Part shown: piece after piece, positions 1 to 64,000 of the stretch
How the letters are laid out: the number at the start of each line of letters is the position of its first letter
How positions within the stretch are numbered: position 1 is the first letter of the stretch
Assembly (NCBI RefSeq): GCF_900090275.1
Contig: NZ_LT607755.1
Location: 3,782,001 to 3,846,000, forward strand
Reading direction: 5' to 3'
Length of the DNA: 64,000 nt
Source of the DNA: Micromonospora zamorensis
Lineage (GTDB): Bacteria; Actinomycetota; Actinomycetes; Mycobacteriales; Micromonosporaceae
The notes under the pieces: generated by a model
What the model was told of the DNA's origin: nothing
Seen by the model: only the letters and a program-made list of their open reading frames with translations
Databases searched by the model: none
Program-made: the position numbers and the translations under genes

Positions 1-768
1 ACCCTGAATGCGACCGGTTTTCTGTTGCAGGGGCTCATCGGCGCGGCCCTGCTGCTCGTGAATGTGCAGGCGATAGTCAGCGTGGCCACGCTGGATCGAT
101 GGCTGGCCCGCAGCCTGCTCGAATCCCACACCCGTGAGGCCCTTCAGGCGCGGATCAGCGAGCTGGCCGTCAGCCGGACCGGTGTCATCGCCGCTGTCGA
201 CGCCGAGCGCCAGCGCATCGAACGCGATCTGCACGACGGGCTGCAGCAACACCTCGTCGCACTCGGCATGCTGCTCGGCCGGGCGCGCCGCACCCGCGAC
301 CCCGACAAGGCCCGCGAGCTGCTCGCGCAGGCACACGAGGGCGTCCAACGCGCCGTTGACGACCTGCGGAACGTGGCCTGGCGGGTGTACCCCGCCGCCC
401 TCGACCACACCACGCTGGACGAGGTGCTGAGCATGGTGGCGCAACGATCGTCGGTCCCGGTGAGGGTCAGCTACCACGTGCCGGTCCGGCCCGCCCGACC
501 GGTCGAGACCGTGCTGTACTTCGTGGCCTGCGAAGCGATCACCAACGCCGCCAAACACGCCCGAGCTAGCCTGATCACCATCGAGATCATGGCGGGGGAC
601 GGGAACATCACGATGCGGGTCCGGGACGATGGCCTCGGCGGCGCCGACCCGCACGGCAGTGGCCTGCAGGGACTCGCCCGCCGGGTCAGCGCGCTCGACG
701 GGCACTTCGAGGTGGACAGCCCGTCCGGTGGCCCGACGACCATCCGGGTGGCACTGCCGTGCGCATAG
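1..768 (+). CDS. NarL-type sensor histidine kinase, 5'-truncated by window edge
   Basis: C-terminal 255 residues of a sensor kinase whose start lies before the window: the frame is open from base 1. A hydrophobic stretch at the beginning looks like the last membrane helix. It is followed by a HisKA_3 dimerisation domain with the phospho-acceptor motif ERDLHDGLQQHL and a HATPase domain with the N box (EAITNAAKHA) and a glycine-rich RDDGLGG / GSGLQGL segment. It should autophosphorylate on the DLHDG histidine and pass phosphate to the response regulator that overlaps its last 10 bases. The signal sensed is unknown because the sensor part is missing. Family assignment is firm. Confidence 0.93.
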   Translation, partial: TLNATGFLLQGLIGAALLLVNVQAIVSVATLDRWLARSLLESHTREALQARISELAVSRTGVIAAVDAERQRIERDLHDGLQQHLVALGMLLGRARRTRDPDKARELLAQAHEGVQRAVDDLRNVAWRVYPAALDHTTLDEVLSMVAQRSSVPVRVSYHVPVRPARPVETVLYFVACEAITNAAKHARASLITIEIMAGDGNITMRVRDDGLGGADPHGSGLQGLARRVSALDGHFEVDSPSGGPTTIRVALPCA

Positions 769-1403
769 TCCTCGCCGAAGACTCCACCCTGCTGCGGGAA
801 GGGCTGGCCCGCCTCCTCGCCGACGAAGGACATGCGGTGGTCGCCGCAGTCGCGGACGCCGATCAGCTCGTCACGGCCGTCGAACAGCACCGCCCCGACG
901 TCGTCGTCACCGACGTCCGCATGCCGCCCACCAACACCGACGACGGGCTGAGGGCCGCCCTGGAGATCCGCCGCCGCTGGCCCGACATCGCGGTGCTCGT
1001 GCTCTCCCAGTACGTCGAGAAGCGCTACGCCGCGAAGCTTCTCGCCGACCGGTCGGAAGGCGTCGGCTACGTGCTGAAGGACCGCGTCGCCCAGGTCGAG
1101 GACTTCCTGGACGCGCTCGACCGCGTCGCCGCCGGTGCCACGGCGCTCGACCCCGAGGTCGTCCGGCAGCTCATGTCCGCGACGAGGCACAGCGACCCGC
1201 TGAACCGCCTCACCCCACGCGAACGTGAGGTGCTGCACCACATGGCGCAGGGACACACCAACGCCACCATCGCCGAGCGCCTCCACGTGTCACAGAGCGC
1301 GGTCGAGAAGCATGTCAACACCATCTTCGACAAGCTCGGGCTGCTACACGTGACCGGCTACAGCCGCAGGGTCCTGGCGATCCTGCGCTACCTCGGCTCC
1401 TGA
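759..1403 (+). CDS. LuxR/NarL-family response regulator
   Basis: 214-residue regulator that starts with GTG inside the end of the kinase gene, so the two are translationally coupled. The receiver domain (about 1-120) carries the acidic pair ED near the N-terminus, the phospho-acceptor Asp in VVVTDVRMP and the conserved Lys in YVLKD. The C-terminal LuxR helix-turn-helix starts at LTPREREVL and continues through AERLHVSQSAVEKHVNTIFDKLGL. It binds DNA as a phosphorylated dimer. The target is unknown. The GH30 gene next door is convergent and separated by a terminator, so no target can be inferred from position. Confidence 0.95.
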   Translation: MRIVLAEDSTLLREGLARLLADEGHAVVAAVADADQLVTAVEQHRPDVVVTDVRMPPTNTDDGLRAALEIRRRWPDIAVLVLSQYVEKRYAAKLLADRSEGVGYVLKDRVAQVEDFLDALDRVAAGATALDPEVVRQLMSATRHSDPLNRLTPREREVLHHMAQGHTNATIAERLHVSQSAVEKHVNTIFDKLGLLHVTGYSRRVLAILRYLGS

Positions 1404-1433
1404 GCGCCCAGGGTCGCCCGGAGAGTCATTCCG

Positions 1434-1479
1434 GGGGGGCGTGTGGACGCGGTCGCTCGATCACGCCCACACGCCCCCC
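1434..1479. terminator. Bidirectional hairpin between convergent genes
   Basis: A perfect 13-bp inverted repeat (1434-1446 with 1467-1479, GGGGGGCGTGTGG and its complement) with a 20-nt loop lies between the response regulator and the convergent GH30 gene. There is no T-tract, which is usual for actinobacterial terminators. It probably serves both transcripts. Confidence 0.75.
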
Positions 1480-1496
1480 GACGGTGAGAAGAAGCC

Positions 1497-3185
1497 TCAG
1501 AGGGTGAACACGAGCGTGGAGATGCTGCGTGGACCGACGTTGATGGTGGCCTGACCTCCGTTCACGGTGGTCGGCTGGCTGGCCGCGTTGGCGGTCTGCG
1601 AGGTGAGGAAGTGTTCGGCCTTGCTGACGTTCTGCGGGGCCTGGACCACGGCGTTGTTGACCGCGTTGTTCGACCGGTTGAGGATGACCAGGCTGATCTT
1701 CCCGTCACCCTGGTAGGCGGTCACCTCCAGCGGCGACGCCTTGGAGCTCTTCGTCAGGGCGACGCGCTGGTAGCCGGGGCGGACGTACTTGGCGTACTGC
1801 GAGAACGCGTAGCCGCGCTTGAGCGGGGCGCCCGCGACGGTGCCGTACGCCGCTTCGCCGTCACCGATGAACGAGTAGTAACGCTTGCCGTACCACCAGA
1901 TGTAGGCGTTCCAGTTGGCCTCCATCGACTTGTGCACAGTGCGCATGATGTCGTCGAGCGTCTCGTTCCAGACCGCCGCGTTGCCGGGGTTGCCCCAGAT
2001 GTTGGAGCCGCCGCCGTCAGCGGCGTGCAGGTTCCACTCGGTCATCCACACCGGCTTGTTGTGCTGCTCGGCAAGGGTGTACGGCTTGAGCCGGCCGGCG
2101 TCCTCGGTGCCGTACAGGTGGCCACCGATGTATCCGATGTTGTTGCGGGCGGTCGCGTCGTTGAGGGTTGGATCGGTGTAGCTGTAGTTCAGGTTCACCG
2201 CCTCGGCGACCATCAGTTTGGTGTTCTGCACCTTCGTGCCCTGGTCGCGGACGAAGGTGCGCAGCTCCGTGCCGCTCCAGTCCATCGAGTCGTAGTCCGG
2301 GTGCCAGTCCGGCTCGTTCTGCACCGAGGTGACGTCGATCGGCACGCCCTGGCCACGCATGTACTGGACGTAGCTGTTCAGGTGGTTGGCGTAGTCGTCG
2401 TAGTAGTCGGTCTTCAGTTTGCCGCCGTTGACCCGGCTGTTGTTGGTCTTCCACGCAGCCGGCGCGGTCCACGGCGAGGCGAGGATCTTCACGTTGGACC
2501 CGGCGGTCTTCGCCGTCTTCAGGGAGTTCACGTGTGTCGCCCACTCGCTGGACACCGGTGACAGACCGGTACGCACGATGGACAGACCCAACTGGTTGGC
2601 GCCCATCCCGACCAATGTCTGCGTCTCCGTCGTGGACCATGCGCTGCCCCAGATGGACTGGGCGGCCCCGAACCCGTCGACGGTCTGGTATCTGGTCGCG
2701 CTGTTCACCGTGATGTCCGCCGGCCCGTTCGGGGGTGGGGTCGTCGGCGGCGGGGTGGTGGGCGTCGTGCCACCGGTGCAGGCCACCCCGTTCAACGCGA
2801 AGTTGGTCGGATCAGGGTTGCTGCCGGTCCACGAGCCGTTGAAGCCGAACGACACCGTCCCGTTGGTCGCGATGCCCCCGTTGTAGCTGACGTTCTTGGC
2901 GGTGACTGTGGCGCCGCTCTGGGTCAACGTCGTGTTCCACGCCTGCGTGACGGTCTGTCCGGCGTCGTAGGACCAGGTCAGCGACCAACTCGACACCGCG
3001 TCACCGACGTTGGTGATCGTGACGTTGGCCCCGAAGCCACCCTGCCACTGCGACGACACGCCGTAGTTCACCGAACAGCCGGCGGCTGCTGCCCCTGCCG
3101 GCACCGCCAAGGCGACCGCTGTCGATGCCAGCAGCATGGCGCTGGCCGACATCAACGCGGTTCTGATCACTCTGGGTCTTCTCAT
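1497..3185 (-). CDS. Secreted GH30 (subfamily 8-like) xylanase with N-terminal CBM2
   Basis: 562 residues. A signal peptide of about 34 residues with a twin-arginine-like start (MRRPRVIRT) is followed by a cellulose/xylan-binding CBM2 (about 36-135), a Pro/Thr linker and a GH30 catalytic domain (about 155-562). The presumed acid/base is E291 in SVQNEPDW and the presumed nucleophile is E383 in VWMTEWN. HLYGT, AYIWWYGKR and KRGYAFSQYAKYVRPGY match the pattern of bacterial GH30_8 glucuronoxylanases. In the beta8-alpha8 loop GKR stands where Bacillus XynC has IRR, so glucuronic-acid recognition may differ. The start is supported by an AGGAG box 9 bases upstream. A LacI-type operator lies about 87 bp upstream. 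Role: extracellular xylan or related hemicellulose hydrolysis. Confidence 0.9.
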   Translation of the reverse strand: MRRPRVIRTALMSASAMLLASTAVALAVPAGAAAAGCSVNYGVSSQWQGGFGANVTITNVGDAVSSWSLTWSYDAGQTVTQAWNTTLTQSGATVTAKNVSYNGGIATNGTVSFGFNGSWTGSNPDPTNFALNGVACTGGTTPTTPPPTTPPPNGPADITVNSATRYQTVDGFGAAQSIWGSAWSTTETQTLVGMGANQLGLSIVRTGLSPVSSEWATHVNSLKTAKTAGSNVKILASPWTAPAAWKTNNSRVNGGKLKTDYYDDYANHLNSYVQYMRGQGVPIDVTSVQNEPDWHPDYDSMDWSGTELRTFVRDQGTKVQNTKLMVAEAVNLNYSYTDPTLNDATARNNIGYIGGHLYGTEDAGRLKPYTLAEQHNKPVWMTEWNLHAADGGGSNIWGNPGNAAVWNETLDDIMRTVHKSMEANWNAYIWWYGKRYYSFIGDGEAAYGTVAGAPLKRGYAFSQYAKYVRPGYQRVALTKSSKASPLEVTAYQGDGKISLVILNRSNNAVNNAVVQAPQNVSKAEHFLTSQTANAASQPTTVNGGQATINVGPRSISTLVFTL

Positions 3186-3271
3186 CGATCATTCTCCTGG
3201 ATCGGGGGGACACTGATCCGTCGCCGTCGGGCCACGCCGCCACCGCAGCCAGGTCAGCGGTGCAGAGCATC

Positions 3272-3283
3272 GTTAGCGTTAAC
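3272..3283. promoter_or_regulatory. LacI-family operator (GTTAGCGTTAAC)
   Basis: Near-palindrome GTTAGCGTTAAC, one mismatch from the perfect GTTAGCGCTAAC found at 63519-63530 in front of the glycosidase operon. LacI-family sugar regulators of actinomycetes recognise palindromes of this kind. It sits 87-98 bp upstream of the GH30 start codon. Confidence 0.7.
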
Positions 3284-3539
3284 AAGCGCCGCCCGCCGTG
3301 CCCACGGTTGAGTCATGTCGATGCACTGCTGGCGCCCGAGCTCCCGACGGCACGCCACCTACGCCCACATCGACTCTGGTAGATGAGCACTGCGTCCGTC
3401 AAGCTGCGACGGCGAGCTTTCGCGAAAGTTTCCGAACGTCCCTCGCCCCAAGGCGCTCCCCGGCACAACCCGCGCGCCAAATGTTGTCGTGAACATTCGG
3501 GCCGGGCCGAGGGTGACCGAGGTCACCGGCCAACGCCTT

Positions 3540-3563
3540 GAATCTGACACCAATGACAGGTTC
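3540..3563. promoter_or_regulatory. MerR-type inverted repeat upstream of the SDR gene
   Basis: Imperfect palindrome with arms GAATCTGACA and TGACAGGTTC around a 4-base centre (8 of 10 positions pair). It lies within the stretch between a TTGAAT -35-like element and a TAGCGT -10-like element 20 bp apart. Such an overlong spacer filled by a dyad is the hallmark of MerR-activated promoters. Nearly the same sequence occurs at 4746-4769. Confidence 0.65.
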
Positions 3564-3615
3564 TAGCGTTTCGGTGGCAGCGCACCTGGCGTCGCCCCCA
3601 CCGAAGGAGTTCATC

Positions 3616-4323
3616 GTGCAGATCCAGGGTTCCATCGCTCTCGTGACCGGCTCGAACCGCGGCATCGGACGGCAGTACGTAGCGCAGCTCCTCGACCGGG
3701 GCGCGGCGAAGGTCTACGCGACGTCCCGCAACGGTCAGCCCGTGGACCTGCCGGGTGCCGTACCGCTGTCTCTTGAACTCACCGACCCCGCCGCCGTCCG
3801 CGCGGCGGCCGAGGTCGCGGCTGATGTGACGGTGCTGATCAACAACGCCGGCGTCGACTCCCATGTCGACCTGGTGGCCGGCGACCTCGACGCCGTCCGT
3901 CGCGACATGGAGGTCAACTATTTCGGCACCCTCTCCGTGGTGCGAGCGTTCGCCCCGGTGCTGGCCCGCAACGGCGGCGGCGCGATCGTCAACGTCCTCT
4001 CGGCGCTGTCCTGGTTCTCCTGGCCCGGGGAGGGGGCGTACGCGGCCGCGAAGGCGGCGGCCTGGTCGCTGACCAACAGCATCCGCCTGGAACTCGCGGC
4101 ACAGGGCACGCACGTCACCGGCGTCCACGTGGGTGCGGTGGACACCGACTTCAGCGCGAACTACGACGGCGCGAAGATCGACCCGGCGGACGTCGCTCGG
4201 GCCACCCTCGACGGTCTGGCGTCAGATGCCCTGGAGGTCCTCGTCGACACGTGGAGCGCCGACATCAAGGCCGCGCTGGCTCGCGACCCACGCGACTTCT
4301 ACTCCCAGCTCTCCGCAGCCTGA
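3616..4323 (+). CDS. Short-chain dehydrogenase/reductase (SDR), NAD(P)-dependent
   Basis: 235-residue classical SDR. The GTG at 3616 is chosen because AAGGAG sits 6 bases upstream and the protein then begins directly at the first beta strand; a longer in-frame start at 3538 would run through the presumed promoter. Cofactor motif TGSNRGIG is near residue 12, followed by NNAG, a catalytic Ser in LSALSWF and the YAAAK catalytic pair. The substrate is unknown. It converges on a MerR regulator that shares its operator sequence, so MerR-controlled detoxification of a small electrophile or aldehyde is plausible but inferred. Confidence 0.9.
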   Translation: MQIQGSIALVTGSNRGIGRQYVAQLLDRGAAKVYATSRNGQPVDLPGAVPLSLELTDPAAVRAAAEVAADVTVLINNAGVDSHVDLVAGDLDAVRRDMEVNYFGTLSVVRAFAPVLARNGGGAIVNVLSALSWFSWPGEGAYAAAKAAAWSLTNSIRLELAAQGTHVTGVHVGAVDTDFSANYDGAKIDPADVARATLDGLASDALEVLVDTWSADIKAALARDPRDFYSQLSAA

Positions 4324-4351
4324 CGGCCCGCGGGCGGGCGGGCGGCCCGGG

Positions 4352-4732
4352 TCAGGTGCGGGCGAGCACCGCGCGGTGGGCGCGGTTGGCAGCGATCAGC
4401 TCGTCGAGCATCCCGCGGGTGTGGATCAGGTCCTCGATGTGCCGATCGAGTCGGTCGCGCTCGTGGCGCATGCGCTCCACTGCGGCCTCGGAGGTGTCCT
4501 CGCTCGGCGAGTCGACACACGGCAGCAGGTCGACGATCGTCCGGCTGCTCAGCCCGGCGGCGAACAGACGCTGGATGAGGACGACGCGCTCGACCTGACT
4601 CTCGCTGTAGCGGCGGTGGCCTCTGGGGCTGCGAAGACTGGTGAGCAACCCCTGCTCCTCGTAGTAGCGCAGCGATCGCACGCTCACCCCGGCACGGGCG
4701 GCGAGTTCGCCGATCCGGATGCTGGCCGTCAT
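4352..4732 (-). CDS. MerR-family transcriptional regulator
   Basis: 126 residues. The ATG at 4732 is preferred because it gives the canonical MerR beginning (MTASIRIGELAARAGVSVRS) directly; the frame stays open further upstream. An N-terminal winged HTH contains RSLRYYEEQGLL, typical of MerR. A long dimerisation helix with many Arg/Glu residues follows and ends near residue 120. There are no clustered Cys residues for metal binding, so an organic ligand or a ligand-free mode is more likely. Its own upstream region carries the inverted repeat found also before the convergent SDR gene, suggesting autoregulation plus SDR control. Confidence 0.9.
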   Translation of the reverse strand: MTASIRIGELAARAGVSVRSLRYYEEQGLLTSLRSPRGHRRYSESQVERVVLIQRLFAAGLSSRTIVDLLPCVDSPSEDTSEAAVERMRHERDRLDRHIEDLIHTRGMLDELIAANRAHRAVLART

Positions 4733-4745
4733 CGCTACCCCCACC

Positions 4746-4769
4746 GCACCTGACATGGATGTCAGATTC
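4746..4769. promoter_or_regulatory. MerR-type inverted repeat upstream of the regulator
   Basis: Read on the minus strand it is GAATCTGACA-TCCA-TGTCAGGTGC, differing in 4 of 24 positions from the copy before the SDR gene (3540-3563). It lies 13 bp upstream of the regulator's ATG, a position fit for autoregulation. Confidence 0.65.
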
Positions 4770-4810
4770 AGTGTATCCACCGCCTCACGGTTACCTGAGG
4801 GCCGGCGTGA

Positions 4811-6013
4811 TCAGCGTTCGAAACGGTGTGGGTGGGGCCGTTCGGGAGGGTTTTGCCTGGCGCGCATCGTGTCGGAAATGGCAATGCCACCGAGGACGAC
4901 GGCGGCGGTGACGGCCGCGGCCAGTGGCGGCAGGAGCACCATGGCCGGCGCGGCGCCGACGAGAATCAGCGCGCCGATTGTCCGGGAGCGGGACACCCGG
5001 TCGAATACGGCGTGTTCGGCCAGGGCTCGCCCGACAAGGAACAGTATCGGTCCGCCGACAATGACGAAGATCCACGCCGTTTCGGTGTGTCCGAACGGGT
5101 GATCGATCACGATTTCGTACCCGACGGCTACGGCGACGATGCCAGCCACCATGAGTACGTGGGCGAGGAACGCCTCCCGGACGAGGCGGGCGGGCCCGAC
5201 GGAGACTCTGATCGCCTCGGGTAACAACTGGCCCGCCTTGAAAAGGTAGACCCGAAACAGCAGCACCGTCGTGATGAATGAGACCGCGAAGGCTACCGCG
5301 GCCCCGCCCTGCCGAAAGGACGTGTCGCTGTAGGCCGATCCCGTCGTCAGAATCAACTCACCGAGGGCGATGATGAAGAACTGTCGGTAGCGCTCGGACA
5401 GATATTCGGCCAGGACGGGCCACTGTCGTTGGGCGGGGCGGGTCCATGGCGCGGGATAGAACAGCAGCAGTGCGGCGCAGTCGATGGCCAGCGCCAGCGT
5501 CCACAACAACCCACGCGCCGAACCCGACACGACGGCGCCAGCGAGCCACGGCACGGCGGAGATCGCGAACCAGAGGAACACCCCAGCCGCTCGACGCTGG
5601 GCCTCGTGGCCGCGCAGCGCCGGCACGATGACCAGCCCACGAACGATGTGGACGGCAACGTACGCGCCAGCGAAGGCCAGGCTCCGGTCGCCGAACGCCT
5701 GCGGCACCGCGACTGCCATTATCAGTGCGCCGAGCATGGCCGTGTAGACCAACAACTGAAGCTGCGGCCGCTGCGGATCGTAGAGATCGGTGACCCATGC
5801 CGTGACCAACCAGAGCACCAGGAAAGCCAGCAGCAACAGCAGGGTCTCCCCGGCTTCGACAAGGACCACTCGCCGCTCGGTGAGGTCCTCGACCAGCCGG
5901 TGGGAGACCCGGTTGAGGGCAAAGATGAACACCAGGTCGAAGAAGAGTTCCAGAAGACTCGGTCGCTGCGGTTGCCCCGGCTTACGCAGCAGCTCTGCTG
6001 CCCTTGTCGACAT
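4811..6013 (-). CDS. LtrA-family (low temperature requirement A) membrane protein
   Basis: 400 residues if translated from ATG 6013; the upstream extension in the same frame is Pro/Arg-rich and unlike the family. It opens with the diagnostic LtrA segment RPSLLELFFDLVFIFALNRVSH and continues as a polytopic protein with roughly ten to twelve hydrophobic helices. Other family signatures visible are LSERYRQFFIIALGELIL and the short basic C-terminal tail. LtrA proteins were named from a Listeria cold-sensitivity locus and their biochemical role is unsettled. It is a single gene, divergent from a secreted protein gene, with 217 bp between them. Confidence 0.88.
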   Translation of the reverse strand: MSTRAAELLRKPGQPQRPSLLELFFDLVFIFALNRVSHRLVEDLTERRVVLVEAGETLLLLLAFLVLWLVTAWVTDLYDPQRPQLQLLVYTAMLGALIMAVAVPQAFGDRSLAFAGAYVAVHIVRGLVIVPALRGHEAQRRAAGVFLWFAISAVPWLAGAVVSGSARGLLWTLALAIDCAALLLFYPAPWTRPAQRQWPVLAEYLSERYRQFFIIALGELILTTGSAYSDTSFRQGGAAVAFAVSFITTVLLFRVYLFKAGQLLPEAIRVSVGPARLVREAFLAHVLMVAGIVAVAVGYEIVIDHPFGHTETAWIFVIVGGPILFLVGRALAEHAVFDRVSRSRTIGALILVGAAPAMVLLPPLAAAVTAAVVLGGIAISDTMRARQNPPERPHPHRFER

Positions 6014-6230
6014 GGGCCGCCCGTTTCTGCCGGCTTCGCCTATCTGGGTATTGGTACCACGCCGGGCGGGTCGTCGAGTCGATACCGAACGATCGCCAAC
6101 GTGACATTCGCCGGATTCCCATGGGCGAGGGAGCGGCTCCCCCCTCGCAGGGGATCGCTTCTGTTCCCCGATCGCCGACCGTGGAGGTAACACAGAGCCG
6201 CGGCACCGCGGCCGGATCGGGAGGACGACC

Positions 6231-6824
6231 ATGCGTAAGACACTCGGATGGGGCATCGCGGCAGCGGCCATGCTGGTTGTGGCGGCGACGCCGGCCGGGG
6301 CCGCGAGCCACAGGCCGGCTCAGGTGACCGGATCGGCGGAGTTCGTGCTGCCGTACGGGCAGGACAGCGACGTGCGATCGTTCGCATTCGACGCCCGGTC
6401 GGTGCCCTACAGCCGCCCGATCCCGCTGCCGGGCGGGGAGAAGGGTTCTCCCGCAGACGCTACGGGCACGGTGCGGGTCGCGCACTGGCTGGCCACGGAG
6501 AACATCACCGTCCGCTTCGAGGCGGCGGTCGACTGCATGATCACCAGCCCGGGTCATGCGACAGTGACCGGCGTGGTCATCCGCGCTGACGAGAAGGCCA
6601 GCGACTTCCTCGGCCAGCGGGTCGGCTTCAGCGTGCAGGACGGCGGCCGTGGCCGCGACCGGGTCGGCTTCACCTGGTCGGCCAGCGCCGACCAGAACGA
6701 GGCAGGTCAGTGGGGTCCGGCCCGGGTCGGCACCTGCCTCGCGCCGGCGGCGTTCGCCACGGTGACTCGCGGAAACTACACGGTGCGGCACGCCGAGCTG
6801 ACCGCGCCACCCGAGGGCCACTGA
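6231..6824 (+). CDS. Small secreted protein of unknown function
   Basis: 197 residues with a clear Sec signal peptide (MRKTLGWGIAAAAMLVVAATPAGA, cleavage near residue 25) and a GGGAGG-like ribosome-binding site upstream. The mature part is a predicted beta-rich domain with two Cys residues (in VDCMI and VGTCL) that could form one disulfide. The pattern SVQDGGRGRDRVGFTWS resembles secreted domains found in many actinomycetes but I cannot name the family. It is followed by a hairpin terminator. No enzymatic motif is visible. Confidence 0.8.
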   Translation: MRKTLGWGIAAAAMLVVAATPAGAASHRPAQVTGSAEFVLPYGQDSDVRSFAFDARSVPYSRPIPLPGGEKGSPADATGTVRVAHWLATENITVRFEAAVDCMITSPGHATVTGVVIRADEKASDFLGQRVGFSVQDGGRGRDRVGFTWSASADQNEAGQWGPARVGTCLAPAAFATVTRGNYTVRHAELTAPPEGH

Positions 6825-6837
6825 CCACCGCGCTGTG

Positions 6838-6870
6838 ACCACGGCGGGACGGAGATCGCCCCGCCGTGGT
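6838..6870. terminator. Hairpin between convergent genes
   Basis: A perfect 11-bp inverted repeat (6838-6848 with 6860-6870, ACCACGGCGGG and complement) with an 11-nt loop lies 14 bp after the secreted-protein stop codon and before the convergent methyltransferase. There is no T-tract. Confidence 0.72.
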
Positions 6871-6911
6871 GCGCACGCGCCCCGCGACGGACGGACTTCC
6901 GGCGATGCCGG

Positions 6912-7676
6912 TCAGCGACGAGCTGTGACGATCCAGGCGCGCGAGTCGAAGTACACGCCGCCGTCGGTGTGGTGGGCGTCGAGGGTGGTGCGCAACCGCG
7001 TACGGGCCCGCTCGGCGGCCGTGGCGTCCAGGTTGGCGAGCAGATCCTTGAATTCCCACAGACGGAACACCGCATCGAAGGCGGTGGCGCTGTCCGGACC
7101 GTAGTAGACGGGTACGTGCACGTCGGTGAAGTCGACGTCCGCGAAGCCGGCCGCCACCAGGAGGTCTTTGGTGACGGTCTGGTCGGCTAGGGAGAACGGG
7201 TTCGGACCGCCGGGCGTGACTGGCTCGTCGGTGAAGGTCCGGCGGATCGCGGTGGCCCATTCGTTGCGGTCGCGGTCCTGCCACACCAGCAGCACCAAGC
7301 GCGCGCCGGGGCGCAGCGCGCTGCCGATGTTGGCGAACGCGGCGACCGGGTCGGCGAAGAACATCGTTCCGAACCTGCTGATGCAGAGGTCGAAATGCGT
7401 CGGTGGGAAGCGGTGCACCTGGGCGTCCGCCTGTTGGAAGGTGATGTTCGGCAGGCCCTCGTCGTCGCTGAGCTGACGGGCCCGTTCGAGCATCGGCCCG
7501 GAGATGTCAACGCCTGTCGCGCTTCCGTTCACCGCCGCGCGGGCGGCGTCGCGGGTGGACTGGCCGGTGCCACAGCCGATATCGAGCACACGGTCGTGAG
7601 GGCCGACACGGGCAGCGGCGCGGAAGAGTTCGTTGTGCAGGCGCAGTTCAGCGTCGTAGTCGAACAGGTCGGACAT
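6912..7676 (-). CDS. Class I SAM-dependent methyltransferase
   Basis: 254 residues from ATG 7676. Motif I is VLDIGCGTGQST (residues about 30-41), followed by the acidic end of strand 2 in GVDISGPML, and post-I motifs QQADAQVHRF and FDLCISRFGTMFF. The fold and the LRPGARLVLLVW strand match Methyltransf_11/25 proteins acting on small molecules. The C-terminal half is a substrate lid without recognised motifs. The gene lies 28 bp downstream of a small HTH regulator on the same strand, so the two may be co-transcribed. The substrate is unknown. Confidence 0.9.
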   Translation of the reverse strand: MSDLFDYDAELRLHNELFRAAARVGPHDRVLDIGCGTGQSTRDAARAAVNGSATGVDISGPMLERARQLSDDEGLPNITFQQADAQVHRFPPTHFDLCISRFGTMFFADPVAAFANIGSALRPGARLVLLVWQDRDRNEWATAIRRTFTDEPVTPGGPNPFSLADQTVTKDLLVAAGFADVDFTDVHVPVYYGPDSATAFDAVFRLWEFKDLLANLDATAAERARTRLRTTLDAHHTDGGVYFDSRAWIVTARR

Positions 7677-7704
7677 CACCGTCACCGGATCCTCTCGATG
7701 CCTG

Positions 7705-8112
7705 TCAGCTGGCCCGGGACGACCTTCGGTGCCCGAGGCGGCGTAAGGCGGCCAGAATGTGCTCTCGTTCGGCGGCGGTGGTGCGGGGATCGACCAGTCG
7801 GTCCCGGACGGCCACGAAGAGCGCCTCCGCCACCGGCACCTCCGGCGCCGGCGTGTCGTACGACAGCGGGGTGAGAGCGCGCAGGGCGGCGCCGAGCGGG
7901 AGGTCCAGGGCCGCGCAGAACGCCCGCACCTTGGGAAGCTCCGGATGGTGCTGCCAGTCACCGGACAGCCATCGGAAGACGGTGGAGCGACCGACGCCGC
8001 TACGAGCCGCCACTTCCGTGATGGACCAGCCACGCTCGTCGCTGGCGGCGTCGACGGCACCGCGTACGAACCGAGCGAACGCGTCCTGCGCGGCCCGTCG
8101 GGTGTCACCCAT
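7705..8112 (-). CDS. XRE-like helix-turn-helix regulator
   Basis: 135 residues if started at ATG 8112; longer in-frame starts exist up to 8256 but add a low-complexity Arg/Gly segment. A helix-turn-helix of the lambda-repressor type is visible around residues 28-60 (SITEVAARSGVGRSTVFRWLSGDW), followed by a helical tail. The layout recalls actinobacterial regulators that pair with a neighbouring metabolic gene, here the methyltransferase 28 bp downstream. The ligand and targets are unknown. Confidence 0.75.
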   Translation of the reverse strand: MGDTRRAAQDAFARFVRGAVDAASDERGWSITEVAARSGVGRSTVFRWLSGDWQHHPELPKVRAFCAALDLPLGAALRALTPLSYDTPAPEVPVAEALFVAVRDRLVDPRTTAAEREHILAALRRLGHRRSSRAS

Positions 8113-8268
8113 GTCCCGGCCGTCGCCTCCCCCGCAGTCGACACCCGGCGGGGCCGGTGCGTCGTGGTGCGTCCGCATCCCTCCGCGGACGTGTCGCATC
8201 ACCGCCACAGTAATCGATCTCAATCGAGCTGACCGGGACCTCACACCGGCCGTCATCGCGGAACGCTC

Positions 8269-9369
8269 TTACGCGTTCCAGGCCTCGACCGGGGTGAGCG
8301 GGACCGGTTCGGGCCGCTCCGCCACCGTCGTCAGCTCGATCCGCCGTCCCTCGGCGGCCGACCGGAGCAGGGTGGTCATCGTTTCGAGGACGTGCAGCGC
8401 GACGTCGCCGCCCGCCCGTGGCGGACGCTGACCGTCGGCCCTGACCAGGTCGATCAGACCGATGCCTCGGGAGGCCTGGGCGTAACCGGCGCGGGGTTCG
8501 AGGACGCGCCACCCGGTGCCGCCGAGCGCGAACAGGCGGACCTCACCGTCGAAGTAGTTCGGGTCCGGCACGGCGAGCGTGCCGGTCTCCCCGTGCACCT
8601 CGATCGGTGCGGCCGTCGTCGCGACGCCGTCGAAGCTCGTCGTGATGGTGGAGAGAGCGCCGTTGGTGTGCTCCAGCACGCCGCTGACGTGGGTGTCCAC
8701 CTCCACCGGAACCCGCTGGCCGGTGCGCGGGCCCGAACCGATGACGCGCTCGGCGCGCAGGCGGCTGGCGGCTCCGACCACCGCGCGCACCGGGCCGAGC
8801 AGGTGGATGAGCGCCGAGATGTAGTACGGCCCCATGTCCAGCAACGGGCCGCCGCCCGGGGCGTAGTAGAAGTCGGGGTTGGGGTGCCAGCGCTCGTGCC
8901 CCGCCGTGACCATGACGGCCGACGCGGACAGCGGGCGTCCGATGAGCCCGCCGTCGATCGCCGCCCGCGCTGTCTGCGTACCCGTGCCCAGGACGGTGTC
9001 CGGCGCGCAGCCGACGCGGACGCCGGCCGAGGCGGCCCGTTCGATGATCGAGCGGCCGTCCGGGAACGTCACGGCGAGCGGCTTCTCGACATACACGTTC
9101 TTGCCCGCCTCGATCGCGCCGAGCGAGATGTCGGCGTGTGCCGCGGGGATCGTGAGGTTGAGTACCGTCTGCACGTCCGGGCGGGCGAGCAGGTGCTCGA
9201 CGCTCAACGCCTCGGCCCCGGGAATCGTGGCGGCGACCGCGGCCGACCGGGAGGCGTCGAGGTCGGCCAGTGCGGCGATGCTCACCGCGGGGTGGTTGGC
9301 GAGCGTGTCCAGGTAGGCGCGGGAGATGACCCCGAGACCTACGACGCCGACGCGGTGCGGGTCGCCCAC
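8269..9369 (-). CDS. Gfo/Idh/MocA-family oxidoreductase
   Basis: 366 residues. The GTG at 9369 is chosen because AGAGGGGG lies about 9 bases upstream; it overlaps the end of the ThuA-like gene by 31 bases. An N-terminal Rossmann domain carries VGVVGLGVIS, and the family signature EKPLAVT (about residue 95) contains the Lys that contacts the cofactor and substrate. The C-terminal alpha/beta domain includes GGGPLLDMGPYYISALIHLLG, typical of GFO_IDH_MocA_C. It probably oxidises or epimerises a sugar or sugar derivative with NAD(P). Pairing with a ThuA protein is common in carbohydrate loci. Confidence 0.9.
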   Translation of the reverse strand: MGDPHRVGVVGLGVISRAYLDTLANHPAVSIAALADLDASRSAAVAATIPGAEALSVEHLLARPDVQTVLNLTIPAAHADISLGAIEAGKNVYVEKPLAVTFPDGRSIIERAASAGVRVGCAPDTVLGTGTQTARAAIDGGLIGRPLSASAVMVTAGHERWHPNPDFYYAPGGGPLLDMGPYYISALIHLLGPVRAVVGAASRLRAERVIGSGPRTGQRVPVEVDTHVSGVLEHTNGALSTITTSFDGVATTAAPIEVHGETGTLAVPDPNYFDGEVRLFALGGTGWRVLEPRAGYAQASRGIGLIDLVRADGQRPPRAGGDVALHVLETMTTLLRSAAEGRRIELTTVAERPEPVPLTPVEAWNA

Positions 9370-10049
9370 ACCATCCCCCTCTCGATGACGGTACGGACGC
9401 CCGCGTGCTCCAGCACGTCGAGGCTGTGCCCCGGGGTCGTCACGACGATGCGCCCGGCACCCCAGAGCCGGGTCCAGATCGCCGGCGAGGTGACCGGGCG
9501 GTGCCACGGGTGCCACGCCTGCGTCGGGTGGGTGGTGACGGCCAGTATGTCGATCAGGTCGTCGTGCAGCACCCAGTACTGCTCGGTGACCAGGTCGAAG
9601 TCCTCGATGCCCGCGGTGATGGGATGCTCCCGGCCGAGGTCGGTGATGCGCACCGTGTGCGGCAGGAAGTTGTCCTCCGGGCCACCGTGGCGCTCACACG
9701 GTTCCTTGCCCGGATGGGTCGCGAACTGCCCGCCAACCAGTTGGAGATAGTCGGACGACGCGCGGAACGAGTCCACGATGCCGCCGTGCCAGCCGGTGAA
9801 GCCCGTGCCGGCGACGACTGCCGCGCTGAGACCCGCCAGCTGGTCGGAGGTGATCTGCGACATCGTCACGCACTGCACGACGAGGTCGGTGTCGGCCATC
9901 TCGGCGGCATCGGCGTAGATCTCCGTCGACTCCTCGACCCGTACGGCGTAGCCGCTGCGTTCGAGGAAGGGGAGGAACAACTCCGTCGCCTCGACCGGTT
10001 GGTGCCCCTCCCAGCCACCTCGGACCACCAGTGCTCTGCGCTGCGTCAC
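9339..10049 (-). CDS. ThuA-like domain protein (trehalose utilisation family)
   Basis: 236 residues from GTG 10049, with GGGAGGGAG as ribosome-binding site. The class I glutamine-amidotransferase-like ThuA fold is recognisable from ALVVRGGWEGHQP, the GTGFTGWHGG loop, the GGQFATHP segment and the late W-x-R-x-WGAGRIVVTTPGHS stretch. ThuA proteins are linked to disaccharide and keto-sugar metabolism, but no reaction is agreed. It sits between murQ and the Gfo/Idh gene on the same strand, so a role in processing an amino-sugar derivative is suggested by context only. Confidence 0.87.
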   Translation of the reverse strand: MTQRRALVVRGGWEGHQPVEATELFLPFLERSGYAVRVEESTEIYADAAEMADTDLVVQCVTMSQITSDQLAGLSAAVVAGTGFTGWHGGIVDSFRASSDYLQLVGGQFATHPGKEPCERHGGPEDNFLPHTVRITDLGREHPITAGIEDFDLVTEQYWVLHDDLIDILAVTTHPTQAWHPWHRPVTSPAIWTRLWGAGRIVVTTPGHSLDVLEHAGVRTVIERGMVWATRTASAS

Positions 10050-10196
10050 AGTCGCTCCCTCCCCCGGCCCGTCGCCACCGGGCTGGCCGCTCCCGCCCCG
10101 GTGACGAGCCGCCGATTCGCGTGCCTTGCGGGCACCGAAACCGTACTCGGAGGACACCACTGAGGACAGTGGCCGGGTGCCGCCTGCCGCAGTGGC

Positions 10197-11090
10197 TCAG
10201 GCCGCTACGGCCGCCCGGACGTCGTCGTCGGCGGCGCGCAGCCGTGCGGCGGCCTCTTCGGCGGTGCAGTGCGCGAGCAGCAGCACGATGGCCGTCTTGG
10301 CGTGCCCGTGTGCCGCCGCGAGCGCCTGCGTGGCGGTGTCGAGATCGGTGTGGGCGGCTTCGGCGACGATCCGACGCGCCCGGTCGACGAGCTTCTCGTT
10401 GGTGGCGTTCATGTCCACCATCAGATTGCCGTAGACCTTGCCGAGCCGGGCCATCGTGGCGGTCGAGAGCATGTTGCAGACCAGCTTCTCGGCGGTGCCG
10501 GCCTTGAGGCGCGTGGAGCCGGTGAGGACCTCGGGACCGGTGGGCACCTCGATGGCGACGTCGGCGTGCCGGCTGATCACCGCGTCGGAGTTGCAGGCGA
10601 CGGAGACGGTCGTCGCGCCGAGCGCGCGGGCGTGGGCCAACCCGCCGACCACGTACGGGGTACGGCCGCTGGCGGCGAGCCCGACCACCGTGTCGCGGGC
10701 GGTCAGGCCGACCGCGTCGAGGTCGGCGACGGCACCGGCCGGATCGTCCTCGGCGCCCTCGACGGCGACACCGAAGGCCCCGGCCCCGCCGGCGAGCAGG
10801 CCGAGAACCCGGTCGGGCGGCGTACCGAAGGTGGGTGGGCACTCGACGGCGTCGAGCATGCCGATCCGGCCGCTGGTGCCGGCACCGAGATAGATGAGTC
10901 GCCCGCCCTGTCGGAGCGACGCCACGACGACGTCGACGGCGGCCGCGATGTCCGGCACGGCCCGGCGGACGACCTCCGCGACCGAGCGGTCCTCGTCGTT
11001 CATCGCGAGGAGCAGCTCGGTGGGGGACATCTGGTCGAGGTCGCTGGTGCGGTCGTTGCGAGTCTCGGTGCCGAGGGTGCTGAGGTCCAC
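10197..11090 (-). CDS. murQ: N-acetylmuramic acid 6-phosphate etherase
   Basis: 297 residues from GTG 11090, the usual MurQ length (an in-frame ATG at 11147 is possible). The SIS domain has YLGAGTSGRIGMLDAVECPPTFG, with the presumed catalytic Glu in VECPP, plus GLAASGRTPYVVGGL, the TRLKAGTAEKLVCNMLSTATM block and KVYGNLMVDMNATNEKL. MurQ splits MurNAc-6-phosphate into GlcNAc-6-phosphate and D-lactate. This fits a divergent operon with an anhydroMurNAc kinase and a D-lactate-type dehydrogenase. It acts in the cytoplasm in cell-wall recycling or scavenging. Confidence 0.95.
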   Translation of the reverse strand: MDLSTLGTETRNDRTSDLDQMSPTELLLAMNDEDRSVAEVVRRAVPDIAAAVDVVVASLRQGGRLIYLGAGTSGRIGMLDAVECPPTFGTPPDRVLGLLAGGAGAFGVAVEGAEDDPAGAVADLDAVGLTARDTVVGLAASGRTPYVVGGLAHARALGATTVSVACNSDAVISRHADVAIEVPTGPEVLTGSTRLKAGTAEKLVCNMLSTATMARLGKVYGNLMVDMNATNEKLVDRARRIVAEAAHTDLDTATQALAAAHGHAKTAIVLLLAHCTAEEAAARLRAADDDVRAAVAA

Positions 11091-11274
11091 GGGGTGGTCG
11101 TTCCTCTCGCTGGTGAACACATCGCCGTCCGACGGGAGGCGGCTCACCGGCGCGCGTTCCCCATATCAGCAGGCTGGAGGCTCAGCGTAGCCAGCCCGGG
11201 CCCGCTCTGGCAAAAAGTTTCGCGTTACTCTCGGCTAGCGTCGCTTATTGACAACCGCTGGTAGGGAGCGAGCC
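11091..11274. promoter_or_regulatory. Divergent promoter region of the MurNAc island
   Basis: 184 bp separating murQ (left) from the symporter-anmK-dehydrogenase operon (right). It contains an inverted repeat GGCTGG-N13-CCAGCC (11172-11196) and an A/T-rich patch with a partial dyad (GCAAAAAGTTTCGC, 11210-11223) that could be a regulator site. No RpiR- or ROK-type regulator gene is adjacent. The symporter ribosome-binding site GTAGGGAG lies at its right end. Confidence 0.4.
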
Positions 11275-12834
11275 GTGCGTCAACTCGACCTTGTCGTGAT
11301 CGTGCTGTACCTCGTGGTGATCGCCTTCGTCGGACTTCGCCTGTCCGGCAAACAGAAGTCCGCCAAGGACTACTTCGTGGGCGAAGGTCGACTGCCCTGG
11401 TGGACCGTTTCGTTCTCCGTGGTCGCCACCGAGACCAGCGTCCTGACCGTGATCAGCGTGCCCGGTGGTGCCTACAGCGGTCAGGGGTTCGGCAACGTCG
11501 AGCTGGCCCTGGGTTACGTCATCGGTCGCGTCGTCGTGGCCGCGGTGCTCATCCCGCTCTACAAACGGGGTGGCTTCGTCAGTGCCTATCAGTACCTTGG
11601 CGAGCGGTTTGGCCTGAAACTTCAGGGTCTGGCGTCGGTCACGTTCGTCTTCACCCGACTGCTCGCCGAGGGCGTACGACTGTTCGCCTCGGCCATCCCG
11701 ATCAAGCTTCTCCTCGACGAGCTCGGCCTGAACGTCGGCTACCAGGCCATCATCGTCGTCCTCACCCTCATCACGGTGATCTACACCTACCTCGGTGGCA
11801 TCAAGGCGGTCATCTGGACCGATGCCATCCAGATGGGGCTCTACCTGGGCGGGGCGATCCTCGCCATCGCGGTGCTCAGCCACGCCGTCGGCGGCGACGG
11901 CTACGCGCAGGCGCTCGACGCCGGCAAGTTCCACCTCTTCGACACCAACTTCGACCTCGCGCACGTGCTCACCAGCCCGTTCGCCCTGCCGACCGCGATC
12001 ATCGGCGGTGCGATCTTCGCGATGGCCAGCCACGGCTCGGACCAGCTGATCGTCCAGCGCATCCTGTCCACCCGCACCCTGCGTGACGGCCAGAAGGCGA
12101 TGATCTCCTCGGGCATCTTCGTCGTCATCCAGTTCGCGGCGTTCTCCCTGGTCGGTGCGCTGCTGTGGTCGTACAACAAGGGTCAGACCTTCAAGGAACT
12201 CGGCCTGGACAGCAGCGACAACCTCTACCCGAACTTCATCCTGCACGCCCTGCCGGTGGGCATCTCGGGTCTGCTGGTGGCGGGCATCCTCGGCGCGGCG
12301 ATGGGTTCGCTGTCGTCGGCGCTGAACTCGATGTCGAACTCCACCGTCGCCGACTTCATCCACAGCTTCTTCCGCAAGGTCCCGTCGGACGACGCGATGC
12401 TCCGGCTCGCCCGGGTGATGACCCTGGTGTGGGCGGTGCTGATGGCGATCTTCGCCTGCGCGTTCAGCTCCAGCACCGGGAACGTCTACCTGACCGGCCT
12501 GACCATCGCCGGCTACACCTACGGGGCGCTGCTCGGGGCCTTCCTGCTCGGCCGTCTTGTCAAGCGGGCGAACCAGGTCGACGCGGTGATCGCCTTCCTC
12601 GTCACCGTGGTGGTGATGACCTACATCGTCCGCTACGTCAAGATCGACGTCACGACGGCCGGGACCACCACCGCCACCGCCATCGCCGCGCAGTGGCTGG
12701 TCCCGATCGGCGTTCTGATCACCCTGGTCGTCGGCGCGGTGTCGAGCCGGTTCCACCCGGCCCCGACGACGTTCTACGACCATGGACGCACCGACGAGGT
12801 CGACGACGCGGCAGCCCCCGCCGGCCGGGCATGA
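11275..12834 (+). CDS. Sodium:solute symporter (SSS/SGLT family)
   Basis: 519 residues from GTG 11275 with GTAGGGAG upstream (TTG 11248 is an unlikely alternative). About thirteen to fourteen membrane helices. SSS signatures include the beginning YLVVIAFVGLRLSGKQKSAKDYFVGEGRLPWW, typical of the sugar branch, and GLLVAGILGAAMGSLSSALNSMSNSTVADF (the second family motif with its Ser-rich helix). It should import a solute with sodium. Since the stop codon abuts the anmK gene and murQ is divergent, the likely cargo is MurNAc, anhydroMurNAc or a muropeptide sugar. The cargo is inferred from context, not from sequence. Confidence 0.92.
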   Translation: MRQLDLVVIVLYLVVIAFVGLRLSGKQKSAKDYFVGEGRLPWWTVSFSVVATETSVLTVISVPGGAYSGQGFGNVELALGYVIGRVVVAAVLIPLYKRGGFVSAYQYLGERFGLKLQGLASVTFVFTRLLAEGVRLFASAIPIKLLLDELGLNVGYQAIIVVLTLITVIYTYLGGIKAVIWTDAIQMGLYLGGAILAIAVLSHAVGGDGYAQALDAGKFHLFDTNFDLAHVLTSPFALPTAIIGGAIFAMASHGSDQLIVQRILSTRTLRDGQKAMISSGIFVVIQFAAFSLVGALLWSYNKGQTFKELGLDSSDNLYPNFILHALPVGISGLLVAGILGAAMGSLSSALNSMSNSTVADFIHSFFRKVPSDDAMLRLARVMTLVWAVLMAIFACAFSSSTGNVYLTGLTIAGYTYGALLGAFLLGRLVKRANQVDAVIAFLVTVVVMTYIVRYVKIDVTTAGTTTATAIAAQWLVPIGVLITLVVGAVSSRFHPAPTTFYDHGRTDEVDDAAAPAGRA

Positions 12835-12845
12835 AGGAGGACGTG

Positions 12846-14042
12846 ATGCGCGTGATCGGCCTGATGTCCGGGACTTCCTACGACGGCATCGAAGCCGCCG
12901 CGGCCGAGTTCGACCTGAGCGGCGACACCCTGCGGATGCGAACGCTGGGCCGGCTCAGCCACCCGTACCCCGACCGGCTGCGCGCCCAGATCGCCGCCGC
13001 CCTTCCGCCCGCGGCGACCAGCACCGAGGCGATCTGCGTGCTGGACACCGGCGTCGGCCAGGCCTTCGCCGAGGCCGGCGTGCGGGCTCTCGCGGAGCTG
13101 TGCGACGGTCAGGCCGACCTGGTCGTCTCGCACGGCCAGACGATGCACCACTGGGTCGAGGCCGGAGTGGTCCGGGGCACGCTCCAACTGGGTCAGCCGG
13201 CCTGGATCGCCGAGGCCACCGGCCTTCCGGTCGTGGCCGACCTGCGCAGCCGCGACGTCGCAGCCGGCGGCCAGGGCGCTCCCCTGGTCGCCCTCTTCGA
13301 CGCGCTGCTGCTGGGTGGCCTGCCCGGCGTCCCCGCCGCGCTGAACCTGGGCGGCATCGCCAACATCACGGTCGTCGCGCCCGACGCGGAGCCCCTCGCG
13401 TTCGACACCGGGCCGGCGAACGCGCTCCTCGACGTCGCCGCCCGCCACTTCAGCGGGGGCACCGAGGAATACGACCGGGACGGGCGCGGGGCTGCCGCCG
13501 GGCAGGTGGACCCGGTCCTGCTGCGGCGGCTGCTCGACGAGCCGTACTACCGGCTGCCCGGCCCGAAGAGCACCGGCAAGGAACTGTTCCACCTTCCCTA
13601 CCTGCTCGCCGCCCTCGCCGACGCGCCCACGCCGGATCCGCAGGACGTGCTGGCCACGCTCACCCGGCTGACCGCAGTCACGGTGGCCGAGGCCTGCCGC
13701 GACCATCGCGTCACCCGGCTGATCGTCTCCGGCGGCGGCGCACGCAACCCGACGCTGATGCGCATGATCGCCGAGGAGCTGCCGGGCGTCGACCTGACGT
13801 CCAGCGACGACATGGGTGTCGCGTCGGACGCCAAGGAGGCGCTGGCCTTCGCGCTGCTGGGCTACCTGACCGTGCACGGGCTGCCCAGCGCCCTACCGTC
13901 GGGCACCGGCGCGCGGCACGCCTCCGTTCTCGGCAGCATCACCCCCGGCCGGCAGCCGCTGCGGTTGCCGGCGCCGGTCGACACCGCTCCCCGCCGCCTG
14001 CTGATCGCCGGCCGTCCCGCCGTGCCACCGGTGGCCGGCTGA
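12846..14042 (+). CDS. anmK: Anhydro-N-acetylmuramic acid kinase
   Basis: 398 residues. ATG 12846 is chosen because AAGGAGG lies 5 bases before it; another ATG at 12831 overlaps the symporter stop. The family opening VIGLMSGTSYDGIEAAAAEF is present, as are the sugar/ATP-binding LNLGGIANITVV, FDTGPANALLD and VSGGGARNPTLM. AnmK opens the 1,6-anhydro ring of anhMurNAc and phosphorylates it to MurNAc-6-phosphate, the substrate of the divergently encoded MurQ. It completes a coherent two-step route. Confidence 0.95.
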   Translation: MRVIGLMSGTSYDGIEAAAAEFDLSGDTLRMRTLGRLSHPYPDRLRAQIAAALPPAATSTEAICVLDTGVGQAFAEAGVRALAELCDGQADLVVSHGQTMHHWVEAGVVRGTLQLGQPAWIAEATGLPVVADLRSRDVAAGGQGAPLVALFDALLLGGLPGVPAALNLGGIANITVVAPDAEPLAFDTGPANALLDVAARHFSGGTEEYDRDGRGAAAGQVDPVLLRRLLDEPYYRLPGPKSTGKELFHLPYLLAALADAPTPDPQDVLATLTRLTAVTVAEACRDHRVTRLIVSGGGARNPTLMRMIAEELPGVDLTSSDDMGVASDAKEALAFALLGYLTVHGLPSALPSGTGARHASVLGSITPGRQPLRLPAPVDTAPRRLLIAGRPAVPPVAG

Positions 14043-14066
14043 CCACGTTCCCGGGAGGATCCGCCC

Positions 14067-16931
14067 ATGCACCCCGTCGTAGGACCACCCGCACCGACCG
14101 CAGCTCGCGCCCGCGAGGTCGCCGAGCTGCTGCGCTCGCGCCTCGACGACCCGACCCGGGCCAGCGCCGAGCTGCCCCGACGGTTGGCGGCGGCGCACGA
14201 CGCCTCGCCGTACCTGTTCGAGCCGCAGGCCGTCGTTCGCGCCGCCTCGACGGCCGAGGTGGGGGCGCTGATGGCCGGTGCACGGGAGGCCGGCGTACCG
14301 CTGACCCTGCGCGGCGGTGGCACCAGCCTCGCCGGGCAGGCCGGCGGCGCGGGGGTGCTGGTCGACGTGCGCACCGACTGGCGGCACGCCGAGGTGCTCG
14401 ACGACGGTCGTCGCATCCGGCTCCAGCCCGGCCTGACGATCCGGCAGGCCAACGCCCGGCTGGCCCGCTACCGACGCCGGCTCGGCCCGGACCCGGCCAG
14501 CGAGGCCGCGTGCACTGTGGGCGGCATGGTGGCCAACAACTCCAGCGGGATGACCTGCGGCACCACCGACAACGCGTACCGCACCATGGAATCGCTGCGC
14601 TTCGTCCTCCCGTCCGGCACCGTCGTCGACTCCGCCGCACGCGACGCCGACGACCGGCTGCGCGCCGACGAGCCCGAGCTGCACGCCGGGCTGCTGCGCC
14701 TACGCGACCGGGTGCGCTCGGCACCGGGGTCGCGCGCCACCATCGAGCGGCTGTTCGCCATGAAGAACACCATGGGGTACGGGCTGAACTCCCTGCTCGA
14801 CCACAGCAGCCCGGTCGAGATGCTGGCCCACCTGATGATCGGCAGCGAGGGCACGCTCGGCTTCGTGGCCGAGGCCGTCTTCCGTACCGTCGAGATCCAC
14901 GAGCACGCCGCCACCGGCCTGCTGATCCTGCCCGGGCTCACCGGCGCCACCGACGCGCTGCCCGCCCTGCTCGCCGCCGGTGCCCGTACCGCCGAGCTGC
15001 TCGACGCGGCCGCCCTGCGGGTCAGCCAGCGCGACCCGGGTGCGAGCCCGGCCCTGCGCGGCCTGACGGTCGCCGGGCACGCAGCGCTGCTGGTGGAGTT
15101 CGCCGAGGACAGCGCGGAGCGGTTGGCCGCGACGCTGGCCGACGCTCGGGGAGTGCTCGACCGGCTGCCCGCCGTCACCGGCACCGAGCTGACCCGCGAC
15201 CCGCGCGAACGGGCGCGGCTCTGGCACCTGCGCAAGGGCCTCTACACGGCGGTCGCCGGTGCCCGCCCGCCCGGCACCACCGCCCTGCTGGAGGACGTCG
15301 CGGTGCCGCTGCCGCGCCTGACCGGCACCTGCGACGGACTGATCGGCCTGTTCGACAGGCACGGCTACTCCGACGCGGTGATCTTCGGGCACGCCCGGGA
15401 CGGCAACCTGCACTTCATGCTGACGCAGTCCTTCGACACACCGGCCGAGATCGACCGCTACGCCCGGTTCACCGACGACATGGTCGACCTCGTGCTGGCC
15501 GAGGGGGGAACACTCAAGGCGGAGCACGGCACCGGCCGGGCCATGGCACCCTTCGTCCGCCGCCAGTACGGCGACGAGCTGTACGACGTGATGCGCGAAC
15601 TCAAGCGGCTGTGCGACCCGAGTGGCCTGCTCAACCCCGGTGTGCTGCTCAACGACGACCCGACAGTGCATCTGCGCCAGCTCAAGGCCGTCCCGACGGT
15701 CGACCCCGAGCTGGACGCCTGCGTCGAGTGTGGCTACTGCGAGCCGGTGTGCCCCACCGCCGACGTGACCACCACGCCCCGGCAGCGCATCGTCCTGCAA
15801 CGACAGATCGCCCTCGCCACCGCCGCCGGCGACGAGGAGCGCCGCCGGGAGCTGACCACCGACTACGAGTACGCGGCGGTGGACAGTTGCGCCGCGGACA
15901 GCCTCTGCGTCACCGCCTGCCCGGTCGGAATCGACACCGGAGCGGCGATGAAGCGACTGCGCGCCGAACGGCACGGCCCGCTCGCCCAGCGCACCGCCCG
16001 CGCCGCCGCGCGGCACTGGAAGGGTGCCGTGACCGGCGTCCGGGTGGGCCTGAGCGCCGCCCACGCCGTGCCGACGCCGGTGACCCGTGCCGCCACCGGG
16101 GTGATCCGAGGGCTCGGTGCGAGCGAACTCGTGCCCCCGTGGAGCGACGACATGCCACGCGCCGGCGCTCCCCGCCCCGCCCCCCGCAGCGCGCCGGACG
16201 CGCAGGCGGTGTTCTTCGCGGCCTGCGTCGGCAGCCTCTTCGCGCCCGAGGACGGCCCGGCCGGCGGCTCGGCGGCAGCGTTCCTGCGCCTGTGCGACCT
16301 GGCGGGCGTGCCGCTCGTCGTGCCCGCGACGGCGGGCCTGTGCTGCGGAACGCCCTGGCAGTCCAAGGGTTACCCCGCCGGCCACCGCGAGATGGCCGAG
16401 CGGACCCTCGCCGCGCTGTGGACGGCCAGCGACGAGGGCCGCCTGCCCATCGTGTGTGACGCCTCGTCCTGCACCCACGGGCTGGCCCAGCTGACCGCCG
16501 CGCTGGCCGAGGAGGACCAGGCGCGTTACCCCGACCTGCGCTTCGTCGACAGCGTGACGTTCACCGCCGAGCACCTCCTGCCGGCGCTGCCGGAGCCCCG
16601 GCGCCTGGGCTCGCTGGCCCTGCACCCCACCTGCTCCACAGTGCACCTGGGCGGCCTCGACGACCTGCGCGCCGTGGCACGGGCGGTCGCCGACACCGTG
16701 ACCGTGCCGGACAGCTGGGGGTGCTGCGCCTTCGCCGGCGACCGGGGGCTGCTGCATCCCGAGGTGACCGCCGGCGCCACCGCGGCTCAGGCCGCCGAGA
16801 TCAACCAGCGCGGCTACGACGCGTACGCCTCCTGCAACCGCACCTGCGAGATGGGCATGAGCCGGGCCACCGGGCAGCCGTACCGGCACGTGCTCCAGGT
16901 GCTCGTCGAGGCGGTCGAGCCGCTGGCGTAG
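14067..16931 (+). CDS. FAD-binding and Fe-S oxidoreductase, D-lactate dehydrogenase type
   Basis: 954 residues in three parts. An N-terminal FAD_binding_4 domain has LRGGGTSLAGQAGGAGVLVDV (about residues 75-95) and ACTVGGMVANNSSGM. A FAD-oxidase C-terminal domain contains FGHARDGNLHFM. From about residue 550 follow two 4Fe-4S motifs (CVECGYCEPVCP and CAADSLCVTACPVG) and two CCG-type cysteine clusters (CCGTPWQSKGY, CCAFAGDRG). This composition is that of the large DLD/GlcD-type D-2-hydroxyacid dehydrogenases. MurQ releases D-lactate, so oxidation of D-lactate to pyruvate with electrons to the quinone pool is a well-supported inference. It lies 24 bp after anmK. Confidence 0.88.
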   Translation: MHPVVGPPAPTAARAREVAELLRSRLDDPTRASAELPRRLAAAHDASPYLFEPQAVVRAASTAEVGALMAGAREAGVPLTLRGGGTSLAGQAGGAGVLVDVRTDWRHAEVLDDGRRIRLQPGLTIRQANARLARYRRRLGPDPASEAACTVGGMVANNSSGMTCGTTDNAYRTMESLRFVLPSGTVVDSAARDADDRLRADEPELHAGLLRLRDRVRSAPGSRATIERLFAMKNTMGYGLNSLLDHSSPVEMLAHLMIGSEGTLGFVAEAVFRTVEIHEHAATGLLILPGLTGATDALPALLAAGARTAELLDAAALRVSQRDPGASPALRGLTVAGHAALLVEFAEDSAERLAATLADARGVLDRLPAVTGTELTRDPRERARLWHLRKGLYTAVAGARPPGTTALLEDVAVPLPRLTGTCDGLIGLFDRHGYSDAVIFGHARDGNLHFMLTQSFDTPAEIDRYARFTDDMVDLVLAEGGTLKAEHGTGRAMAPFVRRQYGDELYDVMRELKRLCDPSGLLNPGVLLNDDPTVHLRQLKAVPTVDPELDACVECGYCEPVCPTADVTTTPRQRIVLQRQIALATAAGDEERRRELTTDYEYAAVDSCAADSLCVTACPVGIDTGAAMKRLRAERHGPLAQRTARAAARHWKGAVTGVRVGLSAAHAVPTPVTRAATGVIRGLGASELVPPWSDDMPRAGAPRPAPRSAPDAQAVFFAACVGSLFAPEDGPAGGSAAAFLRLCDLAGVPLVVPATAGLCCGTPWQSKGYPAGHREMAERTLAALWTASDEGRLPIVCDASSCTHGLAQLTAALAEEDQARYPDLRFVDSVTFTAEHLLPALPEPRRLGSLALHPTCSTVHLGGLDDLRAVARAVADTVTVPDSWGCCAFAGDRGLLHPEVTAGATAAQAAEINQRGYDAYASCNRTCEMGMSRATGQPYRHVLQVLVEAVEPLA

Positions 16932-16940
16932 CCGGACGGG

Positions 16941-17123
16941 CTACTCCTCCGGGACGCGCGGGCCCACCTCACCGCGCCTCAGGTGCTCCTCGTTGCGGTC
17001 GGCCTCGCTGTCGGCGTTCGCGGCGCCGGCGCCCGGGTCCGTCGTGCGGCGCCCCTCGGCATCCTGATACACCTCACCGGTTTCGAGGGCTCTGTCCTGC
17101 TGACTCTGCTCAGGGGTGGTCAT
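16941..17123 (-). CDS. Small hydrophilic protein, hypothetical
   Basis: 60 residues from ATG 17123, very rich in Glu, Asp, Arg and Ala (MTTPEQSQQDRALETGEV and a charged C-terminus ending in VPEE), no membrane segment or Cys. No clear ribosome-binding site is visible, but the codon bias is that of a coding frame. Small acidic disordered proteins of this kind are common in Micromonospora-type genomes. I do not recognise a family. It ends 10 bp from the convergent dehydrogenase gene. Confidence 0.5.
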   Translation of the reverse strand: MTTPEQSQQDRALETGEVYQDAEGRRTTDPGAGAANADSEADRNEEHLRRGEVGPRVPEE

Positions 17124-17665
17124 GAACGCCCAAATACCCTCCGGCCGCACCAACAAACGGTCACTGGCGTGAATGCCGCAATTTAATGGCCGATCATCGG
17201 TGCAATCCGGTTCGCCATGAAATGGGAACGGGATGGCTGCGAAAGCACTCCCGTACCGGAGTTCCACCATTCAGTCGAGAACCGGTCACGTGTTCGACCC
17301 GAGCGACCGACGGCAATGGACGAACGCGCACCGGCCCCGCACCGAAAGCATCGACGGCCGACACGATCTGTGGATCCCATCAAAGATCACGAGTGTGATG
17401 ATGTGACAGGGAAACGCATCGGAACAACGACAGCTGTCGCATGAACGACTGATCACCTTTACCGGCGTGGGTAGCTTCCGAGCCGTGGGGGCGACCGATC
17501 GTCGTGTCACAGCATCCCCGCGCCGCAGCCGCTTTGCCGGTGCCGCCGACCCAGGTCGACAAACCGTCACAGCAGGCTCGGATGCGAAGTCAGGAGCCAT
17601 TGCTGGACCGGGCCGCCGCGTGGGCGGATCCGGCCGTTGCTGGCATCACGAAGGAGACGGACGCG
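17124..17665. promoter_or_regulatory. Upstream region of the NRPS operon
   Basis: 542 bp with lower GC than its surroundings and no convincing gene. It should carry the promoter of the 24-kb biosynthetic operon. Visible elements are the dyad ATCAC-GAGT-GTGAT at 17386-17399, a possible -10 TAGCTT near 17472, and the AAGGAG ribosome-binding site at 17651-17656, nine bases before ATG 17666. The frame of the first NRPS is open back to 17504, but that part lacks family similarity. Confidence 0.55.
17386..17399. promoter_or_regulatory. Palindrome ATCAC-N4-GTGAT, possible operator
   Basis: A perfect 5-bp dyad with a 4-base centre about 270 bp upstream of the NRPS start, in a relatively AT-rich stretch. 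It could be a regulator site for the biosynthetic operon. No regulator gene lies in or next to the cluster, so the binding protein would be encoded elsewhere. Confidence 0.3.
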
Positions 17666-20600
17666 ATGACCGACGTCATGCGGCCCCGGCAGGCGACGCC
17701 GGTCGTGCCGCGCCGCCGCGACAGTGCCGGCGCCCTGGTCGCGGCCACCCACGAGCAACGCCAGATGTGGTCGTTGAGCCGTCTCGACCCCGATCCGGCC
17801 AGCTACCTGGTGCCGTTGGCGTACCGGCTGGTCGGGCCACTGGACGTGGCGGCACTGGCCGGGGTGCTCGACGCCCTGGTGGCCCGGCACGCCGCGCTGC
17901 GCACCACGCTCGCACCCGGCGGGCCCGGCTCGGGTCCAGCGGAGGTCGACGACGCCGCGCCGCGCCTGGTCCAGGTGGTCGGCGAGCCGCAACCAGGACT
18001 GTTGCGGGTGCACGATCTGGGCGGGCTGCCCGCGTGGCAACGCGACCAGGAGATGCAGGCCCGGATGCACGCGGAGACGCGTGACCCGCTCGACCTGGAA
18101 CGCGGACCGGTGCTGCGGGCCAGCCTGCTGCGCTTCGCTGCCGAGGAGCACGTGCTCCTGCTGACGTTCCACCACGTCGCCGTCGACGAATGGTCGCTCG
18201 GCATCCTGCACGACGAGTGGGAACGGCTCTACGCCGCGCACCGCACCGGACGACCGGCTGACCTCGGCCCGGTCGTCGTCGACCAACGCGATCATGCGGC
18301 GTGGCAACGCGACTGGCTCGCCGGGGCCGAGGCGGCGGCGCAACGCGACCACTGGCACGCGCAACTCGCCGATGCGCCCGCCGTCCTGGAGCTGCCCACC
18401 CGCGGACCCCGGCCCGCGGTGCCGTCCGGTGCGGGGGCCACAGTGTCGTTCCCGCTGGACGTGCCCACCGACGGGCTGCTGGCGCTGTGCCGACGACTCG
18501 GTGTCTCCCCGTACATGGTCATGCTCGCCACCCTGCACGTCCTGTTGGCACGCTGGACCGGGCAACGCGACATCGTGGTGGGAACGCCGGTGGCGAACCG
18601 CCGGCGCTCCGAGGCGCAGCAGCTCGTCGGGCTGCTGCTCAACACCGTCGCGGTCCGGGCCCGGCTGGACGACGACCCGTCGTTCGAGACGCTGCTCGCA
18701 CGGGTGCGCACCGCCGCCGGCGACGCCCTGGACAACGGCGAGCTTCCCTTCGGGACACTGCTGGAGTCGCTGCGCCCGGCCCGCAGGCCCGGCTTCGCCC
18801 CGCTGTTCCAGGTGATGTTCGTGTACGGCCGTGAGACGGCACCACCCAGCCTCGACGGCATCGAGGTCACCCCGATCGACGTGCCCGGGACCACCGCGAA
18901 GTTCGACCTGACCGTCTCGGTACGGGAGAACGCCGACGGTGTGCGGACCGTGCTGGAATACCGCACCGACCTGTTCGACGACGACGCGATGGCCCGCCTC
19001 GCCGGTCACTTCCAGACGTTGCTGCGCTCGCTGGTTGCCGAGCCCGGCGCACCGGTCGGCTCGGCCGCGATGCTCACCGCCGACGAGTACCGGCAGCTCG
19101 TCGTGGCTGCCAACGCCACCGCCACCCCGGCCGAGCCGGACGACCTGGTCCACGTGCTCATCGAGCGACAGGCGCGCCGAAACCCCGACGGCGTGGCGGT
19201 GACCGACGGAGACACCGCGCTGAGCTACCACGAGCTGCACACGGCCGCCGAGGCGCTGGCGGAGACGCTACGCGGGCGCGGCGTGGGCATCGGCAGTCTC
19301 GTCGGAGTGCTGCTGCCGCGTGCGGTCCCGTTCGCGGTGGCGGTGCTCGCCGCACTGCGGGCCGGCGCGGCCTACGTACCCATGGATGCGGCGAACCCGC
19401 CCGCCCGGCTGCGGTATCTGATCGAGGACACGGCCGCGCCGGTCGTCCTCACCTGCGCGGAACTGGCGCACCTGGTGCCCGACGGCCTGGCGCTGCTGGT
19501 GCCCGACGGCCCTGCGCTGGCGGCGCCCGACCGGCACACGCCGGTCCCTGCCGCGCAGCCCGGTGGCGCGGCGGCCGGTCCCCGGCGACGAGCGCGACGG
19601 CGACCGGAACCCTCGACGGACGACCTCGCGTACGTCATCCACACCTCCGGGTCCACCGGCCACCCCAAGGGCGTCATGGTCACCCATCGGGGGGTCTGCA
19701 ACTACGTGCGCTGGGCCGCCCAGGCCTACCGGCTGCGACCCGGGGACACCGTTCCGCTGCACTCGTCGGTCGGGTTCGACCTGACCGTCACGAGCCTGCT
19801 CGTCCCGCTGGTCAGCGGGGCAACCGTGCTGATGCTCGGCGAACACCTCGGCCCCGAGGCGCTCGGCGAGGCGCTGCGCAACCAGCGGCCAGCCTTCGGC
19901 CTGGTCAAGATCACCCCGGCTCAGCTCAACCTCGTCAACCATCAGCTCAGCCCCGCCGAGATGGCCGGCCGCACCCGGTGCTTCGTCATCGGCGGCGAGA
20001 ATCTGCGCGCCGACCAGGTGGCGCCGTGGCGGGCGCACGCCCCCGACACCACGCTGGTCAACGAGTACGGGCCGACGGAGACGGTGGTCGGCTGCGCCGC
20101 GTACGAGGTCGACCCGTCCACCCCGGTCGACGGGTCGGTCCCCATCGGTCGGCCGATCGCCAACACCGAGCTGTACGTGCTGGACGACTGGGGCAACCCG
20201 GTCCCGGTGGGTGTTGTCGGCGAGCTGTACGTCGGCGGAGCCGGCGTGGCACGCGGCTACCTGCACCAGCCCACGCTGACGGCGGCGCGATTCGTCCCAC
20301 ACCCGTTCTCGTCCGCCCCCGGAGCCCGGCTGTACCGCACCGGCGATCTCGTGCGGCTGCGTCCCGACGGGAACCTGGAATACCTGGGCCGCACCGACAG
20401 CCAGGTCAAACTGCACGGTTACCGGGTGGAGTGCGGCGAGATCGAGGCCGCCATCCGCCGATGCCGGCCGGACAGCGACGTGACGGTGCAACTGCGCCGG
20501 GACGACCCGGACGACCCGCGCCTCGTCGCGTACGTGGCCGGTGGAGCCGGCGTGGCCAGCAGAGCCGGCGGAGCCGGTGGGGCGGAGATCGACGCGGCGG

Positions 20601-23600
20601 CCCTGCGGGCGGCGCTCGCCGCCGAACTGCCGTCCTACCTGGTGCCCGCCGCGATCGTCTTCCTCGACGCGCTGCCGCTGACCCGCAACGGCAAGGTGGA
20701 CGTCGCCGCGCTGCCCGCCGCCGGTCGGGAGGTGCCCCGGCAGCGCGCCGAGGCGGACCCGGATCGACCGACGCCCGAACAGCCGGCGAGCGCACCCGTC
20801 GAGCCCGGACCGGCCAACTGGGACGCCGCCCGGATCGGGCTCGAACGACTGGTCGTCGACGTGTGGCGTGACGTGCTCGGCGTCGCGCAGGTCGGGACGC
20901 GGGACAACTTCTTCGACCTCGGCGGCCACTCGATGCGCCTGCTGGTTGTCCTCAAGCGACTGCACGAGCGGCTCGGTGACGTCGTCACGGTCACCGACCT
21001 GTTCCGCAATCCCACTGTCGAGTCCTTGGCGGCGTTCCTGACCACGGCCACCACTGGCACGCAAGCCCCGGCCGCCCCGGCCACGACGGCCCGCGTCACC
21101 CGGCCACGGACGGGCACCACGGCCCAGCCCGGCGGCCTGATCGCCGTCGTCGGCATGGCCTGTCGCTTCCCCGGCGCGCGGACCATCGACGAGTACTGGC
21201 ACAACATCCGCGCCGGCGTGGAGTCGGTGCGGGAGTTCAGCATCGAGGAGATGCTGGCCGACGGGGCCGACCCGACCCGGCTCGACGATCCCGCGTACGT
21301 CCGCTCCGGCACCTGGCTGCCCGGGATCGACGAGTTCGACGCCGCCTTCTTCGGCGTCACGCCCCGGGAGGCGCAGACCCTCGACCCGCAGCACCGGATG
21401 CTGCTGGAGTGCGCCTGGCACGCGCTGGAGCACGCCGGTTACGACCCGGCGGGCCACGCCGGCCGGATCGGCCTGTTCGCCGGGTCGGGTCGCAGCACGT
21501 ACCTGCTGGACAACCTGAGCAGCCATCCGGAGCTGATGCACACCATCGGCGAACACCAGTTGTCCATCAACAACGACAAGGACTTCCTGCTCAGCCGGGT
21601 CGCGTACAAACTCGACCTGACCGGCCCCGCCGTCACCGTGGCAACGGCCTGCTCGACCTCCCTGGTCGCCGTGCACCTCGGCCGGCAGAGCCTGCTGACC
21701 GGTGAGTCCGACCTGGTCCTGGCCGGTGGGGTCAGCGTCTTCCCGGCGCAGCGGCGCGGCTACCTCTACCACGACGGCGGGGTCTACTCCCCCGACGGAC
21801 ACTGCCGGCCGTTCAGCGCCGACGCGCGGGGCAGCATCGCGTCCAGCGGGGTCGGCATCGTCGCGCTCAAACGGCTGGAGGACGCGGTCGCGGACAACGA
21901 CACCGTCTACGCCGTGATCCGCGGTTCCGCGATCAACAACGACGGCGCCCGCCGCACCGGCTACACCGCGCCCGGCGTCGACGGCCAGGTTGCGGTGATC
22001 AGCAGCGCCCTCGCGTCGGCCGGCGTGCAGCCCCGCTCGGTGAGCTATGTCGAGGCGCACGGCACCGGCACCAGTCTCGGTGACCCCATCGAGGTGACGG
22101 CCCTGACCGAGGCGTTCCGGCGGGGCACCGACGAACAGGGCTTCTGTGCCCTCGGCTCGGCCAAGGCCAACATCGGCCACACCGACGCCGCCGCCGGTGT
22201 GGCCGGGCTACTCAAGACGATCATGGCGTTGCACAGCCGTACGCTGCCACCCACCATCAACGTGAGCCGACCCAACCCGGCGATCGACTTCGAGAGCAGC
22301 CCGTTCTACCTGAACGACACCGCCCGACCGTGGCCCGGCGACGACGGCCCGCGCCGGGCGGGCGTCAGCTCGTTCGGCATGGGCGGCACGAACGCCCACG
22401 TCGTGCTGGAGGAGCCGCCGGCCACGGCCGCCGCGCCGCCTGCCCCGCCGGCCACCGGGCCGCACCTGCTGGTGCTGTCGGCGCGTACGGTCGAGTCGCT
22501 GGATCGGCAGACGCGTCAGCTCCGCGACTGGGTCGGCGCGCACCCCGAGGCGGACCTCGCCGACGTGGCGGCGAACCTGGGCCGGCGCCAGCCGATGACC
22601 CACCGCCGTTTTCTCGTCGCGGCAGACCACGCCGACGCGCTGGTCGCCCTCGACGCGCCACAACGGCAGTTCACCGGCGTTCATCCCGGTGGCCGTCGGA
22701 CCCTGGTGTTCGCCTTCCCGGGGCACGGCGCGCAGCACGTGGCGATGGGCGCCGGCCTGTACCGCGCGGAGGCGACCTACCGGGCGGTCGTGGACGAGTG
22801 CGCCGAGCAGCTCCGCGACGACCTCGGCCTCGACCTGCGTACGCTGCTGTGCCCAGCGCCCGACGGCCACCCGGAGGCGGAGCGGCTGCTCGCGCGGCCT
22901 GGGTTGATCCAACCCGCTCTGTTCGTCACCGGGTACGCCCTCGCCCGGTCGCTGCTCGCCCGCGGGGTGACCCCGGACCTGATGGTGGGACACAGCCTCG
23001 GCGAGTACGTCGCGGCGTGCCTCGCCGGTGTCTTCTCCCTGGCCGACGCGCTGCGGCTGGTGAGCGCCCGCGGTGAGTTGGTCGAACGGACCCCGGCCGG
23101 GGCGATGCTCGCGGTGAGTCTGCCGGAGACGGCGGCGGCGGGGCTGGCGGTGGACGGTCTGTCGCTGGCCGCCGTCAACGCACCCGAGCTGTGCGTGCTG
23201 TCCGGCGCACCGGAGGCGATCGAGGAGCTGCGCCAGCGGCTGACCGCCGACGGGGTCGAGTGCCGGCCGCTGCGGGTCACCCGGGGCTACCACTCGGCCC
23301 TGCTCGACCCGGTGCTCGACGAGTTCGCCGACCACGCGCGCCGGGTGACCTACCACGAGCCGCAACGCCCGTACCTGACCAACCTGACCGGCGGTCCGGT
23401 CGCCCCCGGGCAGGTCACCGACCCCGCGTACTGGGTGCGGCACATGCGGGAGCCGGTCCGGTTCGCCGAGTCGGCAGCGCTGCTCGCCGAGCAGGACGTC
23501 GTCCTCGCGGAGCTGGGTCCCGGGCACGCCCTCGGTGGCCTCGCCCGGTTGGCCGGGGTGCGGCCCGGTCAGGTGGTGGCGGCGATGCGGCATCCGCGCA

Positions 23601-26600
23601 GCGACGCCGACGACCTCACCACGATGCTCGACGCGGTGGGCCGGCTGTGGCTGTCCGGCGGGCGGGTCGACTGGCAAGCGTTCCACGGTGGCCCACGTCG
23701 CCGCCTGGCCCTGCCCGGCTATCCCTTCGAGCGGCGCCGCCACTGGTTGGACGCGGTGTCGCGGCCCGACACGGCGCAGCCCGCACCCGTCCCTTCGAGC
23801 GCTACCGCTCCGGAGGCACCCGGGCAGGTCGAGGCCGGCAACCGCCCGCCGGTCAGCACCGCCTACGTCGCCCCGAGCACGCCCGGGCAGGAGATCGTGG
23901 CGGACCTGTGGAGCGAGCTGCTCGGGATCCGGCCGATCGGGGCGCTCGACAACCTCTTCGAGCTGGGTGGGCACTCGCTGCTCGCCACCCAGTTCGTCGT
24001 GCGGCTGCGGGCCCGGCTCGGCGTCGCGCTGCCGCTGGAGACCATCTTCGCGACGCCGACCGTCGCCGGGATCGCGGCCACGCTGCCGCAGACCGGCCCC
24101 GCACCCACCACCACCGTCGCACCGCGGCCCAGCGTCGCGCCGACCATCCCCCGCGCCGAGCCCGACGCCTTGCCGGCGCCGCTCTCCTCCGGGCAGCACC
24201 GGCTGTGGTTCCTCGACCAGGCGTACGAGCAGAGCGCCTACACCGTCGGCACGGCACTGCTGCTCGACGGCACCCTCGACGTCGACACACTGCGCGGGGC
24301 CCTCGCGGAGCTGACCCGGCGGCACGAGTCGCTGCGTACCGTCTTTCCGCTCGGACCCGACGGCGACCCGGTGCAGCAGGTGCTGCCGCCCGGCCCGGTG
24401 GACCTGCCGATCGTGTGCGCCCCGACCGGCGCGGACGACACGGCCCCGGTCGCCCGCAGCATCGTGGAACCGGCGGTCGCCGACGCGGTGCCGCCATGGG
24501 CCCACGCCGCCCTCGCCGCCGACGTCGGACGCCCGTTCGACCTGGCCCGCGGGCCGCTGTTCCGTGCCGTGCTCCTGCGCATCGCCGACGACCGGCACGT
24601 GCTGTCGATGACCATGCACCACGCCGTCTCCGACGGTTGGTCACTCGGCATCGTCGCCAGCGAGGTGGCCACCCTGTACGGCGCCGCCCTGGACGGTCGC
24701 GCCGCACCGCTGCCCGAACTGGCCGTCCAGTACGGCGACTACGCCCGGTGGCAACGCGGCCGGCTGGCCGACGTCGACAGCGACGACATGCGGTACTGGC
24801 GCGAGCAACTCGACGGGGTGGCGAGCGTCCTGGAGGTGCCCACCGACCGGCCCCGACCACCCGTGCAGACCTTCCACGGCGCGGTGCACACCCGGGTCCT
24901 GTCCCCGCACGCCGCCGACGAGCTGCGCCGGTTCAGCCAGACCCGGGGCGCCACCCTGGCCATGACGGTGCTGTCTGCCCTGAAGGCGCTGCTGTGGCGC
25001 TACACCGGCCAGCGGGACATCTGCATCGGCACGCCGGTCGCCGGGCGGGTACGCGCCGAACTCGAACCGATGGTCGGCTTCTTCGTCAACATGCTGCCGT
25101 TGCGGACCTCGATCGACGGCGAGTGGACGTTCGAGGAGCTGCTCCAGCAGGTCCGGCGCACCGCCCTGGGCGCGTACGACCACCAGGAGGTGCCGTTCGA
25201 GCGGCTGGTGGATCTCGTCGACGCGCCCCGCGACCTCAGCCGCAACCCGCTGTTCCAGGTGATGTTCAACCTGCTGAACCTGCCCGAGCGGCGGGATCTG
25301 GGAACCGCCGGGCTGCGGATGGTCCAGTTCGCCGTCGAGCCGGGGATCGCGCAGCAGGACCTCGCCCTGTACGCGTACGAGGTGACCGAGGGGCTGCGGT
25401 TCCGGTTGGAGTACAACACCGACCTGTTCGACGCGGCCACCGCCGAGCGGATGATGGGGCACCTGGAGACGCTGCTCGCCGCTGCCGTCGCCGACCCCGA
25501 CGTCCGGTTGGCGGATCTGGCCGTCCTCACCCCCGCCGAGCTGACCCGCGTCGACGAGTGGAACGACACCGCCACCCCGCTCGGCTGGGCCACGCCCGGT
25601 CGGGACGGGGGGACGCCGACCCTGGTCGAGCTGATCGCACACCAGGTTGCCACGAACCCCGACCGGCCGGCCGTGACGTTCGGGACCACCACGCTCACCT
25701 ACGCCCAGCTCAACGCCCGGGCCAACCGGCTCGCGCACCGGCTCCGCCGGGCCGGGGTCGGCCCCGACGGCACTGTCGCCGTCTGCCTGCACCGCTCCGA
25801 GGACCTGCCGGTCACGCTGCTCGGTGTGCTCAAGGCCGGCGGCGCGTACGTCCCGGTGGACCCCGACTATCCGATCGAGCGGCAGCGGTACGTGCTGACG
25901 CACAGCGGTGCGAGCGTCCTGATCACCGAACCGGGCCTGGCCGACCGCTTCACCGGGTACGCGGGCGAGGTACTGCGCACCGACGCGAGTGCGGGCACCG
26001 GGCCGGAGACCGACCCCGAGCCGCTGGCCGGGCCGGACCATCTCGCCTACGTGATCTACACGTCCGGGTCCACGGGCCACCCCAAGGGCGTCCGGGTGAC
26101 GCACGGCGCGATCGTCAACACCCTGGCGGCCATGCGGGAGCGGCCCGGCCTGACCAGCGACGGCACGATGCTCGCGATGGCCAGCTTCGCCTTCGACATG
26201 TCCGTACCGGAGCTGTTCCTGCCCCTGGTCGTCGGCGCGCGGATGCTGCTGGTGGGCCGCGACGTCGGTTACGACGCGCCGCGGCTGGCCGCGCTGCTCG
26301 CCGCGGAGGGGGTCACCCTGGCCCAGGGCACCCCGGCGACCTGGCGGCTGCTGATCGAGTCCGGCTGGTCCGGGCTGCCCGGCCTGACGGCGGTGTGCGG
26401 CGGCGAGGCGGTGTCCGCGCCGCTGGCCCGGCAGCTCGCCGAGCGGGTCGGCGCGTTGTGGAACCTCTACGGCCCGACCGAGGCCGCCGTGTGGTCCACC
26501 ATGGAACGCCTCGAACCCGACCTCACCCACCTCAGCATCGGCCGCCCGATCGGCAACGTGCGCGCCTACGTGCTCGACCCGCGACTGCGTCCCGCACCGG

Positions 26601-29600
26601 TGGGCGTGCTGGGTGAGCTGTACCTCGGCGGCGCGGGGCTGGCGCGTGACTACCACGGCGACCCCGACCTCACGGCGCAGCGGTTCGTGTCGGACCCGTT
26701 CTCCGCCGGCCGGCTCTACCGCACCGGGGACCTCGGCCGGTGGCTGGCCGACGGCCGGATCGAGTTCGTCGGCCGCAGCGACTCGCAGGTGAAGGTCCGC
26801 GGATTCCGCATCGAACTGGGCGAGATCGAGGCGGTGCTGCGCCGCCACCCGGAGGTCCGCGACACCGCAGTGGTGGTCCGCGAGGACGACGGCGAGAAGA
26901 GCGTCGTGGCCTACCTGACGCTGACCACTGGAACGACGGCCGACGGGGACGGACCCGACGGCGGGGCGGCAGGGCAGCCCGTACCCGACTTCGACGCCGA
27001 CCCCACGCCCTGGCGGGCGTTCGCGCGCACCTACCTGCCCGACTACATGGTCCCGTCCGCGTTCGTGGTGCTCGACCGGATGCCGCTGAGCGCCAACCGC
27101 AAGGTCGACCGGGCCGCCCTACCGGCACCGGTACGCGGCGGGGCCGGCGTCGGCGCGGCACCGCCCGACACCCCGCTGCGGGCGGCGCTGGCGAAGCGGT
27201 GGGCGGCAGTGCTCGGCTACGACACCGTCGGCATCGACGACGACTTCTTCGACCTCGGCGGCGACTCCTTCAAGGCCATCAAGGCGTTGGCCGGCAACGA
27301 CCCGGCGATCAGCGTCCTCGACCTGTTCCGCCACCCGACGATCCGCTCGTTGACCGAGCACCTGGACGCGACCGGGGGGTCCGCCGGGCGGCTGCTGCAC
27401 GAGCTGACCCCGGCGCTACCGGCGACACCGACACGGCTGACGCTGGTCTGCGTACCCTTCGCCGCCGGTAGCGCGATCACCTTCCAGCCGCTGGCGGACG
27501 CCCTCCCGCCCGGCGTGCGGCTGTACGCCCTGGAGCGCCCCGGGCACGACGTGAACCGCCCGGACGAGCCCCTGCTGGGCATGGACGAGCTGGTGGACGG
27601 CTGCGTGGCCGAGGTCGTGGCGGGGATCAGCGGCCCGGTGGCGGTGTACGGGCACTGCATGGGCGGCGCCGAGGCGGTGGAGCTGGGCCGTCGGCTGGAG
27701 GCGGCCGGTGTGGAGCTGACCGGCGTGGTCATCGGCGCCCACTTCCCCGCCCCTCGGCTGCCCGGCCGGGTGTTCCGCTGGCTACGGCAGTGGTTTCCGA
27801 CGGAGCGGTGGACGTCGAAGCGTCGGACCCTGGAGTCGCTGCGGGCGATGGGCTTCTTCACCGAGGTCTTCGACGAGCGGGAGAAGGACTTCGTGATGCG
27901 CGTGGTCCTGGCCGACGCCGCGATGGGCGAGGACTACTACACCGACGTCTACGACAACGGTCTGCCCAGGAAACTGTCGGCCCCGATCGTCTGTGTGGTC
28001 GGTGGCGGAGACCGGGCCACCGAGCTGTACCAGGAGCGCTACCTGGAGTGGGAGTTCTTCTCCGACCGGGTGTCCCTGGAGGTCATCGAGGGCGCCGGCC
28101 ACTACTTCGCCAAGCACCAACCCGCCGAGGTGGCGCGCATCATCCAGGCGACCTGCGATCCGTCGAACGCGACGCCCGCCAAGCCGCCGCCCGCCACGGT
28201 TACTCCGCCGGCCGCCGCCGTGGTCGTGCCGGCGACGGACGGCACACCACCCGCCGTACGTCGGGCGATGCCCAGCCTCACCGTGTTCTACCTGATCGCC
28301 CTGGGTCAGCTCGTCTCGCTGATCGGCAGCGGACTGACCGGCTTCGGCATGGGCCTGTGGGTGTACCAGCAGACCGGGTCGGTCTCGTTGTTCGCCACGG
28401 CCACCGTCCTGGCGCTGCTGCCCGCCGTGGTGCTGTCTCCCATCGCGGGGGCGCTGGCCGACCGGTGGGACCGGCGACTCATCATGATCGTCGCGGACTG
28501 CGTGGCAGCCACCGGCACGGTGAGCCTCGCCCTGCTGCTGTGGCTCGGCCAACTCCAGCTCTGGCACGTCTTCACCGCCATCACCGTCACCGCCGTGGCT
28601 ACCGCCTTCCAGCTACCCGCCTACCTGGCGGCCGTCACGCAACTCGTGCCCAAGCGGTACTACGGGCGCGCCAACGGCATCGTCTCCCTGGGCACCGCGA
28701 CGAGCACAGTGCTGGCGCCGCTGCTCGGCGGTGCGCTGGTCATCGCGGTCGGGCTGCGCGGCGTCGTGATCATCGACCTGCTCACCTTCGCCGTCGCGGT
28801 CACCGTCACCCTGTCGGTCCGGTTCCCGAACACCCTGTTCGTCCGGCGCGAGGAGACCTTCCGGCGGGCGGTCCTGGGCGGTTGGCGGTTCATCGTGCGC
28901 CGCCACGGCCTGGTGGCCCTGGTCGTGCTGACCGCGTCGCTCAACTACTTCTTCGCCATGGTCGAGGTTCTGGTCACCCCGCTGACCCTGTCGTTCGGTG
29001 ACCCGGCGGTGCTCGGCCGGGTGCTCGCCGCCAGCGGCGTCGGCATGCTCGTCGGCTCGGTCCTCATGGGAGTGTGGGGCGGCACGGCCCGGCGGACCAC
29101 CGGCATCCTGGCGAGTGTCGTGCTCCTCGGCGCGTCGCTGCTCACTGTCGGCCTGCGCCCGAGCCCACTGTTCCCGGCCCTCGGCCTGTTCGGCATGGGC
29201 CTGGCCACGGCCCTGGTGAACACGCACTGGTTGGCCATCGTGCAGGCCAAGGTCGGGCTGGAGCTGCAGGGCCGGGTGCTCTCGATGGGCCAGATGCTGT
29301 CCTGGCTGATGGTGCCGGCCGGTTTCCTCACCGCCGGTCCGCTCGCCGAGCACGTGTTCGCCCCGATGGTGTCGCCCGGCGGCCTGCTGGCCGCTGTCGT
29401 CGGCACCGGCCCGGGCCGCGGCATGGCCCTCGCGGCGATCGTCGCCGGCCTCTGCTCGCTCGCCCTGGCCGCCGTCGGCATCGCCTACCGACCGATCCGC
29501 CACGTCGAGGACGAGCTGCCCGACAACGACCCCGGCACTGTCATCGTCGCCGACAAGGACCGCCTCCAGGCCGAGGCCGACCGACGGCTCGCCGAGCACC

Positions 29601-29662
29601 GTGCTGGGGGCGCGCAGCGGGCCGAGCCGGTCCCGGTGGGCGGGCGCGGTGGTCGTCGATGA
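17666..29662 (+). CDS. Hybrid NRPS-PKS with Cys thioesterase and fused MFS exporter
   Basis: 3,998 residues from ATG 17666. Order: C (26-460; HHVAVDEW at H169/H170/D174, final Gly replaced by Glu), A1 (500-1015), T (S1089), KS (1158-1583; C1329, H1465, H1505), AT (1680-2028; S1777 in GHSLGE, RGYH at 1873-1876), T (S2104), C (2173-2600; HHAVSDG), A2 (2660-3150), T (S3201), TE (3243-3495; C3331 in GHCMGG, D3449, H3479), Pro/Ala linker, MFS (3535-3950). A1 pocket residues read D-L-T-K-V-G-E-V-G, one change from the Asn code. A2 reads D-M-P-Q-V-G-L-V-W, nearest to Gly-type codes but uncertain. The AT looks malonyl-specific and there is no KR or DH, so the added ketide stays a beta-ketone. The frame is unbroken through the exporter. 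Its stop overlaps the next start (ATGA). Confidence 0.93.
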   Translation: MTDVMRPRQATPVVPRRRDSAGALVAATHEQRQMWSLSRLDPDPASYLVPLAYRLVGPLDVAALAGVLDALVARHAALRTTLAPGGPGSGPAEVDDAAPRLVQVVGEPQPGLLRVHDLGGLPAWQRDQEMQARMHAETRDPLDLERGPVLRASLLRFAAEEHVLLLTFHHVAVDEWSLGILHDEWERLYAAHRTGRPADLGPVVVDQRDHAAWQRDWLAGAEAAAQRDHWHAQLADAPAVLELPTRGPRPAVPSGAGATVSFPLDVPTDGLLALCRRLGVSPYMVMLATLHVLLARWTGQRDIVVGTPVANRRRSEAQQLVGLLLNTVAVRARLDDDPSFETLLARVRTAAGDALDNGELPFGTLLESLRPARRPGFAPLFQVMFVYGRETAPPSLDGIEVTPIDVPGTTAKFDLTVSVRENADGVRTVLEYRTDLFDDDAMARLAGHFQTLLRSLVAEPGAPVGSAAMLTADEYRQLVVAANATATPAEPDDLVHVLIERQARRNPDGVAVTDGDTALSYHELHTAAEALAETLRGRGVGIGSLVGVLLPRAVPFAVAVLAALRAGAAYVPMDAANPPARLRYLIEDTAAPVVLTCAELAHLVPDGLALLVPDGPALAAPDRHTPVPAAQPGGAAAGPRRRARRRPEPSTDDLAYVIHTSGSTGHPKGVMVTHRGVCNYVRWAAQAYRLRPGDTVPLHSSVGFDLTVTSLLVPLVSGATVLMLGEHLGPEALGEALRNQRPAFGLVKITPAQLNLVNHQLSPAEMAGRTRCFVIGGENLRADQVAPWRAHAPDTTLVNEYGPTETVVGCAAYEVDPSTPVDGSVPIGRPIANTELYVLDDWGNPVPVGVVGELYVGGAGVARGYLHQPTLTAARFVPHPFSSAPGARLYRTGDLVRLRPDGNLEYLGRTDSQVKLHGYRVECGEIEAAIRRCRPDSDVTVQLRRDDPDDPRLVAYVAGGAGVASRAGGAGGAEIDAAALRAALAAELPSYLVPAAIVFLDALPLTRNGKVDVAALPAAGREVPRQRAEADPDRPTPEQPASAPVEPGPANWDAARIGLERLVVDVWRDVLGVAQVGTRDNFFDLGGHSMRLLVVLKRLHERLGDVVTVTDLFRNPTVESLAAFLTTATTGTQAPAAPATTARVTRPRTGTTAQPGGLIAVVGMACRFPGARTIDEYWHNIRAGVESVREFSIEEMLADGADPTRLDDPAYVRSGTWLPGIDEFDAAFFGVTPREAQTLDPQHRMLLECAWHALEHAGYDPAGHAGRIGLFAGSGRSTYLLDNLSSHPELMHTIGEHQLSINNDKDFLLSRVAYKLDLTGPAVTVATACSTSLVAVHLGRQSLLTGESDLVLAGGVSVFPAQRRGYLYHDGGVYSPDGHCRPFSADARGSIASSGVGIVALKRLEDAVADNDTVYAVIRGSAINNDGARRTGYTAPGVDGQVAVISSALASAGVQPRSVSYVEAHGTGTSLGDPIEVTALTEAFRRGTDEQGFCALGSAKANIGHTDAAAGVAGLLKTIMALHSRTLPPTINVSRPNPAIDFESSPFYLNDTARPWPGDDGPRRAGVSSFGMGGTNAHVVLEEPPATAAAPPAPPATGPHLLVLSARTVESLDRQTRQLRDWVGAHPEADLADVAANLGRRQPMTHRRFLVAADHADALVALDAPQRQFTGVHPGGRRTLVFAFPGHGAQHVAMGAGLYRAEATYRAVVDECAEQLRDDLGLDLRTLLCPAPDGHPEAERLLARPGLIQPALFVTGYALARSLLARGVTPDLMVGHSLGEYVAACLAGVFSLADALRLVSARGELVERTPAGAMLAVSLPETAAAGLAVDGLSLAAVNAPELCVLSGAPEAIEELRQRLTADGVECRPLRVTRGYHSALLDPVLDEFADHARRVTYHEPQRPYLTNLTGGPVAPGQVTDPAYWVRHMREPVRFAESAALLAEQDVVLAELGPGHALGGLARLAGVRPGQVVAAMRHPRSDADDLTTMLDAVGRLWLSGGRVDWQAFHGGPRRRLALPGYPFERRRHWLDAVSRPDTAQPAPVPSSATAPEAPGQVEAGNRPPVSTAYVAPSTPGQEIVADLWSELLGIRPIGALDNLFELGGHSLLATQFVVRLRARLGVALPLETIFATPTVAGIAATLPQTGPAPTTTVAPRPSVAPTIPRAEPDALPAPLSSGQHRLWFLDQAYEQSAYTVGTALLLDGTLDVDTLRGALAELTRRHESLRTVFPLGPDGDPVQQVLPPGPVDLPIVCAPTGADDTAPVARSIVEPAVADAVPPWAHAALAADVGRPFDLARGPLFRAVLLRIADDRHVLSMTMHHAVSDGWSLGIVASEVATLYGAALDGRAAPLPELAVQYGDYARWQRGRLADVDSDDMRYWREQLDGVASVLEVPTDRPRPPVQTFHGAVHTRVLSPHAADELRRFSQTRGATLAMTVLSALKALLWRYTGQRDICIGTPVAGRVRAELEPMVGFFVNMLPLRTSIDGEWTFEELLQQVRRTALGAYDHQEVPFERLVDLVDAPRDLSRNPLFQVMFNLLNLPERRDLGTAGLRMVQFAVEPGIAQQDLALYAYEVTEGLRFRLEYNTDLFDAATAERMMGHLETLLAAAVADPDVRLADLAVLTPAELTRVDEWNDTATPLGWATPGRDGGTPTLVELIAHQVATNPDRPAVTFGTTTLTYAQLNARANRLAHRLRRAGVGPDGTVAVCLHRSEDLPVTLLGVLKAGGAYVPVDPDYPIERQRYVLTHSGASVLITEPGLADRFTGYAGEVLRTDASAGTGPETDPEPLAGPDHLAYVIYTSGSTGHPKGVRVTHGAIVNTLAAMRERPGLTSDGTMLAMASFAFDMSVPELFLPLVVGARMLLVGRDVGYDAPRLAALLAAEGVTLAQGTPATWRLLIESGWSGLPGLTAVCGGEAVSAPLARQLAERVGALWNLYGPTEAAVWSTMERLEPDLTHLSIGRPIGNVRAYVLDPRLRPAPVGVLGELYLGGAGLARDYHGDPDLTAQRFVSDPFSAGRLYRTGDLGRWLADGRIEFVGRSDSQVKVRGFRIELGEIEAVLRRHPEVRDTAVVVREDDGEKSVVAYLTLTTGTTADGDGPDGGAAGQPVPDFDADPTPWRAFARTYLPDYMVPSAFVVLDRMPLSANRKVDRAALPAPVRGGAGVGAAPPDTPLRAALAKRWAAVLGYDTVGIDDDFFDLGGDSFKAIKALAGNDPAISVLDLFRHPTIRSLTEHLDATGGSAGRLLHELTPALPATPTRLTLVCVPFAAGSAITFQPLADALPPGVRLYALERPGHDVNRPDEPLLGMDELVDGCVAEVVAGISGPVAVYGHCMGGAEAVELGRRLEAAGVELTGVVIGAHFPAPRLPGRVFRWLRQWFPTERWTSKRRTLESLRAMGFFTEVFDEREKDFVMRVVLADAAMGEDYYTDVYDNGLPRKLSAPIVCVVGGGDRATELYQERYLEWEFFSDRVSLEVIEGAGHYFAKHQPAEVARIIQATCDPSNATPAKPPPATVTPPAAAVVVPATDGTPPAVRRAMPSLTVFYLIALGQLVSLIGSGLTGFGMGLWVYQQTGSVSLFATATVLALLPAVVLSPIAGALADRWDRRLIMIVADCVAATGTVSLALLLWLGQLQLWHVFTAITVTAVATAFQLPAYLAAVTQLVPKRYYGRANGIVSLGTATSTVLAPLLGGALVIAVGLRGVVIIDLLTFAVAVTVTLSVRFPNTLFVRREETFRRAVLGGWRFIVRRHGLVALVVLTASLNYFFAMVEVLVTPLTLSFGDPAVLGRVLAASGVGMLVGSVLMGVWGGTARRTTGILASVVLLGASLLTVGLRPSPLFPALGLFGMGLATALVNTHWLAIVQAKVGLELQGRVLSMGQMLSWLMVPAGFLTAGPLAEHVFAPMVSPGGLLAAVVGTGPGRGMALAAIVAGLCSLALAAVGIAYRPIRHVEDELPDNDPGTVIVADKDRLQAEADRRLAEHRAGGAQRAEPVPVGGRGGRR

Positions 29663-32600
29663 GCGCCCCCGCCCGGCCCGCCGGCCCGACCCGTCGAACC
29701 GTCGACCGACGCGCCGCCGGCGTACCAGCCGACGTCGACTGTCTGCACCGGATGGTGGCCGCGCAGGCCGCCCGAACCCCGGAGGCGGAGGCGGTACGGC
29801 ACGCCGACCGCACGTGGTCGTACCGGGATCTCGACGAGGCGGCGAACCGGCTGGCCCGGGTCCTGCTCGCGCGCGGGGTGAGCCGGGAGGACCGTGTCGG
29901 CGTCTGCCTGCCCCGGACACCCGAACTGGTGGTCGCCCTGCTCGCCGTGCTCAAGGCCGGCGCCTGTTACGTCCCGCTGGACCCGGCGTACCCGCCGGCC
30001 CGGGTGGCCTTCATGGCCGCCGACTCCGGGGCCCGGCTGGTGCTCACCCGCGCCGACCTCGCCGACCGGTTCCCCGACCTGGCCGTCCCGATCGACCGAC
30101 TGGACCTGCCCAGGGACGGCACCGACCCGGCGGTGCCGACGACACCGACGGACCTGGCGTACGTCATCTACACCTCCGGCTCCACCGGGCGGCCCAAGGG
30201 CGTGGCCATCGAGCACCGCTCGGTGTCGGTGCTCATGCACTGGATCCGGCAGACCTTCGACGACACCGAACTGGGCGGCCTGCTCGCCGCCACCTCCGTC
30301 TGCTTCGACCTGTCCGTCTTCGAGATCTTCGGCCCGCTCTGCTGGGGCGGGCGGGTGCTGCTCGTCGACGACGTGCTGGCCCTCGCCGCCCCCGGCGTGG
30401 ACCGGCTGCCCGTCACACTGGTCAACACCGTGCCCTCCGCGATGGGGGAACTGCTCACCGCCGACGCCCTGCCGGCGAGCGTGCGGACGGTCTGCCTCGC
30501 CGGTGAGCCACTCACCGCCGCGCTGGCCGCCCGGGTGTGGTCGCGTCCGCACGTCCGCCGGCTCTGCAACCTCTACGGCCCGTCGGAGGACACCACCTAC
30601 TCCACCTGGGCGGAGGTGCCGCCGGACAGCGGGGACCCGCCGATCGGCCGGCCCCTGCCGCAGACCCGGGCCTACGTCCTCGACCCCGAGGGGCAGCCGG
30701 TCCCGCCGGGCGATCCGGGCGAACTCCACCTGGCCGGGGCGGGCGTGGCCCGGGGCTACCTCGACCGCCCGGAAGAGACGCGGGCCCGGTTCCTGCCCGA
30801 CCCGTTCCGCCGCGGCGAGCGGATGTACCGCACCGGCGACCGGGTCCGGCTGCGCCCGGACGGGCAACTGGCCTACCTGGGCCGACTCGACGACCAGGTG
30901 AAACTGCGCGGCTACCGGATCGAGCTGGGTGAGGTCTCCGCCCGCCTCGCGGCCCTGCCCGGCGTACGCGAGGCGACCGCCGCCGTCCGGGAGGGGCCGA
31001 GCGGGGATCCGCTGCTGGTCGGCTACCTGGTCGGCGAGCGGCGCGACGACGTCCGGGCCCGGCTGGCCGGGGTGCTGCCCGCGCCGCTGGTCCCCGCGAC
31101 GGTGGTCTGGCTGGACCGGCTGCCCACCCTGCCCAACGGCAAGGTAGACCGCTCGGCACTGCCCTCCCCCGCCCTCGGCGGCGACGCCGGGCCCGGCGCC
31201 GGGCCGTTCGACGGCATGCTCGCCGAGGTGGCGGCCGTGTGGCGCGAGGTGCTCGGCGTGCCGGTGACCACCGCCGACGACGACTTCCTCACCCTCGGCG
31301 GAGACTCCCTGCTCGCCGTACGCTGCGCCACCCGGCTGGCCGCCGCGACCGGCCGGCCGGTCCACGTCGGCGACCTCTTCGCGCACCCGACCGTCGGCGC
31401 GCTGGCGGCCCACCTCGACGGGCTGGCCGTCGACCCGACGCCGCTCGGGGAACCCGCCGGCCCGGCACCTGCCGGCCCCGCGCCGCTGTCGGCCGCGCAG
31501 GCCCGGCTGTGGTTCCTGCACCGGCTCGACCCGGCGGACACCTCGTACCTGCTGGCCTTCGCGGTGCGGTTCGACACGCCGGTGGACCTGGACCGGCTGG
31601 CCCGGGCGCTGGGTCGGGTGGTCGAGAAGCATCCGGCCCTGCGTACCGTGTTTCCGGTCGGGCCGGACGGGCCAGCGCAGCACGTCCTCCCCGGCGCCGG
31701 GCCACCGCCGCTCGTCGCGCCGTCCGAACCGGGCACCCCGCTCGACGAGCGGCTCACCCAACTCGGCGTCGAGGCCACCCGGGCCGCCATGGACCTGGCC
31801 ACCGGACCGTTGCTCCGCGCCCACCTGGTGCCGGACACCACCGGCCGTGCGGCGGCACTGCTGCTCGTCGTGCACCACATCGTCTGCGACGACTGGTCGT
31901 TCGGCCTGATCGTGCGGGAGTTGGCCCAGGCGTACGACAACGTCGCGACAACGGCCCCGGAGCCCCCGGTGGCCGGCCCGGCGGCGTTCGCCCTGGCCCA
32001 GCGGGACTGGCTGGCCGGTCCCGCCGGGCAGCGGGCGCTGGCCGACCAACTCGACGAGCTGCGCGGCGCACCCGACCTGCTCGACCTGCCCGCGACGGAC
32101 CGGCTCGACCGACGCGCGGCGCAGGCCCGACCCGACCGGGCGCCGTCCGGCGCCACCCTGCGGACCACAGTGGACCCCGCCACCGCCGAGGCGGTACGCG
32201 AACTGGCCCGGGCCGAACGGGTCAGCCTGCACATGGTCGGGCTGGCCGCCTTCGCGACAGTGCTCGGCGCCGCCACCGGCCGGCACGACCTGCTGATCGG
32301 CGTGGCCTTCGCCGGCCGCACCAGTGTCGCCGCCGAACGAAGCGTCGGCTGCCACGTCAACACCGTGCCGCTGCGGCTGCGCCCCGCGCCGGAGCGCGGT
32401 TTCGCCGACCTGCTCGCCGAGGCCCGCCGGGTCACCCTGTTCGCCGCGGCCCACCAGAACGTGCCCTTCGACCTGCTGGTGGAACGGCTGCGGCCCACCC
32501 GCCAGCCGCACCGCACTCCGCTGGTGCAGGTCGCCTTCGGCGTGCAGAACGCCCCACCGGCCCGGCACCGCACCGCGGCCGGCGTCGAGTTCACCGGCGT

Positions 32601-32820
32601 GGAACTGACCCCGGACACCGCCCGCCTCGACCTGACCCTCTGGCTCGACGAGCGGCGGGACGGGCTGGCGGCGCTGTGGACGTACCGCACCGACCTGTTC
32701 GACCACGACGGGGTGGTCACCTGGCACCGCCGGTTCACGGCGTTGCTGCGGACCGCCGCCGCCGACCCCCGACGCAGTCTGGCCGACTGCGTCGACACCC
32801 TGGGAGCGAGAGATGACTGA
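29659..32820 (+). CDS. AmbB-like NRPS, A(Ala)-T-C
   Basis: 1,053 residues. An A domain (about 20-510) with YTSGSTGRPKG and LPNGKVD has pocket residues D-L-F-N-C-A-L-T-Y, one change from the D-L-F-N-N-A-L-T-Y code known for alanine. A T domain follows (S550 in LGGDSLL), then a C domain (about 600-1045) with HHIVCDDW, where Asp replaces the usual Gly. The A-T-C order without an N-terminal C domain, the Ala prediction and the following two oxygenases plus AmbE-like NRPS match AmbB of the Pseudomonas aeruginosa AMB pathway. Predicted role: load Ala and condense it with glutamate held on the AmbE-like protein. It starts in the ATGA overlap with the upstream gene. Confidence 0.9.
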   Translation: MSAPARPAGPTRRTVDRRAAGVPADVDCLHRMVAAQAARTPEAEAVRHADRTWSYRDLDEAANRLARVLLARGVSREDRVGVCLPRTPELVVALLAVLKAGACYVPLDPAYPPARVAFMAADSGARLVLTRADLADRFPDLAVPIDRLDLPRDGTDPAVPTTPTDLAYVIYTSGSTGRPKGVAIEHRSVSVLMHWIRQTFDDTELGGLLAATSVCFDLSVFEIFGPLCWGGRVLLVDDVLALAAPGVDRLPVTLVNTVPSAMGELLTADALPASVRTVCLAGEPLTAALAARVWSRPHVRRLCNLYGPSEDTTYSTWAEVPPDSGDPPIGRPLPQTRAYVLDPEGQPVPPGDPGELHLAGAGVARGYLDRPEETRARFLPDPFRRGERMYRTGDRVRLRPDGQLAYLGRLDDQVKLRGYRIELGEVSARLAALPGVREATAAVREGPSGDPLLVGYLVGERRDDVRARLAGVLPAPLVPATVVWLDRLPTLPNGKVDRSALPSPALGGDAGPGAGPFDGMLAEVAAVWREVLGVPVTTADDDFLTLGGDSLLAVRCATRLAAATGRPVHVGDLFAHPTVGALAAHLDGLAVDPTPLGEPAGPAPAGPAPLSAAQARLWFLHRLDPADTSYLLAFAVRFDTPVDLDRLARALGRVVEKHPALRTVFPVGPDGPAQHVLPGAGPPPLVAPSEPGTPLDERLTQLGVEATRAAMDLATGPLLRAHLVPDTTGRAAALLLVVHHIVCDDWSFGLIVRELAQAYDNVATTAPEPPVAGPAAFALAQRDWLAGPAGQRALADQLDELRGAPDLLDLPATDRLDRRAAQARPDRAPSGATLRTTVDPATAEAVRELARAERVSLHMVGLAAFATVLGAATGRHDLLIGVAFAGRTSVAAERSVGCHVNTVPLRLRPAPERGFADLLAEARRVTLFAAAHQNVPFDLLVERLRPTRQPHRTPLVQVAFGVQNAPPARHRTAAGVEFTGVELTPDTARLDLTLWLDERRDGLAALWTYRTDLFDHDGVVTWHRRFTALLRTAAADPRRSLADCVDTLGARDD

Positions 32821-33880
32821 GCAGACCCGGGTCGCGCGGAGCATTCCCCGTCGCGGCCGTGAACGGAACCTGGTGGACGTCCACCCCGACTGGCCCGGCG
32901 GCCCGCTGCCGGCGCTGATCCGGGCCAACACACCCGACGTGGATCTGGCCGGCTGGCTGGCCGGACGCCGCGACGAGGTCGACGAGCTGGCCCGCCGGCA
33001 CGGGGCCGTGCTGTTCCGTGGCTTCGCCGTGGCCGGCGCCGAGGACTTCCGCACCGTGATGGCCGCGCTCTCCGACGAGGTCCTCAGCTACGGCGAACGG
33101 TCCTCGCCGCGCAGCCAGGTCACCGAGGGGGTGTACACCTCCACCGAGCACCCCGCCGACCAGCCGATCGTGCTGCACAACGAGCAGTCGTACACGGTGA
33201 ACTGGCCCCTGCGGATCGTGTTCCACTGCGAGGTGGCGCCGGGCGCGGGTGGGCGTACCCCCCTCGCGGACAGCCGCCGGGTGCTCGCCCGGCTCCGCCC
33301 GGAGACCGTCGCCGAGTTCGAGCGGCGCGGGGTGCTCTACCGGCGCAACTACCTGCCCGGCATCAGCCTGACCTGGCAGACCGCGTTCCAGACCGAACGA
33401 CGGGAGGACGTCGAGGCGTACTGCGCCCGCGCGCTGATCGACGTGGAGTGGGTCGGCGAGCGGCAGTTGCGCACCCGGCAGGTCCGCCCGGCGGTACGCC
33501 GCCACCCGGTCACCGGCGAGCGGACCTGGTTCAACCACGCGCTGTTCTTCCACGTCACCTCTTTGCCCGACGATGTCAGCGCAGGGCTGCGGGCCGCCCT
33601 GGGCGAGGAGGACCTGCCCTACCAGACCGCGTACGGCGACGGCACGCCCATCTCCGACGAGGTGCTGGCCGAGCTGCGGGCCGCGTACGCCGCCGAGACC
33701 CGCTCCTTCGACTGGCAGCGCGGGGACGTGCTGCTGGTGGAGAACATGCTGGCCGCGCACGCCCGGGATCCGTTCACCCCACCCCGGCGGATCCTCACCG
33801 CCATGTCCGATCCGACCGCCGCGCCCGAACTGACCGAGGCGAGCCACCCGATGCCGGCTCCGACCGGGGACCGGGCATGA
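32813..33880 (+). CDS. AmbC/AmbD-like Fe(II)/2-oxoglutarate oxygenase 1 (SyrP/TauD family)
   Basis: 355 residues, starting 8 bases before the end of the AmbB-like gene. The iron ligands fit the clavaminate synthase/AsnO subtype: H122-N-E124 (LHNEQSY) and distal H316 (AAHAR), with Arg 325/326 in PPRRI to hold 2-oxoglutarate. Family blocks include GAVLFRGF near residue 65 and FNHALFFH. SyrP-type relatives hydroxylate amino acids bound to a carrier protein. By analogy with AMB synthesis, one of this pair hydroxylates the Glu side chain on the AmbE-like T domain. Which of the two is AmbC and which AmbD cannot be told by reading alone; the first position corresponds to ambC. Confidence 0.88.
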   Translation: MTEQTRVARSIPRRGRERNLVDVHPDWPGGPLPALIRANTPDVDLAGWLAGRRDEVDELARRHGAVLFRGFAVAGAEDFRTVMAALSDEVLSYGERSSPRSQVTEGVYTSTEHPADQPIVLHNEQSYTVNWPLRIVFHCEVAPGAGGRTPLADSRRVLARLRPETVAEFERRGVLYRRNYLPGISLTWQTAFQTERREDVEAYCARALIDVEWVGERQLRTRQVRPAVRRHPVTGERTWFNHALFFHVTSLPDDVSAGLRAALGEEDLPYQTAYGDGTPISDEVLAELRAAYAAETRSFDWQRGDVLLVENMLAAHARDPFTPPRRILTAMSDPTAAPELTEASHPMPAPTGDRA

Positions 33881-34893
33881 GCGGGCCGGCGCCGCGTCGA
33901 CGCGCTACCGGCACGGTCAGCTCGCCGGTGTCCCGGCGGGTGCTCGTGGACGACCGGTTCGTGCTGCTCGTCGAGGCCGCCGTGCCCGACCTCGACCTGG
34001 CCGGTTGGCTCGCCGGCAGGCGCGAGGAGCTGCTCCGGGACCTGGACGAATACGGGGCGGTGTTCTTCCGCGGCTTCGAGGTGCGCACCCCCGACGACTT
34101 CAGCCAGGCCGCCCGGGCGGTCAGCCCGGACCTGCTCGGCTACCTGGAACGGGCCGCGCCCCGGCACGAGGTCGCCGACCGGGTCTTCACCTCCACCGAG
34201 TTCAACGCCGAGCAGTGGATCCCGCTGCACCACGAGATGTCGTACTCGCACAACTGGCCCAGCTACCTCTACTTCTGGTGCGCGCAGGCGGCAACCGGCA
34301 GCGGCGGGGCCACCCCGCTGGCCAGCGAACGGGTCATCACCCCGCTGATCCCCGCCGACGTCCGGGAACTCTTCCTCCGCTCCGGGGTCTGCTACGTGCG
34401 CTACTACGGCGCGCACCTGGACCTGCCCTGGCAGGAGGCGTTCCAGACCACCGACCGGGCCGAGGTGGAGGCGTACTGCCACGCCTCGGCGACCGAGTTC
34501 ACCTGGCTCGGCTCCGACGGCCTGCGAACCAGGGCCCGGCGGCAGGCGGTCGCCACGCATCCGCGTACCGGGGAGACGGTGTGGTTCAACCACGCCCACC
34601 TGTTCCACGTGTCGAACATGCCGGCCGAGGTGTCCGGCGCGCTGCTGCGCGAGTACGGCCCGGACGGGTTGCCCCGCAACGCGTATCTCGGTGACGGGCA
34701 GCCGATCCCCGACGAGGTGGTCGCCGGGCTGCGCGAGCTGTATCGGGAACACGCGGTGTCGGTTCCCTGGCAGCGCGGCGACGTGCTGGTGGTGGACAAC
34801 TTCCTGGCGACCCACGGTCGCGAACCCTTCAGCGGCGACCGGCAGATCCTGGTCGCCATGTCCGACCTCTACATCAACCGGAGCGTTCTGTGA
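33877..34893 (+). CDS. AmbC/AmbD-like Fe(II)/2-oxoglutarate oxygenase 2 (SyrP/TauD family)
   Basis: 338 residues, start coupled to the previous stop by ATGA. It is a paralogue of the preceding gene: shared LAGWLAGRR near the beginning, GAVFFRGFEV, the metal motif H118-H-E120 (LHHEMSY), distal H313 (ATHGREPF), R322 and FNHAHLFHV. In the AMB pathway two such enzymes together hydroxylate the glutamyl side chain and remove its distal carboxylate to create the methoxyvinyl group. This gene occupies the ambD position. Its GTGA junction with the next gene keeps the cassette translationally linked. Confidence 0.88.
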   Translation: MSGPAPRRRATGTVSSPVSRRVLVDDRFVLLVEAAVPDLDLAGWLAGRREELLRDLDEYGAVFFRGFEVRTPDDFSQAARAVSPDLLGYLERAAPRHEVADRVFTSTEFNAEQWIPLHHEMSYSHNWPSYLYFWCAQAATGSGGATPLASERVITPLIPADVRELFLRSGVCYVRYYGAHLDLPWQEAFQTTDRAEVEAYCHASATEFTWLGSDGLRTRARRQAVATHPRTGETVWFNHAHLFHVSNMPAEVSGALLREYGPDGLPRNAYLGDGQPIPDEVVAGLRELYREHAVSVPWQRGDVLVVDNFLATHGREPFSGDRQILVAMSDLYINRSVL

Positions 34894-37800
34894 ACGGTTA
34901 CCGTCTGTCCCCCGTCCAGCGGCTCGCCTGGTCGGCCAAGCAGGACCTGGTCCGGGCGCGGGTGCGGTTGGACCGCCCGCTGGACCGGGCCCGGTTGCAG
35001 AGCGCCCTGGACGCGGTGGTGGCCCGGCACGAGGCACTGCGCCTGACCCTGGTGCACCACCCGGGTCTGCGGGTGCCGATGCAGGACGTCGACGACGACC
35101 GCAGCGTCACCGTCGGCGCGCAGGGCGAGCTGTCGGTGACCCTCACCGACGATGCGCTGGAGCTGACCGCCACCCCGCTGATCGCCGACCCGGCCAGCCT
35201 GCGTCTGGTCCTCGCCGACCTGGCCCGGGGGTACGCCGGCGAGACGTTGCCGCAGGATCCGGAGGCGTTGCAGTTCCTCGACGTCGCCGAGTGGCAGCTT
35301 GAGGAGCGCGAGCAGGCACCGGCCACCGCCGCGCCGACAGTGCCGGCCGCTCGACTGGTCACCCCGCACGGGGACGACCCGACGGCCGTGGTGTCCGCGA
35401 CCGTTTCCGCCGCCGAGCTGACCGACGTGGCGCGGACCGCCGGTGTCGAGCCGGAAACCGTGCTGCTGGCCGCGTGGGCGCTCGCGGTGTCCCGCCGCGC
35501 CGAGGCACCGGAGGGCGCCGACGAGGTGGACCTGGTGCTGGCCCGGTGGAGCGACGGCCGCCATGCCGCTGGCACCGCCGAGGTGGTGGGTCCGCTGGGT
35601 GGCTACGGCCCGATCCGGTTGGCCCTGCCGCTGCCCACCACGCCCGCCGACCTGCTGGCCGTCGTCCGCGCGGCCGAGAGCACCGCCGACGACACGTTCC
35701 ACCTGGTCGACCCGGTGGACGAGCAGTCCGGGGCGGTGGCGGGCTTCGCGGTGCCCCCGGCTGCCGCGCCGGCCACTGTGGCCGGGCTCGGTGGAGTCGC
35801 CGTGCACGTCGTCACCCAACCGGCGGCGGCCGGCCCGCAGCTGACAGTGCTGGCCGAGGGCGACCGGGTCACCTTGGACGTGGTCGGCGGCCAGTGGCTG
35901 CTCGACGCGCTGCTGGCGGTCCTGCGGACCCTGCCCGCCGCGCTCTCCGGCGCCGACGTGCCGTCGGTGCTCGGCGAGGCCGAGGGCCGCTGGCTGACCG
36001 ACGCGGCGGGAACACCGTCGCAGGCGTCGGCGCGTACCCTCGTGGACCTTTTCGACGCGGGCCTGGCGGGGATGAACGAGCAGGCCGTGGCGGTGGTCGA
36101 CGCGGACGGCGCGTACACGGTCGGTGAGCTGCGGGAACGGGCCGCGCGGGTGGCCGGGGCCCTGGCCGCGCACGGCCTGTCCGGCGCCCCGGTCGGCGTG
36201 CTGGCCGACCGGTCCCGGGACACCGTCGTGGCGTTCCTCGGCGTGCTGCGCGCGGGGGCGGTCTTCGTGCCGTTGGACCCGGACGCCCCGCCCCGGCGGC
36301 TCGCCGCGCAGATCCGCGCGGTCGGCGCGGAGGTCGTCGTGGGCGACGGCGGTGCGGGGACCGTGACCGTCGGCGACCTCGTCGCGGCCGGCGACCGCCC
36401 GCCCGCCGCGGTGCCGACCCCGACCGACCCGGCGTACGTGATCTTCACGTCCGGCTCCACCGGCACTCCCCGACCGGTGCAGGTGTCGCACGGCGCCGCC
36501 GCGCATCTGGCCGACGCCTTGGAGCAGGTCGTGTACGCGGACAGCCGCCCCGGTCTGCGGGTGGCGGTGAACGCCCCGATCACCTTCGACGCCAGCGTGA
36601 AGCAGCTCGTGCAGCTCGGCCACGGCCGCAGCCTCTACCTGGTGCCCGAGCAGGTCCGCCGGGACGGGGCGGCACTGGCTGCCACGCTGGCCGACCACGC
36701 TGTCGACGTGCTCGACCTGACCCCCTCTCAACTACGCATCCTGCTCGCCGGGGCGGGTGACATCCGGCTGCCCGGCCTGCTGCTGCTCGGCGGCGAGGCG
36801 ATCGCACCCGACCTGTGGGAGACCCTCGCGGCGCTGCCCGACGTCCGGGCGGTCAACCTGTACGGCCCGACCGAGTGCACGGTGGACACCACTGCGGCGC
36901 ACGTGCGTGCCGGGGAGGCCCCGACGATCGGCCGACCCCTGCCCGGCGTCGTGGTGTGGGTGCTCGACGAGCAGCTGCGCCCGGTGCCGCCGGGCGTGGC
37001 CGGTGAACTCTGCGTCAGCGGCCCGCAGCTCGCCGACGGTTACCGGGGCGACCCGGAGGCCACCGCCCGGCGGTTCGTGACCGTGGCGCTGCCGTCCGGG
37101 CGCACCGAGCGGGTGTACCGCACCGGCGACCGGGTCCGCTTCGACGCCGACCGGCGGCTGCGCTACCTGGGTCGGCTCGACGACCAGGTGAAGATCCACG
37201 GGTTCCGGGTGGAGCCGGGCGAGATCGCGGCCGCTCTTCGCGAGCACCCGGAGGTGGCCGACGCCGCGGTGGTGGCCCGCGACGACGACCGGCACGGCGA
37301 CCGGCTCGTCGCCTACGTCCGCCCGGGTGACGCGCCGACCACTGTGGACGTCGACCGGGTCGCCGGGGTCAACCCCCACGAGACCCGCTACCTGCACGAC
37401 GAGATCTTCGTCCAGCAGGTCTACCTGCGCGACGGCATCGTGCTGCGGCCCGGAGCCACCGTCCTCGACGTGGGCGCGAACATCGGCATGTTCTCGCTGT
37501 TCGTGAACGCCGTCTGCCCGGACGCCACGATCCACGCGTTCGAGCCGGTGCCGTCGGTGGCCGACCTGCTGCGCCGCAACGTCGCCGAGTTCGGCGTGCC
37601 GGCCACCGTGCACGCCGTCGGGCTGTCCCGGGCTGCCGGGGAGGTGTCCTTCACCTACTACCCGGGCTACTCGATGATGTCCGGCCACGCCGCGTACGCC
37701 GACCCGGACGCCGAGGTGGCGGTGATCAAACGGTTCCTCGCCAACGAACGCGACGCCGGCGCCGACCGCGAGGTGCTGCTCGGCCGGGTCGACGAACTGC

Positions 37801-40169
37801 TCGCGGAACGCTTCGCCGGCCGGGAGCTCACAGTGCCGGTCCGGCCGCTGTCGGCGTTCCTCGACGAGCTCGCCCCGGAACGGATCGACCTGCTGAAGAT
37901 CGACGTACAGCGGGCCGAGGCGGACGTGCTCGCCGGGCTGGACGATCGGCACTGGCCGCTGGTCGCGCAGGTCGCCATGGAGGTGCACGACGCGCCCGGC
38001 ACCGACGCCGAGGGCCGACTGGCCGAGCTGGTCGCCACCTTCGAGGCGCGTGGCTTCGACGTGGTGACCCGGCAGGACGACCTGCTGATCGGCACCGACC
38101 GGCACACCCTGCACGCCGTACGCCCCGAGTACGCCGCCGATCCACGCCCGGCCGTGGTCGTCCCGGCCGGGCCGACGGCAGGGCCCCTCGACGAACGGCT
38201 CACCGGCTGGCTGGCCGACCGGCTCCCGGCCCACCTGGTCCCGGCGGCGGTGGTGCTCCTCGACGAACTGCCGCTGACCCGCAACGGCAAGCTCGACCAG
38301 GCGGCGCTGCCCGTGCCCCGCCTCGACCGGCCGCACGGCGGCACTGTGGTGGCGCCTGCCGACCGGGCCGAACAGATCCTCGTCGAGGCGTGGCGCGAGG
38401 TGCTCGGGGTGGCGACCGTCGGCGTGACGGACAGCTTCTTCGCGCTCGGCGGCGACTCCATCCGCAGCATCCAGATGCAGGTCGCCGCGAACAAGCGAGG
38501 GCTGTCCTTCCGGCTCAGCGACATCTTCACGTACCAGACGATCCGCGAGCTGGTCACGCACGGCGAGATCACCCTCGCCGGGACCGACGCGGTGGCCGGC
38601 TCGGCGTCGGTCCCGGCCGGACGCTTCACTCTGGTGGCCGCCGCCGACCGGGAGCTGCTGCCCGCCGGGCTGGCCGACGCGTACCCGATGACGACCCTCC
38701 AGCAGGGCATGGTCTACCACTGTGAGCTGACCGGCGACCCGGCGATGTACCACAACGTCACCGCGCACCGGATCGCCGCGTCGTTGGACGCGCCCGCGCT
38801 GCGGCGCGCGCTGGGCGGTCTGGTGGCCGCCCATCCGGTGCTGCGGACCGGGTTCGCGCTGGGCGCGTACTCCGAGCCGTTGCAGCTCGTGCACGCCGAC
38901 GTGCCGGTCGAGGTGCCGGTGACGGATCTGACCGGTGTCGAGGCACAGACCCGCCGCGCCCGGATCGACGCACTCGTGGCGGCCGACCGGGTACGTCCCT
39001 TCGACCTGGCCCGACCGCCGCTGCTGCGGTTGCACGCCGTTCGGGAGGACGCCGACGCGTTCACCCTGATCATCGCCGAGTACCACGCCATCCTCGACGG
39101 CTGGAGTCTGCACCTGTTCCGTACCGACCTGCTCGCCGCGTACGACCGGGAGCGGGCCGGCGCCTCTCATCCGGCCCGCCCCGGCCTGCCGTTCCGGGAG
39201 TACGTGGCCGCCGAGCGACGGGCCCGGACCGATGAGGCCAGCCGCCGGTTCTGGCTGGACGGTCCCGCCGCGGCGCCGCCGCTGCTGCTCGGCGGGGCAG
39301 CCCCACGGACCACCACCACCCAGCAGGTGCCACTGCGAGCCGGCACCACCGAGGCGGTCACCGAGGCGGCCCGGGCCGCCGGCGTACCCGTCAAGTCCTG
39401 GCTGCTCGCCATCCACCTGCGGATGCTCGGCGAACTCACCGGCCGCGACGACGTGGTCAGCGGACTGGTGGTCGGTGGGCGGCCGGAGGGCGAGGGCAGC
39501 GACGCCACCCTCGGGTTGTTCCTCAACACCCTGCCGGTCGGTGCGGAGCTGGGCACCCGTTCGCTGGCCGAGCTGGCCGCCGAGGTGTGGCGGGCCGAAC
39601 GGGACATGATGGGACACCACCGCTTTCCGCTGGCGGAGATCGTCCGGGCCGGAGGGGTCGGACCGTGCTTCGACCACTTCTTCAACTGGACGCACTTCAC
39701 CAACGACCCGGCCGGTGGTGGCCCCCGCATCGTGGACAGTCGGGGCGTCACCGTCGACGTGGCGTTCAGCCTCGCCGTCGACGCCGAGCTGGACGCGGAC
39801 ACCGGCCGCCTCGCCCTCACCCTCCAGTACGACCACCGCACCGTCGCCGGGGACCGGGTCGACGCGTTCGCCGATGGCTTCCGTCGCCTGCTGGCGGCCG
39901 ACCCGCACGCGCCGCTGCCCGCCGTTGCCAGCGGTGGGCAGGCGGCCGGCGATGCGTGGGCGACCCGGGTGGCGGCGGCCTGGCAGGAGGTGCTCGGGGT
40001 CGCGCCGGATGATCCGGCGACCGGATGGTCGGCCGCCGGCGGTGACTCGCTGCGCGCGCTGCGGCTGGTCACCATGCTGCGGCAGCGTCACGGCAGCGAC
40101 CTCACGCTGCCCGAGTTCGTGACGCTGGGCAGTTACGGCGCACTGGTGGACCGGGTGGCCCGGTCATGA
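34890..40169 (+). CDS. AmbE-like NRPS, degenerate C-A(Glu)-FkbM methyltransferase-T-C-T
   Basis: 1,759 residues, GTG start overlapping the oxygenase stop. The N-terminal C domain (1-370) lacks the His motif (ELTATPLIADP instead) and should be inactive. The A domain (about 385-825, resuming at 1105-1140 with LTRNGKLDQ) has pocket residues D-A-K-D-L-G-L-V-D, one change from the Glu code. A class I methyltransferase of FkbM type (about 825-1071; VLDVGANIGMFSL, LLKIDVQRAE) is inserted ahead of the last A-domain motif. Then come T (S1190), C (H1399 and D1403 in EYHAILDGW, first His replaced by Tyr) and T (S1720 in GGDSLRAL). This matches AmbE except that the terminal TE is absent. The second T has no A domain of its own and, as in AMB, may be loaded with Ala by the AmbB-like protein. 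Confidence 0.9.
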   Translation: MNGYRLSPVQRLAWSAKQDLVRARVRLDRPLDRARLQSALDAVVARHEALRLTLVHHPGLRVPMQDVDDDRSVTVGAQGELSVTLTDDALELTATPLIADPASLRLVLADLARGYAGETLPQDPEALQFLDVAEWQLEEREQAPATAAPTVPAARLVTPHGDDPTAVVSATVSAAELTDVARTAGVEPETVLLAAWALAVSRRAEAPEGADEVDLVLARWSDGRHAAGTAEVVGPLGGYGPIRLALPLPTTPADLLAVVRAAESTADDTFHLVDPVDEQSGAVAGFAVPPAAAPATVAGLGGVAVHVVTQPAAAGPQLTVLAEGDRVTLDVVGGQWLLDALLAVLRTLPAALSGADVPSVLGEAEGRWLTDAAGTPSQASARTLVDLFDAGLAGMNEQAVAVVDADGAYTVGELRERAARVAGALAAHGLSGAPVGVLADRSRDTVVAFLGVLRAGAVFVPLDPDAPPRRLAAQIRAVGAEVVVGDGGAGTVTVGDLVAAGDRPPAAVPTPTDPAYVIFTSGSTGTPRPVQVSHGAAAHLADALEQVVYADSRPGLRVAVNAPITFDASVKQLVQLGHGRSLYLVPEQVRRDGAALAATLADHAVDVLDLTPSQLRILLAGAGDIRLPGLLLLGGEAIAPDLWETLAALPDVRAVNLYGPTECTVDTTAAHVRAGEAPTIGRPLPGVVVWVLDEQLRPVPPGVAGELCVSGPQLADGYRGDPEATARRFVTVALPSGRTERVYRTGDRVRFDADRRLRYLGRLDDQVKIHGFRVEPGEIAAALREHPEVADAAVVARDDDRHGDRLVAYVRPGDAPTTVDVDRVAGVNPHETRYLHDEIFVQQVYLRDGIVLRPGATVLDVGANIGMFSLFVNAVCPDATIHAFEPVPSVADLLRRNVAEFGVPATVHAVGLSRAAGEVSFTYYPGYSMMSGHAAYADPDAEVAVIKRFLANERDAGADREVLLGRVDELLAERFAGRELTVPVRPLSAFLDELAPERIDLLKIDVQRAEADVLAGLDDRHWPLVAQVAMEVHDAPGTDAEGRLAELVATFEARGFDVVTRQDDLLIGTDRHTLHAVRPEYAADPRPAVVVPAGPTAGPLDERLTGWLADRLPAHLVPAAVVLLDELPLTRNGKLDQAALPVPRLDRPHGGTVVAPADRAEQILVEAWREVLGVATVGVTDSFFALGGDSIRSIQMQVAANKRGLSFRLSDIFTYQTIRELVTHGEITLAGTDAVAGSASVPAGRFTLVAAADRELLPAGLADAYPMTTLQQGMVYHCELTGDPAMYHNVTAHRIAASLDAPALRRALGGLVAAHPVLRTGFALGAYSEPLQLVHADVPVEVPVTDLTGVEAQTRRARIDALVAADRVRPFDLARPPLLRLHAVREDADAFTLIIAEYHAILDGWSLHLFRTDLLAAYDRERAGASHPARPGLPFREYVAAERRARTDEASRRFWLDGPAAAPPLLLGGAAPRTTTTQQVPLRAGTTEAVTEAARAAGVPVKSWLLAIHLRMLGELTGRDDVVSGLVVGGRPEGEGSDATLGLFLNTLPVGAELGTRSLAELAAEVWRAERDMMGHHRFPLAEIVRAGGVGPCFDHFFNWTHFTNDPAGGGPRIVDSRGVTVDVAFSLAVDAELDADTGRLALTLQYDHRTVAGDRVDAFADGFRRLLAADPHAPLPAVASGGQAAGDAWATRVAAAWQEVLGVAPDDPATGWSAAGGDSLRALRLVTMLRQRHGSDLTLPEFVTLGSYGALVDRVARS

Positions 40170-41359
40170 CCGGTCTCAGCACCTCCGCCGTGCACGGCGA
40201 CGACGGACTGGTCCCGGGCGGAGCCGTCGCGCCGCCGATCGTGCAGAGCGTCACCTTCAGCGCCGACTCCGACGAGCAGTTCACCGCGATCGCCACCGAG
40301 ACGCGGGGCAGCGCCTTCTACACCCGCTACGGCAACCCGAACCACGCCCAGGTGGCCGCCGTCGTCGCCGAGCTGGAAAGCGCCGAGACGGGGCTGGTCA
40401 CCGCCTCCGGGATGGGGGCGGTCAGCACCATCGCGCTGGCCCTGCTCTCCGCCGGCGACCACGTGGTGGTGCAGCGCAGCACGTACGGCGGCACCACCTC
40501 GCTCACCACCGGCCTGCTGTCCCGGTTCGGGGTGTCGTACACCCAGGTGGACCAGACCGACACCGAGGCGTTCGCGCGGGCGATCCGGCCGCGGACGCGG
40601 CTCGTGCTGGTGGAGACGCCGAGCAATCCACTGCTGGAGCTGACCGACCTCACCGCAGTGGTGGAGCTGGCCCACGCGGCCGGCGCGCTGGTGGTGGTCG
40701 ACAACACCTTCGCCACACCGGTCAACCAGCGTCCGATGGCAGCCGGGGCGGACCTGGTCTGGCACAGCGGCACCAAGTTCCTCGGCGGCCACTCCGACGT
40801 GTCGGCGGGAGTGGTCGTCGGCTCAGCCGAGTTGGTCGAGCGGGTGTGGCAGACGGCCATCGTCACCGGCGCCACCCTCGGCCCGGTGGACGCGTGGCTG
40901 CTGCTGCGCGGCATCCGTACGCTGCCGCTGCGGGTGGAGCGGCACAACGCCAACGCCCTGGCCCTGGCCCACGCGTTGGAGGAGCATCCGGCGGTGGCCC
41001 GGGTCCGTTACCCCGGGCTGCCGTCGCACCCGCAGCACGCGTTGGCGCGGCGGCAGATGACCGGCTTCGGCGGGGTGCTCAGCGTCGACCTGAGGGCCGG
41101 GCGGGCCGGAGCCGCCGCACTGCTGGACGGGCTGCGGCTGGCCAAACGGGCGGCCAGCCTCGGCAGCGTCAGCACGCTGGTGGTGCACCCCCGGTCGATG
41201 TGGGCGGGCATCGTGGACCCCGAGCAGTTGGCCGCGACCGGCATCGGGGACGGGCTGGTGCGCGTCTCCACCGGCATCGAGGACACCGCCGACCTGGTGG
41301 CCGACTTCCTCGCCGCGGCGGACAAGGCTACCGCGGCGAGGGATTCCGCTGCCGACTGA
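40166..41359 (+). CDS. Cystathionine gamma-synthase-like PLP enzyme in the biosynthetic operon
   Basis: 397 residues, ATGA overlap with the AmbE-like gene, so part of the operon. Cys_Met_Meta_PP family: FYTRYGNPNH near residue 52, PLP-stacking region ASGMGAVS, VDNTFATP with the pyridine-binding Asp, and the Schiff-base lysine K204 in HSGTKFLGGHSD. C-terminal blocks GLPSHPQH, SLGSVSTLVVHP and VRVSTGIED are all intact, so it should be active. Relatives catalyse gamma-replacement or elimination through a vinylglycine-like intermediate. Here it may supply or modify the unusual amino acid, add a nucleophile to it, or be an insensitive duplicate of a primary-metabolism target. The specific reaction is unknown. 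Confidence 0.9.
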   Translation: MTGLSTSAVHGDDGLVPGGAVAPPIVQSVTFSADSDEQFTAIATETRGSAFYTRYGNPNHAQVAAVVAELESAETGLVTASGMGAVSTIALALLSAGDHVVVQRSTYGGTTSLTTGLLSRFGVSYTQVDQTDTEAFARAIRPRTRLVLVETPSNPLLELTDLTAVVELAHAAGALVVVDNTFATPVNQRPMAAGADLVWHSGTKFLGGHSDVSAGVVVGSAELVERVWQTAIVTGATLGPVDAWLLLRGIRTLPLRVERHNANALALAHALEEHPAVARVRYPGLPSHPQHALARRQMTGFGGVLSVDLRAGRAGAAALLDGLRLAKRAASLGSVSTLVVHPRSMWAGIVDPEQLAATGIGDGLVRVSTGIEDTADLVADFLAAADKATAARDSAAD

Positions 41360-41381
41360 GCTCGAACCGGCGACCCGGGCG

Positions 41382-41439
41382 GCCGGCTCACCCACCACCG
41401 GGACGGAGACGTCCCGGCCCGACCGCAGGGTGAGCCGGC
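41382..41439. terminator. Nested double hairpin between convergent operons
   Basis: An outer perfect 12-bp stem (41382-41393 with 41428-41439, GCCGGCTCACCC and complement) encloses an inner 8-bp stem (41398-41405 with 41410-41417, CCGGGACG and complement, GAGA loop). It starts 23 bp after the last biosynthetic gene and ends 4 bp before the stop of the convergent gene. Strong bidirectional termination is expected. Confidence 0.75.
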
Positions 41440-41442
41440 GGG

Positions 41443-44001
41443 TCAGGCAGCCAGCGCGGTGGCGAGTCTGCGGGCCTCGGTCACCAACCGGCTCGTGCCG
41501 CCGCGCGCCACCACGTCAGCCAGCCCCGGCACCTCGATGAGCACACCGGTCGCACCGGCCGCCTCGGCCGCCTCGGCCGCCAGATTGAGCAGGTCGGGCG
41601 TGCCGCGAGGTGGGGTGGGTGCGGCCAGCATCGGTGGCAGCGCGGCGGCGAGCAACCGCCAGACGCTCAGGCGGGCACCGGCCGCCATCGCGTCGCGCAG
41701 CGGTGTCGCCACCCGGGTCAGCGTCAGCTGGCCGTCCGCCGCCAACACGCCCAACTGGCCGCCGACACCGGGAGAATCGAGGTCGCCGGCGGCTGCCAGC
41801 ATCAGTAGGGCGTCGAGGGCGGCCACCCGGTCCACCTCGTGCCGGGCACACAGCCCGTACGCCAGCGCCAGGTCGAGCGCCGGGCCGCCCTCGCCGGTGC
41901 ACTCGGCGAGCACCGGCAGGACCATGGCGAAATCCCGTGCGTCCTCCTGCGCGGCGCTGGCGATCTCAGGCAGGAGGTGGGCGGCGACCAGGCCCCGGTG
42001 CCCCGGCAGCAGCGCTGGCCACAGGTTGCTCCAGCGGTGCGGCCCTCGTCCGATCGGGTGCGCCGGCACGGTGAGGAGTCCGAGCGGGTCCGCTGCGCCC
42101 TCGGGCGGGGCGCTCGTGACGACGGTGCGTCTGACCGGTAGCTGGTCGAAGCCGTAGTCCCAGTTGCGTCTGCGCTCACGCCGACCGACGGTGACCACCT
42201 CGTGGACCGGTGCCGGCAGGGCGTCGCCGCGCAGCCAACTGGCCAGTTCGTCGCCGGCCGGGGTGCCGAGCGCGGCGGCCCGGGTCGCCAGCGCCTCGTC
42301 CACGCCGACGGGCAGCCGCAGCAGGGCCTGGGTGAGATCCCACCGCCACACCGGACGGTCCCCGAGTGCGGCCAGCCGTTCATAGAGCGCGATCGCGTCG
42401 AGGGCCCCGGTGACGGACGTCGGGGCGGCCAGCAGCCCGGGGTCGTTCCGTCCGTCCAGGCGCTGCCCGATCTCCGCGATCCGGGCGCAGTAGACCAGCG
42501 TGAGCGCGGACCCGTGGGGCGGCTCGACCGCCGGCCGGTTCCGGAACGGCCGCATCGTCCGGGTCAGTGACTGGCTGAGAATTCTGGACCACTTGTCGCG
42601 TCGGGTGGCCGCCTCGCCGGGTGCGGCGGCGGCCAGCAGAACGCCGTTCAGTTGGACCAGGACGTTGAACTCCGCCCACTCGTGGTCCCAGGCACCCACC
42701 TCGGCCCGCCGCAGCACCGGCAGTAGGGCGGTGGCCAGCCGGTCCCGGTCGGTGGTGGTCAATCGGACCAGCCCGTCGAGGACCCGCTCCAGGGTCGACG
42801 AGGGCCAGCGCTGGGCGTGCAGCACGGCGACTTCCTCGACCAGTTCGTCCACCTCGGTGATCGGTGACGGAGCGGGTGCGGGCGACACCGGCGGGGGCAG
42901 CTCGTCGTCGGCCACTGCCACGGTGACCGTGGCGACCAGCCGATGGCCGTGCCGCTGCGCCAACGTCGCCGCGCGGTCGCGCAGGTCGGCGGCGGGATGT
43001 TCGGCACCCGACGCGAGTGCCTCGGCGATGTCGGCTGCCCGCTCGGGGTTCTGCCGGGCCAGTCTGTCCAACCAGGACAGCTGCGCCCGCACCAGCACCT
43101 TCTCCGGTCGGCCCAACACGACCCGCGAGGCGTCCAGCAGCGACTCGAACTCCACCTCGCGGCCCGAGTCGCGCAGCGCCCGCTGCGCGAGGCCGGCCAC
43201 CGGCCCCGGTCCGTCGGTGAGCAGCCGCAGGTACGTGCTCGCCCGCGCCGCCACCTCGTCCGGGCTGGGTCCAAGCTGCTCGTGCAGGGCGAGGAACGGA
43301 CGCAGCGCTCCGGGTCGGTCCCCGCGCAGGAGGCGGCCGAGAACCCCGTCCAGCAACGCCATCCGGTCGAGTCGACCCTCCATCGCGAGCGCCGCCAACG
43401 TCGGGGTCACCGCCTGCCCGGAGCCGGTGAAGGCCAGGTCCGCGCCGATCCCGTCGACCTCGAACAGGCGGGGCACCAGCGCGTCCAGGAACGGGTCGGC
43501 GCGCAGCCGGTCGAGCATCGGCACCTGCTGGCGCCCCTCGGCCGACCGCACCCACCACATCGAATGCGCCCAGCCGGCGACGAACGCGTCCCCGGTCGGC
43601 GGTGGCGCCTTCTCCGCCAGCAGCAGGTCCGCGATGAAGTGCCACCCGTCCCACGCTCGGCTGCGGGGCAGCCGCTCGGCCAGCCGGTACGCGAGGTCGG
43701 CCAGCCAGGGCACGCCCCGCTGCCGCGCTGCGGCGACCACCAGCTCGGAGTCGACGTCCTCCAACGTGACCGACCGCCGACCGAGCAGGGCCGCGGCCTT
43801 CGTCGCGGTGCTCAGCGTGCCCACGGCGGCCACCGCCAGCGCGGTCGCCTCCTTCCCCCACCACCAGTTGTCCCGCCGACGTCGGACGTGGGCGACCAGT
43901 TCGTCACCGAGCGCCCGCCGGGCCGGCTCGTCCAGCGTGTGCAGCGCTGCCTCGACGGTGCTCACGTCACCACGGATCAGCGCCCGGAAGAAGCCAGTCA
44001 C
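41443..44001 (-). CDS. Large helical protein of unknown function (DUF6493-like), partner of SWIM protein
   Basis: 852 residues from GTG 44001, chosen for the GGAGG box before it and the GTGA overlap with the upstream SWIM gene. Almost entirely predicted alpha-helical, with repeated Leu/Ala/Arg segments suggesting HEAT- or ARM-like repeats; a short acidic Pro-rich break (residues about 395-410, PPPVSPAPAPSP) separates two halves. No catalytic motif is seen. Pairs of a SWIM zinc-finger protein and such a long protein are common in actinomycetes, and similar proteins are labelled DUF6493; I recall this only as a resemblance. The function is unknown. Confidence 0.8.
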   Translation of the reverse strand: MTGFFRALIRGDVSTVEAALHTLDEPARRALGDELVAHVRRRRDNWWWGKEATALAVAAVGTLSTATKAAALLGRRSVTLEDVDSELVVAAARQRGVPWLADLAYRLAERLPRSRAWDGWHFIADLLLAEKAPPPTGDAFVAGWAHSMWWVRSAEGRQQVPMLDRLRADPFLDALVPRLFEVDGIGADLAFTGSGQAVTPTLAALAMEGRLDRMALLDGVLGRLLRGDRPGALRPFLALHEQLGPSPDEVAARASTYLRLLTDGPGPVAGLAQRALRDSGREVEFESLLDASRVVLGRPEKVLVRAQLSWLDRLARQNPERAADIAEALASGAEHPAADLRDRAATLAQRHGHRLVATVTVAVADDELPPPVSPAPAPSPITEVDELVEEVAVLHAQRWPSSTLERVLDGLVRLTTTDRDRLATALLPVLRRAEVGAWDHEWAEFNVLVQLNGVLLAAAAPGEAATRRDKWSRILSQSLTRTMRPFRNRPAVEPPHGSALTLVYCARIAEIGQRLDGRNDPGLLAAPTSVTGALDAIALYERLAALGDRPVWRWDLTQALLRLPVGVDEALATRAAALGTPAGDELASWLRGDALPAPVHEVVTVGRRERRRNWDYGFDQLPVRRTVVTSAPPEGAADPLGLLTVPAHPIGRGPHRWSNLWPALLPGHRGLVAAHLLPEIASAAQEDARDFAMVLPVLAECTGEGGPALDLALAYGLCARHEVDRVAALDALLMLAAAGDLDSPGVGGQLGVLAADGQLTLTRVATPLRDAMAAGARLSVWRLLAAALPPMLAAPTPPRGTPDLLNLAAEAAEAAGATGVLIEVPGLADVVARGGTSRLVTEARRLATALAA

Positions 44002-45323
44002 GCCGTCACCTCCGCCACCATCGACACCGCGAGGGCATGCTTGCACGGGCCACGTTGCCCCTGGTGCTTCGCCCACCACCGGCAGGTGCACGTGAAGCCC
44101 CCGTCGGGCAGTCGGCGTACCCGGTAGTCCTCGTCGCCGCTGCGTACCGTGGCATGATCGCCGTCGCGGCGGACCGCGCCCTGCTCGACCAGCGTGCGCG
44201 CGCCGACCAGCCGGGGGTTGTCCCGCTCGGCCCGGCCGGCGTCGTGCGGCATCACCCGGTGGAAGTAGCCGGCGTCTGCGACGTCGTAGCCGACCCGTCC
44301 GGCGGTGCCGAGCTGGGCCAGGGCCGCGCGGACCCGGTCGTCGGGCAGGCCGGCCGCCTCGGCCAGCGCGACGACGTCGATCGTCGGATCCCAGGAGAGC
44401 AGGGCGCCGACCAGCTCCGCGTCGTCGATCACCTCGTCACCGGCGAGCGCGAGCAGTGCGGCCCCCTCGCCGGAGAACCCCCGGTACGGCTCGGGTGAGA
44501 GGGTCAGTGACAGCCGCAGCGACCCGGTGTCCAGCTCCCACGTGCTCGGCACGGCCGGTGAGCCGGTGCGCACCGTCGGCCCGTACACCCGCAGGGTGCG
44601 GGCGTGCCGGAGCAGCCCACGCAGCGCCGCGAGCCGCCCCGCGCCGGCCAGACAGACCGCGCCCGGCGCCGGGCGCGAGGTCAGTCGGAGGGTACGCCCG
44701 GCCGGTACCGCCCAGAGCACCGACCGATCGCTGCCCCCGGGCAGCCGACGCAGGAACGCCGCTGCCTCGGCGGCGGGGACCTCGGCGCGCGGCTCGAACC
44801 CCGCGGTGAGAACGTGCACCTCGGCGAAGCCACGCATCCAACGCCCCGGCAGCGGAACCTTCCGCTCCACCACCGCCGCCTCCATTGTGGAGACGGTGAG
44901 GTCGTCCGGGCCGACAGCCAGGTGCAGCGGCTCGATCCCACCCACCCGGGCGAGGGCCTCGCGCAGCGGCGGGTTGACGTCGACGTTGGTGGTGCCGTGC
45001 CCGACGACCTCGCCGTCGAAGCCGGCCGGCACCACGTCCATCCGGGCGTGCACCCCGCAACAGCCGGAGAAGGACTCGAAACGCAGCCGGTTCCGGCTGC
45101 CGGTCACCACCGGATCGAGGCTCGCCGGGCTGACCGGCTGGTGGTAGCGAGTGCGGGCCACCTCGGCTACGGCAAGCAGCCCGGCGGCCGCCGCCGCCGG
45201 GGTGGTGAGAAACCCGGAGAAGAAGCGCGGGTTGGCCGCCGGGCCGCCGCTGGTCTGGAGGTCGAGGCCAGCGGTACGCAGGGCGGACGGCTGGAGATAT
45301 CGGTACGTCTGAACGGCGTTCAC
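43998..45323 (-). CDS. SWIM zinc-finger protein
   Basis: 441 residues from GTG 45323 (GTG 45332 is equally possible; no clear ribosome-binding site). The C-terminus carries the SWIM finger CxCx(n)CxH: FTCTCRWWAKHQGQRGPCKHALA. The N-terminal part includes a Cys-containing segment SFSGCCGVHARMDV and then alternating beta/alpha stretches. SWIM domains mediate DNA or protein contacts in bacterial helicase-associated and other proteins. The gene is coupled to the large helical protein downstream, so the two likely form one complex. No enzymatic motif is visible. Confidence 0.85.
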   Translation of the reverse strand: MNAVQTYRYLQPSALRTAGLDLQTSGGPAANPRFFSGFLTTPAAAAAGLLAVAEVARTRYHQPVSPASLDPVVTGSRNRLRFESFSGCCGVHARMDVVPAGFDGEVVGHGTTNVDVNPPLREALARVGGIEPLHLAVGPDDLTVSTMEAAVVERKVPLPGRWMRGFAEVHVLTAGFEPRAEVPAAEAAAFLRRLPGGSDRSVLWAVPAGRTLRLTSRPAPGAVCLAGAGRLAALRGLLRHARTLRVYGPTVRTGSPAVPSTWELDTGSLRLSLTLSPEPYRGFSGEGAALLALAGDEVIDDAELVGALLSWDPTIDVVALAEAAGLPDDRVRAALAQLGTAGRVGYDVADAGYFHRVMPHDAGRAERDNPRLVGARTLVEQGAVRRDGDHATVRSGDEDYRVRRLPDGGFTCTCRWWAKHQGQRGPCKHALAVSMVAEVTA

Positions 45324-45468
45324 GGCGCACACCGTAGAGCGACCGACCGACATCCGTTCCGATGCCTGCCCGTCGCGGCGACCGGATCGCGCCCCTACGG
45401 CAGGCGACGCCGGACGAAGCATGCTCGTCGGCGCGGCGGCACTGTGGTCACTGAGCACCGTTGGTCGG

Positions 45469-46485
45469 TCAGGCGGTGCCCAGTCGGACCATGAACTGGC
45501 AGCCGTCGGCGATGTTGCGCACCTCGACCCGACCTCCGTGCGCCTCCACGAGGCCACGAACGATGGCGAGACCGAGCCCTCCGGACGCCCCACCGTCGCC
45601 GGGCCCGGGGGTGCGGGCCGGTTCACCACGAAACGCGATGTCGAACAGCTGGGGAAGGTCGGCCGGTGGGATGCCGCCACAGGTGTCGGCAACGGACAGC
45701 CAGGCGTGCTCCCCCTCGCGGCCGGCCTCGATGCGGACGGTGCCGTCCTCCGGGGTGTAGCGGACGGCGTTCAGCAACAGGTTCGTCACCACCCGGGCCA
45801 GTTCCGGTTCGCTCGCGGCGACCATCGGCCACCCCGACTCGCTGGCGACCAGCTTGATCCGGCGAGCGTCGGCCAGCGGGGCGGTGCTTGCCAGCGCGTC
45901 CGAGACCACCTCGCCGAGCGGCACCGCCGTCAGCGACAACCGCAGCGCTCCCGCGTTGATCCGGGACAGCTCGAACAGGTCGTCGACGAGCCGGGTCATC
46001 CGGTCGGTCTCCAGCCGGATCCGCCGGTGGTACTCGTCGACCGTGTCCGGGTCACGGACCACCCGGTCCTCCAGCGCCTCGGCCATGGCCCGCAGCCCGG
46101 CGAGCGGCGTACGCAGGTCGTGCGAGACCCATGCGACCAGGTCACGCCGCCCCTTCTCCAGCTGTCTTTCCCGCTCGCGGGCCTGATCCCGCCAGACGGC
46201 GGCGAGTGCCAGTCGGCGGCCGAAGTGCCCGCCGACGGCGAGGCTGACCACGGCTGCCGCCGCGACGGTGATCAGCACCACCTCAAGATCATGTGGGGAG
46301 AGGAACATCGCCTCCGCGACCGCCATCACCCCGACGGTGACGGCGACGACCGTGGTGGTGAGCAGCACGCTGAGGTGCACGGTGATCGAGCTGCGCCGAA
46401 GCGCACGGAGCAGCACCGCACCGATGAACCCGATGGCGAGTGCGGCGCCGAGAGAGATCGCAAAGATCAGCAGGAGGTCACGCAT
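45469..46485 (-). CDS. Sensor histidine kinase (HisKA/HATPase_c)
   Basis: 338 residues. Three hydrophobic helices at the N-terminus (about 1-28, 37-60, 68-88) with almost no extracellular loop, then a coiled linker, HisKA with the phospho-acceptor His in AWVSHDLRTPLAGL, N box LLLNAVRYTP, G1 ADTCGGIP and G2 GLGLAIVRGLVEAHGG. The small sensor part suggests intramembrane sensing, for example of envelope stress. The start overlaps the response-regulator gene by 8 bases. It sits beside an envelope-glycosylation-like locus that shares its putative operator. Confidence 0.93.
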   Translation of the reverse strand: MRDLLLIFAISLGAALAIGFIGAVLLRALRRSSITVHLSVLLTTTVVAVTVGVMAVAEAMFLSPHDLEVVLITVAAAAVVSLAVGGHFGRRLALAAVWRDQARERERQLEKGRRDLVAWVSHDLRTPLAGLRAMAEALEDRVVRDPDTVDEYHRRIRLETDRMTRLVDDLFELSRINAGALRLSLTAVPLGEVVSDALASTAPLADARRIKLVASESGWPMVAASEPELARVVTNLLLNAVRYTPEDGTVRIEAGREGEHAWLSVADTCGGIPPADLPQLFDIAFRGEPARTPGPGDGGASGGLGLAIVRGLVEAHGGRVEVRNIADGCQFMVRLGTA

Positions 46486-47173
46486 GGGCGGGCTCGTACC
46501 GGTAGCCGACGCCCCAGACGGTCACGATCCGCCGTGGATCGGCCGGGTTGGCCTCGATCTTCTCCCGCAGCCGGCGTACGTGCACTGTCACTGTCGAGTG
46601 GTCGCCGAAATTCCAGCCCCAGACCTGCTCCAGCAGTTCGGCCCGCCCGAACACCTGGGACGGGTGCCGCAGCAGGTGGACGAGCAGGTCGAATTCGCGC
46701 AGCGTCAGGGCCAGTTCGGTCCCGCCGAGGCGGGCGGTGCGGGACGCGGGGTGCACCACCAGCTCGCCGTCGGTCAGCGCCTCCGGTCGTTCGGGCGGCG
46801 GTTCACTGCCGGCACGACGGAGCACCGAACGGACCCGCAGCACCAACTCCCGGGGGGAGAAGGGCTTGGTCAGGTAGTCGTCGGCGCCGAGTTGCAGCCC
46901 GAGGATCCGGTCCGACTCGTCACCGCGCGCGGTCAGCATGATGATCGGTACGCCATCCGGACGGGCTCGCAGCTCCCGGCACACCTGTAGGCCGTTGACC
47001 CGGGGCAGCATCAGGTCGAGCACGACCAGGTGAGGTGCCTGCCGCTGCACCGCCGCCAGGGCCGCTTCCCCGTCCGCGGCGAGGCTCACCTGGAAGCCGT
47101 CGTTCTCGAGGTAACGACGGATGACGTCGCTCACGGTCTGATCGTCGTCGACCACCAGCACGCGCTGTGTCAC
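46478..47173 (-). CDS. OmpR/PhoB-family response regulator
   Basis: 231 residues from GTG 47173. Receiver domain with DDD near residue 9, phospho-acceptor Asp in LVVLDLMLP and Lys in DYLTKPFSP; C-terminal winged helix with LTLREFDLLVHLLRHP, the recognition region HSTVTVHVRRLREKI and the final GVGYRYEP. Regulators of this class bind direct repeats spaced 11 bp apart. Such a repeat (CGTAAG-N5-CGCAAG) lies about 100 bp upstream of this gene, between it and the divergent epimerase gene, suggesting autoregulation. Confidence 0.95.
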   Translation of the reverse strand: MTQRVLVVDDDQTVSDVIRRYLENDGFQVSLAADGEAALAAVQRQAPHLVVLDLMLPRVNGLQVCRELRARPDGVPIIMLTARGDESDRILGLQLGADDYLTKPFSPRELVLRVRSVLRRAGSEPPPERPEALTDGELVVHPASRTARLGGTELALTLREFDLLVHLLRHPSQVFGRAELLEQVWGWNFGDHSTVTVHVRRLREKIEANPADPRRIVTVWGVGYRYEPAHA

Positions 47174-47265
47174 GAACCTCCCCCGTCCCGGCCCGTCAAC
47201 TCTTTCCCCGCACGTCCATCGGCCCAGCGTAGCCACGCAGCGTGGTCCGCCCGCACCTGCAAAAG

Positions 47266-47282
47266 CTTGCGAGGTTCTTACG
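47266..47282. promoter_or_regulatory. Direct-repeat operator CGTAAG-N5-CGCAAG (minus strand)
   Basis: Read on the minus strand: CGTAAG, five bases, CGCAAG, repeat units offset by 11 bp. The longer word CGTAAGAACC (47273-47282) occurs again at 49816-49825. It is located between the divergent response-regulator and epimerase genes. The spacing fits OmpR-family binding sites. Confidence 0.6.
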
Positions 47283-47333
47283 GCTGGGCGAGCAGGCCCG
47301 CGCGGGCTTCCGCGAGGTCATACGGTGACCGGA

Positions 47334-48413
47334 ATGCGGATACTTGTCACCGGTGCGGCCGGATTCATCGGCTCGCACGTCGCCGATCTGCTCACCGACC
47401 ACGGGCACGAGGTGGTGGCCGTGGACGCGCTCCTGCCGGAGGCGCACGGTGCGACATCACCACCCTGGGCCGAGCGGCACGATCTCGTCGTCGGCGACAT
47501 CCGTGACCTGGGACTACTGACCGGGCTGCTCGCCGGGGTCGACGCGGTGTGCCACCAAGCGGCCATGGTCGGCCACGGCATCGACCCCGCCGACGCCCCC
47601 CGGTACGCCGCGCACAACGACCTCGGCACGGCCACCCTGCTCGCGGCGATGCACGCCACCGGGGTACGCCGCCTCGTGCTGGCCAGTTCGATGGTGGTCT
47701 ACGGCGAGGGCCGCTATCACTGCCCGACACACGACATCGTCCGGCCCGCCGGCCGCCGCGCCGCCGACCTGGCGGAGGGCCGGTACGAGCCGACCTGCCC
47801 CCGCTGTGACCGGGTGCTCTCCCCCGGCCTCGTGCCGGAGGACGCACCGCTGGAACCGCACAGCACGTACGCCGCAACCAAGCTGGCTCAGGAACACCTC
47901 GCCGGCGCGTGGGCCCGGCAGACCGGCGGGTCGGTCTGGGCACTGCGCTACCACAACGTCTACGGCCCGCGGATGCCCCGCGACACCCCGTACGCCGGGG
48001 TCGCGTCGATCTTCCGGTCGGCGCTGGCTGCCGGGCAACCGCCCCGGGTCCTGGAGGACGGGCGGCAACGGCGCGACTTCGTGCACGTCACCGACGTTGC
48101 CGAGGCGAACCTGCTGGCGCTGACAACACCGGCACCGGAGCCGCTGGTCCCGGTCAACGTCTGCTCGGGTGAGCCGCACACCGTCGGTGAGCTGGCCCAC
48201 GAGTTGGCCAGCGCGATGGGCGGGCCGGCGCCTGTCACGGTCGGGGGCGGACGTACGGCGGACGTGCGGCACGTGGTGGCCGATCCGGGCCGCGCGACAC
48301 GGTTGCTGGGTTTCACGGCCCGGACCGGTTTCGCCGCTGGCGTCGCCGACTTCACCACTGCGGTGATGCGGGCACCGGCGACGGTCAGGACACCGTCCAC
48401 AGCAGGTGGTTGA
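47334..48413 (+). CDS. NAD-dependent epimerase/dehydratase, extended SDR (nucleotide-sugar type)
   Basis: 359 residues from ATG 47334 (GTG 47325 also possible). Rossmann motif GAAGFIGSHVADLL at the N-terminus, a catalytic Tyr-x3-Lys in YAATK, and RDFVHVTDVAEAN typical of UDP/dTDP-sugar epimerases. An unusual insertion between SSMVVYGEG and the active site carries a possible Cys/His metal knuckle (YHCPTHD ... CPRCDRV), seen in some actinobacterial sugar 4-epimerases. It should interconvert a nucleotide sugar used by neighbouring glycosyltransferases. The gene is divergent from the two-component system and overlaps the convergent membrane-protein gene by 29 bases. Confidence 0.88.
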   Translation: MRILVTGAAGFIGSHVADLLTDHGHEVVAVDALLPEAHGATSPPWAERHDLVVGDIRDLGLLTGLLAGVDAVCHQAAMVGHGIDPADAPRYAAHNDLGTATLLAAMHATGVRRLVLASSMVVYGEGRYHCPTHDIVRPAGRRAADLAEGRYEPTCPRCDRVLSPGLVPEDAPLEPHSTYAATKLAQEHLAGAWARQTGGSVWALRYHNVYGPRMPRDTPYAGVASIFRSALAAGQPPRVLEDGRQRRDFVHVTDVAEANLLALTTPAPEPLVPVNVCSGEPHTVGELAHELASAMGGPAPVTVGGGRTADVRHVVADPGRATRLLGFTARTGFAAGVADFTTAVMRAPATVRTPSTAGG

Positions 48414-49749
48414 CGGCGAGCGCGGTCGCGGCCTGGGCCGCCAGCCACCACCGTCGGTGGCTGGCGGGCAGGTGCGCGGTGGCGACCAGCAGCCAGACGG
48501 TGAACGGCAGCCAGATGCGCTCCACCTCGGCCTTGCTCAGAGCGGACAGGTCCGCCGCGAGCACGGCCACCGCCGCCGCGATGGGCAACCACACAGTGGG
48601 TCCGGCGCTGGCGAACCGCTGCCGGAGGGTCGCCGCGAGCGGACGGCCCGGCCCTCGGATCGCTAGGGCGGCCACCGCCCGCCGCACCGCTGGCCCGGCC
48701 ACCGGGCCGGCCGAGAGCAGCAGAGCGGCCAGGTTCGCCCATACCCAGTAACCGAAGGGACGTTCCGCCGCCCAGCCCTGGTAGTAACGACGTGCCACCA
48801 GGTGGTAGCCGTCCAGCCACCAGAACCCGGCCAGGGTGAACACGGCGACAACCGCCGCGACGGCCGCCGCCGCGAGCAGGAACACGCCCAGGCGGTCCCG
48901 GGCCCGGAGCAGCACCACGGTCACGGCGAGCACCCCGACCAGGACGAACCCGTACGACAGGTAGAGCGCGAGACCGAGCAGCAGCCCGCCGGGTACGGCC
49001 CCGGCCCGACCACCCACCGCCAGCAGCGCCAGCCCGGCCGCGACCACCGCGGCGAAGATCCCGTCCGCGGACGCGCCCACCCAGACCGCCCCCGGGAAGA
49101 GAATCAGGAACGGCCACACCGCCCGAGCCGCGTCCTCGGCGCCGAGCGCCCGCAACGTCACCGGAACCGACACCGAGACCGTGGCTCCGAGCAGCACACA
49201 GGCGAGCCCCGCGGCAGCCCCGCCGCCCAGACCGATCCGCTCCAACCCCACGAAGAACAGCAACGCACCCGGTGGATGACCAGCGGTGTGCGTGGACCAC
49301 GAATCGGGCTGGAAGTCGAGGATACGGGCGGCGAAGCCGGACAACATCGTGGCGACGTCCGTCACCCGGGGCACCTCGTGCAGGTACTCGGCCTGCACGG
49401 TGAGCCGCTCGGTCAACCCGTCGGACCATCCGTCCACCAGGGCCAGCGAGAGTGTCCAGAGCACCGAGGCGAGGTAGCCGACCGCCAGCAGCCACGGCCA
49501 CCGCGTGTCGGTCGCCCAGCGCACGCCCCGCCAGACGACCAGTGCCGCGACGAGAAGGGCGGCGGGGGTGCCCACACCCAGATGGGGCTGCCAACTGGCG
49601 TAGAGCGGAGCCGCGTCAGCGTGCAGCCGCACGCCCCGATGGTTGAGCAGTGCCCCGACGGTGACGGCGGCGGCGAGCAGTGCCACCTCGGCACCGAGGA
49701 CGATCAGGTCGGCGCGCCGGGATCGTCCCGGCCGGGTCATCGTGGTCAT
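48385..49749 (-). CDS. Polytopic membrane protein, glycosyltransferase-C-like
   Basis: 454 residues, about ten to twelve hydrophobic helices. The N-terminal extracytoplasmic region (after the first helix) holds conserved-looking Asp/His residues, and the loop with WSTHTAGHPPGALLFF resembles GT-C type integral membrane glycosyltransferases that use lipid-linked sugars, though the hallmark DD/DE pair is not clear. Its end overlaps the convergent epimerase gene. In context with the GT2 and epimerase genes, sugar transfer outside the membrane is plausible. I would not assign a substrate. ATG 49740 is an alternative start. Confidence 0.8.
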   Translation of the reverse strand: MTTMTRPGRSRRADLIVLGAEVALLAAAVTVGALLNHRGVRLHADAAPLYASWQPHLGVGTPAALLVAALVVWRGVRWATDTRWPWLLAVGYLASVLWTLSLALVDGWSDGLTERLTVQAEYLHEVPRVTDVATMLSGFAARILDFQPDSWSTHTAGHPPGALLFFVGLERIGLGGGAAAGLACVLLGATVSVSVPVTLRALGAEDAARAVWPFLILFPGAVWVGASADGIFAAVVAAGLALLAVGGRAGAVPGGLLLGLALYLSYGFVLVGVLAVTVVLLRARDRLGVFLLAAAAVAAVVAVFTLAGFWWLDGYHLVARRYYQGWAAERPFGYWVWANLAALLLSAGPVAGPAVRRAVAALAIRGPGRPLAATLRQRFASAGPTVWLPIAAAVAVLAADLSALSKAEVERIWLPFTVWLLVATAHLPASHRRWWLAAQAATALAVNHLLWTVS

Positions 49750-49815
49750 GGTGACGGCCGACGATACGACCTCCGACCAGGGATCCGACGGCTTGACGAT
49801 GAGACGTCAGGGACT

Positions 49816-49849
49816 CGTAAGAACCGTTGCCGCGTAAGCGATTCGTAAG
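49816..49849. promoter_or_regulatory. Repeated CGTAAG operator before the GT2 operon
   Basis: Three CGTAAG hexamers at 49816, 49833 and 49844. The last two are offset by 11 bp (CGTAAG-N5-CGTAAG), the same architecture as at 47266-47282. The first belongs to CGTAAGAACC, identical to the copy at 47273-47282. They lie 48-81 bp upstream of the GT2 start codon, and a TTGACG -35-like element is a few bases upstream. Confidence 0.62.
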
Positions 49850-49896
49850 GCGGCACGGCGGTCGGATCGGCGCGTGGCGGGCCTAGCGTCGCCGGT

Positions 49897-50574
49897 ATGC
49901 ACACAACTATCGACGTGGTGCTGCCGTGTCTGGACGAGGCGGCCGCACTGCCTGCCGTACTGAGCGGGCTACCGCCGGGCTACCGCGCCCTCGTGGTCGA
50001 CAACGGCTCCACAGATGGTTCGCCGGTCATCGCCGCCGAGTACGGCGCCCGAGTCGTGCACGAGCCGACACGCGGGTACGGCGCGGCCGTGCACACCGGC
50101 CTGCTGGCGGCGGACGCGGATCTGGTCTGCGTCCTCGACGCGGACGGCTCGTTCGATCCAGCCGAGCTGCCCAGGCTCGTCGCGGCGGTGCTCGACGGTC
50201 GGGCGGATCTCGCCGTCGGGCGGCGGCGACCGGTCTCGGCGGACGCCTGGCCGTGGCATGCCCGTGCCGGCAACGCGCTGGTCGCGGCGCTGCTACGACG
50301 CCGTGGCGTGCCGGTGTACGACATCAGCCCGATCCGGGTGGCCCGTCAGGCAGCGTTGCTGCAACTCGGTGTCAACGACCGCGCGTTCGGCTATCCCCTG
50401 GAACTGCTGCTCCGCGCGGCCGGGGCGGGCTGGCGGATCGTCGAGCTGGACGTCACGTACGCGCCCCGCGCCGCCGGCACCAGGTCGAAGGTCTCCGGGT
50501 CGGTCCGGGGCACCGTGCGGGCGGCTCGGGACTTCGCCGGAGTGCTGCGCGCCGGCGTCGGAGGCGCCCGATGA
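49897..50574 (+). CDS. Family 2 glycosyltransferase (dolichyl-phosphate-mannose-synthase-like)
   Basis: 225 residues. GT-A fold: VVLPCLDEAAALPAVL at the N-terminus, VVDNGSTDGS, the metal-binding LDADGSFDPAEL (DAD near residue 80) and a C-terminal EVTYAPR-like strand (LDVTYAPRAAGTRSKVSGS). This is the polyprenyl-phosphate sugar synthase type without membrane helices. It would transfer a sugar from a nucleotide donor to a lipid or small acceptor. First gene of a five-gene run in which every junction overlaps by 4 bases. Confidence 0.92.
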   Translation: MHTTIDVVLPCLDEAAALPAVLSGLPPGYRALVVDNGSTDGSPVIAAEYGARVVHEPTRGYGAAVHTGLLAADADLVCVLDADGSFDPAELPRLVAAVLDGRADLAVGRRRPVSADAWPWHARAGNALVAALLRRRGVPVYDISPIRVARQAALLQLGVNDRAFGYPLELLLRAAGAGWRIVELDVTYAPRAAGTRSKVSGSVRGTVRAARDFAGVLRAGVGGAR

Positions 50575-51251
50575 ATGTCCTGCTCCTGGTCGCGAAGGCG
50601 CCGGTCCCGGGGCTGGTCAAGACGCGGCTCTGCCCACCCGCTGATCCCACACAGGCCGCCCGCATCGCGGCGGCGGCGCTGCTGGACACCCTGGCGGCGG
50701 TGCGTGCCACCGCGTCGACCATTCCCGTGCTGGCCCACACCGGTCGGTTCGCCGACGCCGAGTCCGGCGCGGAGCTGGCCGCCGCGCTGACGGGTTGGCA
50801 CCTGATCCCGCAACGCGGCGACACGTTCGCCGACCGCCTCGCCAACGCCCACGCCGACACCGGTACGGCCTTCCCCGACCGGCCGGTGCTGCAGATCGGC
50901 ATGGACACCCCGCAGGTCACGCCGGTCCTGCTCACCGCCGCACTGGAGCGACTCGCCGAGCACGAGGCGGTGTTCGGACCAGCACTCGACGGTGGCTGGT
51001 GGGCACTCGGGTTACGCGATCCGGCCAACGGGAGCGTGTTGCGCGACGTACCCATGTCGACCGGCGACACCGGTCGACGCACCCTCGCCGCTCTTCGCGG
51101 GCGCGGCGTACGCCCGGCGATCCTGTCCGTCCAACGGGATGTCGACGACTGGCCGACAGCGTCGGCGGTCGCGGCCGACCTGCCCGGCACCCGGTTCGCT
51201 GACGCCGTGGCGTCGATAGGCGGCCAACTGGTGAGCGGACGCCTCCGGTGA
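50571..51251 (+). CDS. DUF2064/TIGR04282-family nucleotidyl/glycosyl-transferase-like protein
   Basis: 226 residues, ATGA overlap with the GT2 gene. The diagnostic opening LLVAKAPVPGLVKTRLCPP (a modified nucleotidyltransferase P-loop) and later QIGMDTPQVTP and GPALDGGWWALGL identify the DUF2064 family, whose members sit beside GT2 genes throughout bacteria. A GT-A/nucleotidyltransferase fold is expected but the reaction is not established. Order and spacing suggest it works directly with the GT2 enzyme. Confidence 0.88.
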   Translation: MNVLLLVAKAPVPGLVKTRLCPPADPTQAARIAAAALLDTLAAVRATASTIPVLAHTGRFADAESGAELAAALTGWHLIPQRGDTFADRLANAHADTGTAFPDRPVLQIGMDTPQVTPVLLTAALERLAEHEAVFGPALDGGWWALGLRDPANGSVLRDVPMSTGDTGRRTLAALRGRGVRPAILSVQRDVDDWPTASAVAADLPGTRFADAVASIGGQLVSGRLR

Positions 51252-51946
51252 GGTCGACGATCAGTCTCGACGGTTTCGACGTGGTGCTGGGCAGGCTCGA
51301 CGCGTGGCCGGCCGGTCAGGACGATTCCGGTACGCCGGCCGCCGCGTTGCCCCCGGCGCAACGCGATCACTGGCTGGTGCACGCCGACGGGCGACGTGAC
51401 CTGCTGCCGGTACGCCGCTGGCACGGCCCACCCGAACCGGCCATCGAGTCCGTCGCCGCCCGGTGTACCGGCCCCACGATCGACCTCGGCTGCGGCCCCG
51501 GCCGGCTGACCATGGCACTCGCCCAACGAGGCCTCGTCGCACTGGGGGTGGACATCTCCGCCGAGGCGGTACGCCTGACCCAGGACCGGGGTGTGGTCGC
51601 CCTGCGACGTGACGTCTTCGAACCACTTCCCGGCGAGGGGCGGTGGGCACACGCCCTACTCGTCGATGGCAACATCGGCATCGGCGGCGACCCGGTCCGA
51701 CTGCTGCGCCGGTGCGGCGACCTGATCGCGGCCGACGGGACGCTGGTGGTCGAGGTGGACCCTCCCGGCGCCGGCCTGTGGCAGGGACAGGCGTACGTCC
51801 TGTCCTGCTCGCGCCGGGGATCGGCGTTCAGCTGGGCACGCGTCGGGGTGGAGGCGATGGACCGCACCGCGGCCGCCGCCGGCATGCGGGTCGTCGACGG
51901 TTTCCGGTCCGGCCCGCGTTGGTTCACCGAGTTGGCGCGCCGATGA
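51248..51946 (+). CDS. Class I SAM-dependent methyltransferase
   Basis: 232 residues, GTG start inside a GTGA overlap. Motif I TIDLGCGPGRLTMAL (residues about 77-91), GVDISAEAV, DVFEPLPGEG and LLVDGNIGIGGDPVRLLRRC. The family occurs in the same operon with DUF2064 and molybdopterin oxidoreductase genes in many actinomycetes. The substrate is probably the product of the preceding glycosyltransferase pair, but that is context only. Confidence 0.88.
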   Translation: MRSTISLDGFDVVLGRLDAWPAGQDDSGTPAAALPPAQRDHWLVHADGRRDLLPVRRWHGPPEPAIESVAARCTGPTIDLGCGPGRLTMALAQRGLVALGVDISAEAVRLTQDRGVVALRRDVFEPLPGEGRWAHALLVDGNIGIGGDPVRLLRRCGDLIAADGTLVVEVDPPGAGLWQGQAYVLSCSRRGSAFSWARVGVEAMDRTAAAAGMRVVDGFRSGPRWFTELARR

Positions 51947-53109
51947 AGCACAAGCCACGTGTTCCCACCCCGGAGGACTTTCCGGCGCCGTCACACTCGC
52001 CACTGGTCGCCGCCCGCCTCGGCCTCTGGCTCGGGGTGGCGTTCGGGCTGTGTTTCGTCACCGGACTGCTCAGCCACTACATCCAGCACCCGCCGGGCTG
52101 GTTCACCTGGCCGACCCGACCGGTCAACCTCTACCGGGTCACCCAGGGCGTCCACGTGCTCTCCGGGATCGCGGCGATCCCGTTGCTGCTCGGCAAACTG
52201 TGGAGCGTCTACCCCCGGCTGTTCGTCCGCCCGCCCCTGCGCCAGCCGATCCGGTTGTCCGCGCACGTCCTCGAACGGATCTCCGTCCTGGTCCTGGTCT
52301 GCGCCGCGTTCTTCGAACTGGTCACGGGCCTGTTCAACGTGGCGCAGTCGTACCCGTGGGGATTCTTCTTTCCGACGGCGCACTACGCGGTCGCCTGGCT
52401 GGTGGTGGGCGCGTTGCTGCTGCACATCGCAGTGAAGCTCCCGGTCGCCAGCGCGGCGCTGCGAACGCCACTGCGGCGGGAGGAGGTGGGTGAGGCTGCG
52501 TCCACCGGGCGCGACGATCGAGACTCGTCCGGACGGCGGGCGTTCCTGCGCACCTCGGCAGGCGTCGCTGGCGTCGCCGTGCTGGCCACCGCCGGGGTCA
52601 CAGTGCCGTGGCTGCGTCGGGTGTCCCCGCTGGCCTGGCGGTCCGCGTCCGGACCGCAGGGCGTGCCGATCAACCGTACGGCGGCGGCAGCCCGCATCGT
52701 CGTTCCACCGGACTGGCGGCTGGAGATCGTCTGGCCGGGCGGCCGGGGCACCCTGTCCCTGGCCGAGCTGACCGCCCTGCCACAACGCACCGCGGCACTG
52801 CCGATCGCCTGTGTCGAGGGCTGGAGCGTCTCCGCAAACTGGACCGGCGTGCCCGTCGTCCAGCTGCTCCGACGGGCCGGGGCGCCGACCGGCCGACCGG
52901 TTCGGGTCTCCTCGCTGGAGACCGACGGCCTCTACGCGGCAAGCACGCTCCCGGCGGCCCATGCCGGCGACCCGCTGACCCTGCTCGCACTGCGGATCAA
53001 CGGCGAAGAGCTGTCCGCCGACCACGGACACCCCTGCCGTCTCATCGCTCCGAGTCGGCCGGGCGTCCTCCAGACCAAGTGGGTGGCCCGGCTGGAGGTG
53101 CTGCGGTGA
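51943..53109 (+). CDS. Membrane-anchored molybdopterin-dependent oxidoreductase (sulfite oxidase/MsrP type)
   Basis: 388 residues, ATGA-coupled. The N-terminal 160 residues hold four membrane helices with His residues suited to b-type haem (GVHVLSG, AHVLER, TAHYAVAW, LLLHIAVK), like a YedZ/cytochrome-b561 part. A basic RRAFLRTSAGVAG segment with a fifth hydrophobic stretch follows (about 200-220), then a sulfite-oxidase-fold domain with the Mo-ligand C290 in PIACVEGWSVSANWTGV and ending HPCRLIAPSRPGVLQTKWVARLEV. Electrons would pass between quinone, haem and the molybdenum site outside the membrane. The substrate is unknown; MsrP relatives repair oxidised Met. Confidence 0.88.
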   Translation: MKHKPRVPTPEDFPAPSHSPLVAARLGLWLGVAFGLCFVTGLLSHYIQHPPGWFTWPTRPVNLYRVTQGVHVLSGIAAIPLLLGKLWSVYPRLFVRPPLRQPIRLSAHVLERISVLVLVCAAFFELVTGLFNVAQSYPWGFFFPTAHYAVAWLVVGALLLHIAVKLPVASAALRTPLRREEVGEAASTGRDDRDSSGRRAFLRTSAGVAGVAVLATAGVTVPWLRRVSPLAWRSASGPQGVPINRTAAAARIVVPPDWRLEIVWPGGRGTLSLAELTALPQRTAALPIACVEGWSVSANWTGVPVVQLLRRAGAPTGRPVRVSSLETDGLYAASTLPAAHAGDPLTLLALRINGEELSADHGHPCRLIAPSRPGVLQTKWVARLEVLR

Positions 53110-53528
53110 GAGACGTCCGCCTGCTGCTGGCCGCACTCGGTGCCGCGGCGGCGGCGTACGGCGGTTGGCTGCTCCTCCCCCAGCTCGGCACCACAGTGCC
53201 CTGGCTGATCGGCGGCCCGGTGCTGCACGACCTCCTGGTGGCACCGCTGGTCGGGCTGGTCGGGCTGGCGCTGGGCCGGCTGGTGACAGACCGGCTAAGC
53301 CGGGCCTGGATCAGCGCGGGCCTGCTGGCCAGCGCCACATTGCTGCTGATCGCGGTGCCACTGCTGTGGCGACCGCCCTCGGCACCTCCGAACCCGGGCC
53401 TGCCGGACCGCGACCATCCGCTGGGCCTCGCTGCCGGGCTGGCCGTCATCTGGGCCGTCACCGCTGCCGCTCTGGTGGTCGGCACGGTCAGCCGCCGCGT
53501 CAGGGACCGACGAGCCGACCGTCAGTGA
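53106..53528 (+). CDS. Small integral membrane protein, hypothetical
   Basis: 140 residues, GTGA overlap with the oxidoreductase gene. Four hydrophobic helices (about 5-22, 36-54, 68-86, 112-132), no polar motif, C-terminal Arg-rich tail. It resembles small membrane partners encoded next to membrane-bound oxidoreductases. It may be a subunit of the preceding enzyme. No known family recognised. Confidence 0.75.
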   Translation: MRDVRLLLAALGAAAAAYGGWLLLPQLGTTVPWLIGGPVLHDLLVAPLVGLVGLALGRLVTDRLSRAWISAGLLASATLLLIAVPLLWRPPSAPPNPGLPDRDHPLGLAAGLAVIWAVTAAALVVGTVSRRVRDRRADRQ

Positions 53529-53582
53529 GTGGGTCCCACACGCGCTTCCTTCCACTCCGCTCCGCTCCGAGGAGGAGTTCGC

Positions 53583-54446
53583 ATGTCAGGACAAGTCCCC
53601 ACTACCGACCGACCACCGATCGGCGTGATCGGCGGATCCGGTTTCTACGAGTTCCTCGACGACGTCGCCGACCTCACCGTCGACACCCCGTACGGACCGC
53701 CAAGCGACGGCCTGTCCATCGGGAGACTCGCCGGGCGCCCGGTGGCGTTCCTGCCTCGCCACGGGCGGCGTCACACCCTTGCGCCGCACCGCATCAACTA
53801 CCGGGCCAACCTGTGGGCGCTGCGAGCGGTCGGTGTCCGCCAGGTGCTCGCAGCGGGCGCCGTGGGCGGCCTGCGACCGGATCTGGGCCCCGGGACCCTT
53901 GTCGTGCCGGACCAACTGGTCGACCGGACCAGCGGCCGCGAGCAGACCTACCACGACGGAACGCCCGGCGCCGACGGGCAGCTGCCCGGGGTGGTCCATG
54001 CTCCGTTCGCCGACCCCTACTGTCCGGTCGGACGCGCCACGGTCCTCGACGCCGGCCGCTCCGCCGGCTGGCAGCCGGTCGACGGCGGCACCATGGTCGT
54101 CATCGAGGGGCCCCGGTTCTCCACCCGCGCCGAGTCACGCTGGTATGGCCGAGAGGGCTGGTCGGTCGTCGGCATGACCGGCCACCCCGAAGCGGTTCTG
54201 GCACGCGAACTGGCACTGTGTTACACCGCGCTGTCGCTGGTGACCGACCTCGACTCGGGCGTCGAGGTCGGTCACGGTGTGACCCAGCAGGAGGTGTTCG
54301 CGGTCTTCGCACGAAACGTCGATCGCCTGCGCGGGCTGCTCAGCGAGGCGGTGACGACGTTGCCGGAGGGCCAGGACGACTGCCCCTGCGACTGGAGCCC
54401 GGCGGGCACGGAGAACGGCACCACCGATGACGCTCGGCATGACTAG
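53583..54446 (+). CDS. mtnP: S-methyl-5'-thioadenosine phosphorylase family (PNP/UDP type)
   Basis: 287 residues, AGGAGGAG ribosome-binding site 6 bases before the ATG. MTAP/PNP signatures: IGVIGGSGFYEFL, FLPRHGRRHTLAPHRINYRANLWAL (phosphate and ribose contacts), VVPDQLVDRTSGRE, VVIEGPRFSTRAESRWY and GMTGHPEAVLARELALCY. The motif GMTGHPEA has Gly-His where some PNPs have Asn, typical for MTA-type enzymes. It cleaves methylthioadenosine or a related nucleoside with phosphate. The C-terminal tail contains CPC. Symbol given by family; guanosine or inosine specificity cannot be excluded. Confidence 0.87.
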   Translation: MSGQVPTTDRPPIGVIGGSGFYEFLDDVADLTVDTPYGPPSDGLSIGRLAGRPVAFLPRHGRRHTLAPHRINYRANLWALRAVGVRQVLAAGAVGGLRPDLGPGTLVVPDQLVDRTSGREQTYHDGTPGADGQLPGVVHAPFADPYCPVGRATVLDAGRSAGWQPVDGGTMVVIEGPRFSTRAESRWYGREGWSVVGMTGHPEAVLARELALCYTALSLVTDLDSGVEVGHGVTQQEVFAVFARNVDRLRGLLSEAVTTLPEGQDDCPCDWSPAGTENGTTDDARHD

Positions 54447-54455
54447 TGTTTCGGT

Positions 54456-55319
54456 ATGGCACAACGACTCGTCAGCGTGTGGCAACCGTTCTTCCTCGTC
54501 AGCGAAAGTCGGGGTGCGGCCATCGATGCCGCGACCGAGCTGGAGGAGCTCGGCTATGCACGGCTCTGGTTCTCGGGCGGTTTCGGGGAGAACGTCGCTC
54601 CCCGCTTCCGGGAGATCCTGGACGGGACCACCCGCATCGGGGTCGCGTCGGGGATCGTGAGCATCTGGCACTCGTCGCCCCCCGAGGTGGCGGCATTCGC
54701 CCTGGACGCGGAGCGGGCCCATCCCGGCCGGTTCCTGCTCGGCCTCGGTGCCAGTCACGCTGTGCTGCTGGAAGGCAGCGGCACCGCCTACCGCAAGCCG
54801 TACTCGAAGATGGTGGATTACCTCGACGGTCTTGACGCTGCCGGGCTCCCTCCGGAGCGGCGGATCCTGGCCGCACTCGGCCCGCGGATGCTCGAGCTGT
54901 CCCGCGACCGTTCAGCCGGGGCGCACCCGTACTTCGTCCCTGCCGAACACACCGCAGAGGCCCGCGCGGCACTCGGGCCAGACCGGCTGCTCGCTCCCGA
55001 GGTCGCGGTGGTCCTCGACGCAGACCCCACCACCGCGCGCGCCACGGCCCGGCAGTACACGAGCGGATATCTCGCCCTGCCGAACTACACCAACAACCTG
55101 CGGCGGTTCGGCTGGACCGACGAGGACTTCGCCGGCGGCGGCAGCGACCGCCTCGTCGACACCCTGATCCCCTGGGGCACAGCCGAGCAGGTCGCGGCCG
55201 GGCTGGAAAAGCACTACCAGGCCGGCGCGGACGAGGTGGCGGTCCAGGTGCTCAACGGCGGTGACGCCACGGCGTTCCCCGCCGACGCGTTCCGCGCTCT
55301 CGCCGCGATCCTGATCTGA
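54456..55319 (+). CDS. LLM-class F420-dependent oxidoreductase (TIGR03620-like)
   Basis: 287 residues, 9 bp after the MTA phosphorylase gene and with little room for a ribosome-binding site, so possibly leaderless from a TAGTGT -10-like box at 54445-54450. A bacterial-luciferase-like TIM barrel is visible from ELEELGYARLWFSGGF, VASGIVSIWHSSPPEVA, HPGRFLLGLGASHAVL and the SG-type cofactor segment GLPPERRILAALGPRMLEL. Such enzymes use F420 or FMN for hydride transfer; the substrate is unknown. The family assignment to TIGR03620 comes from overall pattern memory. Confidence 0.85.
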   Translation: MAQRLVSVWQPFFLVSESRGAAIDAATELEELGYARLWFSGGFGENVAPRFREILDGTTRIGVASGIVSIWHSSPPEVAAFALDAERAHPGRFLLGLGASHAVLLEGSGTAYRKPYSKMVDYLDGLDAAGLPPERRILAALGPRMLELSRDRSAGAHPYFVPAEHTAEARAALGPDRLLAPEVAVVLDADPTTARATARQYTSGYLALPNYTNNLRRFGWTDEDFAGGGSDRLVDTLIPWGTAEQVAAGLEKHYQAGADEVAVQVLNGGDATAFPADAFRALAAILI

Positions 55320-55358
55320 CCTTCCACAGAAGGCCCGCGTCCGGTGTGAGGTGATGGG

Positions 55359-55796
55359 GTGGTGACAGCAGAGGCAGCAGGAGCCTTCCGCCGGACGGCG
55401 CTCGAGCGAGCAGATCAGCAGGTCGCCTGGGCCCGGGCTGACCAGGCCTTCTTCGCTGCCGGAGCGTGTCACATCCTCGCCTGGGCCTGTCGAGACGCAT
55501 ACCCGGCCCGGTCGATCGACGTGGCGGCGGTGCGTCTGGCGGGCGACACGCAGATCTTCCACGCCTACGCGAGCTGGAATGGTTGGGCGTTCGACCATTC
55601 GGGGTGGAATCCGGAGCCGCAACTGTTGGCCGTCAACGCCGACTTCGAGGGCCATCCGCTGGAGCGCGTCGGGATCACTGTCGATCTCGCTGAATTCTGT
55701 GCGGAGCACCACCACCGGATGCCGGACCAGTTCTGGCGCGACCCAGTGCCCCGTGCTCGCCGGTATGTTGGCCGGTTCACCCCGCCCTGGGCGTAG
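55359..55796 (+). CDS. Hypothetical protein
   Basis: 145 residues starting with GTG 55359 (a second in-frame GTG at 55362). It contains QAFFAAGACHILAWACRDAYP and a Trp/His-rich middle (YASWNGWAFDHSGWNP), then HHHRMPDQFW near the end. No signal peptide or membrane segment. Proteins of this general composition are common in Streptomyces and relatives but I do not recognise a function. Confidence 0.7.
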   Translation: MVTAEAAGAFRRTALERADQQVAWARADQAFFAAGACHILAWACRDAYPARSIDVAAVRLAGDTQIFHAYASWNGWAFDHSGWNPEPQLLAVNADFEGHPLERVGITVDLAEFCAEHHHRMPDQFWRDPVPRARRYVGRFTPPWA

Positions 55797-55931
55797 CGCC
55801 AGTCGGAACCAGGCCGAACCACTCGGAGTGCTCGGAGAAGGTGAGTTCCTTCAGCGCCTGCCGCATGCGGCCATTCCAGGTAAGGACGGCCGGCCGCAGA
55901 GGCAAGATCACCACTCATTCGATAGGCACCC

Positions 55932-55937
55932 TAGGAT
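55932..55937 (+). promoter_or_regulatory. -10 element of a leaderless promoter
   Basis: TAGGAT lies 8 bases before the ATG at 55946, leaving no space for a ribosome-binding site. The expected transcription start coincides with the A of the ATG, so translation of the flavoprotein gene is probably leaderless. Confidence 0.5.
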
Positions 55938-55945
55938 CGGGCGGT

Positions 55946-56605
55946 ATGACGTCAGCCCCTGCCGCCACAGCCTTCGACTCGCTGCGCCTCGACGCCGTAC
56001 CCGACCAGGAGGCGCTTCGCCGGGTCTACGAACTCCCCAGTGACGCGGCCGTGCGAAAGCAGATGACCGAACTCACCGAGCAGACCCGGCGGCTGATCGC
56101 CTGCTCGTCGCTGGTCCTGGTGGCCAGCGTGGACGCCGAGGGCAACTGCGACGTCACCCCGCGCGGCGGCCCCGCCGGGTTCGTCGCCGTCCTGGACGCA
56201 CGGACGGTGGCGATACCGGACGCCACCGGCAACAAACGTCTGGACACCCTGCAGAACATCATCGCCACCGGGCGGGCCGGGCTGATGTTCGTCATCCCCG
56301 GCCGCACCACGACGCTCAGGGTGAACGGCCGGGCCTGCGTCTCCACCCGCCCGGAGCTGCTGTCGCAGCTGACCGCCGTGGGCAAGCCACCGGCCAGCGC
56401 GCTGGTGCTGGGGATCGAGGAGGTCTACCCGCACTGTCCCAAGGCGCTGCTACGCAGCGGGGCCTGGAAGCCGGAGCAGTGGCTGCCGGCGGACGCCCAG
56501 CCGACCTCGGCCGAGGTGACGCTGGCCCAACTGCGGATGCCGGAGCTAACCATCGCCGACATCGAGAAGACGGAGGCGGACTCGCTGAAGTACCGGTACG
56601 AGTGA
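55946..56605 (+). CDS. PPOX-class FMN-binding flavoprotein (MSMEG_1061-like)
   Basis: 219 residues. A split-barrel pyridoxamine-5'-phosphate-oxidase-like fold is indicated by SSLVLVASVDAEGNCDVTPRGGPAGFVAV, DATGNKRLDTLQNIIATGRAGLMFVIPG and LRVNGRACVST. The residues RGG and GNKRLDT match the FMN-binding positions of the MSMEG_1061 subfamily. The C-terminal part CPKALLRSGAWKPEQW is also typical of that group. Its activity is unknown; split-barrel proteins use FMN or F420. ATG 55946 was chosen because it sits right after the -10 box. Confidence 0.88.
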   Translation: MTSAPAATAFDSLRLDAVPDQEALRRVYELPSDAAVRKQMTELTEQTRRLIACSSLVLVASVDAEGNCDVTPRGGPAGFVAVLDARTVAIPDATGNKRLDTLQNIIATGRAGLMFVIPGRTTTLRVNGRACVSTRPELLSQLTAVGKPPASALVLGIEEVYPHCPKALLRSGAWKPEQWLPADAQPTSAEVTLAQLRMPELTIADIEKTEADSLKYRYE

Positions 56606-56672
56606 CGGGACAAGCGCCTCAGGCCGATTGTGTGTCACCGTTCGCAGACTTCTTCGCGTACCCGCTCATCGG

Positions 56673-57254
56673 TCAGCGGCGCACCCGGTAGCGCAGGTGG
56701 AGCACCCGGTTGCCCGGAATCACCGCGTCAGGTTCCTCCAACAGGTGCTGCGCGTCGACCGACCCGAAGTAGCGCTTGCCGGACCCGAACACGACGGGTA
56801 CGACGTCCATGCGCACCTCGTCGACCAGGCCCGCGGCAAGCACCTGTCCGCCGACGTCGCCGGCGGCGACCTCGACGATGCGGTCACCCGCAAGCTCCTG
56901 CGCCCTAGCCACGGCTGCCTCGACGCCGTCGACGAAGTGAAACGGCGCCTCGGGGTCCCAGCCCTCGGGCTGCGGCCGGTGCGTCACGACGACCACGTGG
57001 TCGATCCCGCTCGGAGGCTTCCCGTCCCAGCCGTCCGTCATGTCGAAGACGTGGCGGCCGGCGATCGTCGCCCCGATCTGGTCCCAGTAGGACCGGGTGT
57101 AGTCGTAGGACGCCTGTGACACCTTCAACGCGCCGCTCTCGTCCAACGGCACGTCACCGCTGAGCAACCAGTCGAACAGCGGTCCGGGTTGGTCGTTGTC
57201 GTCGGCGATGAAGCCGTCCACCGACACTGAGCTGTACATGACCACTTTGCCCAT
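56673..57254 (-). CDS. Dihydrofolate reductase / RibD C-terminal-type reductase
   Basis: 193 residues from ATG 57254, with GAGGAG six bases upstream. RibD_C fold: VVMYSSVSVDGFIADDNDQPG at the N-terminus, AGRHVFDMTDGW, VVVTHRP, IVEVAAGDVGGQVLAAGLVDEVRMDVVPVVFGSGKRYFG (the NADPH-binding GG and the LVDE helix). Members reduce unknown heterocycles with NADPH. The gene follows an AraC regulator on the same strand with a 65-bp gap. Confidence 0.9.
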   Translation of the reverse strand: MGKVVMYSSVSVDGFIADDNDQPGPLFDWLLSGDVPLDESGALKVSQASYDYTRSYWDQIGATIAGRHVFDMTDGWDGKPPSGIDHVVVVTHRPQPEGWDPEAPFHFVDGVEAAVARAQELAGDRIVEVAAGDVGGQVLAAGLVDEVRMDVVPVVFGSGKRYFGSVDAQHLLEEPDAVIPGNRVLHLRYRVRR

Positions 57255-57319
57255 GGGCGCTCCTCTGATTGGGGATGCCCTCAGGTTAGAGTCTCGTGAG
57301 CTGCCGTTCTTGTAAGAAA

Positions 57320-58165
57320 TCAATCGGCCGGTAGCGGCCAGCCGTCCAGCACGTGGCCGGGATGTTCGCGCAGGAACCGTCGCCGGACTTCGACGTACCG
57401 TGTCGGTGTGAGCCCGGTGAACGCCCGGAACTCGTGGCCGAAGTGGGCCTGGTCGAAGTAGCCCGCCCTACTGGCGAGGTCGGCCCAGTCGATCGGTTCG
57501 GCGGGGTTGATCGAGAGCACGGTGGCGGTGAAGCGGTAGGTGCGGGCCAGCCGCTTCGGCGTGACGCCGATGAGTTCCTTGAACCGCTGTGCCAGGTGAG
57601 TGCTGCTGACACCGGCTGAAACCCTCAGGTCGTCGATAGCCACCGCCCCGCTGGTCGCCGCGATCACGCTGCTCGTGTGGCGGACCAGCCCCAGGCCGGC
57701 CGCGTCGCCCAGCCGTCGCATCAGCTCCTGCTCCAACAGCGTCAGCATCTCGTGAGGTCCGTCCGCCGCGTTCAGCCGGTCTCGCAGCTCAGCAATGGCC
57801 GGCCGGCCCCACACCTGCTCCACCGTCACCGGCCGGTCACACAGCTCGGCCGCGGGCATCGGCAGGAACAGCGCCAGCCCCCAGGGCTTGAAGTGCACGC
57901 CGACGGACCGGGTCACCGACGGATAGCTGAACTCGAAGGCGCGGGTGGGCATGGTGACCACGCAGCCGTCGGCGTACTCGGCCGTCTCGATGTCGGTGCC
58001 GGCACGGATGCGGAACGGCGCCCCGAGGTTGACGATGAGGAACGCCGCCGGACTTGCCGGCAGCGTCAGCCGGGCGTACGGCGACGCACCCTCCAGGTAG
58101 TAGAGGTCGTCGATCAGCCCGTCCAGCGGCGGTCGCGGCACTCGGGACACGTACTCCACGCGCAC
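57320..58165 (-). CDS. AraC-family transcriptional regulator
   Basis: 281 residues from GTG 58165. The N-terminal ligand-like region includes SYPSVTRSVGVHFKPWGLALFL, typical of the DUF6597 type AraC proteins. The C-terminal pair of HTH motifs has AIDDLRVSAGVSSTHLAQRFKELIGVTPKRLARTYRF and DWADLASRAGYFDQAHFGHEFRAFTGLTPTRYV, the latter a strong AraC signature. It may control the downstream RibD-type reductase. The inducer is unknown. Confidence 0.93.
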   Translation of the reverse strand: MRVEYVSRVPRPPLDGLIDDLYYLEGASPYARLTLPASPAAFLIVNLGAPFRIRAGTDIETAEYADGCVVTMPTRAFEFSYPSVTRSVGVHFKPWGLALFLPMPAAELCDRPVTVEQVWGRPAIAELRDRLNAADGPHEMLTLLEQELMRRLGDAAGLGLVRHTSSVIAATSGAVAIDDLRVSAGVSSTHLAQRFKELIGVTPKRLARTYRFTATVLSINPAEPIDWADLASRAGYFDQAHFGHEFRAFTGLTPTRYVEVRRRFLREHPGHVLDGWPLPAD

Positions 58166-58208
58166 AGCATCGCCGACGCGGCGCCGGCCGCAACATTGAC
58201 TGGCCGGT

Positions 58209-58904
58209 CTACGAGTCGTCTCGGCCCTGCCAGGTCGTCACACAAGCCTCGTTACCCTCGATATCGGCGAGAACCCAGAAGGCGGGAGCATCGGACGCGG
58301 ACACAAGTCGGCCACCGGCCGTCAGCGCGGCTTCGATCCGCCGTGGTGCCTCGTCGTGCGGGACGCAGATGTCGAAGTGGATGCGATTCCGGTCCGGGCG
58401 TGGCTGGTCCATCTGCTGAAACCAGATCGTCGGACTCTGCCCGACCGGGTCGACGATCGGATCCTTGGGACCGTCGGCTCCCGGCTCGTCCGTGTAGCCC
58501 AGCACGGCCTTCCAGAACGGCCGGACCGCTGCGATGTCGAGCGCGTCGACAGCGATCTCCACGAGCTGAACCGACCGCGGCGCTCCCGTACCAATGTCCG
58601 GCTCCGTCCGTAGCCCGACGGTCCGCATGGCGGCGGAAATCCGATGCGCAAGGTCGATATCGCAAGCGGTGAGCGCCGCCTGATCCATCGTCTGAAGGGT
58701 CAAGACGACCCGGTCTGGCCGGATGTCAGCGAGTAGGTGCCCATCGGCGTCGCTGCCGCACGCCGCCACCACGCGCGCCGCCACGTCGGCTGCCTGGACC
58801 AATGAGTCGACGGGGACCGACGTGCACAACGCGCCCAGCAGATAACGCCATCCCTGGTCGCTGATCGCGTCCGAGGCCGCCCGCCGACTCAGTGTCTGTT
58901 CCAT
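58209..58904 (-). CDS. Fusion of pterin-carbinolamine-dehydratase-like and VOC (glyoxalase) domains
   Basis: 231 residues. The first ~100 residues have the size and strand pattern of a PCD/DCoH domain (a Trp-containing start, DRVVLTLQTMDQAALTACDIDLAHRISAAM), but the usual catalytic His triad is not obvious. The second half (105-231) is a VOC/Glyoxalase_6 domain: VEIAVDALDIAAVRPFWKAVLGY, WFQQMD, RIHFDICVPHDEAPRRIEAAL and VLADIEGNEACV, with the metal-ligand His/Glu positions present. Such fusions are seen in actinomycetes as putative dioxygenase or resistance-type proteins. The function is unknown. Confidence 0.82.
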   Translation of the reverse strand: MEQTLSRRAASDAISDQGWRYLLGALCTSVPVDSLVQAADVAARVVAACGSDADGHLLADIRPDRVVLTLQTMDQAALTACDIDLAHRISAAMRTVGLRTEPDIGTGAPRSVQLVEIAVDALDIAAVRPFWKAVLGYTDEPGADGPKDPIVDPVGQSPTIWFQQMDQPRPDRNRIHFDICVPHDEAPRRIEAALTAGGRLVSASDAPAFWVLADIEGNEACVTTWQGRDDS

Positions 58905-59017
58905 TCAGGCATCCTCACATGTGCCCGTAGTGACTTCCGCCCGCTGGCAATCGCGGCCTGGTCGGCGAGGATCCGCACCATCGCCACGGTCCGCATCACC
59001 TCACGCCGAGTCGAACC

Positions 59018-60535
59018 TCAGACGGCCGTTCGCGACCACTGCTGGTTGGTGCCGGTGTTGCACGAATACTGCTTCAGGACCACGCCGTCAGCGGTCGACA
59101 AAGCCGGTACGTCCACGCATTTGCCGCTGTGGCGGGCGCGGAGCTGGAAGTAGCCACCGTTGGTCACCATCTGGAACTGCTGGTTGGTGCCGGTGCCGCA
59201 GGTGTACTGGACGAGTTCGGCACCGTCGGCGGTGGAAGCGCTCACCACGTCGAGGCACTTTCCGCTGTGCCGGCTGACGATGCGCCAGTAGCCGCTGCCG
59301 GCGTCCTGGAACTGCCACTGCTGCCACGCATTGCCGCCGTAGGTGTACTGGCCGACGCGCGCACCGTTGTCGGTGTTCGGTGACTGGACGTCCATGGCCT
59401 TGCCGCTGTGCCGCGCGGTGATCCGGTAGAACGTGCCCGTCGCCGGCGGAGGCGTCGTGGGGCCTCCCCCGATGGTGTCGCCCCACGCGTACCGGATCTG
59501 GTCAGCGCCGGAGGTGTTGCGGACCGTCAGGTTGAGGTCGGTGCCGCTGCCGCTGAGGGAGAACATCGAGTACCAGTCGTAACCGATGCTGCCCGGTTTG
59601 CCACCGAGGGCGGGCCAGTAGGTGCCGCCCATCTGGTTGTCGCGCATGACCTGGGCCATGGCGCGGATGTATCGCACGAAGTTGTCCGTGCTGTTGGCGT
59701 CGGCGTAGTTGCGGCCGTCGTTCATGGGCGCGCCGAACTCGGTCGCGACCGCCCGTGAGGCGCAGTTGCCGAGACGGGTCTGCATGTGGCTTCGGAAGGC
59801 GTCGTAGGTCATCGCGCCGTAGAAGAAGGCGTAGTGGTGGAAGGACAGCAGCGTCGCGTTGAAGCGGCTGTCGTTGCAGATGTCCCGCAGGTCCTGGCTG
59901 AAGCCGGTGCCGCCGATGAGCACCCGACCAGGCACGGCCGAGTAGTGGTAGCTGAGCCAGTTGGCCGCAACCGTGCGCCACTCCGCCGAACTGTAACCGT
60001 GCGGCTCGTTCATCGGCTCGAAGTAGACGTTGGTGTTCGAGCCGTACGTGTTGGTCACCGTCGACCACATCGCGTTCCAGGCCGCGAGGTTGGTGATCCT
60101 GCCGCCGGAGGCGGCGCCGTCCTCCCAGTAGGCCAGGATGACCTTGAATCCGCGGGCGGTGGCGGCGTCGATGGCGCCTCGGTAGGCGTCCCACCACGCC
60201 GTCCCCACCGTGTGGGTGTTGATGGGCAGCCGGACGGTGTTGACCCCCATGGTGGAGGCCATGTCGTCGTAGAGGGCATTGGCCTTGGCCCGCACTGTCG
60301 CGTTGCTGTCGGACGAGCTCAGTCCCTGTACGACGAGCGGGCCGGTGCTGAAGTTGTCACCCAGCACGGCCCAGTTCATGCCGCGGAACTGGTTGGTGGC
60401 CGCAGTGGCCGGCGACGACGTGACGACGACGACGCCGACCATCGCTGTCATCGCGGCCGCCAGGGCGATCAGTATCCGACGCATCGACCGGATACCCCGC
60501 GATACGTGCTCCAGGGGCAAGCTGGTGTGTGTCAT
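59018..60535 (-). CDS. Secreted GH5-family glycosidase with C-terminal ricin-type lectin (CBM13)
   Basis: 505 residues; ATG 60484 (residue 18) is an alternative start that begins the signal peptide directly (MRRILIALAAAMTAMVGVVVV). The catalytic TIM barrel (about 45-345) has FRGMNWAVLGDNF, the acid/base Glu in YFEPMNEPHG, HHYAFF and the nucleophile Glu in VATEFGAPM. A Pro/Thr linker precedes a three-repeat ricin-B lectin (375-505) with SGK-x-MDV/CLDV and QQW repeats. The GDNF...GPLV pattern recalls the GH5 subgroup active on arabino- or galactofuranosides, but I hold that loosely. Third gene of the LacI-controlled glycosidase operon. Confidence 0.87.
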   Translation of the reverse strand: MTHTSLPLEHVSRGIRSMRRILIALAAAMTAMVGVVVVTSSPATAATNQFRGMNWAVLGDNFSTGPLVVQGLSSSDSNATVRAKANALYDDMASTMGVNTVRLPINTHTVGTAWWDAYRGAIDAATARGFKVILAYWEDGAASGGRITNLAAWNAMWSTVTNTYGSNTNVYFEPMNEPHGYSSAEWRTVAANWLSYHYSAVPGRVLIGGTGFSQDLRDICNDSRFNATLLSFHHYAFFYGAMTYDAFRSHMQTRLGNCASRAVATEFGAPMNDGRNYADANSTDNFVRYIRAMAQVMRDNQMGGTYWPALGGKPGSIGYDWYSMFSLSGSGTDLNLTVRNTSGADQIRYAWGDTIGGGPTTPPPATGTFYRITARHSGKAMDVQSPNTDNGARVGQYTYGGNAWQQWQFQDAGSGYWRIVSRHSGKCLDVVSASTADGAELVQYTCGTGTNQQFQMVTNGGYFQLRARHSGKCVDVPALSTADGVVLKQYSCNTGTNQQWSRTAV

Positions 60536-60569
60536 GACCTGTCCAATCGGTGTGGCCCGCAGTCGGGGT

Positions 60570-62009
60570 TCAGCTCGTCACGCGGAAGGTGGCGTCGGCG
60601 CGACTCTGCGCGTCGGAGACCGGGTCGAGCCGGAGCAGGTAGGCGTAGTGCCGGATGTAGCGGTCCGGGTGGCTGTAGGACTGGAACGACGTCCACGAGG
60701 AGTTGGCGAGGCCCGCGACCTGCCGGAAGGTGGAGTCGGCGGCGAAGGTGGCGGTGCCGTCGTTGGCTTCCAGCCGGAAGTCGAATCCGTAGTGGCGCAG
60801 GTAGTGGCCCGGGTAGTTGACCGACTGGATGGAGACAGTGCCGGAGCCGACCAGGCCGGGCACCACCCGCCACTGGCCGTCCTGCGCGGGGCTGACGTTC
60901 GGGTCGATGCGGACGTCGTAGTCGGCGTGGCGCACATACCGGTCCTGGAAGTTGTACGACTGGACCCGACTGATCGCGGTGGCGGGCCAGCGGGCGAGCA
61001 CGCGGCTCTGCTCCGCGGCGGTCAGGTTGAGGATCGAACCGTGCCGCTTCTTGGTGCCACCCATTGCGTACGAGCCGGACGCCGGCAGCCGGAAGGCGCT
61101 CGGGCTCGACGGGTTGGTGGTCAGGACCGGCAGGTAGCCGCGCCCGGTGGCGTACTGGTCAAGGTAGAGAACCCACTCGTTGCGGGAGTTGACCTTCATC
61201 CACATCGGGCCCTCGACCTGTGCGCCGGTCAGCCCGATGCCGGACAGGTTCCCGAGCGTCGTCCAGGTGCCGAGCAGGGAGTTGCTGCCCTCGATGGTGA
61301 TCTGGTCGTCCCGGGAGGCCCGGACGTAGCGGTAGGCGCCGACGCCGGACGGCACCTCGACGATCTGGGTGTCGATGATCTCCTGGCTGCCGGGCCGGCT
61401 GAGGTAGACCTGCGGCGTGCTGATGCTGCGGAAGTCCGCCGTGCGCGAGTAGTAGATGCGGTGCTTGGCCGCCCCGTTGAGCGGTACGTTCGTCGCCCAG
61501 TAAAGGACGTAGTCGCCGGTGGCCGGGTTCCAGATCGCCTCCGGAGCCCAGGCGTTGCGTCCGTCCGGGATCGGGCCGGCGACGTTCAGCAGCCACGGCG
61601 TCGACCAGTTGACCAGGTCGGTGGACTCCCACACGACCAGGTTGCGGCTGCCGTTGTTGATCGCGGTCGACCAGTCCTGCCCGCAGCCGATGCACAGGTC
61701 CGTGGCGATGATCCAGTAGCGGTCACCGGCGGGCGAGCGGACCAGGGCGGGGTCGCGGACGCCACGGGTGCCGACTGTGGAACGCAGCACGAGCCCGCCG
61801 TTGTTGAGGTCGGTCCAGCGTAGGCCGTCGGTGCTGTGGGCGAGGTAGATCTGCTGGTTGGTCGACGACTCGCCGGTGAAGTGCGCCATCAGGTAGCCGA
61901 CGGTCGGATCCAGCGCGGCTGCCTCCTTCGGCGTCGCCGCCGACCAGGTGGTGAACAGCAGGCACGCGGTGACCGCCACCGCGCAGAGCCGGGCAAGGAC
62001 TCTCGACAT
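60570..62009 (-). CDS. Secreted GH43-type glycosidase with C-terminal AbfB (CBM42)
   Basis: 479 residues from ATG 62009, with AAGGAGAGAGA upstream. A signal peptide of about 33 residues, then a five-bladed propeller: early LDPTVGYLMAHF, RDPALV (pKa-modulating Asp region) and the presumed catalytic Glu in AQVEGPMWMKV. The C-terminal 140 residues are an AbfB arabinofuranose-binding domain with three repeats of the type YNFQDRYVRHADYDVRID / NYPGHYLRHYGFDFRLE / SHPDRYIRHYAYLLRLD. A role in releasing arabinofuranosyl or galactofuranosyl residues from plant or bacterial polysaccharide is expected. It follows the other GH43 gene by 36 bases. Confidence 0.88.
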   Translation of the reverse strand: MSRVLARLCAVAVTACLLFTTWSAATPKEAAALDPTVGYLMAHFTGESSTNQQIYLAHSTDGLRWTDLNNGGLVLRSTVGTRGVRDPALVRSPAGDRYWIIATDLCIGCGQDWSTAINNGSRNLVVWESTDLVNWSTPWLLNVAGPIPDGRNAWAPEAIWNPATGDYVLYWATNVPLNGAAKHRIYYSRTADFRSISTPQVYLSRPGSQEIIDTQIVEVPSGVGAYRYVRASRDDQITIEGSNSLLGTWTTLGNLSGIGLTGAQVEGPMWMKVNSRNEWVLYLDQYATGRGYLPVLTTNPSSPSAFRLPASGSYAMGGTKKRHGSILNLTAAEQSRVLARWPATAISRVQSYNFQDRYVRHADYDVRIDPNVSPAQDGQWRVVPGLVGSGTVSIQSVNYPGHYLRHYGFDFRLEANDGTATFAADSTFRQVAGLANSSWTSFQSYSHPDRYIRHYAYLLRLDPVSDAQSRADATFRVTS

Positions 62010-62045
62010 GGGTCTCTCTCCTTCGCGGAGGGGCATACGAGTCGA

Positions 62046-63494
62046 CTAGAGGGTCGGGACGACGGGGCGGATGGTGCCGTCGGCGTTGAACTCCATCCGG
62101 TCGATGGCGGTCTCCCGGTTGGTGCCGTTGCCGGCCGGCACGGCGAACCGGTGGTAGGCGATGGACCAGGTGTCGCTGCCGAACGCCCGGACAACGGAGT
62201 GATGGCCGGTGCCCCTGATGCCCACCTCGGCCCGCTTCTGCAGCACCACGCCACGCCCGGTCCACGGCCCGAGGGGCGATGGGCCGGTGGCGTACGCGAC
62301 CCGGTAGTCCTCACTGCGCGTGTCGTTCTCCGACCACATGAAGTAGTACAGGCCGTTGCGCTTGAACACGAACGGTGCCTCGTTGTAACCGGACGGCGTG
62401 ATCACCCGCGCCTGCGCCGCGTCGAAGGAGACCATGTCGCTGTTCAGTTGCACCGCCCGTGCGACGCCCTGCCCCCAGTACAGGTAGGACTGCCCGTCGT
62501 CGTCGGTGAAGACCATCGGGTCGATCGCCTGGCCGCCGGAGAACGCGTCGCTCCGGATGAGCGGCCGGCCCAACGCGTCGCGGAACGGTCCGGTGGGGCT
62601 GTCGGCAACGGCCACGCCCAGTTGCTTGGAGGTGTTGCCGCTGACCGCGCCGCCGCTGAAGTACAGGTAGTAGCGGCCGTTGGCGCTCGCCACCGCCGGC
62701 GCCCAGGCCGAGTTGTCCGCCCAGGACACGTCCGGGCCGTGATCGAGGATCACCCCGTGGTCGGTCCAGTTGACCAGGTCGGTGGAGGAGAACGCCTTGT
62801 AGTAGGTGCCAGCCCAGCTCGCGTAGCCGTCGGTGGTCGGGTAAAGGTAGTAGCGGCCGTTGAATGCGGCGATGTGCGGGTCGGCAAAGAGACCTGGGAT
62901 CACCGGTCCCCTGGTCGTCCTGGGTGACCAGGGTGCGACGAGGCGGAAGGAGCTGTCCGCCCGGAACGCTGCCGTGTCCTGGTACGTGTCGAGCCAGAGC
63001 GCGAAGTCACGGTGCCGGATACGCCGGTTCGGATAGTTGTACGAGGTGAGCGCCACCGATCCGGCGGCTGAGCCGTCCACCGCGCAGAATGTGGCGTCGG
63101 CCCGGAACGTCCCGTCGCCGCTGTTGGGGTCGACCCGAAGCCGATAGTCGCGGTGTCGCAGGAACATGCCCGCCCTGGTCTGGAACGAGTAGCAGGCCGG
63201 AGATGCCAGGCCGTTGACCACGGTGAAGGTGGCATCCAACTTGGTCTGCTCGGGGCTGCTGGAGGTCACCGGGTCGAGCTGACCGAGATGGTCGACGTGC
63301 CGCACGTACCGTCCGGCCTGGTTGACGGCCTCCAGCGAACGGGCGCCGGTCGGCAGGCTGGCTGCCTGTGCCGGCCCGTCGGCGACCACAACGAAGGCGG
63401 CGGCGGCCACGGCGGAAACCACGAGGAGTGAACGTAGCCGTGTGGGCGTACCGGCGGCCGAGGCCGCTGCTGCTCGCCGTGGGACCACTGTCAC
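62046..63494 (-). CDS. Secreted AbfB (CBM42)-GH43 arabinofuranosidase-type enzyme
   Basis: 482 residues from GTG 63494 with CGGAGGGG upstream. A long basic signal peptide (to about 44), an N-terminal AbfB domain (50-188; repeats GRYVRHVDHLGQLD, MFLRHRDYRLRVD, RRIRHRDFALWLD), then GH43 (195-482) with the base Asp in GLFADPHIA, the modulating Asp in AIDPMVF and the acid Glu in GYNEAPFVF. The domain order is opposite to the next gene, where AbfB is C-terminal. First gene of the operon; a perfect palindromic LacI-type operator lies 24 bp upstream of its start. Confidence 0.9.
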   Translation of the reverse strand: MTVVPRRAAAASAAGTPTRLRSLLVVSAVAAAAFVVVADGPAQAASLPTGARSLEAVNQAGRYVRHVDHLGQLDPVTSSSPEQTKLDATFTVVNGLASPACYSFQTRAGMFLRHRDYRLRVDPNSGDGTFRADATFCAVDGSAAGSVALTSYNYPNRRIRHRDFALWLDTYQDTAAFRADSSFRLVAPWSPRTTRGPVIPGLFADPHIAAFNGRYYLYPTTDGYASWAGTYYKAFSSTDLVNWTDHGVILDHGPDVSWADNSAWAPAVASANGRYYLYFSGGAVSGNTSKQLGVAVADSPTGPFRDALGRPLIRSDAFSGGQAIDPMVFTDDDGQSYLYWGQGVARAVQLNSDMVSFDAAQARVITPSGYNEAPFVFKRNGLYYFMWSENDTRSEDYRVAYATGPSPLGPWTGRGVVLQKRAEVGIRGTGHHSVVRAFGSDTWSIAYHRFAVPAGNGTNRETAIDRMEFNADGTIRPVVPTL

Positions 63495-63756
63495 GATCCC
63501 CTCCGGGAGACGATGTGTGTTAGCGCTAACAGCTACGACCTGGGTCGAGGCTCAGGAGTTCGCGGGTTTCTGGCAGCCAGTGACCTTACGGAACGGACGA
63601 ATCTGGCACTTCAGGGTGCGCCAGCGCCATGTGTCCACTTCGTTAACGTCGCGTTGCAGAACAGTGTTAGCGATCGCATCTGGAGTGTCAAGGCATCGAG
63701 TATCTTCGTTCGACCGAGGTCCGCGCTGAGCAACTAACCAGAGCCCGGCGGTCGCG
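63495..63756. promoter_or_regulatory. Upstream region of the glycosidase operon
   Basis: 262 bp without a gene. Contains the perfect palindrome at 63518-63531, a CGTTAACG palindrome at 63641-63648 and a half-site TGTTAGCG at 63665-63672, which may be secondary operator copies. Confidence 0.55.
63518..63531. promoter_or_regulatory. LacI-family operator, perfect palindrome TGTTAGCGCTAACA
   Basis: Fourteen bases identical to their reverse complement. It sits 24 bp upstream of the first GH43 gene and closely matches the site before the GH30 gene (3272-3283). It is the standard architecture of LacI-type repression of polysaccharide-degradation genes in actinomycetes. Confidence 0.8.
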
Positions 63757-64000
63757 TCACCGCGCCGGCTCGGCCGGTAGCCGGTGCCGACGGATCAGCC
63801 GCTGCCCGATGAAGGTCCGCCAGACCCGGTCCGCGACGGTCGGTTCGACGATCCAGAGCCGACGCTGCGCCTCGGCGAGGGTGAGCGGCGCGCTGAAGAG
63901 ATCCAGGAACAGCCGGCTGCTGCGGTTGAGCGCGAACACCTGACCGTCGACCCGGCGGAACAGGTGCCGGTCCGCCGGCAGGTCGCCCGGGACGCCCTCC
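63757..64000 (-). CDS. Partial CDS, C-terminal 80 residues visible
   Basis: The frame is open to the window edge, so the start is beyond 64000. The visible part begins EGVPGDLPADRHLFRRVDG and ends with an Arg-rich tail (RRHRLPAEPAR). The middle (VFALNRSSRLFLDLFSAPLTLAEA) has the strand-then-helices pattern of PqqD/RRE-like folds, where a residue near LN is followed by a Leu-rich helix, but this is only a resemblance. I cannot name the protein. Confidence 0.6.
   Translation of the reverse strand, partial: EGVPGDLPADRHLFRRVDGQVFALNRSSRLFLDLFSAPLTLAEAQRRLWIVEPTVADRVWRTFIGQRLIRRHRLPAEPAR

What the first reader, a model, noticed from the sequence alone, without database searches (positions are those of the whole stretch)
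29659..40169. Actinobacterial counterpart of the Pseudomonas AMB (methoxyvinylglycine) cassette inside a larger NRPS-PKS operon
Seen: four consecutive genes A(Ala code)-T-C, two HxE...H Fe/2-oxoglutarate oxygenases, and degenerate C-A(Glu code)-methyltransferase-T-C-T, all overlapping. Known: in P. aeruginosa, ambB (A-T-C, Ala), ambC and ambD (two such oxygenases) and ambE (C-A(Glu)-MT-T-C-T-TE) make L-2-amino-4-methoxy-trans-3-butenoic acid from Glu and Ala. Order, domain content, predicted substrates and even the A-less second T domain agree. Inference: this actinomycete makes an oxyvinylglycine residue as part of a bigger molecule.
Basis: partly seen in the sequence, partly recalled or inferred. 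Interest (0 to 1): 0.95.

Follow-up and report, generated by a model that had tools for sequence, protein, structure and literature searches.

The report
Micromonospora operon for a methoxyvinylglycine peptide
A Micromonospora bacterium carries a six-gene operon whose core matches, in gene order, domains and nearly all tested catalytic residues, the Pseudomonas pathway for the enzyme-killing amino acid methoxyvinylglycine; here that residue would likely be built into a larger peptide-polyketide, next to a vitamin-B6 enzyme that is predicted to protect the producer.

Summary
Window 29659-40169 encodes A-T-C, two Fe/2-oxoglutarate oxygenases and Q-A-MT-T-C-T. Adenylation codes are DLFNCALTY and DAKDLGLVD (Ala and Glu by recall). 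The second C domain has AmbE's own C domain as best PDB match and keeps 4 of 5 residues shown to matter in AmbE (the fifth is R to K); McyA keeps one. The oxygenase pair precedes the MT-NRPS in 37 of 80 related loci, in four phyla. P. aeruginosa AmbC/AmbD could not be fetched, so that comparison is missing. New points: (1) AmbE's TE is absent, so Ala-methoxyvinylglycine should pass to the neighbouring C-A-T-KS-AT-T-C-A-T-TE-MFS protein, whose TE has a Cys nucleophile; (2) a Cys/Met-type PLP enzyme ends the operon; its clade is in 9 of 9 cassette genomes of one sample but only 5 of 20 of another, three times near an AzlC exporter: possibly self-protection; (3) the 'Q' domain of unknown function is predicted to be a condensation fold without the catalytic histidines. 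New variant of a known kind.

The parts
17504..29662 (+). NRPS-PKS C-A(DLTKVGEVG)-T-KS-AT-T-C-A(DMPQVGLVW)-T-TE(Cys nucleophile, GHCMG)-MFS, 4052 aa as called; true start may be one of the internal start codons up to about 17705
   Evidence: Pfam; translation; codes; TE motif and start codons
27440..28123 (+). thioesterase domain, active-site Cys (GHCMG at aa 3383); 3' border estimated (Pfam matched aa 3313-3414)
   Evidence: Pfam; motif
28295..29311 (+). MFS exporter domain in the same ORF behind the TE
   Evidence: Pfam MFS_1 3.3e-28
29659..32820 (+). AmbB-like A(DLFNCALTY, Ala by recall)-T-C
32813..33880 (+). Fe(II)/2-oxoglutarate oxygenase 1 (AmbC position)
33877..34893 (+). Fe(II)/2-oxoglutarate oxygenase 2 (AmbD position)
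34890..40169 (+). AmbE-like Q-A(DAKDLGLVD, Glu by recall)-MT-T-C-T, no TE
34890..36029 (+). Q domain: predicted condensation fold without the HHxxxDG histidines
   Evidence: alignment; motif columns; model; Foldseek
37362..38234 (+). FkbM-type methyltransferase inserted in the A domain
38652..39914 (+). AmbE-type (dehydrating) condensation domain, motif YHAILDG
40166..41359 (+). Cys/Met-metabolism PLP enzyme (cystathionine gamma-synthase / methionine gamma-lyase superfamily), possible self-protection enzyme

Best explanation
The window holds a six-gene Micromonospora operon whose A-T-C, two-oxygenase, Q-A-MT-T-C-T core has the order, likely substrate codes and nearly all the tested catalytic residues of the Pseudomonas AMB pathway and is predicted to build an alanyl-methoxyvinylglycine dipeptide that would be extended by the NRPS-PKS encoded beside it. 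Steps, all inferred from the published AMB chemistry: the AmbE-like A domain loads Glu on T1; oxygenases 1 and 2 hydroxylate C3 and C4; the FkbM domain methylates the 4-OH; the A-T-C protein adds Ala; the AmbE-type C domain eliminates the 3-OH and decarboxylation leaves the enol ether; T2 takes the dipeptide. Because no TE follows T2 and the A-T-C protein can only start a chain, the dipeptide would go to the first C domain of the NRPS-PKS, gain an Asn-like residue, one unreduced two-carbon unit and one more residue, and leave by the Cys-type TE, with export by the fused MFS domain. The last gene, a PLP enzyme of the cystathionine gamma-synthase superfamily, would protect the cell, as a tolerant stand-in for, or a scavenger that spares, PLP enzymes that vinylglycines inactivate. 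The Q domain is likely a dead condensation fold that may dock the oxygenases.
For: Domains, overlaps and codes. C domain: best PDB match AmbE 7r9x; residues H1497, R1605, D1726, D1734, Q1747, named as needed in PMC10880069 (passages), are H, K, D, D, Q here, against H, K, Q, N, K in McyA; both Asp and the Gln are absent from the 3 other C domains of this operon. Oxygenase pair before the MT-NRPS in 37 of 80 loci, in 32 with a hit of the A-T-C query just upstream. Oxygenase-2 clade of 28 rows, 100/98, spans four phyla; oxygenase-1 clade of 22 rows, 90/84, Actinomycetota and Pseudomonadota. In Bradyrhizobium and Saccharothrix ALI-22-I the A-T-C and oxygenase 1 lie in one ORF. A separate TE follows the AmbE-like gene in L056, L064, L072, L052. 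PLP enzyme: ortholog of at least 81% in 9 of 9 cassette genomes and 1 of 52 others of one sample (Fisher 5.8e-10, kinship not removed); near AzlC in G025, G011 and Saccharothrix ALI-22-I.
Against: AmbC/AmbD were never compared. The same oxygenase pair (71/65% identical) sits on two Streptomyces plasmids with no MT-NRPS in the 16-20 kb read on each side, beside a C-A-T protein with code DVWHLGQID in one, so the pair alone does not prove the product. AmbB's T-C region is not specially close. C-domain changes: first His to Tyr, R1605 to Lys, D1728 to Ala. The PLP clade is missing from 15 of 20 other genomes with the cassette or most of it, M. noduli and M. pattaloongensis among them, and in S. 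fuscichromogenes lies with no cassette within 18 kb; G006 has it with a lone A domain and a CN_hydrolase but no oxygenases. In Arabidopsis AMB was judged not to act by blocking methionine synthesis (PMC6128175, passage), and the enzymes it names as inhibited are not of this superfamily. The hand-off to the NRPS-PKS rests on logic; no docking test was made.
Confidence: 0.65

Rival explanations
1. The cassette stops short: it makes 3-hydroxy-4-methoxyglutamate (or a dehydro form) as a building block, without decarboxylation to methoxyvinylglycine.
For: Related Streptomyces proteins carry Q-A-MT-T without the following C-T (1284-1291 aa, e.g. L054), so oxygenation and methylation may occur without that C domain. 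The window's C domain differs from AmbE at 1496, 1605 and 1728.
Against: The window protein does have the C domain, it is nearer to AmbE's than to any other solved C domain, and D1726, D1734, E1736 and Q1747 are kept.
Confidence: 0.17
2. The PLP enzyme is biosynthetic: it makes or modifies an unusual residue (for example the one chosen by the second NRPS-PKS A domain, code DMPQVGLVW) by a gamma-replacement.
For: It overlaps the last NRPS gene by 4 bases; gamma-substituting enzymes of this superfamily feed known NRPS pathways (recalled). G006 keeps it without the oxygenases; 15 of 20 other cassette genomes lack its clade.
Against: It recurs near an AzlC exporter in clusters with different assembly lines, including Saccharothrix ALI-22-I where the 20.7 kb read shows no further NRPS module.
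Confidence: 0.33
3. The cassette makes a dipeptide that leaves by another route, and the NRPS-PKS makes a second, separate product.
For: In G025, G011 and Saccharothrix the cassette occurs without this NRPS-PKS, so the two parts can live apart.
Against: No TE follows the AmbE-like gene here, while a separate TE does in L056, L064, L072 and L052; the NRPS-PKS begins with a C domain and has no loading module of its own.
Confidence: 0.15

Closest known systems
AMB (methoxyvinylglycine) pathway AmbA-E of Pseudomonas aeruginosa
   Same: A-T-C, two oxygenases, Q-A-MT-T-C-T in the same order; codes read as Ala and Glu; AmbE-type C domain with 4 of 5 tested residues
   Different: no TE on the AmbE-like protein; extra NRPS-PKS with Cys-TE and fused MFS; no LysE-type AmbA in the operon; a PLP enzyme gene at the end
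Saccharothrix sp. ALI-22-I cluster (L056, found here)
   Same: A-T-C and oxygenase 1 in one ORF, oxygenase 2, Q-A-MT-T-C-T, PLP enzyme of the same clade (59%)
   Different: separate TE and AzlC exporter; no NRPS-PKS in the fetched 20.7 kb
McyA-type modified C domain (microcystin)
   Same: second-best PDB match of the C domain
   Different: lacks the D1726, D1734 and Q1747 equivalents
Cystathionine gamma-synthase / methionine gamma-lyase superfamily
   Same: PF01053; best PDB matches are methionine gamma-lyases, 325 bits
   Different: apart from the three other clear PF01053 members of this genome in the tree; below the cut-off of each of the 25 NCBIfam models shown

Membership tests
AMB-type cassette | A-T-C + two Fe/2OG oxygenases + Q-A-MT-T-C-T in this order | tested here: met
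   Q
AMB-type cassette | A domains for Ala and Glu | tested here: inconclusive
   Codes DLFNCALTY and DAKDLGLVD; their reading as Ala and Glu is recalled, no assay
AMB-type cassette | AmbE-type dehydrating C domain with the residues tested in AmbE | tested here: met
   H, K, D, D, Q; 4 of 5 identical, one R to K
AMB-type cassette | oxygenases orthologous to AmbC and AmbD | not testable with these tools
   AmbC/AmbD of P. aeruginosa were not among the rows listed; two clades shared with other cassettes. Two of the 120 listed hits carry the source label 'Protein AmbC'
AMB-type cassette | A-T-C protein orthologous to AmbB | tested here: inconclusive
   AmbB T-C (7x0e) matched at 148 bits, rank 18 of 58; profile of 15 rows: 325 bits, rank 19 of 63
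AMB pathway proper (Ala-AMB as released product) | TE on AmbE and LysE-type AmbA | tested here: not met
   protein ends with T; no such gene among the operon genes or flanking ORFs scanned
Cystathionine gamma-synthase (housekeeping) | curated equivalog cut-off | tested here: not met
   e.g. 355.7 against 513 bits for PRK07811

The most novel reading that the evidence does not exclude
Micromonospora makes a Trojan-horse peptide-polyketide in which a methoxyvinylglycine warhead is carried as Ala-AMB-Asn-C2-X; the producer survives by a dedicated vinylglycine-tolerant cystathionine-type enzyme that marks such clusters for genome mining; and the mysterious Q domain of this whole family is a dead condensation fold that recruits the two oxygenases, as the X domain recruits P450s in glycopeptide synthesis.
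Probability: 0.32. Interest if true: 0.87.

Novelty: new variant of a known kind. Interest (0 to 1): 0.68.

Why it matters
In what my library searches listed, oxyvinylglycines built on an NRPS appear only as Pseudomonas AMB. A wide family of such cassettes, one of them feeding a peptide-polyketide, would mean that PLP-enzyme poisons are hidden as residues in larger molecules. The neighbouring PLP gene gives a testable resistance marker. The Q domain has been called '?', UN, U or Q with no function (PMC8949500, passage), and how AmbC and AmbD are recruited is stated as open (PMC8968710, passage): a dead condensation fold gives both questions a concrete hypothesis.

Tried and rejected
Getting P. 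aeruginosa AmbC/AmbD: three protein searches (only the best 120 rows of each are shown), the one genome-contig scan (best 80 of 214) and tblastn on plasmids did not show them. AmbB orthology by its solved T-C didomain gave no special closeness. Considered and rejected: that the oxygenases are ordinary taurine or Asn hydroxylases (they fall in two cassette-rich clades; no TauD or Asn hydroxylase of proven function was in that tree, and several single oxygenases of relatives fall outside on long branches). Considered and weakened: that the PLP enzyme is universal to the cassette (absent in 15 of 20 further genomes). The MT family itself is not specific: 43 of 80 loci found by it have fewer than two oxygenases upstream. 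Class-wide the MT match is rare, 7 of 394 genomes at 1e-45. A VIA-align run was not possible.
Full report
What is there. The window is G000:C1:3782001-3846000 of a 7.1 Mb one-contig genome. The closest homologs of its first oxygenase are from Micromonospora zamorensis and M. jinlongensis (98 and 97%). Six genes overlap head to tail from 17504 to 41359: an NRPS-PKS C-A-T-KS-AT-T-C-A-T-TE-MFS, an A-T-C protein, two TauD-family oxygenases, a Q-A-MT-T-C-T protein, and a Cys/Met-type PLP enzyme. The flanking ORFs scanned look like sugar metabolism, transport, signalling or other functions, or have no match; none clearly belongs to the operon.

Comparison with AMB. Published AmbB is A-T-C and AmbE is Q-A-MT-T1-C2-T2-TE; AmbC and AmbD hydroxylate C3 and C4 of T1-bound Glu, MT methylates the 4-OH, C2 dehydrates, and a decarboxylative shift gives Ala-AMB (PMC10880069, passages; PMC4357302, outline and sections 17 and 23; PMC8968710, passages). 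The window has the same order and domains, minus the TE. Codes, read at hand-set positions: A-T-C protein DLFNCALTY, shared by 24 of 32 loci examined, the window included (7 differ, 1 unreadable); AmbE-like protein DAKDLGLVD, with DAKDLG[LV]V[DN] in 35 of 55 rows of MT-bearing proteins (one protein listed twice). The readings Ala and Glu, and Asn for DLTKVGEVG, are recalled.

The C domain test. With the window's second C domain as query, the best solved structure is AmbE's C domain 7r9x (258 bits), then McyA 8jbr (232), then a drop to 111. [quoted passage not shown] The window has H, K, D, D, Q, and E at 1736; D1728 is Ala and the first His of the motif is Tyr. McyA has H, K, Q, N, K. The operon's three other C domains keep the His but neither Asp nor the Gln. 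Of 29 MT-bearing proteins aligned, the window included, D1726 is kept in 26, Q1747 in 25, D1734 in 22; three more gave no C-domain hit.

Distribution. The one genome-contig scan, with eight MT domains, kept the best 80 of 214 loci. In 37 of 80 two oxygenases lie directly upstream, by best match oxygenase 1 then 2 (in L104 the first reads as two pieces); in 32 of these a hit of the A-T-C query lies just before them; 43 of 80 have fewer than two. The 37 come from Actinomycetota, Pseudomonadota, Myxococcota and Acidobacteriota, among them Micromonospora, Streptomyces, Saccharothrix, Bradyrhizobium, Burkholderia, Azospirillum and Corallococcus. The tree of 75 oxygenases puts oxygenase 2 in a 28-row clade (100/98) and oxygenase 1 of Actinomycetota and Pseudomonadota in a 22-row clade (90/84); the rows in oxygenase-1 position of myxobacteria, Acidobacteriota and cyanobacteria fall elsewhere. 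In one sample the adjacent pair is in 9 of 37 same-genus genomes (own included) and in 0 of 24 further members of the order, at 1e-60. The six-gene order is found in G018, G022, G026, G033 and G035 (in G033 the A-T-C gene reads in two frames) and cut by a contig end in G009; G025 and G011 have the cassette in another NRPS context.

Against a simple reading. Two Streptomyces plasmids carry the oxygenase pair (71/65% identical) without an MT-NRPS in the stretch read, so the pair is also used elsewhere. AmbB's solved T-C didomain is not a specially close match.

Assembly line. The A-T-C protein has no N-terminal C domain and can only start a chain; the AmbE-like protein ends with T; the NRPS-PKS starts with C and ends with TE. 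The only complete order is A-T-C, then Q-A-MT-T-C-T, then NRPS-PKS. In four relatives whose downstream genes I scanned a separate TE follows the AmbE-like gene (L056, L064, L072, L052); in L057, L096, L098 and L099 NRPS matches follow instead. The NRPS-PKS TE has a Cys nucleophile (GHC) in 16 of 16 other loci of the same type that I read, some of them one genome fetched twice. No ketoreductase was found in the PKS part. That the dipeptide is handed over is inference.

The PLP enzyme. Best PDB matches are methionine gamma-lyases (325 bits), but it is below the cut-off of each of the 25 NCBIfam models shown. The genome has three other clear PF01053 members. Orthologs of at least 81% occur in 10 of 61 genomes: all 9 with the cassette, and G006 (Fisher 5.8e-10, kinship not removed). 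G006 has a lone A domain 78% identical to that of the A-T-C protein, a CN_hydrolase and the PLP gene, without oxygenases. In G025 and G011 the PLP gene lies about 20 kb from the oxygenases on the same contig, about 1.2 kb behind an AzlC amino-acid exporter gene; Saccharothrix ALI-22-I has TE, AzlC, then the PLP gene 0.4 kb on, behind its cassette. Of 20 further genomes with the cassette or most of it, 5 have this type (59-89% identical) and 15 do not, M. noduli and M. pattaloongensis among them; in S. fuscichromogenes it lies with no cassette within 18 kb. In the tree these sequences, picked by identity of 55% or more, form one group at 100/100 apart from the others. AMB inhibits many PLP enzymes (PMC4357302 and PMC6128175 passages), but the ones named there are not of this superfamily, and in Arabidopsis it was judged not to act through methionine synthesis. 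Self-protection is my preferred reading, at moderate confidence.

The Q domain. Seventeen Q domains align; at the place of HHxxxDG the Asp is kept in 17 of 17 and neither His is present in any. The model of the window's Q has mean pLDDT 84.9. Foldseek's 50 listed matches are domains of the condensation superfamily or proteins that hold one (best E 1.4e-17, TM-score by query length 0.57-0.71), including the teicoplanin X domain 4tx2 at rank 5. The X domain is known to recruit P450 oxygenases (recalled; an X-OxyB complex, 4tx3, is in the same list). Docking of the oxygenases by Q is a hypothesis.

Literature. Searches of the held library listed no paper on an actinobacterial AMB-type cassette; I saw the ranked rows only, not every hit. 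The key chemistry paper (Patteson 2018) is not held, so prior mention there cannot be excluded.

Noticed in passing
L046:12633-17979 and L051 (Streptomyces plasmids): The same oxygenase pair sits beside a C-A-T protein (code DVWHLGQID in L046); in L046 GNAT, fatty acid desaturase and diaminopimelate-decarboxylase genes follow, without an MT-NRPS: another use of the pair.
   Followed up: partly
L054:5218-11233 (Streptomyces caatingaensis): Oxygenase pair plus Q-A-MT-T of 1284 aa without the C-T end, a few kb from an acyl-AMP ligase-like gene: a shortened cassette that may stop at a hydroxy-methoxy-glutamate.
   Followed up: partly
L058, L060 (Myxococcus, Corallococcus): Cassette in which KS-AT matches follow the MT-NRPS instead of C-T, with a different code in the upstream A domain (DMISDGCLI).
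   Followed up: no
L143:969-18378 (G006): A different Micromonospora cluster with one related oxygenase (48%) and TE and MFS matches (43% and 37%) in one 2896-aa ORF, a second likely TE-MFS fusion.
   Followed up: no
L064:12828-14993 (Saccharothrix NRRL B-16348): Cassette followed by a separate TE and an M20 peptidase gene, a candidate for trimming the Ala off Ala-AMB, a step called open in the AMB papers.
   Followed up: partly
L104:5135-6411 (Alkalilimnicola ehrlichii): The first oxygenase reads as two pieces in this record; left as it is.
   Followed up: no
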